From: Candidatus Poribacteria bacterium
GTDB taxonomy: Bacteria; Poribacteria; WGA-4E; WGA-3G
Reading direction: 5' to 3'
Assembly (NCBI GenBank): GCA_022822085.1
Contig: JAJECK010000078.1
Span: 1 to 38,567, forward strand
DNA length: 38,567 nt
In this document: piece by piece, positions 1 through 38,567 of the stretch
Numbering within the stretch: the first letter of the stretch is position 1
How the letters are laid out: each line of letters opens with the position of its first letter
The notes under the pieces: generated by a model
What the model was told of the DNA's origin: nothing
What the model saw: the letters and a program-made list of their open reading frames with translations, nothing else
Database searches by the model: none
Translations under genes and position numbers: made by a program

Positions 1-1
1 C

Positions 2-877
2 AGTGTGCCATTCAAAAGTGGTACTGAAACAGATGAACTCCTCATCTATATTCTGATAGAACATCAATCATCGGTAGATGTGTCTATGGGGTTCCGTTTG
101 CTGTTCTATATGATGAATATCTGGGATGCCCAACGTCAAAGATGGGAACAGGATAACGTGCAGAAAAGCGAATGGCGTTTGCGTCCGATACTCCCTATCG
201 TGTTTTATAGCGGTGATAGACGGTGGCATGTGCCGTTATCTGTGACTGCGATTATGGATATACCGGAAGTGCTGACACGGTTCGTTCCCGATTTTGACAC
301 ACTCTTTCTAAATGTGAAGGAGATAGAGACTACAGAACTCACGAAAACCGATCATCCGTTTGGATGGTTACTCACTGTGCTACATAATGAGAAAGCGGCT
401 AAGGAAACTATAAGAGAAGCGTTGACGGAAGCGATTACGTATCTCAATACATTGGAATCGGAGCAGGCGGAACAGAGAATACGGGCACTACACTATTTTG
501 TGATGTTGATCGCAAATCGGCGTCCATCTGATGAACATGATGAGTTGATAGATTTAGTAAATCAGCATTCAGGTGAAGAGGAGGTAGAACTGATGGCAAA
601 GTCAATGGCAGACGTGATGAGAGAAGAAGGTATCAAAGCAGGTATAGCTGAAGGCATTGAACAGGGCAAAGCACAAGGCATAGAACAGGGAGAAACACAA
701 GCGAAACGAGATGATGTAATTAAATTACTGATGCATCAGTTTCCAGATGTGTCAGATACTATTGTTGAAGCGATACACGAGCTTCAGGAACGTTCCCGAC
801 TTGATACCTTGTTTGATCAGATCTTAACGGCAACATCATTTGATGATATAGATTTGAATGGAATCGGCAATTTGTGA
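2..877 (+). CDS. Rpn-family PD-(D/E)XK nuclease / putative transposase, C-terminal part (5' cut by window edge)
   Basis: The frame is open to the left edge of the window. The first possible start (GTG at 5) reads as an internal valine, so the N-terminus lies outside. The visible part starts inside the nuclease core: the LIYILIEHQS stretch carries the Glu and Gln of the E-x-Q variant of the PD-(D/E)XK active site. The segments RLLFYMMNIW, RLRPILPIVFYSGDRRW and FVPDFDTLFLNV are typical of the Rpn / YhgA-like family. Around residues 205-230 there are eight-residue repeats of the type EGIEQGKA that predict a charged helix or coiled coil, a common tail in this family. Family knowledge: Rpn proteins are DNA nucleases that promote RecA-independent recombination, and they are often multicopy. 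The N-terminal part of a second member lies at the right edge of the window. Family assignment is strong; the role in this organism is not known. Confidence 0.85.
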   Translation, partial: SVPFKSGTETDELLIYILIEHQSSVDVSMGFRLLFYMMNIWDAQRQRWEQDNVQKSEWRLRPILPIVFYSGDRRWHVPLSVTAIMDIPEVLTRFVPDFDTLFLNVKEIETTELTKTDHPFGWLLTVLHNEKAAKETIREALTEAITYLNTLESEQAEQRIRALHYFVMLIANRRPSDEHDELIDLVNQHSGEEEVELMAKSMADVMREEGIKAGIAEGIEQGKAQGIEQGETQAKRDDVIKLLMHQFPDVSDTIVEAIHELQERSRLDTLFDQILTATSFDDIDLNGIGNL

Positions 878-1143
878 ACTGTTCTTAATGCTGAATCTCG
901 GATTGACTCGGATAACACGGATTTCTCAAAGAAGAACCTGTAACTATTAGGTTCCATTTCTGAAAAAACGTTACTCCTGTACTAAGGAATCATAAGAGAG
1001 AAAACACCTTTTATCCAAGTAGGACATGTAAATCCGAGATAGAATCTCGCCTCATACGAAATTCTTGTTGAATTATAGACAAAACTTAGTTAAACTATGT
1101 GTTTAAGAAATTTTCCGTATGAACCACAACAAAGGACACCACG

Positions 1144-2424
1144 TTGAACATTCTCGTTATTGGACAGGGAGGGCGTGAACACACCCTCGCCTGGAAACTG
1201 GCACAGAGTCCGCTCGTCCAAAAAATATACTGCACACCCGGAAACGCAGGTATCGCACAGATTGCCGAACAAATTCAGATAGATGATAATTTCATCGCAC
1301 TCGCGAATTGGGCAGAATCCAATAACATTGATTTAACAGTTGTCGGTCCTGAGAACCCTTTAGCAGCAGGAATCGTTGATGTTCTTAGTGAACGTGGTTT
1401 GAAAGCATTCGGACCCAACAAACAAGCCGCACGACTTGAAGGGAGCAAAGATTTCGCAAAACAGTTGATGCTGAAAAACGACATCCCGACAGCAACGTAC
1501 AAGACATTTGAAGATGCTGACGAAGCAATTGCCTATATTGAAGATATTAAGAGCCCTGTTTTTGTAAAAGCCGATGGGTTAGCAGCTGGAAAAGGAGTCA
1601 TTCCCGGACGCACCATCGTCGACGCGACCCAAGCAGTCAAGACAATTTTAGTAGAAAAAGCATTTGGCGATGCAGGAAATAGTGTTGTTATTGAAGAAGA
1701 ATTAATTGGCGAAGAAGCATCATTTACTGTCCTTGTAGATGGGCAGAACTGTCTACCATTCGTAAGTTCACAGGATCACAAGATGTCGCACGATGGGGAT
1801 ACCGGTAAAAACACTGGTGGAATGGGAGCATACTCACCCGCACCCGTTATGACTCCCGAACTCCACAACTACGTAATGGATCGCGTCGTTTATCCAACTA
1901 TCAACGGAATGGCAAGTATAGGATGCCCTTTCAAAGGTGTCCTATACGTCGGACTGATGATTACCGATACAGGTCCAAAAGTGTTGGAATTCAACTGTCG
2001 TTTCGGAGACCCTGAAACGCAAGTTCTATTACCTCGGTTAAAAAGCGATTTGGTTCCGTTACTGTTGGCATGTATTGACGGAACACTTGACCAACACACT
2101 GATGTTCAATGGCATACTGAAGCCGCAGCATGTGTTGTCATGGCATCGGGAGGATATCCAAACACGTATCAAACTGGAAAAGTTATTACCGGCTTAGCAA
2201 AAACCGATTCAGATGATGGTGTAACCGTCTTTCACGCAGGAACAAAGCAGCAGGGAGAGAACATCGTCACCGCAGGTGGACGCGTGTTAGGTGTTACCGC
2301 ACTCTCGGAGCATCTCAAATTAGCTATCGAAAAAGCATACCACGGTGTTTCTGCCATACATTTCGAAGATGCACATTGGCGAAAAGACATCGGACATAGA
2401 GCGTTATCACGAACAAAATCGTAA
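1144..2424 (+). CDS. purD: Phosphoribosylamine--glycine ligase (GARS)
   Basis: This ATP-grasp enzyme makes GAR from phosphoribosylamine, glycine and ATP, the second step of de novo purine synthesis, in the cytosol. The 426-residue length is normal for the family. Visible landmarks are the N-terminal MNILVIGQGGREHTLAW, GNAG at about 33-36, VVGPENPLAAG, the ATP-grasp segment FVKADGLAAGKGV, SSQDHKMSHDGDTGKNTGGM, and the metal/ATP-binding LEFNCRFGDPETQ. The start is TTG at 1144, chosen because the family begins exactly here and an AAAGGA Shine-Dalgarno-like sequence sits just upstream. The gene is followed on the same strand, after about 30 bp, by a VWA protein, so co-transcription is possible. 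No other purine gene is nearby. Confidence 0.97.
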   Translation: MNILVIGQGGREHTLAWKLAQSPLVQKIYCTPGNAGIAQIAEQIQIDDNFIALANWAESNNIDLTVVGPENPLAAGIVDVLSERGLKAFGPNKQAARLEGSKDFAKQLMLKNDIPTATYKTFEDADEAIAYIEDIKSPVFVKADGLAAGKGVIPGRTIVDATQAVKTILVEKAFGDAGNSVVIEEELIGEEASFTVLVDGQNCLPFVSSQDHKMSHDGDTGKNTGGMGAYSPAPVMTPELHNYVMDRVVYPTINGMASIGCPFKGVLYVGLMITDTGPKVLEFNCRFGDPETQVLLPRLKSDLVPLLLACIDGTLDQHTDVQWHTEAAACVVMASGGYPNTYQTGKVITGLAKTDSDDGVTVFHAGTKQQGENIVTAGGRVLGVTALSEHLKLAIEKAYHGVSAIHFEDAHWRKDIGHRALSRTKS

Positions 2425-2454
2425 GATTAATATCAAACATTAATGGAGCCTGAA

Positions 2455-3636
2455 ATGACAGATAGAATCACTAACCGACAAATTCAGAAACAGATTCGGA
2501 AAATGCGGATGCGTTCAATTATTTTGTTATCTCTCATTTTCCATCTGAGTTTAGCTATTGTCTACATATTCCTGCATCTGAATGGCATAACTGAACACCA
2601 ACACAAGCCAATTGACACTCCGATCTTTGAGAACATCACATGGCAGGAACGCCTAAATATACCGAAACGTCCATTGGCAAACCTACATTCTGAGCAGAAT
2701 CAAGACTTCTCAGAAAATACGCAACACCAACTTGAAGAACCCAAACACAGACAAGCAGAAGTAGAAAAACTCAGTTCCAGAGTTGTTATTCATGATGTTG
2801 AAAACAACACTGCTCCAATAGACGATATTCCCGAACTGATGACTGACGCTAAATTAAGGGACGCTGAAGTTTCTAACCTCAGCCACCTTGTATCACTTCC
2901 AGGTCGGACAGATGGGATCGGTCGCGTTACTGGAAATGTCCGTGCACCTGGAAGCGGAACAGGCAGCTACAAAGGAGGTCCCCTATGGATTGGCGGACCC
3001 GGAGGTCCCGAACTGCCCGGTAATGAATCTGATCCCCGCGAGCCACCACCGCCTATCATAGAATTGCCCGATGCCCCTGAGGGAACAACTAACGTTATTT
3101 ACTGTCTTGATACCTCCGCAAGCATGCAGGCAGCCGGACTCAACAAACTTGAACTGGCAATCCAAGCTATAAAAGATTCCATTCTGAGTCTCAGTAATGG
3201 TGATACATTCAACATCGTTGTGTTTTCTTCTGGTGTTAAAACTATGAGCAAAGAAATGCTACCGGCAAATGCGGGTAATGTGAAACGCACTATGCGGTAT
3301 CTTGACAACTTCACACCAGAAAGAATCCGATATAATCGTGGAACGAATATCCTTACCGCGCTTGAAGCATCATTAATGTTTAACTCTTCCGTTATCGTAT
3401 TGGTAACTGATGGTCTCCCGCATACAATTGAAGGGCACAATATAGAAACTGATACACAGACAATTCTCAATACAATCAGAGAAAAGAATCTAAACCGCAC
3501 ACATATCTATGTCGTCGCGCTTGAAATAGACTTAAAACGTTCTGTCGGCGCACAATTGCTCATATCTCTGACACAAGAACACAACGGCAACCTAAAAGTG
3601 CTGGACACAGAAGCATTACGTATGTATAGTAAATAA
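2455..3636 (+). CDS. Membrane-anchored VWA-domain protein (paralogue 1)
   Basis: This is a 393-residue protein with a short basic cytoplasmic N-terminus, one transmembrane segment at about 21-41 (IILLSLIFHLSLAIVYIFL), a long polar/proline-rich linker, a Gly-rich stretch and a C-terminal von Willebrand A domain. The metal-binding (MIDAS) residues are complete: DTSAS at about 219-223, the Thr in NRGTNI, and the Asp in VLVTDGLP. The start is put at ATG 2455 rather than ATG 2443 because a GGAG Shine-Dalgarno lies 6 nt before 2455, inside the longer frame. The N-terminal anchor resembles TonB-like proteins in general layout, but no TonB C-terminal domain is present. It is strongly similar to the protein at 4252-5442 along its length. 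The function is probably protein-protein contact on the outer face of the inner membrane; the partner is unknown. Confidence 0.85.
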   Translation: MTDRITNRQIQKQIRKMRMRSIILLSLIFHLSLAIVYIFLHLNGITEHQHKPIDTPIFENITWQERLNIPKRPLANLHSEQNQDFSENTQHQLEEPKHRQAEVEKLSSRVVIHDVENNTAPIDDIPELMTDAKLRDAEVSNLSHLVSLPGRTDGIGRVTGNVRAPGSGTGSYKGGPLWIGGPGGPELPGNESDPREPPPPIIELPDAPEGTTNVIYCLDTSASMQAAGLNKLELAIQAIKDSILSLSNGDTFNIVVFSSGVKTMSKEMLPANAGNVKRTMRYLDNFTPERIRYNRGTNILTALEASLMFNSSVIVLVTDGLPHTIEGHNIETDTQTILNTIREKNLNRTHIYVVALEIDLKRSVGAQLLISLTQEHNGNLKVLDTEALRMYSK

Positions 3637-3701
3637 TCTCAGGTTCCCACCTATTAGGTAAATTCTCTTGTAGGGGGGATTTCTACAGCGTATCTCACAA
3701 A

Positions 3702-4217
3702 ATGACAGAGGAACTCACATATAAAATCGCAAAATGCTGCAATCCTGAAGAAGATAACCCAATTATAGGATACTTCAAGGAGGATAGCACTATCGCTGTT
3801 CACAACACATCATGTCCAGCAGTACCTGGCTTAAGAACAGAAAGACTGTTAGATATAACGTGGGAAGAAATACATAAATCCAAAATCACAGATGCTTCAC
3901 ATGATATTTCTGATGAGGTAAACGAATTAGATGAAACAGATTACTTTATTTTGAAACATCATCAGGAATTAGGTGTGGATTATTCTATCGTTGTTGCTGA
4001 AACATTGAGAATCCCGCTTGAAGAAATGCATCAACGCCATCGTAAATTGAGAGAACTTGGCGGTTTGAAACGCGTTGAAGGACGCATCATTCAATACCGC
4101 AAAAATATCGTCAAAGGAAAATGGATTAAGCACCGAAACCATACATATTATAAACTCACACCAAAAGGAAGTCGCTGGATAACCGCTTTTGAAAGGCAAT
4201 CTTCAAGCACTGATTGA
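3702..4217 (+). CDS. RelA/SpoT-type zinc-finger (RIS-like) domain fused to a winged-helix-like domain
   Basis: This 171-residue protein sits between the two VWA paralogues, 65 bp after the first and 34 bp before the second. Residues 7-52 match the pattern of the Cys-containing domain found near the C-terminus of RelA/SpoT stringent-response enzymes: KCCNP at 11-15, PIIGY at 20-24, then H34 and C38 in VHNTSCP, and a closing LLDITWE. The C12-C13-H34-C38 set is the metal-ligand pattern of that domain. No synthetase, hydrolase, TGS or ACT domain is present. The second half (about 78-165) has the helix-rich, basic look of a winged helix, ending in YYKLTPKGSRWITAFER, which resembles the wing and end of MarR/PadR-like regulators. 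It could be a ribosome- or RNA-binding domain recruited to a regulator. The first-half assignment is fairly sure; the DNA-binding role is inferred. Confidence 0.65.
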   Translation: MTEELTYKIAKCCNPEEDNPIIGYFKEDSTIAVHNTSCPAVPGLRTERLLDITWEEIHKSKITDASHDISDEVNELDETDYFILKHHQELGVDYSIVVAETLRIPLEEMHQRHRKLRELGGLKRVEGRIIQYRKNIVKGKWIKHRNHTYYKLTPKGSRWITAFERQSSSTD

Positions 4218-4251
4218 TAATTTTACATAAATCCACAAGGAGAACACCAGA

Positions 4252-5442
4252 ATGTTAGATGAAATGCAGGATCGATTTGCTCAAAAAGAACTACGTAGAA
4301 CGCGTATGCGATCAATTATCTTGTTGTCACTTATTTTTCATTTGAGTGCCGCCATTGTCTACTTATTCTTGCCGTTGGGGCACCTTGATGACAGACAAGG
4401 AGACGCACTCGCTTTCGATCTATTTAAGGAAAGTGAGCCGATACATGAACGAAAACTGCGACCGAAACCCCCGCTTTCAAAAAAACGGCTTGATCCCAAT
4501 CAAAAACTCGCTAAAGATGCTATGCAGAAAAAGATTGATGCCGCAAAGAACGAACGCGACGAAGTTGTCAAATTGAGCGAAAGGGTTGTTATCCATGACG
4601 TTGAAGTCAACAACGCACCAATAAATGAATTAGTACCAGACGTGATGACAGACGCAAAGTTAAGGGAAGCTGAAGCATCAAACCTGAGCAAATTAATCTC
4701 ACAACCCGGCCGCACAGATGGAATGGGTCTTGTTACAGGACGTGTCCGCGCACGCGGGGACGGTTTTGGAAAATTTCGCGGATCCTCGCAGGGCGGCGGT
4801 GGAGATGGACTTCTTGAAGGTGGCGGAAGTTCCGGCTACAAAGACCCACTCGGTATCATCAAATTCCTAAACGATCTTGATGGACCGCAAAATGTTGTGT
4901 ACTGCCTTGATGTCTCCGCAAGTATGCAAGCAGCAGGTCTTAACAAGTTGGAATTAGCACTCAATGCAGTAAAAGATTCGGTTCTCATGCTCGGAAGTGA
5001 TGATAAATTCAATATCGTTCCATTCTCTACGACCTCTAAAATGATGAGTGAGAAACTATTACCCGCAGATGAAAAAAGCATCAAACATGCACTATGGTAT
5101 CTTGATGGATTTACACCCGCAAGCATTCAAAATAACAGAGGCACTAACATCCTCGCAGCACTAAAAACTGCCTTGGCACATGACTCTTCTGTTATTGTAT
5201 TGGTTACAGACGGTCTCCCGACCACAATTCAAGGACACGAAATCGAAACTAATCCTGAAAATATACTCAGTTTTGTACAAGAACAGAATGTCCAGAAAGC
5301 AAGAATCTATGTTGTAGCTCTTGAGATTGATTTACGGACTTCCCCTGGCGCATACTTACTTGAATCACTTGCCATCCAACATAATGGCGATATGAAAGTA
5401 GTTAATCAGGAAAAATTGATGGAGTTGAATCAACAGAAATAA
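4252..5442 (+). CDS. Membrane-anchored VWA-domain protein (paralogue 2)
   Basis: This 396-residue protein is closely related to the one at 2455-3636 and has the same order: a basic N-terminus, one transmembrane segment at about 21-42, a charged linker with a likely helix around 80-115, the shared block RVVIHDVE...APIN followed by VMTDAKLREAEASNLS, a Gly-rich stretch near 180-195, and a VWA domain. The MIDAS residues are intact: DVSAS at 220-224, T298 in NRGTNI, and D320 in VTDGLP. The start is ATG 4252 with AAGGAG upstream; ATG 4264 is an alternative. The two paralogues differ mostly in the linker, which suggests duplication followed by divergence. Two copies around a zinc-finger/winged-helix protein suggest a small conserved cassette. 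Ligand and partner are unknown. Confidence 0.85.
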   Translation: MLDEMQDRFAQKELRRTRMRSIILLSLIFHLSAAIVYLFLPLGHLDDRQGDALAFDLFKESEPIHERKLRPKPPLSKKRLDPNQKLAKDAMQKKIDAAKNERDEVVKLSERVVIHDVEVNNAPINELVPDVMTDAKLREAEASNLSKLISQPGRTDGMGLVTGRVRARGDGFGKFRGSSQGGGGDGLLEGGGSSGYKDPLGIIKFLNDLDGPQNVVYCLDVSASMQAAGLNKLELALNAVKDSVLMLGSDDKFNIVPFSTTSKMMSEKLLPADEKSIKHALWYLDGFTPASIQNNRGTNILAALKTALAHDSSVIVLVTDGLPTTIQGHEIETNPENILSFVQEQNVQKARIYVVALEIDLRTSPGAYLLESLAIQHNGDMKVVNQEKLMELNQQK

Positions 5443-5612
5443 CCTTGTAATTATGCAGCGCAATTTAGTTTTAAGAATTTTAGTTGATGTGCATTACTTA
5501 GAATTGTAGTTTGGAACGGAATTATTTACGTGAATCCTATAGTTGAAAATATAAGTATAGTCTACTTATGAGTATTTTCTTTAGTCCGGTATGAAGGTTA
5601 ACTTATTAATTG

Positions 5613-5682
5613 GGTCCTTTTCCTTCTGGGCGGGGGCAGTTGTACTCCTGCTGGCGAGGTTTGCTAACCTCACCACAGGACC
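5613..5682. repeat. Small nested palindrome (GAGGTT/AACCTC type)
   Basis: An inner inverted repeat GAGGTT-TGCT-AACCTC (5656-5671) is nested in an outer GGTCCT (5613-5618) / AGGACC (5677-5682). Similar short palindromes occur at 9277-9300, 15749-15815 and 22011-22025, so this is one of a dispersed family. It lies in the gap before the SDR gene and argues against extending that gene upstream to 5610. Confidence 0.6.
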
Positions 5683-5726
5683 GAAATTATTTTTTAATCT
5701 TCATGGGGACAAAACACACATACAAT

Positions 5727-6533
5727 ATGAACCAAAAATCTGCTACAGATACAATCCATCACTTTAGATTAGATGGCAAGGTCAGCCTCGTCAGTGGTGC
5801 CAGTCGTGGCATCGGCAGAGCAATGGCAGAAGGACTCGCTGGAGCAGGTTCACAACTCGTCATTGCCGGCAGAGAAATTGACACACTCATCCCAGTCGCA
5901 GAACAGATTGCCAAAGAAACTGACACCCGCGTTCTCCCAATTCAAGCAGATGTCAGTAATCTGCAGGAAATTGATGCACTTGTTGACCAAACCGTTAAGA
6001 CCTCTGGTAGACTTGACATACTGGTGAACAACGCAGGTGTGAATGTCCGAAATCCCGCACTGGAATTCTCCGAAGAAGATTGGGACTTCGTCACAGATGT
6101 CAATTTAAAAGGCGCGTTCTTTCTCGCAAAAGCATGTGGTAAAGTTATGGAAAAGCAAGGCGGCGGCAAAGTCATCAATACGTTGTCGCTGACCTCCGCA
6201 ATCGGTCTACCAACAAGTGTCGCCTATACCGCAGCAAAAGGCGGGCTATTACAACTCACCAAACTGCTCGCTGTTGAATGGGCAGAACATAATATTCAGG
6301 TCAACGGCATCGCACCCGGGTTTATCCGCACTGAGATGACCGCGCCTGCAAGGGAAGATAGCCGAAACGAATGGATACTCAATCGCACACCGGCACTCCG
6401 CTGGGGTGAACCAGAAGACCTCGCAGGATTGACGATTTTCTTCGCATCAAACGCCTCCGACTTTGTTACGGGTCAAATGGTCTTCGTTGATGGCGGGTTT
6501 ATGGCAGGAAGTGATTGGAGAAAACAGAAATAA
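5727..6533 (+). CDS. Short-chain dehydrogenase/reductase (SDR) family oxidoreductase
   Basis: This is a classical SDR of 268 residues, an NAD(P)-dependent oxidoreductase of the cytosol. The Rossmann motif GASRGIG is at about 24-30, NNAG at 101-104, catalytic Ser near 154, and YTAAK with Tyr167 and Lys171. The ending FVTGQMVFVDGGFMAG is typical of the gluconate 5-dehydrogenase / 3-oxoacyl-ACP-reductase-like branch. The substrate cannot be told from sequence alone. ATG 5727 is preferred: the longer frame from 5610 runs through a repeat, and the family begins close to the LDGKVSLVSG stretch. ATG 5703 is a second choice. Neither start has a strong Shine-Dalgarno. The next gene starts two codons' length or less downstream, so the two are probably co-translated. 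Confidence 0.88.
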   Translation: MNQKSATDTIHHFRLDGKVSLVSGASRGIGRAMAEGLAGAGSQLVIAGREIDTLIPVAEQIAKETDTRVLPIQADVSNLQEIDALVDQTVKTSGRLDILVNNAGVNVRNPALEFSEEDWDFVTDVNLKGAFFLAKACGKVMEKQGGGKVINTLSLTSAIGLPTSVAYTAAKGGLLQLTKLLAVEWAEHNIQVNGIAPGFIRTEMTAPAREDSRNEWILNRTPALRWGEPEDLAGLTIFFASNASDFVTGQMVFVDGGFMAGSDWRKQK

Positions 6534-6534
6534 T

Positions 6535-6759
6535 ATGGAAACTGAACCAACACTTTCTCCTTTGCAACAAGCGGAACACCTAATATCAGAATTTGGGATA
6601 GAAGGTGCAGTCCTGTTTGATCATAAACCTGTTTTAAGAATTCAAGTCCCAGACTCTCTATTTACGCGAGTACTTGAACGCCGCACCGAACTCGTCGAAA
6701 AACTAAAACCCACCGGATTTCGTTTCATCGCACTTGACCTTAACAGTAATAAAGATTAA
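6535..6759 (+). CDS. Small protein resembling the C-terminal tail of LarE/PP-loop sulfurtransferases
   Basis: This 74-residue protein starts at ATG 6535, one base after the SDR stop codon, with GGAG about 14 nt upstream inside the SDR gene. The segment from about 35 to 70 (IQVPDSLFTRVLERR, then ELVEKLKPTGFRFIALDL) looks like the C-terminal end of LarE-type ATP-dependent sacrificial sulfur transferases, where a Arg-x-x-(I/L)-V-x-x-(L/F)-K-x-x-G-F-x-(Y/F)-x-x-(L)-D-L pattern is common. The PP-loop ATPase part is absent, so it cannot be an active sulfurtransferase alone. It could be a split subunit, a remnant, or an unrelated small domain. Tight coupling to the SDR suggests a shared role. Moderate certainty that it is a real gene, lower for the family link. 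Confidence 0.55.
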   Translation: METEPTLSPLQQAEHLISEFGIEGAVLFDHKPVLRIQVPDSLFTRVLERRTELVEKLKPTGFRFIALDLNSNKD

Positions 6760-6955
6760 ATAGCCCCAACAGGGCGATATGTTTATAGAATTCAGTGAAC
6801 TCCCCCATAGTCAACCCCTACTGAACGAACAGCCAATCATAAAAAAGAGGGTAGCGATCCGAAGACCGCTCCCCCTCAATCACGATTTGGATAGCGCGCT
6901 GTCCAAACCGCGATCTATGAGCACGCCTTAGGGGAGAGGGACAGGCGTACTCACT
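6760..6955. other. Gene-free stretch with five successive hairpins, possible structured RNA
   Basis: Right after the stop codon at 6759 there is GCCC-CAACA-GGGC (6763-6775), a possible weak terminator. It is followed by TTCAGT/ACTGAA (6791-6796/6820-6825), a GAGGG-T-AGCG ... CGCT-CC-CCCTC stem (6847-6877), an imperfect 36-bp palindrome centred on AGCGCGCT (6879-6914), and ACGCCT/AGGCGT (6923-6928/6943-6948). The density of stems suggests a folded transcript or the end of a decayed mobile element. No known RNA family was recognised. Confidence 0.4.
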
Positions 6956-7033
6956 ATATTAAAGCAAATGAATTAGGAAAAACGCTTTATCAAGTCAAAA
7001 ATGAACCGTATTCAAATTTTCTACGTCAACAAC

Positions 7034-7192
7034 TAATACCATTTCTAATAATTATAGTCTCTTTCATGTACCATAAACTTCCAGTTTGTGCGGTATTTCT
7101 CTTTAATGTTCCATAAACTTCCAGTTTGTACGGTCCTTCAAGACCTGCTTTAACAACTCTTCATGGGATAAACATTTATAGAAATGGTATTA
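7034..7192. repeat. MITE-like element, copy A
   Basis: The 159-bp unit is bounded by perfect 14-bp inverted ends TAATACCATTTCTA (7034-7047) and TAGAAATGGTATTA (7179-7192). The same ends, perfect or decayed, bound elements at 9111, 15828 and 21815. Unlike those, this copy has no large internal GTCGGGTTTCG palindrome; its interior holds a tandem repeat instead. No transposase is encoded, so it would need to be moved in trans. Confidence 0.65.
7071..7134. repeat. Two direct repeats, 24 bp each, 40-bp spacing
   Basis: CCATAAACTTCCAGTTTG begins at 7071 and again at 7111; each continues to a shared CGGT with one base difference. Each unit contains the small palindrome AAACT-TCC-AGTTT. The pair lies inside MITE-like copy A. 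It could be protein-binding sites or simple internal duplication. Confidence 0.6.
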
Positions 7193-7197
7193 GATTC

Positions 7198-7347
7198 ATA
7201 CCAGAGAGAAGGTACACACTCAACAAAGACGATGGCGTAACGCAAAGACTTATGAAGATGATGGATATATTGAAAAAACGTCTCGAAAGTGAAGCACCCA
7301 GACCAGTGCCCGAATCTGAGTTACAAGTAACTGAAAAAACCCTCTAA
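7198..7347 (+). pseudogene. Possible C-terminal gene remnant
   Basis: A 49-codon open stretch, reading FIPERRYTLNKDDGV and then a lysine-rich helix-like segment up to a stop at 7347. The open frame extends back to an ATG at 7126, but that part runs through the right end of MITE-like copy A and its tandem repeats, so it is unlikely to be native coding sequence. The most economical reading is the tail of a gene whose front was lost near the element. An independent small protein starting at an internal Met (7252) is possible. Family not recognised. Confidence 0.25.
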
Positions 7348-7895
7348 ACATAGACGGTACAAGGATCGGGTAATTTCAATAATCCGAAAAACATGGCACA
7401 ATAGGGCACTCAGCACCAATCAGGCAGAATGCAATCCGTACATTCCACCAAACCCGTTTAGTGTTAATTGATAATACTATTAAGCAAATATCGTGCCATA
7501 TATCCAATTTTTGCCAATATTGACATCCAAACAAAAAACCAAAAAAGATAGCAGATATGATCTATGTTCTAAACTTATGTATAGACTGGTTTTATCAGCC
7601 ACTACAATTTTGTTAAGGTTTTTCAAAATAAATTGAAAAAATAAAATCACAAGTTGTATATGTACACTGAATTTGCCCGCACACAAAAAATGTATTGCGA
7701 ATCATGCCAATTTTGTATTGTTCATACAAAAAACGCGTCCTTAAAATCTGCTGAAAATCTTATTTTTTCATAGAGAACAACATCGTTTGCATCACAAAAA
7801 AAATTCATATCAAGTCAACTAAAATTCTCCTGTTACGTTTATATTTCAGAAAACAATGTGCTGCATTTATTTCTTACAATGCCCAAACGATTAGG
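7348..7895. other. AT-rich gap, no gene seen
   Basis: About 550 bp of AT-rich sequence with several A/T runs and no open frame with convincing start, ribosome site and protein pattern on either strand. A 68-codon minus-strand frame at 7480-7686 looks like a chance ORF. The region precedes the regulator gene at 7997 and may hold its promoter. Confidence 0.5.
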
Positions 7896-7917
7896 GTATG
7901 GTAATGACGCACCATAC
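7896..7917. promoter_or_regulatory. Inverted repeat upstream of AAA+ regulator, possible operator
   Basis: A perfect inverted repeat GTATGGT - 8 nt - ACCATAC lies 79 bp before the regulator start codon. Its size and symmetry fit a dimeric DNA-binding protein site, perhaps for the regulator itself (Fis-type HTH). This is inference from symmetry only. Confidence 0.4.
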
Positions 7918-7996
7918 AACTAACAGCATTGAGGATATAAATTGCATAAACTTAAATATACTTCGTCCAGAATAATATATACTTAAGGAGCACATT

Positions 7997-9091
7997 ATGA
8001 ACAAGCAACCAGCATTCATCGAATTACCATCTGTTCCGATGCAGACGATCTATCAAAAAATCAAGCAGGTTGTAAATTCAAATATACCTTTTCTAATTAC
8101 AGGAGAAACAGGAGTTGGAAAGGAAGGAATCGCAAAATATATACACGAAAATAGCCCGCGCCGAGATAAACCGTTTGTTGCTATAAACTGTGGACGGTTC
8201 TCTGCTGAGCTGCTCCAAAGTGAACTTTTTGGGCATGAGGCAGGGGCATTTACCAGTGCAATCCGACAACGGCACGGGGCATTTGAACTGGCAGACGGTG
8301 GGATACTCTTCTTAGATGAAGTCCCCGAAATGTCTCTTGACGCACAGAAGATGCTCCTCCGAGTTTTAGACACAACTACTTTTACAAGACTCGGTGGAAA
8401 TCAAACATTGTCAGTTGATGTGCATATCCTCACTGCTACGAATAGAAATATTGAAAAAGTTGTTGGAGAACAGAAGTTTAGGGAGGACCTTTACTACCGA
8501 CTGAAAGGACTAATCCTTCATCTACCGCCGTTAAGGCACCGAACAGAGGACATTCCTCCGTTAGTAGATGCTTTTATTCATGAATTCAGTTCCGAATATG
8601 GTAAAGAGATAGCAGGAATTAGTCCCGAAGCACTGAACCACCTTCAGCACGCAGCGTGGCCCGGTAATATCCGGCAGCTGAGAAGCACAATACAAACGGC
8701 TATAGCACTTACAACATCAGATACACTTGAACCAAAAGATTTCCCAAACATCTATCCAGAGTTCTTGCACACGCTCATCTCAATTTGGGGCACACTGCCA
8801 GCGCAAACGCAGTACGCAATATGGGAATCCCTCCATCCAGAGACGCAGCATATCATAAGGCACGAATTCTCAAACCAGCTGCCACAACCGTGGTGTAGTA
8901 TGAGAAATTCAATTGGAACAAAAGATGAAGAAGTGTTAAATATCGCAGACATGAACCAAAATGAAATACTACGGGATGTTGCGCAAATGCGGATGCAAAA
9001 ATATTCATCAATGCGAGAGGCAGCTGAATCGTTAGATATTGATATACGGACGCTTCAGCGACACGCACAATGGAATAATGGTGACAACTAA
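7997..9091 (+). CDS. Sigma54-interaction AAA+ domain regulator with Fis-type HTH, no receiver domain
   Basis: The 364-residue protein begins almost directly with an NtrC-type AAA+ domain. Walker A is GETGVGKE (36-43), the sigma54 contact loop reads GAFTSA (83-88), Walker B is ILFLDE (103-108), and the arginine-finger region is FREDLYYRL (161-169), followed by LPPLRHRTEDIPPL. The C-terminal end MREAAESLDIDIRTLQRHA is a Fis-type helix-turn-helix. There is no N-terminal receiver, PAS or GAF domain, as in PspF-like activators, so control would be in trans. The region between AAA+ and HTH is longer than usual and rich in Trp and Gln. The start is well supported: AAGGAG at 7985-7990, 6 nt before ATG 7997. 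The GAFTSA loop departs from canonical GAFTGA, so sigma54 activation is not certain. Confidence 0.88.
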   Translation: MNKQPAFIELPSVPMQTIYQKIKQVVNSNIPFLITGETGVGKEGIAKYIHENSPRRDKPFVAINCGRFSAELLQSELFGHEAGAFTSAIRQRHGAFELADGGILFLDEVPEMSLDAQKMLLRVLDTTTFTRLGGNQTLSVDVHILTATNRNIEKVVGEQKFREDLYYRLKGLILHLPPLRHRTEDIPPLVDAFIHEFSSEYGKEIAGISPEALNHLQHAAWPGNIRQLRSTIQTAIALTTSDTLEPKDFPNIYPEFLHTLISIWGTLPAQTQYAIWESLHPETQHIIRHEFSNQLPQPWCSMRNSIGTKDEEVLNIADMNQNEILRDVAQMRMQKYSSMREAAESLDIDIRTLQRHAQWNNGDN

Positions 9092-9110
9092 TACTGTTAA
9101 CGCATAAGAG

Positions 9111-9261
9111 TAATACCATTTCTACTTTATAATGGACCTTTTTTGTTAGGTCGGGTAGAGGCACGAAACCCGACAGGTATTGATTGTGGGTATCATGTCG
9201 GGTTTCGTGCCTCTACCCGACCTACGGAAAAATGGTCTAAAAATAATTAGAATTGGTATAA
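9111..9261. repeat. MITE-like element, copy B, with perfect 29-bp internal palindrome
   Basis: The left end TAATACCATTTCTA (9111-9124) is intact; the right end (9248-9261) is slightly decayed. Inside is a perfect inverted repeat of 29 bp, arms 9147-9175 and 9196-9224, with a 20-nt loop. The arms contain the recurring core GTCGGGTTTCG and CTACCCGACCTA. It lies between the AAA+ regulator and uppP. As RNA it would form a very stable hairpin and could stop or shield transcripts. Confidence 0.75.
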
Positions 9262-9276
9262 CATCTCTTGGTAGAC

Positions 9277-9300
9277 AGGCGAGGTATACATACCTCGCCT
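9277..9300. repeat. Perfect 11-bp palindrome before uppP
   Basis: Arms AGGCGAGGTAT (9277-9287) and ATACCTCGCCT (9290-9300) are separated by only two bases. It lies directly upstream of the predicted -35 box of uppP, so it could be an operator or a terminator-like stem. Related small palindromes occur at 5656, 15749 and 22011, so it may simply be a dispersed repeat. Confidence 0.6.
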
Positions 9301-9307
9301 TATAAAC

Positions 9308-9336
9308 TTGCACGTCACCCCATTCATTGCTATAAT
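9308..9336 (+). promoter_or_regulatory. Sigma70-type promoter of uppP, apparently leaderless
   Basis: TTGCAC (9308-9313), a 17-bp spacer and TATAAT (9331-9336) form a near-consensus promoter. The predicted start of transcription, about 7 nt after the -10 box, falls on or next to the ATG at 9344. No Shine-Dalgarno precedes that ATG, which fits a leaderless mRNA. Confidence 0.65.
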
Positions 9337-9343
9337 AAACCTT

Positions 9344-10195
9344 ATGACATTTCTTGAAGCAATTCTTCTCGGTATTTTACAGGGACTAACAGAATTCCTC
9401 CCTATAAGTAGTTCAGGACACCTCGTCTTAGCACAGAAGTTCCTCGGATTAAAAGAACACCTCGTCTTTTTTGATGTGATGCTACATTTAGGCACACTGT
9501 TCGCTGTGCTTGTCGCATATCGTCAAGCATTAGGGAAATTAGTAGGGGTAGGTCTATCAACTCTTGCAAATGGACAATTTTATCGGAAGCCAATCTCAAC
9601 GATCAACACATCAGTTGAACTTAGATTTATATGGTTAATTCTGCTTGGCATGATTCCGACAGGGATCATTGCACTGCTATTCAAATCAGATTTAGAGTCC
9701 TTCTTTGATGATGTACAACTCGTCAGCATCATGCTTATCATCACCGGTATTATACTGCACTTACCTCGCCTTAGTAAACACAAGACCGTAAACTCCGATT
9801 CAGCACCAGATAAAATCCAAACATGGCATGCCCCCCTCATCGGCATTGCACAAGGATGCGCCATTACTCCCGGCATCTCTCGTTCTGGATCAACAATTTC
9901 ACTTGCGTTATTTTTGGGAATTCCAGCAAAAACCGCTGCAGAATACTCGTTCCTGCTCTCAATACCAGCAATACTTGGCGCAGTTGTGCTTAAAATTCGA
10001 GATATTGGTGACACACACATCCCTTACTACATCTTAGCAGCTGGAATGCTCGCTTCATTTGTTGTGGGTTATATTGCCTTGCGATTTCTATTGGCAGTGT
10101 TGAATCGTGGAAAATTCTCTCTCTTTTCCTATTACTGCGTGGCTTTGGGACTCATCTCGCTATATGTTTCTACCTTCGTTGCTCCAATCCAATAA
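9344..10195 (+). CDS. uppP: Undecaprenyl-diphosphatase
   Basis: This integral inner-membrane enzyme (283 residues) removes one phosphate from undecaprenyl pyrophosphate to recycle the lipid carrier for peptidoglycan and other glycans; loss or overproduction affects bacitracin resistance. The signature LPISSSGHL is at about 19-27 with E17 and H26 preserved, and the second signature PGISRSGSTI contains R180. Several hydrophobic segments of membrane-spanning length follow. The start ATG 9344 gives the family's usual N-terminus (MTFLEAILLGILQGLTEF); a TTG at 9308 belongs to the predicted -35 box instead. The 3' end overlaps the convergent methyltransferase by 64 bp. The neighbouring minus-strand glycan genes use the same kind of lipid carrier. 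Confidence 0.96.
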   Translation: MTFLEAILLGILQGLTEFLPISSSGHLVLAQKFLGLKEHLVFFDVMLHLGTLFAVLVAYRQALGKLVGVGLSTLANGQFYRKPISTINTSVELRFIWLILLGMIPTGIIALLFKSDLESFFDDVQLVSIMLIITGIILHLPRLSKHKTVNSDSAPDKIQTWHAPLIGIAQGCAITPGISRSGSTISLALFLGIPAKTAAEYSFLLSIPAILGAVVLKIRDIGDTHIPYYILAAGMLASFVVGYIALRFLLAVLNRGKFSLFSYYCVALGLISLYVSTFVAPIQ

Positions 10196-10860
10196 GTTGA
10201 AACACAGCCAAAGACTCTTTTATTATGATGTAGGACATCCACTGTCAAACCTATACTGTTGAGTAGTTTGCAAATCTTCTTGTCGTTTTGCAGTGTGTTT
10301 CGAATCAACTTTTTTCCAGTACATCTATAAATAAGACTGGCAACATACATCTGCAAAGGTTTCAGTCTAAAACGCTTGAGATAACGTAACGGAAAACCTA
10401 ACCCATGTCCAGATATGGCGAGCATACCACCAGGCTTTAAAACACGGGCAAGTTCCGATAACGCTATCTTATCATCAGGCACATGCGGCATCACAAGGAA
10501 ACAGGTCACGAGGTCAAAAGTAGAGTCCGCAAACGGTAAAGTAGGAAGTGAAGCACAAATCAAGGAAGGTAATGTTGAGGAAGGTGTAGTTAATTCATCA
10601 ATCTTTGAACGACCAGTAGTCAAGAATCTCTCGTCAATGTCAACACCGACAAGTAGTTTTGGTTTACCTGCGGACAAGGCAATGAGGTGATTTCCCGGTC
10701 CGCAACCAACATCCAGCACATTTCTACCTGTCGTCTCAATCTCAAGCGCGTCAAGTTGTCGCTGTGTTTTGCCGGTTTCTAATTCGATATAAGCATTCTC
10801 AATATAGGCACGGTGCCATTTCGTTAACTCGTTGTATTCCATAAAAGAGTATTTACCCAT
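10132..10860 (-). CDS. Class I SAM-dependent methyltransferase
   Basis: This 242-residue Methyltransf_11-type protein has motif I VLDVGCGPGNH at about 48-58, an acidic ribose-binding VGVDIDERF, LPFADSTFDLVTC, and LARVLKPGGMLAISGHG. The C-terminal third is longer than the minimal fold and may bind the acceptor. The substrate is unknown; position at the end of a glycan gene cluster suggests a sugar, lipid-linked glycan or quinone-like acceptor. The start ATG 10860 overlaps the end of the deacetylase gene by 37 bp and has an AAAGG sequence upstream; Met7 is an alternative. The last 64 bp overlap the 3' end of uppP on the opposite strand, which could give antisense interplay between the two transcripts. 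Confidence 0.85.
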   Translation of the reverse strand: MGKYSFMEYNELTKWHRAYIENAYIELETGKTQRQLDALEIETTGRNVLDVGCGPGNHLIALSAGKPKLLVGVDIDERFLTTGRSKIDELTTPSSTLPSLICASLPTLPFADSTFDLVTCFLVMPHVPDDKIALSELARVLKPGGMLAISGHGLGFPLRYLKRFRLKPLQMYVASLIYRCTGKKLIRNTLQNDKKICKLLNSIGLTVDVLHHNKRVFGCVSTYWIGATKVETYSEMSPKATQ

Positions 10861-11732
10861 TTCCCAAACCTTTGTGGGATTGTCGTCAGTTCAGCACGAA
10901 AACGCATCAGTCCAGCATCATCGCTGATCGAAATTGCCTTGAGTTGATACGGAGAGGTATCACAAGTATTCCATCCAATATCAGACGTGCGTGCAGAACG
11001 AAAGCCTCCAGATTTGACAATCTCAATCTCACGTTCAGAATAATCGCCATTCGGATAACTAAAATGAAGACACTCTTTACCCAGAAGTTCCTCTAAATCC
11101 GCCTTGCTGCGAAGTATCTCCTGTTTAGCTTCTATATCATTACAATTGGGTAAAATCGGATGAAATCGGGTGTGCGGTTGAAAATCCACACAATCCATCA
11201 TCTGCCGCATTTCATCTATATTCAGTGCCTGCCTTTCACGATATTCCTTCTCAGGTTCAAAATCTGCTGACTCCTTCAGGAGTGCTAATCTTTCTGCATT
11301 GGGCAGCCTTTTCAGTCGTTCTTTTTCCCTTTTAGATTGATGATGCGGTATCCTGAACCAGAAATGTCGATGTGTATTGATAATCTGTGTGCAGACATAG
11401 ACCGTCGGGGTAATCTGATATTGCTTGATTATCGGTAAAAGGTCTATATTACCTGCATGCCCATCGTCAATTGTTATCACAACACTTTTTGGAGGGACTT
11501 CAGAAAAGTCTTTGTTATGGATTGCCAATACAAGAGTCTCTAATGTGATGATCTTGTAATGCCTTGAGAGATAGGCGAGATGTTTTGCAAACACATTTGG
11601 TGAGACATCGTGATATAAGAGGATGGCAACCTTATTTTTCCAAATCCATCGGACAAACAACGGAATACCGAGTAAACAAATTATAGATGAAATAGTGTTC
11701 TTGATAAAGTTCGCGAGTCGGTTAGGTGCCAT
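10824..11732 (-). CDS. Polysaccharide deacetylase (CE4 / NodB-like)
   Basis: This is a 302-residue protein with an N-terminal hydrophobic segment (about 13-30) likely to anchor it in the membrane. The NodB-type core shows ILLYHDVS at 37-44, motif 1 as TIDDGHAG with D89 and D90, and motif 2 as HTRFH with H187 and H191, which together give the usual Asp-His-His metal site. A later HFSYPNGDYSEREI fits the RxPY-like region of the family in altered form. Such enzymes remove N- or O-acetyl groups from glycans at the cell envelope. The gene overlaps the upstream glycosyltransferase by 11 bp and the downstream methyltransferase by 37 bp, so all three are almost surely one operon. The exact polymer is unknown. 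Confidence 0.87.
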   Translation of the reverse strand: MAPNRLANFIKNTISSIICLLGIPLFVRWIWKNKVAILLYHDVSPNVFAKHLAYLSRHYKIITLETLVLAIHNKDFSEVPPKSVVITIDDGHAGNIDLLPIIKQYQITPTVYVCTQIINTHRHFWFRIPHHQSKREKERLKRLPNAERLALLKESADFEPEKEYRERQALNIDEMRQMMDCVDFQPHTRFHPILPNCNDIEAKQEILRSKADLEELLGKECLHFSYPNGDYSEREIEIVKSGGFRSARTSDIGWNTCDTSPYQLKAISISDDAGLMRFRAELTTIPQRFGKWVNTLLWNTTS

Positions 11733-12831
11733 TTTTTTCTATGAAACTGTGATATATCTCTTCTAATCTTTGTATAGATTTCGCAGTGTTGAACTTTTCT
11801 TGAATAGTTACGCGTGCATTTTTGCTCAACTCACGTGCCAACTCAGGTTCTGTCAAAATACGATGCAATGCCGCTGCTAAAGCCTCCGAATCTTGTGCAG
11901 GGACTCGTATACCATTCTTATCAGTTTCAATAAGGTCTCTGATACCACCTACATCTGATGCGATACACGGCATGCCAATACCCATTGCCTCTATCAAGGC
12001 ATTCGGTGAACCTTCGTGTAACGATGGCAGCACAAAAACATCCAATTTCAATAACTCAGAAAAGACATCCTCACAAAATCCAGGAAACGTGATCTTATCC
12101 GTTAAATTGTGTTCGGCACTGAGTGTACGAAGTTCTGACTCTAATTCCCCTTCGCCGAGAAACGTGCATTGCCACTTAACGTCCATTTGGTTTAGCAATC
12201 CTAATGCTTCAATCAAATATCTGTGTCCCTTTTCTGGTGCGAATCTTCCTACGCAAACAATCAACTTCTCATCGGTATTATCTTTTTGCTTCTGAGACCA
12301 TACTTGCGTAGGTAATTCCAGTATATTGGGAATGCTAATAATATATCTATTTGGATAGAGTTGGTGGAGATGTTGTTGAATCTGTTCTGAATTCGTTAAC
12401 AGGCAATCTACGGTATTGTATATTACTTTTTCTGTCCACCAGAGTCTGAATTTGCTATATCTTGCATGATAATCACCTCGTTGTGATGCAATAAACGGAA
12501 TATTTCCCCACAATCCAAATCTACAGGAAATACCACAGAGGAAGTTAGAATACCACAACCAACTATGAACGATGTCCGGTTCAACTGCCTTGACAATGCC
12601 ACCAAGAGTAAATGCTCTTTCTATTAGTTTCCAACGACTATTTTTACCTGCAAGGGTGGTCACGTCTCTCACACAAGGGAGGGCTGCAAGTTCACCAAAA
12701 CGTTCCCCCTCCGCACGACTCAGCACAACATGCACATCATATCGATCAGGGGCAAAATGTGTCAACGTCTTGAGTAATTGCGACTCAGCACCGTCTTTCG
12801 TCATGGAATCAATGACATAGAGAATTCGCAT
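11722..12831 (-). CDS. Glycosyltransferase family 4 (GT4)
   Basis: This GT-B fold retaining glycosyltransferase has 369 residues. The N-terminal domain begins MRILYVIDSMTKDGAE, the usual start with the acceptor-side Gly-Ala loop. The C-terminal domain shows VCVGRFAPEKGHRYLIEAL, FLGEGELESEL and the EX7E motif in HEGSPNALIEAMGIG (Glu at about 273 and 281), then CIASDVGGIRDLI. It probably adds a sugar from an NDP-sugar to a lipid-linked or exported glycan on the cytosolic face. ATG 12831 is chosen over the TTG at 12846 because it matches the family N-terminus. It overlaps the deacetylase gene by 11 bp and follows the membrane GT39-like gene by about 77 bp. Confidence 0.93.
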   Translation of the reverse strand: MRILYVIDSMTKDGAESQLLKTLTHFAPDRYDVHVVLSRAEGERFGELAALPCVRDVTTLAGKNSRWKLIERAFTLGGIVKAVEPDIVHSWLWYSNFLCGISCRFGLWGNIPFIASQRGDYHARYSKFRLWWTEKVIYNTVDCLLTNSEQIQQHLHQLYPNRYIISIPNILELPTQVWSQKQKDNTDEKLIVCVGRFAPEKGHRYLIEALGLLNQMDVKWQCTFLGEGELESELRTLSAEHNLTDKITFPGFCEDVFSELLKLDVFVLPSLHEGSPNALIEAMGIGMPCIASDVGGIRDLIETDKNGIRVPAQDSEALAAALHRILTEPELARELSKNARVTIQEKFNTAKSIQRLEEIYHSFIEKNGT

Positions 12832-12908
12832 TTGATTTATTACCAATATGTCCGGTAGGTTAGAAATCAGTACCGATTCCCAATGTTAGTAGTCATACCA
12901 TATTCAAG

Positions 12909-14405
12909 TTACCAGTACGTATATAGCAAAACTTCTGACAAAATGAGTTGTGCAACTAACATTCCGCCAACCCAATATAAATCTGGACGCGGTCGTGTTG
13001 TGAGATAATTTGCAACAGGGATAACGAAAAACGGCACCATGAAAATCCAGATACGCTCTACCTCCATTGTAAACCAGGTGGAAAATGTGAAATAGAAAAG
13101 CGTTATTACGAAACCGATGACAAAAGTATCTGATTTTTCAAAGTCCAAAATCCAAGAAATCCTTCTTTGATTATCTGATGTGCTGTTCTGCTTCCATTCC
13201 CGCATTGATGAGAACAGTTGACGTATCCAAACAACTGTAATCGGAATCCCCACACCGATCAGGAAAGCAAACAGATTTGCAAAACTCAGATGAAGATACC
13301 GATCAATACTTTCAAAACCGCTTCCCATACCTGCCTCATCCTTTTTGATTGCTGCCCAAAGTGCATCAAACGGTTGGAAACCTGTAACCACATAAAGCAA
13401 CAAGTAAAATCCGATAAATCCTGTTGCAGCAAACGCTAAAACCTTTAGATATTGCACAAATCGACTACGTTCCAATAATGCAACTACACATAAAAATACC
13501 CCAACAACCACCGTTGCATAAGTCATAAACATACCGAAAGCGAGTGAAATTCCTGTTAACAAACTATAGGGACGGAATGCATCTAATGCTATATTTGGAG
13601 CGGTTTCTCGTTCTCTCGCTTCGTAAAATAGATAGATGCTAAGTATCGGAAATACACTAAAAGGACCGTCCATAGATGTTGTGGTGAACAGGACAAAGTT
13701 TGGTGTAATAAGGAAAAGCAGCAGTGCGTAAAGTGCCACCTTTTCACCGTATAGACGTTCACTCAATTTATAGAACGGTATTATCACCAACATGGTAAAG
13801 AAGATTGATAGCAACGATGCAGATAATAGATTGTATCCGAAGATTTCGCTAACAAACCATAAGAAGACAACACCACCAGGTGGATGGGTTCGTGTATGTA
13901 ACGATAGTTTATCAAACAACTCGCGTTTGCTGAAATCTCGTAAAAAGATTTGAAGGCCGAGCTCTTCAATTCGCGGCACATCATCATAGTATTCAAGCGA
14001 AGTTCGGGTGTAGGGTTCAAGCAGTGCTGAAATCCTTTGCGGTTCTTCCTCTGTGCCTATCTCACGAAACCCATCAATCTGTGCAACGCTAATATTGATT
14101 GCGATAAAACAGACAATGGCAATCAATATCAACTGCCCGGAATTTATGTTTTTCAGTAAGATATACTTTTGACAAAGATACAGGAATCCGATACAGATTA
14201 TTAGGGCAGGGAATATCCACCAACTCAGGGCAAGTTGCGGAACAGCATAAAGCGGGACAAAGTGTTGACTATAGTTGAGCGCACCGAGGTCAAGTCCTGT
14301 CTCCCGCATGATAGTTTTCAATATTATGTGATATAACAAGAAAAATAGCAAGAGGATAAGCGATTGTCCGGCAATAGATCGTAACGCTTTCTGCAGATGT
14401 TGCAT
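12909..14405 (-). CDS. Polytopic membrane glycosyltransferase, GT39/ArnT-like
   Basis: This 498-residue protein has about ten or more hydrophobic segments. The extracytoplasmic segment after the first helices contains acidic residues (REIGTEEEPQR) and, at about 170-180, RTHPPGGVVFLWF, the H-P-P-G motif seen in PMT_2/GT39-type enzymes that use polyprenyl-phosphate sugars. The best reading is transfer of a sugar from a lipid carrier to an acceptor on the outer side of the inner membrane. This links it functionally to uppP, which recycles the same carrier, and to the three downstream glycan genes. The conserved first-loop Asp pair is not clear, so the exact subfamily is uncertain. It is the first gene of the minus-strand cluster; about 250 bp upstream lie between it and the next gene. 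Confidence 0.75.
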   Translation of the reverse strand: MQHLQKALRSIAGQSLILLLFFLLYHIILKTIMRETGLDLGALNYSQHFVPLYAVPQLALSWWIFPALIICIGFLYLCQKYILLKNINSGQLILIAIVCFIAINISVAQIDGFREIGTEEEPQRISALLEPYTRTSLEYYDDVPRIEELGLQIFLRDFSKRELFDKLSLHTRTHPPGGVVFLWFVSEIFGYNLLSASLLSIFFTMLVIIPFYKLSERLYGEKVALYALLLFLITPNFVLFTTTSMDGPFSVFPILSIYLFYEARERETAPNIALDAFRPYSLLTGISLAFGMFMTYATVVVGVFLCVVALLERSRFVQYLKVLAFAATGFIGFYLLLYVVTGFQPFDALWAAIKKDEAGMGSGFESIDRYLHLSFANLFAFLIGVGIPITVVWIRQLFSSMREWKQNSTSDNQRRISWILDFEKSDTFVIGFVITLFYFTFSTWFTMEVERIWIFMVPFFVIPVANYLTTRPRPDLYWVGGMLVAQLILSEVLLYTYW

Positions 14406-14657
14406 TCGTTTTATATGGGAAGATCGTAGGAATATAATCTACCATTTTAGCATGTTTATTGTAGGTGTCAATGTAAATTTGTTGTGGAATGCGTGGAGAA
14501 ACCGAATTGTTATCTGAACTAAGATTTACAGGATAAGAGGGGTTTGCACAACGTCAGGGTAATCTTGGAATGCTACAGAAGATATGAAAAGATATTTTCC
14601 ACGTGCTTCCGCGTTCTTCTACGTTCATCTCGTAATCCACTATTCTGAGAAAACATC
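14406..14657. other. Intergenic gap before the GT39-like gene
   Basis: Two minus-strand genes flank this 252-bp stretch. The half next to 14405 is AT-rich and probably holds the promoter of the glycan cluster, but no clear -35/-10 pair stands out. No gene was seen. Confidence 0.4.
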
Positions 14658-15626
14658 TCAATTCCTCACCCGCCTTACCTTCAGCTCTCCCCACGTTGTC
14701 GTCATCAAATCAGCAGGATGCACAGGTAAATGAGAATACGTCCAATCAAAGTAGACAAATTTCCCATTAAACTGATCAAACACCTTTTCATGCAAACCAC
14801 CATCGACCGGTGCTGCGTATGTGAAACTTTTATTAGTAACGAATACATCCCAAGTGGAATATGTAATATATTCTCCATTTGGCGACCATTTTAGGTCGCC
14901 AACTATCATACGCTCTCCAAGTGCAATATGTGTCTCCTTTAGTGGATTTACAAGCGAGACAATGCTTAGGATATACTCCACCTGTCCTATTACTCTTTTG
15001 GCAATAAAAGCGATTTGCTTTCCATTCGGAGAAAAACATGGCATGTATCCACCTTGGTCAAGCCGAGTAACCTGTTTCGTTCGCAGATTTCTGATATACA
15101 TCCAGTCGTCGTCGTCGTTATAAACTACCTGCTCTCCATCCGGCGAAAAGTTTACTGAAAACACTTGCCGTTGGTCTAATCGAACGATTTTCGGTTTAAC
15201 TTTCTGTATCTCATCACTGGATATGAAAAAGAGCCCGCGCCTCTCTGGTTCTGAATGTGGATTTGAGAATACGACATCTCCCTTAACTGAAATGCGGAAA
15301 TTGATATATATACCAAACTGACCTTGTGTAAGGTTACGTACTTCATTTGTGCTCCTATCAAAAAGGATAATGTCCTTTGGAATACCTGGTTCGCTCAGCC
15401 TTGTGACGAGTAGATTCCCATTTCTTTGAACGGATAGATCCACAAATTTTTCTTTCTGACTGAATATTTTGTGTGAGTCCAGTGGGTTTTCTATCGTGGT
15501 AATATGCAGTTCATTGTTCCCATCACCCGGAAGTCTCAAAATGATTTCGCCGGTGAGTTCGGCATAAGTTGTAATTGGCACCACCAAAACCAATCCCAAA
15601 TAGATAAGACAAGATACGCGTTTCAT
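14658..15626 (-). CDS. Secreted TolB-like beta-propeller protein
   Basis: This 322-residue protein starts with a Sec signal peptide (MKRVSCLIYLGLVLVV, probable cleavage after TYA). The body has repeated propeller blades of the TolB/PD40 kind: VFSVNFSPDGEQVVYND, MPCFSPNGKQIAFIA and DLKWSPNGEYITYSTW. There is no enzyme domain. Such propellers act as binding platforms in the periplasm. ATG 15626 is chosen over the ORF start at 15698 because it begins the signal peptide and has a GAGGT Shine-Dalgarno 6 nt upstream. It is unrelated in detail to the large WD40 proteins further right, which use the GHT...WD blade type. The target is unknown. Confidence 0.75.
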   Translation of the reverse strand: MKRVSCLIYLGLVLVVPITTYAELTGEIILRLPGDGNNELHITTIENPLDSHKIFSQKEKFVDLSVQRNGNLLVTRLSEPGIPKDIILFDRSTNEVRNLTQGQFGIYINFRISVKGDVVFSNPHSEPERRGLFFISSDEIQKVKPKIVRLDQRQVFSVNFSPDGEQVVYNDDDDWMYIRNLRTKQVTRLDQGGYMPCFSPNGKQIAFIAKRVIGQVEYILSIVSLVNPLKETHIALGERMIVGDLKWSPNGEYITYSTWDVFVTNKSFTYAAPVDGGLHEKVFDQFNGKFVYFDWTYSHLPVHPADLMTTTWGELKVRRVRN

Positions 15627-15748
15627 GACATACCTCAAATAATACTGAAAGATGATATTGTTTGGCAATATATTATCACAACCCCAAACGATAATCAATA
15701 TATAACCTATGTGTAAGTTTTCGGCACTAACTTCTCATCAACCATTGT

Positions 15749-15815
15749 AGGGGCGAGGTCTCCCCGCCCGTTTAGAAGAATCCTTTCTATATAGTGACGA
15801 GGTAACCTCGCCCCT
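15749..15815. repeat. Inverted repeat AGGGGCGAGGT / ACCTCGCCCCT
   Basis: Perfect 11-bp arms at 15749-15759 and 15805-15815 surround a 45-bp spacer. The arm sequence matches the small palindromes at 5656 and 9277, which suggests a dispersed repeat family. It sits next to MITE-like copy C. Confidence 0.6.
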
Positions 15816-15827
15816 AAGATGAAGGTG

Positions 15828-15975
15828 TAATACCATTTCTAAATGATGATGTAGCATTATTTCGTAGGTCGGGTAGAGCGAAGCGAAACCCGACACGTAG
15901 GGTTAGACAGAGTTTCAATGTCGGGTTTCGCTTCGCTCTACCCATACGTGTCAATTTAGAAAACATAGGAATTAT
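15828..15975. repeat. MITE-like element, copy C, with perfect 25-bp internal palindrome
   Basis: The left end TAATACCATTTCTA (15828-15841) is intact; the right end (about 15957-15975) is decayed. The internal perfect inverted repeat has arms 15871-15895 and 15919-15943 and contains the core GTCGGGTTTCG. The arms differ from copy B in the middle (CGAAGCG versus GGCACG) yet remain perfectly paired, so both arms changed together. Confidence 0.7.
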
Positions 15976-16304
15976 TATGATCACTTTTCAATACACATGG
16001 TTATTGGGTTATCCGCTCTTTAGTCCCAATCGTCATCCTTATTCAGAAGGGTTTTAGAACAAGAAATATTTTCTTAAGTTGACACCTATGGGGAATCATA
16101 GCGAATACCACACGCGTATTTGTCCTATGGCATTGGTCCCGTTGATTTGGTAGGGACGATATATGCCCATTACAAAAACAGTATATGTGAAAACATAACA
16201 AACAATTAGTTAACTGGCACAAGTCGTTATTATAGTATTATACCGTATAATATACCAATATATCATTATAAAATATTAATTCCTACTTTTTTATATATTT
16301 ATTA
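15976..16304. other. AT-rich gap, no gene seen
   Basis: The stretch between MITE-like copy C and the predicted promoter at 16305 becomes very AT-rich toward its right end. No supported open frame, RNA gene or clear repeat was found. Confidence 0.45.
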
Positions 16305-16333
16305 TTGACTTAAAAATGATATTTATGTATTAT
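16305..16333 (+). promoter_or_regulatory. Sigma70-type promoter
   Basis: TTGACT (16305-16310), a 17-bp spacer and TATTAT (16328-16333) lie in very AT-rich DNA. Transcription from here would start near 16340 and give a leader of about 300 nt before the gene at 16643. Confidence 0.5.
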
Positions 16334-16376
16334 ATTATTAATATTGAGGTTAAATAGGCCAAAACGGTGAATCAAC

Positions 16377-16460
16377 GCCAAATGCACTTTTGGCATTTGG
16401 CCAAGGAGGTTAGGAAACCGCACTACCGTATTGGGTATTAACTATAAGTGAAACCCAATA
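16377..16460 (+). promoter_or_regulatory. Leader hairpins
   Basis: The first stem is GCCAAATGC (16377-16385) pairing with GCATTTGGC (16393-16401), with a 7-nt loop. The second is TATTGGGT (16429-16436) pairing with ACCCAATA (16453-16460). An AAGGAGG sequence directly follows the first stem but has no start codon behind it. A weaker relative of the first part (GTGAATCATCGCCAAAT) precedes the second gene copy near 18611. No known riboswitch was recognised. Confidence 0.4.
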
Positions 16461-16501
16461 ATCGGACATTCTTAAGCCTAAATAAACCTGTCCTGTCTAC
16501 C

Positions 16502-16642
16502 TTGATGCTGATGAATACATGCCATACGATATAATATCCGCAATTAGCAATGAAAAGGTTATCTTTTACCACTAAATTACTATCAAGCATCTGCGTTGAT
16601 AGCAATAGGAGGTATAAGGTTGATATCAATAGGAGGCACAAG
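16502..16642 (+). repeat. Duplicated upstream region, copy 1, with two Shine-Dalgarno units
   Basis: The sequence from TTGATGCTGATGAATACATG at 16502 to the start codon is nearly repeated at 18928-19046. It includes a -10-like TATAAT (16530-16535). Copy 1 also contains a 24-bp tandem duplication (16595-16618 and 16619-16642), so AGGAGG occurs twice, at 16607 and 16631; only the second is at the right distance from ATG 16643. Confidence 0.75.
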
Positions 16643-17374
16643 ATGTTACGCGAATATCTTACAAACAAATATGTTCTCGGTGCTATCGGATTTCTGATAG
16701 TGTTGTCAGTTGCGTGTGTCCTCTGGTATCATTATGATACAGCACACTACAAACAGCAACTTGCAAAAGAAGAGCAGATGCTGCGTCAACGGGAAACAGC
16801 ACAAAAAGCAGAAACTAACACTGAGACAAAACAGACAACTGATCAAACATCAGCGGAAAGCAATACAGCAACCGCAGATAAATCTATAATCCAAACAATT
16901 GACAGTAAAGAAAAAGACAGGCAGACAGCAGACCTAACAGGACAGACACAGGCAATTGAAAAGGCTGAAGAAGTGCGTGTGTCTCCTTATGGCTTTGGTC
17001 CGTATCCAGATCTTCCTCCAGGTTTCCCAGATGACTATTGGGATACAAGGATTGGCAACAAAGACAGTGAATTGCTTGGTCGCGTTCGAATAAAACTTAT
17101 AGAACAAGGCAAAAATATAACGGGCACGACTATGTTAAATGGGTTAGTTTATCCCACTTTTCCCGGAACGATATATGTGGAATGGTTATGGGATGAAGAA
17201 AAAAAAGAAAGATATGTTGGGCTTCTCATGGGAGACCCTTTTACAATAAACAATATTCCGGGGCACTTACCTGGGCGAAGGCTTAGAGAAAAAGATATAC
17301 CAGTTGGTATTGAAGTAATAAACTATCTCAATGGAGGAATTGATCCGTATCAATTCCTCGGTCTAAAGGAGTAA
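16643..17374 (+). CDS. Single-pass membrane protein of unknown function (LREYL family, copy 1)
   Basis: This 243-residue protein starts at ATG 16643, behind AGGAGG with 6 nt spacing; the longer frame from 16550 only covers the leader. It has a transmembrane segment at about 12-30 (VLGAIGFLIVLSVACVLWY), then a long Gln/Lys/Thr/Glu-rich helical linker of roughly 90 residues, then a C-terminal domain beginning VSPYGFGPYPDLPPGFP and including ELLGRVRIKLIEQG, MLNGLVYPTFPGTIYVEW and GIDPYQFLGL. The C-terminal domain is shared with the protein at 19047-19814. The family is not recognised. The layout suggests an anchored domain held away from the membrane. The next gene starts 5 bp after its stop, behind AAAGGAG, so the two are translationally linked. 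Confidence 0.7.
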   Translation: MLREYLTNKYVLGAIGFLIVLSVACVLWYHYDTAHYKQQLAKEEQMLRQRETAQKAETNTETKQTTDQTSAESNTATADKSIIQTIDSKEKDRQTADLTGQTQAIEKAEEVRVSPYGFGPYPDLPPGFPDDYWDTRIGNKDSELLGRVRIKLIEQGKNITGTTMLNGLVYPTFPGTIYVEWLWDEEKKERYVGLLMGDPFTINNIPGHLPGRRLREKDIPVGIEVINYLNGGIDPYQFLGLKE

Positions 17375-17379
17375 AAATA

Positions 17380-17862
17380 ATGAAAAGGTTGATGTTTTAT
17401 CTGATTTTTCCAATGTCAGTAATGTTCTCAATTTGTGTTCTCGCTGCTAACAATATTATAGAAAAAGAGGCAGACTTTGCTCTTAACCGTGGAACGTACA
17501 GGATCGCGTCAGACAACGCACCAAGAATCAATCCAGTTATAAATGCGACTGCTTATACACATTCTCGGCGAATTGTCACGGATAAAGTTGAATATCCGAT
17601 AATTCGCATTAACTATTATGCAAGTGCTTCAATTTGGTCATTAAATGCATTCAACGGAGGAGATTATGAGCTACATGTTGAGGTGCCGCATGAAAGAAAG
17701 ACAGCTGATTTGAAATACGATGGAATTGCCTGCTATTATGATACAGCAGAAAAGACAAAAGATATATGGATGGGAACCCCTGACATAGAGGCATGTAAGG
17801 CAAAAGCTAAAGCTACTGAGGATTCTGGTGCATCATGTGAAGCTGAGATCCCATGGGACTAG
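17380..17862 (+). CDS. Secreted protein of unknown function, probably truncated
   Basis: This 160-residue protein has an N-terminal signal peptide (MKRLMFYLIFPMSVMFSICV, likely cleaved after VLAA). The mature part has a beta-rich look (IIRINYYASASIWSLNAF, YELHVEVPHERK) and a short Cys-containing C-terminus. It follows the membrane protein gene by 5 bp. Nineteen bases after the stop codon a perfect 33-bp palindrome begins, and coding-like but broken sequence with a related flavour lies beyond (18101-18561). The gene may therefore have been longer before repeat insertion and decay. Function not recognised. Confidence 0.6.
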   Translation: MKRLMFYLIFPMSVMFSICVLAANNIIEKEADFALNRGTYRIASDNAPRINPVINATAYTHSRRIVTDKVEYPIIRINYYASASIWSLNAFNGGDYELHVEVPHERKTADLKYDGIACYYDTAEKTKDIWMGTPDIEACKAKAKATEDSGASCEAEIPWD

Positions 17863-17880
17863 TGTTGTATCAATCAATAT

Positions 17881-17966
17881 ATTGTCCATCGGTAGATGAA
17901 CGAAACCCGACATTTCTCATCATAAATGACTGCATGTCGGGTTTCGTTCATCTACCGATGGACAAT
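17881..17966. repeat. Perfect 33-bp inverted repeat (MITE-like core)
   Basis: The arms 17881-17913 and 17934-17966 are perfect reverse complements around a 20-nt loop. They carry the same core (CGAAACCCGACAT / ATGTCGGGTTTCG) as copies B-D but use different outer arm bases and lack clear TAATACC ends. It lies just after the stop of the gene at 17380-17862. A chance ORF at 17853-18038 runs across it and was not accepted. Confidence 0.75.
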
Positions 17967-18100
17967 TTGAGAATGGACAGTCCAGTAGACAGGATGGGCA
18001 GCGCGACTGTCAATCAGACAATAGTGAAAATGATGTAAAAAAAATGAACAACATATTATAGTGCATTCTGACACCTCATTTTTAAAATGGCGTGCATTCC

Positions 18101-18561
18101 GCCTCCTCTCATCTCCTTGACCTTGTTGAAGATCAAGAAATTGCTGAAGACGAATAGGGAGATGCAGTAGGCGATACGGAGATACCAATATCCTGTCTCA
18201 GCATTTCTCCTGCCGTTACAAATCAAACTCCACAACCCGGGGACAGGGTAACAATGAATCTTGTCACCAGTGAACCTTATTACTATGTATATTGGTATGT
18301 GAAAGCACCTTGGGAAATGAGTGAACGCGGAACATACGTGGAAGGCATCTCTGGTAATGAAACGGCAACTGATACATCGCTAAGTTATACGTTCCAGAGT
18401 GGAATTAGGCATACAGGAGATTTTCTGATAACCGCAGTCATTCCCGGTGGTCAGATATGGCTATGTATCAGGAGACGTATACTGTAACTGTGGATATGAC
18501 ACCAAATTGTGACGACTGTACAGACAGAAATTTAAACTGCCCCAATGCGAGTTCACACTGA
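18101..18561 (+). pseudogene. Broken gene: Ig-like secreted domain with stop and frameshift
   Basis: One frame reads SSHLLDLVEDQEIAEDE, hits a stop at 18155-18157, and continues as ISPAVTNQTPQPGDRVTMNL, YYYVYWYVKAPWE and HTGDFLITAVIPGG. Near 18454 the coding signal moves to another frame, reading MYQETYTVTVDMTPN and then a Cys-rich end at 18561. The pieces together look like an extracellular Ig-like or cadherin-like beta domain (PGDRVT ... GDFLITAVI ... YTVTV). One stop and one frameshift make it a pseudogene unless the assembly is wrong. It may be the displaced 3' part of the gene at 17380-17862. Confidence 0.55.
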
Positions 18562-18927
18562 TGCTTTGGGAGGACCAGTCAACATAGCACGCGTAGAGTT
18601 GTCAAACCTGTGAATCATCGCCAAATACCTTTTTATGTGCATTTATGGTGAAAGATAGGAATAAATCAACAAAATCTAAAGTGATAATGTCGTTTGTAGT
18701 TGCACAATAGATTGCCCCTCTTACATTGTTGGAGTGGTTTTCAACCATGATTTCTTTCTAAATCGCGGAAGGCACGGACCATGCGGAACACGCGGAAAAG
18801 ACACTTTCGCATCCAAATTACAGTCAAAGAAGATAACAATCATTTCGGTTTCAAACCGTTCTAACAAGAGAAACCTCTCAGCGCATTCCGCGTTTTCCGC
18901 GATTCAGACAATAGCCCGACTCTTACT
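18562..18927. repeat. Gap with dispersed-repeat fragments
   Basis: A 30-bp block at 18727-18756 (starting TGTTGGAG, then TTTTCAACCA) recurs with few changes at 38223-38252. It is followed by AATCGCGGAA (18761-18770), which pairs with TTCCGCGATT (18895-18904). The GTGAATCATCGCCAAAT sequence near 18611 resembles the leader at 16367. No gene was seen. Confidence 0.5.
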
Positions 18928-19046
18928 TTGATGCTGATAAATACATGCCAAATATGATATAATATCCGCAATTAGCAATGGAAAGATTATCTTCTATCAC
19001 TAAATTACTATCAAGCATCTGCGTTGATAGCAATAGGAGGTGCAAG
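18928..19046 (+). repeat. Duplicated upstream region, copy 2
   Basis: This is a near copy of 16502-16642 without the 24-bp tandem unit. It carries an extended -10 TGATATAAT (18955-18963) and ends in AGGAGG (19035-19040), 6 nt before ATG 19047. The gene copy below therefore has its own promoter candidate. Confidence 0.7.
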
Positions 19047-19814
19047 ATGTTACGCGAATATCTAACAAATAAATATGTTCTCGGTGCTATCGGTTTTTTG
19101 ATAATGCTATCCGTGGCGTGTGTCCTCTGGTATCGTTATGATACAGCACACGATAAACAGCAACTCGTCAAAGAACAGGAGATGCTGCGTGAACAGGAAG
19201 CAGAAACCGACACTGAGACAAAAGAGTCAACCAAAGCACATTCCCCTGGTGAAATAGCAGAAAAGCTTGCAGAAGGGAAGAATAGAGTTGTCTTCAATCT
19301 CACCGAACTCCCACCCAAAAAAAGTGAAATTCAACAAACAGGTGTAGTTGAGAATATTAAGCAAGAAGAAACTACACAGGCTGACGCCAAAGTTTCACCG
19401 TATGGTTTCGGACCCTATCCGAAAGTCCCTGAGGACTTTCCTTTTCCTGTTGAGTGGAATTTTCCTGGCAGTGACGCAGGCCATGAACTTATAGCACGCG
19501 TTGCTATCAAACTTTGGACCCAGGGCATAGAAACCATGGGTGCCACGATGGAGGACGGTTTGGTATACCCGAATTACATAGATACTGTCTATATCCGTTG
19601 GGGTGAAACGACAGACGACGATGACAATCCGATCCAGTATATTACTGATCTTGGCGGTTATCCACCAGCATGTCTACGTATCGTAGAGAACAACATTGCA
19701 AGACTCGGTGAAAGAGGGGCGATGACCGCTGCAGATATCCCCTCAGATGTCACAGTGGAACTTTATGACGAAGCTGGAATTGATCCTTATACTTTTTTAG
19801 ATTTAGCGAAATAG
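19047..19814 (+). CDS. Single-pass membrane protein of unknown function (LREYL family, copy 2)
   Basis: This 255-residue paralogue of the protein at 16643-17374 has the same N-terminus (MLREYLTNKYVLGAIGFLI), transmembrane segment at about 12-30 and charged linker. The C-terminal domain again begins VSPYGFGPYP and includes HELIARVAIKLWTQG, MEDGLVYPNYIDTVYIRW and IDPYTFLDL. The N-terminal 50 codons are almost identical in DNA between copies, while the linker and C-terminal domain have diverged. That pattern fits a duplication with either conversion of the front or strong constraint on it. Start chosen by the strong Shine-Dalgarno. Function unknown. Confidence 0.7.
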   Translation: MLREYLTNKYVLGAIGFLIMLSVACVLWYRYDTAHDKQQLVKEQEMLREQEAETDTETKESTKAHSPGEIAEKLAEGKNRVVFNLTELPPKKSEIQQTGVVENIKQEETTQADAKVSPYGFGPYPKVPEDFPFPVEWNFPGSDAGHELIARVAIKLWTQGIETMGATMEDGLVYPNYIDTVYIRWGETTDDDDNPIQYITDLGGYPPACLRIVENNIARLGERGAMTAADIPSDVTVELYDEAGIDPYTFLDLAK

Positions 19815-19824
19815 TAGAGGTAAG

Positions 19825-19949
19825 ATGTTACGTGAATATCTAACAACATAAGGGTTCTCAGTGCTATCGGTTTTCTGATAGCACTTCTGTAGTGTGTGTC
19901 CTCTGGTATCGTTATGATACAGCACACGATAAACAGCAACTCGCCAAAA
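19825..19949 (+). pseudogene. Dead fragment of a third LREYL-family copy
   Basis: Starting at ATG 19825, ten bases after the stop of copy 2, the DNA closely follows the first 125 bases of copies 1 and 2 (ATGTTACGTGAATATCTAAC ... GATACAGCACACGATAAACA). A deletion at about 19846 and in-frame stops destroy the frame, and similarity ends near 19949. A weak ribosome site (AGAGG) is still visible. It shows that the 5' segment was copied at least three times. Confidence 0.8.
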
Positions 19950-20007
19950 TAGATATTGTCAGAATCGCGGCACACACAGAACTTGCTCTATAAATCGGTT
20001 TAATTGA

Positions 20008-21123
20008 TTATCGCACTTCAGAAGCCTGCAGCTCCAATGCAGCATCCAATAACGCATTAGCCAAAAACTGCGGATTAACCTCATCTTTTCCGCGAAAGGT
20101 CCGCACGCGTTCACCATTCACCTTTAGCACAGCCAATTCTTTCCCACCGAGATGGATTCCAAGTTTCGCGTTGCGCGTTTCACCCGGACCGTTCACCTCA
20201 CACCCCATCACTGCCACAGGGATATTGATTCCATTTTTCTCAAGCAGTTCCTCTGCCACAGCAACGATATCTTCATAACCCGCAGTAGGGTCTCCACGTC
20301 CACAGAACGGACAAGAGATAACATCTAACATGTCTTCAGCCATACCGAGTGCACGCAGCAGTTCTTTCGCTGTCAACACCTCTTCCACAGGATCGCCAGT
20401 AATAGAAATGCGGATTGTGTCACCGATGCCTTCTAACAATAACGTGCCTATGCCGAGTGTGGATTTGACATGTGCGCGCCGCGGTGTCCCCGCTTCTGTC
20501 ACCCCAAGATGCAACGGATACCGAACCTTTGCAGAAAGTAATCTATTCGCCTCTATCATCCGAATCGGATCACTGGATTTGACAGAGATAGCAATATCTG
20601 TAAAGTCGTGTTCTTCACAGATATTGACATGCCGCATCGCACTTTCTACCAACGCCTCTGCTGTCGGGGAAGGATACTTTTCCAACAAATCTTTTTCAAG
20701 GGACCCTTCGTTAACTCCGATGCGTATAGGAATATTCGCTGCTTTTGCAGCGGACAGGACCTGTGCAATTCGTTCCTCGTTACCGATGTTACCCGGATTG
20801 ATGCGGACTTTTGCTACACCCGCATCTACTGCATCAAGCGCGTATCGGTAGTTGAAATGGATGTCTGACACAATTGGCACAGGAGAACGTTTGACGATTT
20901 CGCTGAGTGCTTTTGCGTCTTTTTCTTCTGGTACTGCAACTCGGACAATTTGCGCGCCTGCTTCCACACACCGTTCAACTTGTGCCAAAGTTGCATCAAC
21001 CTCGTGCGTCAACGTTGTCGTCATTGTCTGAATGGAGATCGGATTACCGCCACCTATCGTAACGTTACCGACTTGGATGGTTCGGGTGGGTTTCCGATTA
21101 TCAATCTGTATCAACTCTTTCAT
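20008..21123 (-). CDS. ispG: 4-hydroxy-3-methylbut-2-enyl diphosphate synthase (flavodoxin)
   Basis: This cytosolic iron-sulfur enzyme of the MEP isoprenoid pathway converts MEcPP to HMBPP, two steps before IPP/DMAPP. The 371-residue length is the short bacterial form. The TIM-barrel part begins VTIGGGNPISIQTMTTTLTH, and the 4Fe-4S ligands are C271 and C274 in CPFCGRGDPT and C308 in MGCEVNGPGE, with the conserved Glu in GPGET (315). NPGNIG at 109-114 is also typical. ATG 21123 gives the usual start. The product feeds undecaprenyl phosphate, the carrier that uppP recycles in this window, though the genes are not adjacent. Single gene, no operon partner upstream. Confidence 0.97.
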   Translation of the reverse strand: MKELIQIDNRKPTRTIQVGNVTIGGGNPISIQTMTTTLTHEVDATLAQVERCVEAGAQIVRVAVPEEKDAKALSEIVKRSPVPIVSDIHFNYRYALDAVDAGVAKVRINPGNIGNEERIAQVLSAAKAANIPIRIGVNEGSLEKDLLEKYPSPTAEALVESAMRHVNICEEHDFTDIAISVKSSDPIRMIEANRLLSAKVRYPLHLGVTEAGTPRRAHVKSTLGIGTLLLEGIGDTIRISITGDPVEEVLTAKELLRALGMAEDMLDVISCPFCGRGDPTAGYEDIVAVAEELLEKNGINIPVAVMGCEVNGPGETRNAKLGIHLGGKELAVLKVNGERVRTFRGKDEVNPQFLANALLDAALELQASEVR

Positions 21124-21293
21124 AATTTCACTATCACTGAAAATATTGTCCTTACACTGTTACTGCTTTATCTGCTATAAAATTGAACATGGTATATAGT
21201 TAGAGAAAGGCGAATCCCACAACTGTCAATTAGTAGTCCTCATCTACCCAATTGACACCTATGGTATTTCACGACACGATGCTTGCTATAATA

Positions 21294-21749
21294 TTACGTC
21301 TCATCAGACACATCATCAGGATTCGGTGGCGGTGGGTCGGTAAATGGTAATCCTTTCTCCTTCGCTTCTTGCTGACGTTTCTTCCAATCAGCATACCACG
21401 CACGATAAATCTCAGCTTTGCCTTCTTCAATACCTTCAACTTTGCCTTCTTCAATACCTTCAGCTTTACCTTGTTCAAGTGCCTGTTGTATCTTATGTGT
21501 ATAACGGAGCATTATTTCGCCTCCCAACTCAAAAAGTCCGACAATAATGAAAAGTGAATATTGAGAAAACGGCACAACTTCTTTAACAGTCGCTTTAAAC
21601 GTTTCTAAGACAGTTTGTGAAGAATTGCCACTTTCATCTAACCAAATGATAACTGTATAAACAACTGTCAAAACGAAAAGTATCAATATTTCCAAAACAA
21701 TCCAATCAATCCGTGCTGACAACAATGGTGATCTCGGTTTTTTCTCCAA
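21294..21749 (-). CDS. Two-TM membrane protein with octapeptide (EGIEEGKx) repeats
   Basis: This 151-residue protein has two hydrophobic segments at about 17-37 and 62-80 and a loop between them (DESGNSSQTVLETFK). The cytosolic tail contains tandem eight-residue units EGIEEGKV and EGIEEGKA, then a charged helix and a proline-rich end (PPPPNPDD). The repeat type is the same as in the tail of the Rpn nuclease at 2-877, which suggests a shared helical or oligomerising segment rather than shared function. No family recognised. The plus-strand and other frames over this gene look like shadows of the repeat. Confidence 0.6.
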   Translation of the reverse strand: MEKKPRSPLLSARIDWIVLEILILFVLTVVYTVIIWLDESGNSSQTVLETFKATVKEVVPFSQYSLFIIVGLFELGGEIMLRYTHKIQQALEQGKAEGIEEGKVEGIEEGKAEIYRAWYADWKKRQQEAKEKGLPFTDPPPPNPDDVSDET

Positions 21750-21814
21750 AGTCTACCTCGTTCTATAAGATTATTTGGAAATTATAACCGACTTCATCAC
21801 ATAAATCAATATGA

Positions 21815-21969
21815 TATTATACCATTTCTATATGATAACATGACATTATTTCGTCCGTCGGGTAGAAGCGGTAGCGAAACCCGACTTCTTATAGCGTCAT
21901 GTCGGGTTTCGTTCCTCAACCCGACCTACAATATATTATGACAATTTGTCAATTAGAAATGGTATTATA
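21815..21969. repeat. MITE-like element, copy D
   Basis: The inverted ends TATTATACCATTTCTA (21815-21830) and TAGAAATGGTATTATA (21954-21969) differ at one position. The interior has the GTCGGGTAGAA ... CGAAACCCGAC / GTCGGGTTTCG ... CCCGACCTAC arrangement, here imperfect. The 155-bp size matches copies A-C. Confidence 0.75.
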
Positions 21970-22010
21970 CAAACAGAACCATTCAATTGACACTTTAAGT
22001 CATTGTTAGC

Positions 22011-22025
22011 GGGGTTTCCAACCCC
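22011..22025. repeat. Short palindrome GGGGTT-TCC-AACCCC after hisC
   Basis: A 6-bp stem with a 3-nt loop lies 16 bp beyond the hisC stop codon. It is one of the small palindromes scattered in this window and could also act as part of a terminator, but no T-run follows in the hisC direction. Confidence 0.45.
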
Positions 22026-22041
22026 ATGTATACTATCTTTT

Positions 22042-23151
22042 CTACCTCATTCCTACAAGTGATGTGAGTACCTCAATGAATCGTTCATTTTCCTTCTGTC
22101 TACCGATTGTCACTCGAATTGCATTTGGAAACCCATAACCCGCCATTTGACGCACGATAACCCCTTTCTTCATCATTGCATCTGCCAAATCCGCGCCATT
22201 TTGGTTGACAAATACCATGATAAAATTCCCTTCCGTTTTGATATAACGCAGCCCCAATTTTTCAAATGCAGCGTATAGAAATTTCTTACCTTCAGCGTTT
22301 AATTCTTGGCTTTTTTTGACATAATCGGTATCTTTGAGTGCTGCCCGTGCCGCTGCTTGTGCTATTGCATTGCAGTTAAACGGTTGACGAACAGGATTCA
22401 TTGTGGCTATGATAGAAGGAGGCGCGATACCATAACCTACTCGCAAACCCGCAAGACCGTAGATTTTGGAAAAGGTCCGAGTAATAATGAAGTTGCGATC
22501 CTCCATCACATAAGGCAACGTGTGCGGATAGTCGGGATTTGTAACATATTCATAATACGCTTCGTCAAACACGACCAAAACATGCTCCGGCACCTGTGCC
22601 ATAAACTGCGCGGTTTCTGCAGCGGTAACCATCGTTCCAGTGGGGTTATTCGGATTTGCAATAAAGATTACCTTCGTTTTGTCGGTAATCGCCGTTGTCA
22701 TTGCTGACAAATGGTGTGTATCGTTCTGCATCGGTACAACAACTGGGGTTGCCCCTGATACCTGAGCCACATGTTCATACACAACAAACGCACCTTCTGC
22801 GTAAATCACTTCGTCGCCAGGTCTAAGGTAGGTCTCACCGACAAGTGTAAGTACCTCGTTCGAGCCATTTGTCAAAATCAGATGTGCTTCAGTAACACCA
22901 AGATGTTTCGCTAAATCTGATTTGAGGTAATATGCATTTCCATCAGGATAGAAATGCACCTGTTTGGCACTCTCTTCAATTGCTTGCAATGCTAACGGTG
23001 AAGGTCCAAGCGGGTTCTCATTTGATGCTAACTTGATTATATCAGAGATACCGAGTTCGCGTTTTACCTCTTCAATCGGTTTACCCCCCTGATACGCTTT
23101 GATCGTTTCTATACCGGGATTCGGTGTTAATTCATTCTGTGTTGTATTCAC
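22042..23151 (-). CDS. hisC: Histidinol-phosphate aminotransferase
   Basis: This PLP-dependent class I/II aminotransferase converts imidazole-acetol phosphate to histidinol phosphate in histidine synthesis; some members also act on aromatic amino acids. The 369 residues show LASNENPLGPSP at 41-52, NPNNPTG at 166-172, FDEAYYEY near 195-202 and the PLP lysine K229 in RTFSKIYGLAGLRVGY. The start is GTG at 23151; no strong Shine-Dalgarno is visible. It lies 86 bp downstream of the last large WD40 gene on the same strand but has no clear link with it. No other his gene is in the window. Confidence 0.95.
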   Translation of the reverse strand: MNTTQNELTPNPGIETIKAYQGGKPIEEVKRELGISDIIKLASNENPLGPSPLALQAIEESAKQVHFYPDGNAYYLKSDLAKHLGVTEAHLILTNGSNEVLTLVGETYLRPGDEVIYAEGAFVVYEHVAQVSGATPVVVPMQNDTHHLSAMTTAITDKTKVIFIANPNNPTGTMVTAAETAQFMAQVPEHVLVVFDEAYYEYVTNPDYPHTLPYVMEDRNFIITRTFSKIYGLAGLRVGYGIAPPSIIATMNPVRQPFNCNAIAQAAARAALKDTDYVKKSQELNAEGKKFLYAAFEKLGLRYIKTEGNFIMVFVNQNGADLADAMMKKGVIVRQMAGYGFPNAIRVTIGRQKENERFIEVLTSLVGMR

Positions 23152-23237
23152 GGGTTTCCCATTCTAAATGTATTAGAGTATTCAATTATCCGAATTATAG
23201 TATAGCATAGTTCACTGATTTTTTTCACAGCAAAATA

Positions 23238-26200
23238 TCAATCTGTTTCGGTACCAAGTTGTGATCCATATAACGCATTTCTTACCAAGACAAGATCAGC
23301 AATATCAATCTGACCATCCTTGTTGATATCCGCGCAATTACCTATCTCAGTCTGTCCGATACGAGATGAAACGAATTCAAGATCTGCAGCATTTAATTGC
23401 CAATCTCGGTTGACATCCTCTGGTATCCGTTCCGGTTCAACGAGCCATGCATGACCAACCACTGGTCGTGAACGTTCACCGTTGTCAAACATAAGGCGTG
23501 CATCCGTTATTGTCAAGGTTACGTCTGCATGTTTTAATATTTCAAATGCAATGGTAGCGATTATGCCATCTGTTATGATAGAACCTTGTGAGGCATTGCC
23601 TGTGAAAGTAATCATATTATCACCTATAACAGGAGGTGATGGCTTTATATTGTTATCAGTAGCATTTTCTGTGTTAGGGATAAAACGGAGTGATTCGCTA
23701 TCATACTGCAACCCAAATTGAAATCCCGTGACATTTTGTGCATCACTCATATTGACGTTGAAAGTCAGGTGTTTACCAATAGGTGAAGCTTCTACTGTCA
23801 ACGGAGTGATATTCAAACGTGTGACGGGTGATGACCGCATTTTCCACAATAACACGGTGCCATCTTGACTTCCACTGGCAAGTACTGTCCCATCAGGTGA
23901 ATAAGCAAGTGTAGTTATAGGTAGGACATGATTAGGTTGAATTATACGGCGTTTTTTTGTTTCTACATCCCATACGTTAATTGTATATCTGTCATCATTT
24001 ATAACAATTGCGGCAAGTGTTGTGCCATCCGGTGAATAGACGATTTTTGAAGTGCTGATATATTTTGAACTTTCACCCTTTGAAAAGGCGTTCAAAGTAG
24101 AGATATGTTTTCCATTACTTACCTCCCAAAGTTTGATGGTAGCCCAATGAGTACTGGCAAGGGTTTCACCATCAGGTGAGAATGCAATTGACCCAACACT
24201 ATAGATATTTTCTATCAATGCCATGCGTTGGACACCGGTTTTTGTGTCCCACAACCTCATCTTTGTAATCGGATTCTCTTTATACGGAACCGCCCTACCA
24301 CTACTCGAGAGGATTTCACCGTCAGGAGAATAAGCTAAAGAAAGAACACCGTCTAAATGTCCCCAAAGCGTCATATCATGATCGCCACTCCGAGAATTTG
24401 CAATTCTAATTGAGTGTCCCCGCGCACTTGCAATAGTTTGTCCATCCGGTGAAAAAGTGAACACACTACCTCCTATTGCAGGCAATATCGCTTTGTGTTG
24501 TAACGTCTGGACATCATATAAGGAAGTCCCACCTTTACCTGTACTTGCAAGTGTCAGTCCATCTGGGGTAAATGAAACGTAATGCGCAATATTTTGATCG
24601 TCTTTATAGATCAGATTGGATTGACGGGTTTTCATATCCCACAAAAGTGTTTTCCCAGTCTCACTTCCACATGCAAGTCTTTTGCTATCTCGTGAAAAAG
24701 CAATTGAAGAAACTGCACCTGTATGACCTGTAAGTGTAAGACGAGGGATCTCTGTTTTGATGTCCAACAGTCGTATTTCTCCATCACATCCAGCAGTAGC
24801 AAGGATCGTTCCATCCGGTGAAAATGCTAATAAATCAATCCGATCCCTATGTGCTTCAAAAGTCGCTATGTTTTCACCCGTTAGTGTATTCCAAAGACGA
24901 ATAGTCTCATCAAGGCTTGCACTTGCAAGTATCTTTCCATCATGAGAAAACGCTAAAGATACCCAAGATTCATTGAAACCTGTAGACTTAATAGGTTTTG
25001 TATGTCCACTCAAGGTAATTCTCAGTTCCCCAGTTTGCGTGTCCAGCAACTGAATATTCCTCTTATCCTCGTAAGATTTATCGGCAACAAATGCACATAG
25101 TCGGTCAACCGGTGAGTTAATTCGCCGATGTGCGAAAATAGAAGCTAACCACTCCCATTTTGAAGTTAGATTCCTACTGTGATTTAATTCTCTATCTGAC
25201 TCAAAAAATCTAATGTGTTCACCAGTATGTGGATTCCACACCCAAAACATGTTCCCATTACCGTAATGAGCACCTGCCAACATGCTACCTTCTGCTGAAA
25301 ACGCAATTTTGTCAATTCTTTTGATAGCCCCAAACCTTGATCTGTTTTCCAGTGTTGCAAGTAATTCAGATGTCCATGGATTCCATAACTGCATTATTCC
25401 ATCATGACTTCCACTTGCAAGGACATTCCCATGAGGAGAAAATGCAATAGACGTAACGGGTGCTGTATGCCCGGTCAAGAGTGCCAGTTCTTCACCAGTA
25501 TCAGCGTCATAAAGCCATATCCCCGCTGAACCGGCAACAACGAACAATGACCCATCAAGAGAAAATGCGATGTCGTTTATTGTCCCTTTGCCGAGTCTCC
25601 CTACTGCCCCCTCCGGTAATGAAAACAGTGTATGAATAGTGTCAATATCCGGATCAAATCTGGAATCATTGTTGGTAACAACGTCAGTATGTGATGACGC
25701 AAAGAGAGATGCATTTTTAATTACAGGAATGGCATAAATACCATTATGCATTACAAGTTTCACCTTCGGCAAACGCAATGATGTAGGTTGCTTAGTGAGT
25801 ATTTCAAATGTTACTTTGGCAAGGGAACCTGCCCCAGATACGGTTGACTTACTAACCCGTTTAAACCTAACATTATGTCTTTTAGGTTGATGCGTACTCG
25901 TAATCCTAATCATAGATAAATGCTGATTGACAAGTGAAAATGATGGATATGCAACTTTAACTTGAGATGATATTTCTCCGTTGAGATAGTCACCATTTTT
26001 CGCAGAAAGGTAACGAAGGACACTTGTATCATACTCAAGAAAAATCTGATAACCTGTGATGTTCTTGCCATCAACAATGTTAACATTAAAGGTAATATGT
26101 TCACCAGAGGAAAGAGAATCGATTGGATCGGGAATAACACTTACAATTGCATCTGTATCAACGGAAGGGGTTATGTCCCACAATAGAATAGTTCCAACAC

Positions 26201-28025
26201 CTTTGCTGACTAAAGTGTTATCGCCATTGGCAAACACCACAAAATAGGGACTATTTGTATGTCCAACCAGCACTCCTTTATACCCGCCTGTGGCAGTATC
26301 CCACAACCGAATGGTATTGTCTGCACTCGTACTTGCAAATGTAGCATGGTCTTTAGAGAATGCAAACGATCTGATTGAATTTGCCCCCCAGGGCGACCTA
26401 TGTCCAGAAGTAGGAATATATGTATTTATCCGAAGGTTCCACAAGCCAACATCACCCCACGAATTTCCACCCGCAAGCAAGGTGCCATCTTCAGAGAATG
26501 CCAAAACACTTGATCCATTTACCATATCTTCAAGCGATCCGATATGTTTCATATTGACCAGATCCCACAACTGAATTGTGTCGTCGTCTGCAGCACTCGC
26601 GAGCGTTGTACCATCCGGAGAAAATGCTATCACTGAGATTCTATCTGTGTGTTTATTGAATAGCGCACGTTGTTCGCCTGTGGATGTGTCACACAATTCT
26701 ATCGTCCCATCTGAATTACCCACTGCCAGTATGTCTCTTTCAGGTGATAACACCCTTGTACGACCATTAATCTTTATATCAGAGATTGTACTGGGTGGAT
26801 TGGGAAGTGTTTGTTTATGTTTTTCTCTCTCAACATCCCATACCAAAATATGTTCTTTATCTTTACTCCTTAAGGTCGAACCATCATAAGAAAATTTGAG
26901 TGAATAAACAGGATGCGTATGACCAATTAGTGTAGTCTTTAACTTCCCAGTATCTGCATCCCACAACTGAATTTTCTTATCATATCCGACTGCTAATAAC
27001 TTTCCATCCGGGGAGATAGCGGGATAAGTCATGTTCGGTGAATGTATAAAGGTGTTTTTGAGTTCACCGGTTTCCGGATCCCATGCCCGAAATGTACCAT
27101 CCCTATGCCCGCTCATAAGCGTATTTCCATCTGGAGAGAATGTAATTACATTCGCCGAATAGCTATTTCCTGCGAGAGTCGTTTCATGTTCTCCTGTCTC
27201 AAGATTCCACAAACGAATTGTTTCGTCATAGCTTCCGCTTGCAAGTGTTTTTCCGTCAGGTGAAAATGCTACGGAGTTGACACCTTCGGTATGTCCTATA
27301 AAAATTTCTATGTTTTCACCAGTTTGTGCGTCCCACAAACACACAAGCTTGTCCTTGCTGCCACCACTTGCTAACATCTTGCTATCTGGTGAAAAAGCCA
27401 ACGGAGACATCCAATGTTCGTGTGCTGTAAAGGATATCTTACGTTCTCCGGTATGTGCATCCCACAATTGAACAGTCCTACCTGCTTCACTCACTATCGT
27501 ATTTCCATCAGGTGAATATGCTACACTCACACGACTACTCCTATGCCCCGTAAGTTTGGTTTTCAATTTTAGGGTTTGGACATCCCACAAATCTACATCA
27601 TAACCCGCACCTGCCAACGTCTTTCCATCCGGGGAAAATGCAATATGGGTTGCATTGGCTGAAATAGTCGCTTTATGTTTGCCAGTGTGCACATCCCAAA
27701 GACGGACCGTATCGTCATAACTCGCACTCACCAGTGTTTTCCCATCAGGAGAAAATGCAATGGATGTAACGTCTCTTGTATGACCAGCAAACAATGCCAG
27801 AACATCTCCTGTGTTTGCATCATATAACCAAATCCCGATAGAACTTCCCACCGCAAGTTTTTCACCATCTGGTGAATACTTAATATCATTTATGTTGCCT
27901 TTGCCGATGCGTGCCTTAACTCCCACAGGTAAATACCAATAAGCAGGATCATCCGCAACGGTGTTTGATATAAATAGGGTAAACAATAACAGCATAAGTA
28001 TAATTGTAAGTCGGATATAGTTCAT
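23238..28025 (-). CDS. Secreted WD40 giant: two propeller-cohesin modules plus C-terminal dockerin (unit 2, long)
   Basis: This 1595-residue protein has a Sec signal peptide at about 1-24 (ends in NTVADD). Module 1 starts with the cap LPVGVKARIGKGNINDI and has about 14 WD40 blades of the form FSPDGxxLASGSxDxTIRLWD. A cohesin-like domain follows at about 625-790, with GYQIFLEYDTSVLRYLSAKN and VTFEILTKQPTSLRLP. Module 2 restarts at about 800 with FSLPEGAVGRLGKGTINDIA, again many blades, and a second cohesin-like domain near 1400-1525. A type I dockerin ends the protein (about 1537-1590): DVNRDWQLNAADLEF and DINKDGQIDIADLVL are its two Ca2+ loops. No enzyme domain was seen. It lies 36 bp after the short partner and is most similar in layout to 30867-35609. 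An extracellular scaffold or adhesin role is inferred. Confidence 0.88.
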   Translation of the reverse strand: MNYIRLTIILMLLLFTLFISNTVADDPAYWYLPVGVKARIGKGNINDIKYSPDGEKLAVGSSIGIWLYDANTGDVLALFAGHTRDVTSIAFSPDGKTLVSASYDDTVRLWDVHTGKHKATISANATHIAFSPDGKTLAGAGYDVDLWDVQTLKLKTKLTGHRSSRVSVAYSPDGNTIVSEAGRTVQLWDAHTGERKISFTAHEHWMSPLAFSPDSKMLASGGSKDKLVCLWDAQTGENIEIFIGHTEGVNSVAFSPDGKTLASGSYDETIRLWNLETGEHETTLAGNSYSANVITFSPDGNTLMSGHRDGTFRAWDPETGELKNTFIHSPNMTYPAISPDGKLLAVGYDKKIQLWDADTGKLKTTLIGHTHPVYSLKFSYDGSTLRSKDKEHILVWDVEREKHKQTLPNPPSTISDIKINGRTRVLSPERDILAVGNSDGTIELCDTSTGEQRALFNKHTDRISVIAFSPDGTTLASAADDDTIQLWDLVNMKHIGSLEDMVNGSSVLAFSEDGTLLAGGNSWGDVGLWNLRINTYIPTSGHRSPWGANSIRSFAFSKDHATFASTSADNTIRLWDTATGGYKGVLVGHTNSPYFVVFANGDNTLVSKGVGTILLWDITPSVDTDAIVSVIPDPIDSLSSGEHITFNVNIVDGKNITGYQIFLEYDTSVLRYLSAKNGDYLNGEISSQVKVAYPSFSLVNQHLSMIRITSTHQPKRHNVRFKRVSKSTVSGAGSLAKVTFEILTKQPTSLRLPKVKLVMHNGIYAIPVIKNASLFASSHTDVVTNNDSRFDPDIDTIHTLFSLPEGAVGRLGKGTINDIAFSLDGSLFVVAGSAGIWLYDADTGEELALLTGHTAPVTSIAFSPHGNVLASGSHDGIMQLWNPWTSELLATLENRSRFGAIKRIDKIAFSAEGSMLAGAHYGNGNMFWVWNPHTGEHIRFFESDRELNHSRNLTSKWEWLASIFAHRRINSPVDRLCAFVADKSYEDKRNIQLLDTQTGELRITLSGHTKPIKSTGFNESWVSLAFSHDGKILASASLDETIRLWNTLTGENIATFEAHRDRIDLLAFSPDGTILATAGCDGEIRLLDIKTEIPRLTLTGHTGAVSSIAFSRDSKRLACGSETGKTLLWDMKTRQSNLIYKDDQNIAHYVSFTPDGLTLASTGKGGTSLYDVQTLQHKAILPAIGGSVFTFSPDGQTIASARGHSIRIANSRSGDHDMTLWGHLDGVLSLAYSPDGEILSSSGRAVPYKENPITKMRLWDTKTGVQRMALIENIYSVGSIAFSPDGETLASTHWATIKLWEVSNGKHISTLNAFSKGESSKYISTSKIVYSPDGTTLAAIVINDDRYTINVWDVETKKRRIIQPNHVLPITTLAYSPDGTVLASGSQDGTVLLWKMRSSPVTRLNITPLTVEASPIGKHLTFNVNMSDAQNVTGFQFGLQYDSESLRFIPNTENATDNNIKPSPPVIGDNMITFTGNASQGSIITDGIIATIAFEILKHADVTLTITDARLMFDNGERSRPVVGHAWLVEPERIPEDVNRDWQLNAADLEFVSSRIGQTEIGNCADINKDGQIDIADLVLVRNALYGSQLGTETD

Positions 28026-28061
28026 TTGTTTATTCCTTTTGTATATCTATCGTTTTAATGT

Positions 28062-30668
28062 CTATTCCCTCGTTACGACAGGACGTAACCTGTATCCTTC
28101 TCCATCAGAGAGTATTGAATTTATGATTTTCAGAGCTGTCGGTTCCTCAGCAACAACTTCAAAAATCACACTCGCGAGTGTCCCATCACCATTGCCTGTA
28201 TTTGTTATCGCAGTAGATGTAAGCGTCACCTTATTCCTATCCACAATCGGTTTCGCAAAAAATGCATTTTCTCCCAGATAATCACCTTTCGTACAAGAAA
28301 CAAACCGCAGTGACGATTCATCATAATCAAGCGTTAACTGATATCCTGATACATTTTTTCCACCAACAATCTCAATATTGAATAACTGCTGTTCTCCAAT
28401 AACCATAGTCTTAACTTGTGCAGGATTGACTTTCAAAACAACGTCTGTGTTAGCAGTTTCAATCGGATCCCACAATACGATAGAACCACTATAACTTGCA
28501 AGCATTGTGCTGTTCGGGGCAAAAGCTAATGAAATTACTCCCCCTTGATCAAGAACGGCTTTCTTCTGAAGGAATTGGACATCCCACACTTGAATAGAAT
28601 CGGAGTTGAATCCACCACAGACAAGCAGTATCCCATCTGCTGAAAAGGCAAGGGAACTGACACCGTTAGCATCTCCAGGAAGTCTTGCACGGATTTTGCC
28701 TGATGCCGTATCCCATAGTATAATTTCATCAGACTGCCAATCCCCACTTGCAAGTAGCATCCCATCAGGAGAAAACGCTAAAGCGGAAATATTATAGCCT
28801 AAATGCCCTAAAAGCGGTTTCTTCTGCTTACCAGTGCGTGTTTCCCATAGGTGTATAATCCGATTTCCCTCTCCGCCACAACTGGCAAGGGTTTTACCGT
28901 CCGGTGAAAACTGGAAGGCAGAAATCCTGCTTTGATGTTCATCCAGAATTGCGATCTGTTTTCCACTATGTGCATCCCACAAATATATTTTATCCCATGT
29001 AGCACTCGCGATAGTCTTTCCATCAGGAGAATATGCTATTTTTAATACCTCCTTCTCATGTCCATCGAGCGTCCTTCTATATTTGACATCAAACTGATTA
29101 TCAGGATGTTGTGTGTTTATATCCCATAATCGGACGGTCTTGTCCGCACTGCCGCTGGCAAGTGCCTTTCCATCCGGAGAAAAGACTACCGCGTTAACAG
29201 CATCCGTATGTCCTTCAAGCGTTAAAATCTCTCTGCTCGCTTGGACCTCCCATAAACGCACTGTTTTGTCTGCACTACCAGTGGCAAGTATGGAACCATC
29301 AAGAGAGAACGCAAGAGATCTAACAGCTTCTGTATGTCCAATTAGTGTAGATCGATATTTTCCCGTTTTCACATCCCACAACCAAATTCTTTCACCATCT
29401 CCACTGGTGATTGTGCTACCATCAGGGGAAAATTCCATCATACTTCTGCCATAATAGACTACGGGGCCAATAGTCGCTTTATACTTACCTGTACTCACCT
29501 CCCAAAGTAAAATCTCCCTTGAAGTGTTACTAATCGTAAGAAGCGTTGAACTGTCAGGAGAAAACAGCAGAGACCAGAAGTCTTCTTTGTTTCCTTTTAG
29601 AGTAGATCGAAGTTTGCCCGTGTTAGCATCCCACAACCGAATGATTTTACCATGACCACCACTGGCAACCGTTGCCATATCAGGTGAAAATCTGAAGGAA
29701 TTCGTCTGATCAGAAAATCCGTTAAGCGTGGTATGCTGTTCACCTGTCCGTAAATCCAATACCCTAATTGAGGCTCCATCTAGGGTAACATGCAGAATCT
29801 TCCCATCTGCGGAGAAGCCAACTGTGGGGTGAGATTCATCACCATCATAATTTGCGATCTTAATTCCACTTCCCACTTTCCACACCTTTACCACTCCATT
29901 AGCATCTGAACTGAGCAGGTGCGTAGTGTCTTGTGAGAATGCTAAGGAGTTAGCACCAATTGTCCGCCACTGACTGTCTGAACTGCTCTTGAGCATTCTG
30001 TGTTGACCTGTCGCAATGTTCCAGATACTTATGTTTCCAGCCGTACTTCGACAAGCAAGCATTGCACCATCTGAAGAGAATGCCAAAGCGGTTATCCAAC
30101 CTATTTGTCCTGTCAAAGTTGTTTTGAGTTTTCCGGTCTCAATATCCCACAATCGGATTGCACTATCAATCGATTCATCATCATTAGGAAGCGAATCTTC
30201 CTCATTCCAAAAAATACCACTACTATGCTGTGCTCCGCTTGCGAGCGTGTTCCCATCCGGAGAAAACGCGAAGACTGTCGGAATACCCGTATGTCCCAAC
30301 AAAGTCATTTTATGGTCAAAGGTGTTCATATTCCACAAACGAATTGTCAGGTCGTGACTACCACTCACGAGAGTTTTGCCATCTGTCGAAAACGCAACCG
30401 ATGTGATAGGTTCTGTATGTCCAGTAAGTAGTGTAAGTTCAGTACCGTCGTTAGCATCATAAAGCCAAATCCCGATATAGGCATGGGCAACGGCTAAGCA
30501 AGTAGCATCAGGTGAAAACGCATAATCTGTTTTGTGTGATCCTCCAAGACGCACCTTAGCACCTTCCGGCAGCATCGGTGATCTACGTCGCCCGTGTGCA
30601 AAGATGTTTGTCGGAAACAATCCAGTCGTCAACAATAGAATTGTGATAAAAATATGAATCACTTTCAT
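28062..30668 (-). CDS. Secreted WD40-cohesin protein (unit 2, short)
   Basis: This 868-residue protein has a signal peptide at about 1-24 (ends IFAHG). The cap segment LPEGAKVRLGGSHKTDYAFS is followed by about 16 WD40 blades, enough for two propellers. The first blade ends GIWLYDANDGTELTLLTGHT, the same first-blade signature as in all four proteins. The C-terminal ~125 residues are a cohesin-like domain: VIGEQQLFNIEIVGGKNVSG, YQLTLDYDESSLRFVSCTKG, LASVIFEVVAEEPTALK. No dockerin. Two neighbouring blades (LATGSADKTVRLWE and LASGSADKTVRLWD) are nearly alike, a sign of blade duplication. A GGAGAGA ribosome site precedes ATG 30668. It is the paralogue of 35606-38167 and probably pairs with the long protein downstream. 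Confidence 0.88.
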   Translation of the reverse strand: MKVIHIFITILLLTTGLFPTNIFAHGRRRSPMLPEGAKVRLGGSHKTDYAFSPDATCLAVAHAYIGIWLYDANDGTELTLLTGHTEPITSVAFSTDGKTLVSGSHDLTIRLWNMNTFDHKMTLLGHTGIPTVFAFSPDGNTLASGAQHSSGIFWNEEDSLPNDDESIDSAIRLWDIETGKLKTTLTGQIGWITALAFSSDGAMLACRSTAGNISIWNIATGQHRMLKSSSDSQWRTIGANSLAFSQDTTHLLSSDANGVVKVWKVGSGIKIANYDGDESHPTVGFSADGKILHVTLDGASIRVLDLRTGEQHTTLNGFSDQTNSFRFSPDMATVASGGHGKIIRLWDANTGKLRSTLKGNKEDFWSLLFSPDSSTLLTISNTSREILLWEVSTGKYKATIGPVVYYGRSMMEFSPDGSTITSGDGERIWLWDVKTGKYRSTLIGHTEAVRSLAFSLDGSILATGSADKTVRLWEVQASREILTLEGHTDAVNAVVFSPDGKALASGSADKTVRLWDINTQHPDNQFDVKYRRTLDGHEKEVLKIAYSPDGKTIASATWDKIYLWDAHSGKQIAILDEHQSRISAFQFSPDGKTLASCGGEGNRIIHLWETRTGKQKKPLLGHLGYNISALAFSPDGMLLASGDWQSDEIILWDTASGKIRARLPGDANGVSSLAFSADGILLVCGGFNSDSIQVWDVQFLQKKAVLDQGGVISLAFAPNSTMLASYSGSIVLWDPIETANTDVVLKVNPAQVKTMVIGEQQLFNIEIVGGKNVSGYQLTLDYDESSLRFVSCTKGDYLGENAFFAKPIVDRNKVTLTSTAITNTGNGDGTLASVIFEVVAEEPTALKIINSILSDGEGYRLRPVVTRE

Positions 30669-30731
30669 GGAAATGTCTCTCCATAGATGTTCAAGTGTTT
30701 ATCACTATCTAAGCAATTTGTGTGCCAACAT

Positions 30732-30760
30732 CATTTACCGACAGTACGCAGTTTTGTCAA
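30732..30760 (-). promoter_or_regulatory. Possible promoter for the second WD40 unit
   Basis: On the minus strand TTGACA (30760-30755), a 17-bp spacer and a weak -10 TAAATG (30737-30732) lie between the two WD40 units. A perfect -35 with a poor -10 suggests an activator-dependent or weak promoter; it would let unit 2 be expressed on its own. Confidence 0.35.
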
Positions 30761-30830
30761 CATCAAATTCGGAATTCGCACAAAGATGTACATTGGGTGT
30801 ACCAAATCGTGCATTTAAACTTCATGGGAT

Positions 30831-30849
30831 GGGTTGAGGAACGAAACCT
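30831..30849. repeat. Half copy of the MITE-like palindrome arm
   Basis: GGGTTGAGGAACGAAACCT matches, in reverse complement, the right arm of MITE-like copy D (21901-21921) with one change. The other arm is missing. It lies between the two WD40 units, just beyond the stop of the first long gene. Confidence 0.5.
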
Positions 30850-30866
30850 ACGAACTGGAACAATTA

Positions 30867-33800
30867 TTACTCTGTGGCGGGTTTAGGGAGGGTACCGCTC
30901 AACGCATTCGCAACAAACACAAGATCTGCAAGATCAACAACACCGTCTCTGTTAACATCCGCACTCATATCTTTTCCTGTCTGTCCAAGACGCGCAGAGA
31001 CAAATTCAAGATCCGCATCATTCAACTGCCAATCACCGTTAACGTCTCCCGGAATACGAGGGGGTGTTACAACCCATGCATACACAGGAACAGAAAGTAT
31101 CCGTTCATTGCTATCGGCAGTCAAGGTGATAGTTGAATCTGCAATCTCAAGAACTTCAAAAGTGACGGTAGCAAGGGAACCATCCGCATCAGTGGCATTT
31201 CCCGAAATTGTAATCGTGTTTTCCCCCGCAACAATCTTCGGTTGATCTATTTCTCGGTTAGGAATATATCGGAGGGCAGATGCATCATACTGCAACCTAA
31301 ATTGATAATCGGAAACGTCTTGTCCACTGACCAAATTAATGTTAAAGGTGATGTGTTCACCAACAGAGGGTAATTCAACGAAATGCGGTGTGATGTTCAA
31401 CCGTGTTGTAGGTGATGGACTTATCTCCCACAATAGCACTGTGCCATCTTTGCTCCCACTCACAAGTGTTGTGCCATCTGCTGTATATGATAAGGATGTG
31501 ACAAAACCAGTATGTCCTTTTAACGTGTTTTGAAGTTTTTCTGTTTCTACATCCCAAACATTGATATTAGAATAGTAACCTGTACTGGCAATTGTCCTAC
31601 CATCCGGCGAAAATGATACAGTAAAATATTCATCATAATGAGAAAGTGAATGACCTGAACTGACTACCAGACTGGATATATGTTTTTTTCTGTCTACATC
31701 CCACAACTGCACGTCAGCACTCCGATCTATACTTGCAATTGTCTTCCCATCTGGCGAAAACGCGACAGAGGTAATAGAAAGAGGGTTTTCATTATTTTCA
31801 CGCAATAAATTTGTAAATTTTGCACGCTGTTTGCCTGTTGTTGTCTCCCATACTTGGACAGTCCTGTCATTTTCATCAAAACCACTTCCACTAGCAAGCA
31901 ATGACCCATCAGACGAAAACGCTATAGAATTGATGCGACCAGTGTGACCTTGAAGTGTTTTTGTCCGCTCACCGCTGCGAATATCCCATAGCCATATCAA
32001 GTTGTGTTCGTAACTCGCAAGTGTTTGTCCATCTGGTGAAAATATTACTTTAGGAGCACGATTTTTATGCCCTTCGATTGTTTTCTTAAGTTCACCATTG
32101 TATGTTTCCCATAACAGGATCCTACTTCTTTCTCCACTTGCGAGAATCGTGCTGTCTGGAGAAAATACAGGAGGAGAGAATCCTATCTCCGATTTAATCC
32201 TTGCTTTATGTCGTCGCGTTTGCAGATCCCACAGTTGTATGTATTTACTATCAGTTAGCGTTGCGAGGTGTTTCCCATCATCTGACAATGCTATCGATTC
32301 GATTAGTCCACCATAACCTGCGACTGAAATAAGAGTTTCTCCTGTTTCTATGTCAAATACATGAATTCCATTATCTTTTGTTGCCCGTGCCAGTGTGATT
32401 CTATCTACGACAAATGGTAACAGGCTATATTTGTCATATTCTGCTTTTCCAAAAGGTTTTATATTTTCACCGGTTTTTATGTTCCACTCTTGTAATGTGC
32501 CATCGCGACTTCCAGAGATAAGTGTATTCCCATCAGGAGAGAATTGAACAGTGGAAATAGGGTATGATAATCCAGGTCTATCTTCTTCAGCGAGGGTAGC
32601 TTGCAGTTCACCTGTTTGTGTGTTCCATAATTTAATTCTCTTGTTTGTCCCTCTCATGTTGTCCACTGCAGTACTGGCGAGTATTTTTCCATCAGGTGAA
32701 AATGAGAGTCTTGGCCCACCGAATCTAAAGCGTATTGTAGTTGTTCCTCCACCACTTCCTTCATCAAAGGTAAATATCTGCTGTCCAGTTGTTGTATCCC
32801 ATAGTTGGATAGTATCGCTTAAAGTTGCGCTTGCAAGGGTTTGTCCATCTGGAGAGAAAACTAAATAAAAGATGGAACTCCCTCCCTGGGTAATGTTGAG
32901 TTTATGATTCCCTGTATATGTATCCCATAGTTGGATCATTTGAACGCCTCCACCTGCTGTATTTGCAAGCGTTCTGCCATCTGGCGAAAATGCTATTGCT
33001 GAGATGTCAGGTTTGGCATCAAGTACTCTAAGCAATTGGTGTGTATGTGGATTCCATATACGGAGTTTTCCATCATAATCAGCACTCACAAGCAGATCAC
33101 CGTGAGGAGAAAAGTCTATTACTGTGGATGGTTTCGTGTGTTTAGTAAGGAGTGCGAGTTCCTTCCTAGTGTTAGCGTCATATAACCAGATTCCTGTTGA
33201 ACTTGATACTGCGAGTAGTGTTTTTTGTGGTGATAACTTCATGTCGTTAACAACGCCTTTTCCTAATCGAGCAATTGCCCCTTCAGGTAAGGAGAATTGT
33301 GTGTAATCAGTTGGTTTATCTTCATCAGTGGGTGGTGTTACAACGGAACCCTGGACAATGATAGGTAGTGCGTGACTACCATCACTTTTTTTAATCCGTA
33401 CTTTTGATAGTTTTAAGGTTGAGGGTTTCTGAGCAATGACTTCAAAAGTGATACTTGCGAGTGTTCCATCACCATCTTTAGATTCTGACGATGTGTTTTC
33501 AAGATTGACTCGATTTGGATGTTGTTTATATACACTGTCTAATATAGTTTTAAGAGATGTGTCGTTTGAAAGATAGTCTCCATTTTCGCTTGAGATGTAG
33601 CGGAGTGTAGTGTTGTCAAAATCCACTGTGATCTTATAGCCGTTAACGTTTCTCGCACCAGAAACGTCTATGTTTAGGGTCAGTTGTTCACCAATGGCAG
33701 GAGATTGAATTGGAGATGGAGAAATACGTACGATGGCACTCGTTTCAACAAAGGGTGTTGTGTCCCAAAAGAGGATTGTTCCATCACGACTACTGCTAAT

Positions 33801-35609
33801 AAGGCGATCATGTGTGGTTGAAAATACTAATGAAATGATTTCATCAACATGTCCAATGAACATATTTCTCCGGTTGCCAGTTGCTGTATCCCATAGACAT
33901 ATCGTATGGTCCTTACTTCCACTTGCAAGCGTTGAACCGTCATTAGAAAATGCCAACGAACTGATGCTGCGATTGGTGTCTGATGCCTGATGTCCGAGGG
34001 TAGATGTGTAAGTTCCAGTGTTTAGATTCCATAAGTGAACTTGACCGTAGTTGTTTCCCCTTGCGAGTATAGTGCTGTCTGATGAGAATGTTAGAACTTC
34101 AGTTGAACCACCTTTATTGTGTAAAGTTGCTTTATGTTGAGCAGTGTCGACCTCCCACAATTGAATTGTATTGTCTTCGCCAGTTGTCGCAAGTATACTG
34201 CTGTCTGTAGAGAAGGCTATGACAGAAACGGGTTTCGTATGTTTTTTCAGTATAGCTGCTTGTTTTCCTGTCTGTGTGTCCCACAATTCTAACGTGCCAT
34301 CTTTGTTGCGTTTAACATAAGTGGTCCCGTCCGGTGATAATCCGTTTGGATAAAAAACAGGTTTTGTAGGAGAATCGTCAATGGATACTCTTGTATCTTT
34401 AAGCAGAGTACCTGTGCGTGCATCCCACAAACGAGATTCAATTACACTTCTGCTTGTGAGGGTTGTGCCATCCTGTGAGAAAATAATTGAGGAAATTTTA
34501 TGCGTATGTCCTGTTAAAGTTGTTTTCTGTTTTAGAGTGTCAGTGTCCCACAGTAGTATTTCTTTATTTCCTGTGGTAGCAAGTGTTTTACTATCTGGGG
34601 AAAGAGCAATAAGCGGTGCGTTGAGTGTATGAAAAATTGCATTCTTATATTGGTCAGCTCGTTCATTCCAAAACCGAATTGTCCCGTCATCACTGCCACT
34701 TGTAAGTATACCTGTTTCTGACGAGTAGGTTAAAGTGGAAACACTTCCAGTATGTCCTGTGAGTGTTCCTAATAGTATCTCTGTTTTTGGGTTCCATAGT
34801 CGTATTGTATTATCCCAACTTCCGCTTGCAAGTATTATGCCATTTGGCGAGAATGCTACTGCATTGACACTTGAAGTATGTCCTGTGAGTGTTCCTAATA
34901 GTATCTCTGTTTTTGGGTTCCATAGTCGTATTGTATTATCCCAACTTCCGCTTGCAAGTATTGCGCCGTCAGGGGATATTGCTGTTGAACTGATAGGTCT
35001 CGTATGTCCAGTGAGGATTCTGGTGCGTTCACCTGTTTCTAGATCCCATAGGCGAATGGTGTTATCAGCATTTCCACTGATTAATGTCTTCCCATCTGGT
35101 GAGAACGTGAGAGCACTTGAACTCCCGCTGTGTGCATTGATATTTGTTCTTTGTTTGAGTGTATCGGTGTCCCATAGTTGAATGTCATAGCTTGCACTTG
35201 CTATAGTTTTGCCATCGGGAGAAAATAGGACGGTACTCAGAAATGCTTTGAGCGTAGCATTATGTTCCCCTGTTTTTGTATTCCACAATCGAATCGTTTG
35301 GTCGTAGCTTGCACTTGCGAGGGTTTTACCATCTGGTGAAAACGCAACTGAAGCAACAGGCTGCGTGTGTCCGGTAAGCAGAAAAAGCTCCTCCCATGTG
35401 TGTGTATTGTATACCCATGTTCCAATGTAGGTGCCGACAGCCAGCAGCGAACCATCTGGTGAATAGGCAATATTCGTTATTTTTCCTTTCCCTATACGTC
35501 CTATTGCATTTTCAGGGAGTTGCCACTCGGAAGTATCTTTTGCTACACCGATTGATACACATAGAAAGACGCATAATATTATGAGTGTAAAAAGTCCTTT
35601 ATATTTCAT
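30867..35609 (-). CDS. Secreted WD40 giant: two propeller-cohesin modules plus C-terminal dockerin (unit 1, long)
   Basis: This 1580-residue protein has a signal peptide at about 1-23 (ends IGVAKD). Module 1 starts LPENAIGRIGKGKITNIAYS and has about 14 blades, then a cohesin-like domain at about 625-770 (GYKITVDFDNTTLRYISSEN; LASITFEVIAQKPSTLKL). Module 2 starts near 775 with FSLPEGAIARLGKGVVNDM, with a similar number of blades and a second cohesin-like domain near 1403-1515 (YQFRLQYDASALRYIP). The dockerin at about 1518-1575 has two clear Ca2+ loops, DVNGDWQLNDADLEF and DVNRDGVVDLADLVF. Start ATG 35609 overlaps the stop of the short gene by four bases (ATGA), so the pair is translationally coupled. 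Blades 5 and 6 share an exact 88-bp DNA repeat. The function is not known; noncatalytic binding is likely. Confidence 0.9.
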   Translation of the reverse strand: MKYKGLFTLIILCVFLCVSIGVAKDTSEWQLPENAIGRIGKGKITNIAYSPDGSLLAVGTYIGTWVYNTHTWEELFLLTGHTQPVASVAFSPDGKTLASASYDQTIRLWNTKTGEHNATLKAFLSTVLFSPDGKTIASASYDIQLWDTDTLKQRTNINAHSGSSSALTFSPDGKTLISGNADNTIRLWDLETGERTRILTGHTRPISSTAISPDGAILASGSWDNTIRLWNPKTEILLGTLTGHTSSVNAVAFSPNGIILASGSWDNTIRLWNPKTEILLGTLTGHTGSVSTLTYSSETGILTSGSDDGTIRFWNERADQYKNAIFHTLNAPLIALSPDSKTLATTGNKEILLWDTDTLKQKTTLTGHTHKISSIIFSQDGTTLTSRSVIESRLWDARTGTLLKDTRVSIDDSPTKPVFYPNGLSPDGTTYVKRNKDGTLELWDTQTGKQAAILKKHTKPVSVIAFSTDSSILATTGEDNTIQLWEVDTAQHKATLHNKGGSTEVLTFSSDSTILARGNNYGQVHLWNLNTGTYTSTLGHQASDTNRSISSLAFSNDGSTLASGSKDHTICLWDTATGNRRNMFIGHVDEIISLVFSTTHDRLISSSRDGTILFWDTTPFVETSAIVRISPSPIQSPAIGEQLTLNIDVSGARNVNGYKITVDFDNTTLRYISSENGDYLSNDTSLKTILDSVYKQHPNRVNLENTSSESKDGDGTLASITFEVIAQKPSTLKLSKVRIKKSDGSHALPIIVQGSVVTPPTDEDKPTDYTQFSLPEGAIARLGKGVVNDMKLSPQKTLLAVSSSTGIWLYDANTRKELALLTKHTKPSTVIDFSPHGDLLVSADYDGKLRIWNPHTHQLLRVLDAKPDISAIAFSPDGRTLANTAGGGVQMIQLWDTYTGNHKLNITQGGSSIFYLVFSPDGQTLASATLSDTIQLWDTTTGQQIFTFDEGSGGGTTTIRFRFGGPRLSFSPDGKILASTAVDNMRGTNKRIKLWNTQTGELQATLAEEDRPGLSYPISTVQFSPDGNTLISGSRDGTLQEWNIKTGENIKPFGKAEYDKYSLLPFVVDRITLARATKDNGIHVFDIETGETLISVAGYGGLIESIALSDDGKHLATLTDSKYIQLWDLQTRRHKARIKSEIGFSPPVFSPDSTILASGERSRILLWETYNGELKKTIEGHKNRAPKVIFSPDGQTLASYEHNLIWLWDIRSGERTKTLQGHTGRINSIAFSSDGSLLASGSGFDENDRTVQVWETTTGKQRAKFTNLLRENNENPLSITSVAFSPDGKTIASIDRSADVQLWDVDRKKHISSLVVSSGHSLSHYDEYFTVSFSPDGRTIASTGYYSNINVWDVETEKLQNTLKGHTGFVTSLSYTADGTTLVSGSKDGTVLLWEISPSPTTRLNITPHFVELPSVGEHITFNINLVSGQDVSDYQFRLQYDASALRYIPNREIDQPKIVAGENTITISGNATDADGSLATVTFEVLEIADSTITLTADSNERILSVPVYAWVVTPPRIPGDVNGDWQLNDADLEFVSARLGQTGKDMSADVNRDGVVDLADLVFVANALSGTLPKPATE
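34749..34962. repeat. Recent WD40 blade duplication (88 bp identical, 126-bp period)
   Basis: Bases 34749-34836 and 34875-34962 are identical. The 126-bp offset equals 42 codons, exactly one WD40 blade, so the frame is kept. Both encode the stretch LASGSWDNTIRLWNPKTEIL and the following GTLTGHT. Confidence 0.95.
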
Positions 35610-38167
35610 TTTATTTCCACCTTCCCACTTTTAACCGTCGGACGAATACGATTACCACCTCGGTCAGATATGCTTGCATTGTGTAGACTTACCGTTGAAG
35701 TTTTAACATCAACGACCTCAAAAGTTACGGTTGCAAGCGTACCATCTCCACTCACTTCACCTGTGAGTGCTGTTGATGTTAATGTTATCTGCCCATTCTC
35801 TATAACCGGTTTCACAAAGATCGCATCATCAGAAAGATAGTCACCATTCGTTGCAGATATATATCGGAGTGCTGATGTATCATATTGCAAAGTGAACTGG
35901 AACGCAGCAACTTTTTCACCACCCACAATCTGAACTTTGAACGCCAACTGTTCTCCAATTTCTAGGGACACAACAGATGAAGGTGTGATATTTATTACTA
36001 CGTTTTTATCAACAGTTGCAATCGGTTTCCACAAGACAATCGTTTGGTCGAAACTTGCACTTGCCAGTGTGTTACCATCTCCGGTAAATGCTAACGAAGT
36101 GATACGTTGCCCGTGCCCTTTCAAAGTCGCTTTATGTTGCCGAAATCCGACATCCCATACATCAATTTGCCCCCCGCTGGCACCTGCAAGGAGCGTACCA
36201 TCCGGCGAAAACACTAACGCGAGCACACCACCCCACGAACGCTCTGTAGGAATCGAACTATTTTCACCTGTTTTAGTATTCCACAATTGAACTGTACCAT
36301 CCCCGCTTGCAAGGAGCGTACCATCCGGTGAAAATGCTAAGGCGGTCACGCTGTTAGCATGTCCTATATACGTGGTTTTTAGTTTTTTTGTTCGGATGTC
36401 CCACAGATGAATTGCAGTGTCCCCATGGCTGCCGCTGGTTGCGAGTGTTACACCATCTGGCGAGAACGCTATGGTAGACACACGATTCGGATGTTCTTCA
36501 AAAGTGCCTTCGTGTTTTCCTGTATCTACGCTCCACAAATGAAACTTTGATCTGTTGAATTGTCGGAATCCACTTACGCTTGCGAGTGTTAAACCGTCTC
36601 CAGAGAATGCTACCGCATTTACTTGACGGATTCCATAAGCAGGATCCGGTTGTTCTTCAAGTGTTCCAAGGTGTAGGTTGGTTTGTGTACTCCACAACCG
36701 TACAGTTCCATCATTGCTTGCGCTTGCAAGCATTACACCATCTGGTGAGAATGCTACGGAATTAACTAAATCCGTATGTCCTAAAAAGGTTTTAAGGTAT
36801 TTGCCTGTGTTTCCATCAAATAACCAGATTTTAGTATCTCCGATCCCACATGCAAGCATGCCATCTTTGCCTGATGCAACGAATGCAGGTTGACCAGAAC
36901 GTCCACTGTCTTTCATATATGGAATTGTTCCTGTCTCTGTTTTAGAAGGAATATCCCATAATCGAATAACATATCCAATATCTTTCGGATGCGTAATATC
37001 ACTTCGTGTATAACTCATCATTGCAAGAGTTTGGTTGTTGGGAGAAAAACCAAGAGAGAAAACTCTGACATTTATGGAAAGGTGTGAAAGCGTGTTTCCT
37101 GTTTTTGTATCCCATATCTGAATAGGTTCTTTATTCCAATCTTGCTGGATTGAAAGCATTCTGCCATCTGGAGATAACGCCATGGGAACAAAATGGCCAT
37201 CGTTATCAATTGGAATAGTAGAGTGTTGTTGTCCAGTGCGTGCATTCCACACTCGAATCTCAGACCACTTCGGACCAATTGTAATAAGTGTTTCACCATT
37301 TTGGGAAAATATAACAGATTGCGAAATACTGTTCGGACCTTCTTCAAGTGTTGTGAGTTCTTTCCCAGTGCTGGCATCATACAAGATTTTTTCGTCTTTA
37401 CTTTCCCAAACGAAACGCGTGCCATCGGGTGAGAAATGTCGGGCACCATAGAAGTTTTTTGCATCAAATTGTTCGTCTTTTCCTGTTTCGGTATTCCAGA
37501 TACGATAAATCCCATCAGTACTGACGCATATAAGCGATATGTCGTCAGACGCATACACCAATCTATTCACCCAACCACTATTTGTTGTAAGCATTGTCTT
37601 AATAAGTTCACCTGTCGCAACATTCCAAAGACGCACTCTACCATCTATAACTTTTTCAGGTTGAGATTCTTTATCGCTTGGTTCTAAAACTACGAAACCC
37701 CTCCGAGGTAGTCGTTCAGGGAAAACTTGATGGCTTGCACCTGTCGCAAGATGTTTACTGTCCGATGAAAACGCTAGGACATTGGTGTTCCCGAGATGTC
37801 CCTCAAGTGTCGCACGATGTTCAAAAGTCTGTGCATCCCACAAGCGAACCGTTTTATCAAGGCTCCCGGTTGCAATCGTTTTCCCATCAGGTGAATACTT
37901 TATAGCAGTAATAGTGTCGGTATGTCCAGCAAGTAGAGCAAGTTCAGCACCTGTCCGTCCATCATAAATCCAGATGCCGGAATAAGAACAGACAACTGCA
38001 AGTTGCGTGCTATCGGGTGAAAACACATACTGTGTAATATCTCTGTTGCTAATACGCATTTCTGCCTCTTCAGGCAACACTCGCTGCGGACCTAATGGTC
38101 TTCCATTGGCGAATACCTCAGGAACCAAAATAACTACACTCAGCAATAGCAACACAAACCTTTTCAT
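35606..38167 (-). CDS. Secreted WD40-cohesin protein (unit 1, short)
   Basis: This 853-residue protein has a signal peptide at about 1-20 (ends VFANG). After the cap LPEEAEMRISNRDITQYVFS come about 15 blades; the first ends GIWIYDGRTGAELALLAGHT. Middle blades (about 200-430) are diverged and irregular, while those near 440-700 keep the FSPDGxxLAS...VRLWxTxTG consensus. A cohesin-like domain fills about 725-853: LEIGEQLAFKVQIVGGEKVA, FQFTLQYDTSALRYISATNG, LATVTFEVVDVKTSTVSL. No dockerin, no enzyme domain. It is the first gene of the cluster, with a GAGGT ribosome site before ATG 38167, and its stop overlaps the next start by four bases. Equal stoichiometry with the long partner is plausible from that coupling. 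Confidence 0.9.
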   Translation of the reverse strand: MKRFVLLLLSVVILVPEVFANGRPLGPQRVLPEEAEMRISNRDITQYVFSPDSTQLAVVCSYSGIWIYDGRTGAELALLAGHTDTITAIKYSPDGKTIATGSLDKTVRLWDAQTFEHRATLEGHLGNTNVLAFSSDSKHLATGASHQVFPERLPRRGFVVLEPSDKESQPEKVIDGRVRLWNVATGELIKTMLTTNSGWVNRLVYASDDISLICVSTDGIYRIWNTETGKDEQFDAKNFYGARHFSPDGTRFVWESKDEKILYDASTGKELTTLEEGPNSISQSVIFSQNGETLITIGPKWSEIRVWNARTGQQHSTIPIDNDGHFVPMALSPDGRMLSIQQDWNKEPIQIWDTKTGNTLSHLSINVRVFSLGFSPNNQTLAMMSYTRSDITHPKDIGYVIRLWDIPSKTETGTIPYMKDSGRSGQPAFVASGKDGMLACGIGDTKIWLFDGNTGKYLKTFLGHTDLVNSVAFSPDGVMLASASNDGTVRLWSTQTNLHLGTLEEQPDPAYGIRQVNAVAFSGDGLTLASVSGFRQFNRSKFHLWSVDTGKHEGTFEEHPNRVSTIAFSPDGVTLATSGSHGDTAIHLWDIRTKKLKTTYIGHANSVTALAFSPDGTLLASGDGTVQLWNTKTGENSSIPTERSWGGVLALVFSPDGTLLAGASGGQIDVWDVGFRQHKATLKGHGQRITSLAFTGDGNTLASASFDQTIVLWKPIATVDKNVVINITPSSVVSLEIGEQLAFKVQIVGGEKVAAFQFTLQYDTSALRYISATNGDYLSDDAIFVKPVIENGQITLTSTALTGEVSGDGTLATVTFEVVDVKTSTVSLHNASISDRGGNRIRPTVKSGKVEIK

Positions 38168-38200
38168 AATACACCTCTACATCCTTACGTTATTCACATA

Positions 38201-38209
38201 AGTATAACA
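38201..38209 (-). promoter_or_regulatory. Extended -10 element of the WD40 cluster
   Basis: On the minus strand TGTTATACT matches an extended -10 (TGnTATAAT with one change), 34 bp before ATG 38167. No good -35 is present, which is common for extended -10 promoters. A copy of the dispersed repeat seen at 18727-18756 lies just upstream at 38223-38252. Confidence 0.45.
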
Positions 38210-38378
38210 CATTTCTTTCTACTGTTGGAGCAATTTTCAACCACGATCTCTTGTCCGAGGAGTGAGAATTGTCATACTATAAATAGATGACAAATGCCTC
38301 GCTTGGAAAATATTATTTTCTATTGAATTTGTGTCTACTATATGCTACCCTATATACATATCATACATAGGAACGAGT

Positions 38379-38567
38379 ATGGCGAAAGACACAACATCAA
38401 GAGAACAGGAACTCCGAGAACTCTATAAACCTATACTGACACATTTTCAAGATAGAAGTATAAGATGGTTGTTAGGGGACAAAGAGAATGTGCGAGGGCT
38501 CATAGAAATCCTCGCGAGTGAATTGGTGGACCTGATTGATTTCAGTCGTCTTGAACTCCAAAATACG
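38379..38567 (+). CDS. Rpn-family PD-(D/E)XK nuclease, N-terminal part (3' cut by window edge)
   Basis: Open from ATG 38379 to the window end (63 codons), with AGGA a few bases upstream. The encoded ELYKPILTHFQDRSIRWLLG then VRGLIEILASELVDLIDFSR is the usual N-terminus of the Rpn-type family in which ...F..RWLL.DKE.VRGL.E..A.ELVD.IDFS.L precedes the nuclease core. It is the complementary part of the same family as the gene at 2-877. The two cannot be one gene here, since they lie at opposite edges, but they are probably close paralogues. It is divergent from the WD40 cluster, with a 211-bp gap between. Function as for the family; local role unknown. Confidence 0.75.
   Translation, partial: MAKDTTSREQELRELYKPILTHFQDRSIRWLLGDKENVRGLIEILASELVDLIDFSRLELQNT

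What the first reader, a model, noticed from the sequence alone, without database searches (positions are those of the whole stretch)
23238..38167. Tandem-duplicated short-long operon of secreted WD40-cohesin-dockerin proteins
Seen: four adjacent minus-strand genes (853, 1580, 868, 1595 aa) alternate short-long-short-long. Each has a signal peptide. Six modules in all share one plan: a cap (LPEgA..R.GKG), a first blade ending GIW.YD, many WD40 blades, and a cohesin-like domain. Only the two long proteins add a dockerin. Known: cohesin and type I dockerin bind each other in cellulosomes, and WD40 propellers are binding platforms; eukaryote-like repeat proteins are reported from Poribacteria. 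Inference: a self-assembling extracellular scaffold made of propellers, without enzymes, which I do not know as a described system. Possible roles are host or particle adhesion, matrix building, or capture of dockerin-bearing enzymes encoded elsewhere.
Basis: partly seen in the sequence, partly recalled or inferred. Interest (0 to 1): 0.85.

Follow-up and report, generated by a model that had tools for sequence, protein, structure and literature searches.

The report
Propeller proteins with cohesin-dockerin connectors
A Poribacterium carries paired genes for exported proteins built from WD40 propellers plus the connector domains (cohesin and dockerin) best known from cellulose-digesting complexes; this suggests a propeller-based protein scaffold, although the assembly itself is untested.

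Summary
Four adjacent minus-strand genes (853, 1580, 868, 1595 aa) encode signal-peptide proteins with the plan [double WD40 propeller, cohesin], once in the short ones and twice in the long ones; only the long ones end in a type I dockerin. All six cohesins and both dockerins exceed Pfam's cut-offs. The organism is a Poribacterium. The short-long pair is a real, old unit: seven loci in six of 85 Poribacteria genomes, always adjacent and overlapping or within 36 nt; neither type was found alone. The three cohesin positions form three clades. The two window pairs are only 41-43% identical, so this is no assembly artefact or recent duplication. New context: cohesin-dockerin tandems are phylum-wide (78 of 85 genomes). 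The host genome has 46 dockerin and 21 cohesin proteins; 29 of the dockerin proteins carry a type IX sorting tail, and SprA, PorV and PorU-like genes are present. The four window proteins lack that tail. At least two dockerin-bearing sulfatases exist, so the genome-wide network is not enzyme-free. Best reading: a non-cellulosomal cohesin-dockerin scaffold of diverging propellers. Binding and extracellular location remain inferred.

The parts
35606..38167 (-). short protein S1 (853 aa): signal peptide, double WD40 propeller (15 blade hits), one cohesin, no dockerin
36002..38080 (-). S1 WD40 propeller region
   Evidence: blade HMM; AlphaFold2 model pLDDT 77.8 with double-propeller PDB matches
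35675..35977 (-). S1 cohesin
   Evidence: Pfam PF00963 55.9 bits; HMM bounds
30867..35609 (-). long protein L1 (1580 aa): two propeller-cohesin modules and a terminal dockerin; start overlaps the S1 stop by 4 nt (ATGA)
33735..35519 (-). L1 first WD40 region (14 blades)
33399..33713 (-). L1 first (internal) cohesin
   Evidence: Pfam 36.7-37.4 bits
31401..33287 (-). L1 second WD40 region (14 blades)
31113..31379 (-). L1 second cohesin
   Evidence: Pfam 36.4-36.5 bits; the listed PDB matches of the model are all from cohesin entries
30903..31049 (-). L1 dockerin (two F-hands; Trp at loop position 6 of the first)
   Evidence: Pfam PF00404 32.8 bits
28062..30668 (-). short protein S2 (868 aa): signal peptide, double WD40 propeller (16 blade hits), one cohesin
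28443..30572 (-). S2 WD40 propeller region
28116..28418 (-). S2 cohesin
   Evidence: Pfam 38.3-39.3 bits
23238..28025 (-). long protein L2 (1595 aa): two propeller-cohesin modules and a terminal dockerin
26151..27926 (-). L2 first WD40 region (14 blades)
25761..26123 (-). L2 first (internal) cohesin, the longest branch of its clade
   Evidence: Pfam 35.9 bits
23820..25613 (-). L2 second WD40 region (13 hits, probably 14 blades)
23499..23798 (-). L2 second cohesin
   Evidence: Pfam 47.4 bits
23274..23420 (-). L2 dockerin
   Evidence: Pfam 35.6 bits

Best explanation
The four genes are two diverged copies of an ancient, tightly linked Poribacterial gene pair. Each pair makes two Sec-exported scaffold proteins with no recognised catalytic domain. 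The short one (S) has two WD40 propellers closed by a cohesin. The long one (L) has two such modules and a terminal calcium-type dockerin. In the proposed mechanism the dockerin of L binds a cohesin on S, on another L, or on the many cohesin-bearing proteins of the same cell. This would give a noncovalent, calcium-dependent, propeller-rich scaffold whose diverged propellers present ligand-binding faces. The likely anchors are the WD40-cohesin-dockerin or LRR-cohesin-dockerin proteins that carry a type IX secretion sorting tail. Shown: domains, gene pairing, conservation, separate cohesin clades, the genome-wide repertoire and the presence of T9SS genes. Inferred: that cohesin binds dockerin here, which partners pair, extracellular location, and ligand binding.
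For: Cohesin and dockerin families exceed the curated cut-offs. The cohesin-dockerin profile hits cellulosomal scaffoldin and dockerin structures, and the listed PDB matches of the modelled L1 C-terminus are all from cohesin entries. The S1 model (pLDDT 77.8) matches double WD40 propellers, with the Nostoc propeller 2ymu best. The S-L order is kept in seven loci of six genomes, with 4-nt ATGA overlaps or short gaps. Profiles for S and for L give a score gap that puts both only in the same six of 85 genomes. Cohesins split by position into S, LN and LC clades across genomes, so the roles have been kept apart. In L the dockerin is 78% identical among diverged copies while the propellers are 40-41%. 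The genome holds 46 dockerin and 21 cohesin proteins, 29 of the dockerin proteins with a T9SS-type tail (tail families), plus SprA, PorV family and Peptidase_C25 genes.
Against: No binding evidence. Most Poribacterial relatives carry cohesin directly followed by dockerin in one chain, which could close on itself. Other WD40-cohesin-dockerin proteins also show conserved dockerins (64-73%) and diverged propellers (39-40%), so that contrast is not special to L. The four window proteins have no T9SS tail, so they may stay in the periplasm. Position 6 of the first dockerin loop is Trp instead of Gly in nine of ten L proteins, which may weaken one calcium site. The modelled dockerin was low-confidence.
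Confidence: 0.5

Rival explanations
1. Structural-unit reading: the cohesin and dockerin are neighbouring stalk domains that pack within one chain (in L) or have lost binding; the proteins are ordinary exported WD40 ligand-binding proteins that do not assemble through these domains.
For: Cohesin followed by dockerin with a short linker is the standard C-terminal arrangement in Poribacteria (16 of 21 cohesin proteins in this genome also have a dockerin; 78 of 85 genomes match the tandem profile). Both domains vary in company with everything from LRRs to solute-binding proteins.
Against: S proteins end in a cohesin with no dockerin, and 30 dockerin proteins in this genome have no cohesin, which is what a trans-binding network looks like. 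Solved cohesin-dockerin relatives bind in trans (established knowledge).
Confidence: 0.25
2. Periplasmic reading: because the four lack a T9SS tail, S and L stay in the periplasm and act there as a binding or organising platform for dockerin-bearing proteins such as the dockerin-tagged solute-binding proteins.
For: No tail on any of the four or on the C14 copies, while 29 of 46 dockerin proteins have it; two family-5 solute-binding proteins carry an N-terminal dockerin.
Against: Other export routes were not examined, and docking to a tailed partner could hold them at the surface.
Confidence: 0.2
3. Enzyme-capture reading: S and L are receptors for dockerin-bearing enzymes encoded elsewhere (sulfatases), in effect a small cellulosome-like complex aimed at sulfated host glycans.
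For: At least two sulfatases with dockerin and tail on contig C124.
Against: Those sulfatases carry their own sorting tail; most dockerin partners seen are LRR, WD40, cadherin or FG-GAP proteins, not enzymes.
Confidence: 0.15

Closest known systems
Cellulosomal scaffoldins (type I/II cohesin-dockerin, e.g. Acetivibrio cellulolyticus adaptor scaffoldin, Clostridium thermocellum CipA)
   Same: Cohesin fold and type I dockerin with two F-hands; multi-cohesin protein ending in a dockerin, as in primary and adaptor scaffoldins.
   Different: Cohesins are separated by double WD40 propellers instead of linkers and a cellulose-binding module; no cellulases nearby; short partner with one cohesin; Poribacteria.
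Non-cellulosomal cohesin-dockerin systems (Peer et al. 2009, not held; Cloacimonadota Ca. Stygibacter, PMC8542988)
   Same: Cohesin and dockerin domains on exported proteins outside cellulolytic clostridia; in Ca. Stygibacter the scaffoldin has a C-terminal domain for surface attachment.
   Different: Ca. Stygibacter has a cohesin/CBM scaffoldin with dockerin enzymes; here WD40 propellers are the repeating unit, cohesin and dockerin share chains, and the S/L proteins lack the tail.
Poribacterial WD40 proteins with Por sorting tail (Kamke et al. 2014, PMC3909097)
   Same: WD40 proteins of the same phylum, many with TIGR04183-type tails.
   Different: That paper's main text does not mention cohesin or dockerin and reported no Por secretion genes; here both domains and SprA/PorV/PorU-like genes are found, and the S/L proteins have no tail.
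Double WD40 propeller proteins (Nostoc 2ymu, Pwp2, Gemin5)
   Same: About 14 blades in two propellers in one chain.
   Different: Those have no cohesin or dockerin; most are intracellular eukaryotic proteins.

Membership tests
Cohesin (PF00963) | Profile score above curated cut-off and cohesin fold | tested here: met
   six of six above 24.1 bits; the listed PDB matches of the modelled L1 second cohesin are all from cohesin entries
Cohesin (PF00963) | Binds a dockerin | not testable with these tools
   no binding assay or complex prediction available
Type I dockerin (PF00404) | Two F-hand calcium loops, score above cut-off | tested here: met
   35.6 and 32.8 bits; D-x-N-x-D...D ligands kept in both loops in the ten L proteins, with Trp or Arg at position 6 of loop 1
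Cellulosome | Scaffoldin with several cohesins plus dockerin-bearing glycoside hydrolases and a carbohydrate-binding module | tested here: not met
   no glycoside hydrolase among the window's other proteins and none among the non-WD40 dockerin proteins scanned; no carbohydrate-binding module seen; not all 46 dockerin proteins were scanned
Non-cellulosomal cohesin-dockerin system | Cohesin and dockerin modules on exported proteins outside a cellulosome | tested here: met
T9SS cargo | C-terminal type A sorting domain | tested here: not met
   absent from S1, S2, L1 and L2; present in 29 other dockerin proteins; TIGR04183 29.7 bits on one of them
WD40 double propeller | About 14 blades forming two propellers | tested here: met
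   13-16 blade hits per module; S1 model and PDB matches

The most novel reading that the evidence does not exclude
S and L assemble through calcium-dependent cohesin-dockerin contacts into an enzyme-free surface lattice of WD40 propellers, anchored by type IX-sorted cohesin-dockerin proteins: a new kind of bacterial surface scaffold with constant connectors and diversifying propellers, used for contact with the sponge host or particles.
Probability: 0.2. Interest if true: 0.8.

Novelty: new variant of a known kind. Interest (0 to 1): 0.58.

Why it matters
Cohesin-dockerin chemistry is known mainly from cellulosomes. Here it is found across an uncultured phylum known from sponges, joined to propellers, LRRs, cadherins and sulfatases and to type IX sorting tails. 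If it assembles, it gives a concrete hypothesis for how Poribacteria build their surface and why they are so rich in eukaryote-like repeat proteins. Each cohesin and dockerin can be tested as a small recombinant domain without culturing the organism.

Tried and rejected
Assembly artefact or recent duplication: rejected, the copies are 41-43% identical and fall into old clades. 'Dockerin specially constrained in L': weakened, other WD40-cohesin-dockerin proteins show 64-73% dockerin identity. Dockerin specificity code: L dockerins read mostly AA or DA, then IA, at loop positions 10-11, against mostly IL/IQ/IA in others; suggestive only. Cohesin-dockerin model: dockerin part below pLDDT 50 with four sequences, so no interface was read from it. 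A coevolution test of cohesin against dockerin was considered and not run: too few sequences. The long-branch tree places of S2, L2 and G027 are not relied on. Promoter and terminator scans gave no more than shuffles.

Full report
What is there. Four minus-strand ORFs of 853, 1580, 868 and 1595 aa alternate short (S) and long (L). A WD40 HMM grown from these proteins finds 15, 14+14, 16 and 14+13 blades; each module ends in a cohesin and only L1 and L2 end in a dockerin. Pfam scores for all six cohesins and both dockerins exceed the curated cut-offs. The A1 profile (C-terminal cohesin plus dockerin of four L proteins) matches scaffoldin cohesins and CelD-type dockerins in the PDB. An AlphaFold2 model of the L1 C-terminus has a moderately confident cohesin, and its 50 listed PDB matches are all from cohesin entries; its dockerin part is not confident. 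The S1 model (pLDDT 77.8, pTM 0.68) matches double WD40 propellers, the Nostoc repetitive propeller 2ymu first.

Whose genome. The nearest named relatives are Poribacteria MAGs. The window is a whole contig (C45, 38567 bases) of a 5.6 Mb, 158-contig genome; the array starts about 400 bases from the contig end, so it may continue.

The gene pair. The same genome has a second cluster, S-L-L, on C14. Five other genomes have S-L or S-L-L: G034, G035, G042 and G032 in the same genus and G027 in another genus of the family. The junctions are tight: ATGA 4-nt overlaps at S1/L1, C14 and G035, gaps of about 1-15 bases in G034, G042, G032 and G027, and 36 nt at S2/L2. Profile searches of 85 Poribacteria genomes put L-type and S-type sequences above a clear score gap only in these same six genomes; both profiles were built from known members, so very diverged members could be missed. 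G034 and G035 have the pair beside the same two downstream genes as the window, an aminotransferase and gcpE (window genes; read from the ORFs of the relatives).

Age of the duplication. S1 and S2 are 41% identical, L1 and L2 43%. A tree of 78 cohesins puts S, LN and LC cohesins in three groups, each on one side of a branch (support 80/75, 100/98, 95/84). Thus the positions have been kept distinct since before these genomes split, and the tandem is old.

The wider system. Cohesin-dockerin tandems occur in 78 of 85 Poribacteria genomes. In the window's genome I count 51 proteins with cohesin and/or dockerin: 46 with dockerin, 21 with cohesin, 16 with both, 29 dockerin proteins with a C-terminal tail. 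The tail is a FlgD_ig/Por_Secre_tail/TIGR04183 type IX sorting domain. Partner domains are WD40, LRR, cadherin, lamin-tail, FG-GAP/ASPIC, spondin-N, von Willebrand A, family-5 solute-binding proteins and at least two sulfatases. The genome has a SprA homologue (81% identical to a relative's protein that matches TIGR04189 at E 7e-46 but below its cut-off), PorV family proteins above cut-off and three Peptidase_C25 genes. Kamke et al. 2014 (PMC3909097) reported the sorting tail on Poribacterial WD40 proteins but no Por secretion genes. S and L proteins have no such tail, so their final location is open.

Mechanism. Most likely S and L are scaffold proteins whose dockerin and cohesins make noncovalent links within the pair and with tailed cohesin/dockerin proteins at the cell surface; the diverged propellers would be the variable binding faces. 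The domain facts are shown; every binding step is inferred. In L the dockerin is 78% identical among diverged copies against 40-41% for propellers, but other WD40-cohesin-dockerin proteins show a similar contrast, so this marks the architecture in general.

Known or new. No held paper joins Poribacteria with dockerin and none found describes WD40-cohesin-dockerin proteins. A scaffoldin with a surface-attachment tail and dockerin enzymes is described for Cloacimonadota (PMC8542988). The present system is a new variant of the non-cellulosomal cohesin-dockerin kind, not a cellulosome.

Noticed in passing
G000:C122:42902-49321 (L098): SprA/Sov-like T9SS translocon gene (2159 aa) in the window's genome, with weak SprA_N matches in 78 of 85 Poribacteria genomes; PorV family and Peptidase_C25 genes also present. 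An earlier single-cell study reported no Por secretion genes in Poribacteria.
   Followed up: partly
G000:C124:3118-7307 (L052): Two adjacent sulfatases (SGSH-like) with dockerin and T9SS-type tail; a third similar ORF follows at 7304-9379 (not scanned).
   Followed up: partly
G000:C25:63320-65068 and C31:8008-9741 (L032, L034): Family-5 solute-binding proteins with an N-terminal dockerin right after the signal peptide.
   Followed up: no
G000:C122:16883-32947 (L051): Cluster of dockerin-tail proteins, most with LRRs, three of the four with cohesins and one with three of them; their cohesins form a separate long-branched clade.
   Followed up: no
window 30903-31049 and 23274-23420: Trp in place of Gly at position 6 of the first dockerin calcium loop in nine of ten L proteins (Arg in the tenth); not seen in the other dockerins of this genome that were aligned.
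   Followed up: partly
L057:5889-10588 (same locus as L091): The long gene of G035 is split in two frames; pseudogene or sequencing error not decided.
   Followed up: no
window 2443-3636 and 4252-5442: Two von Willebrand A proteins flanking a DUF2250 protein.
   Followed up: no
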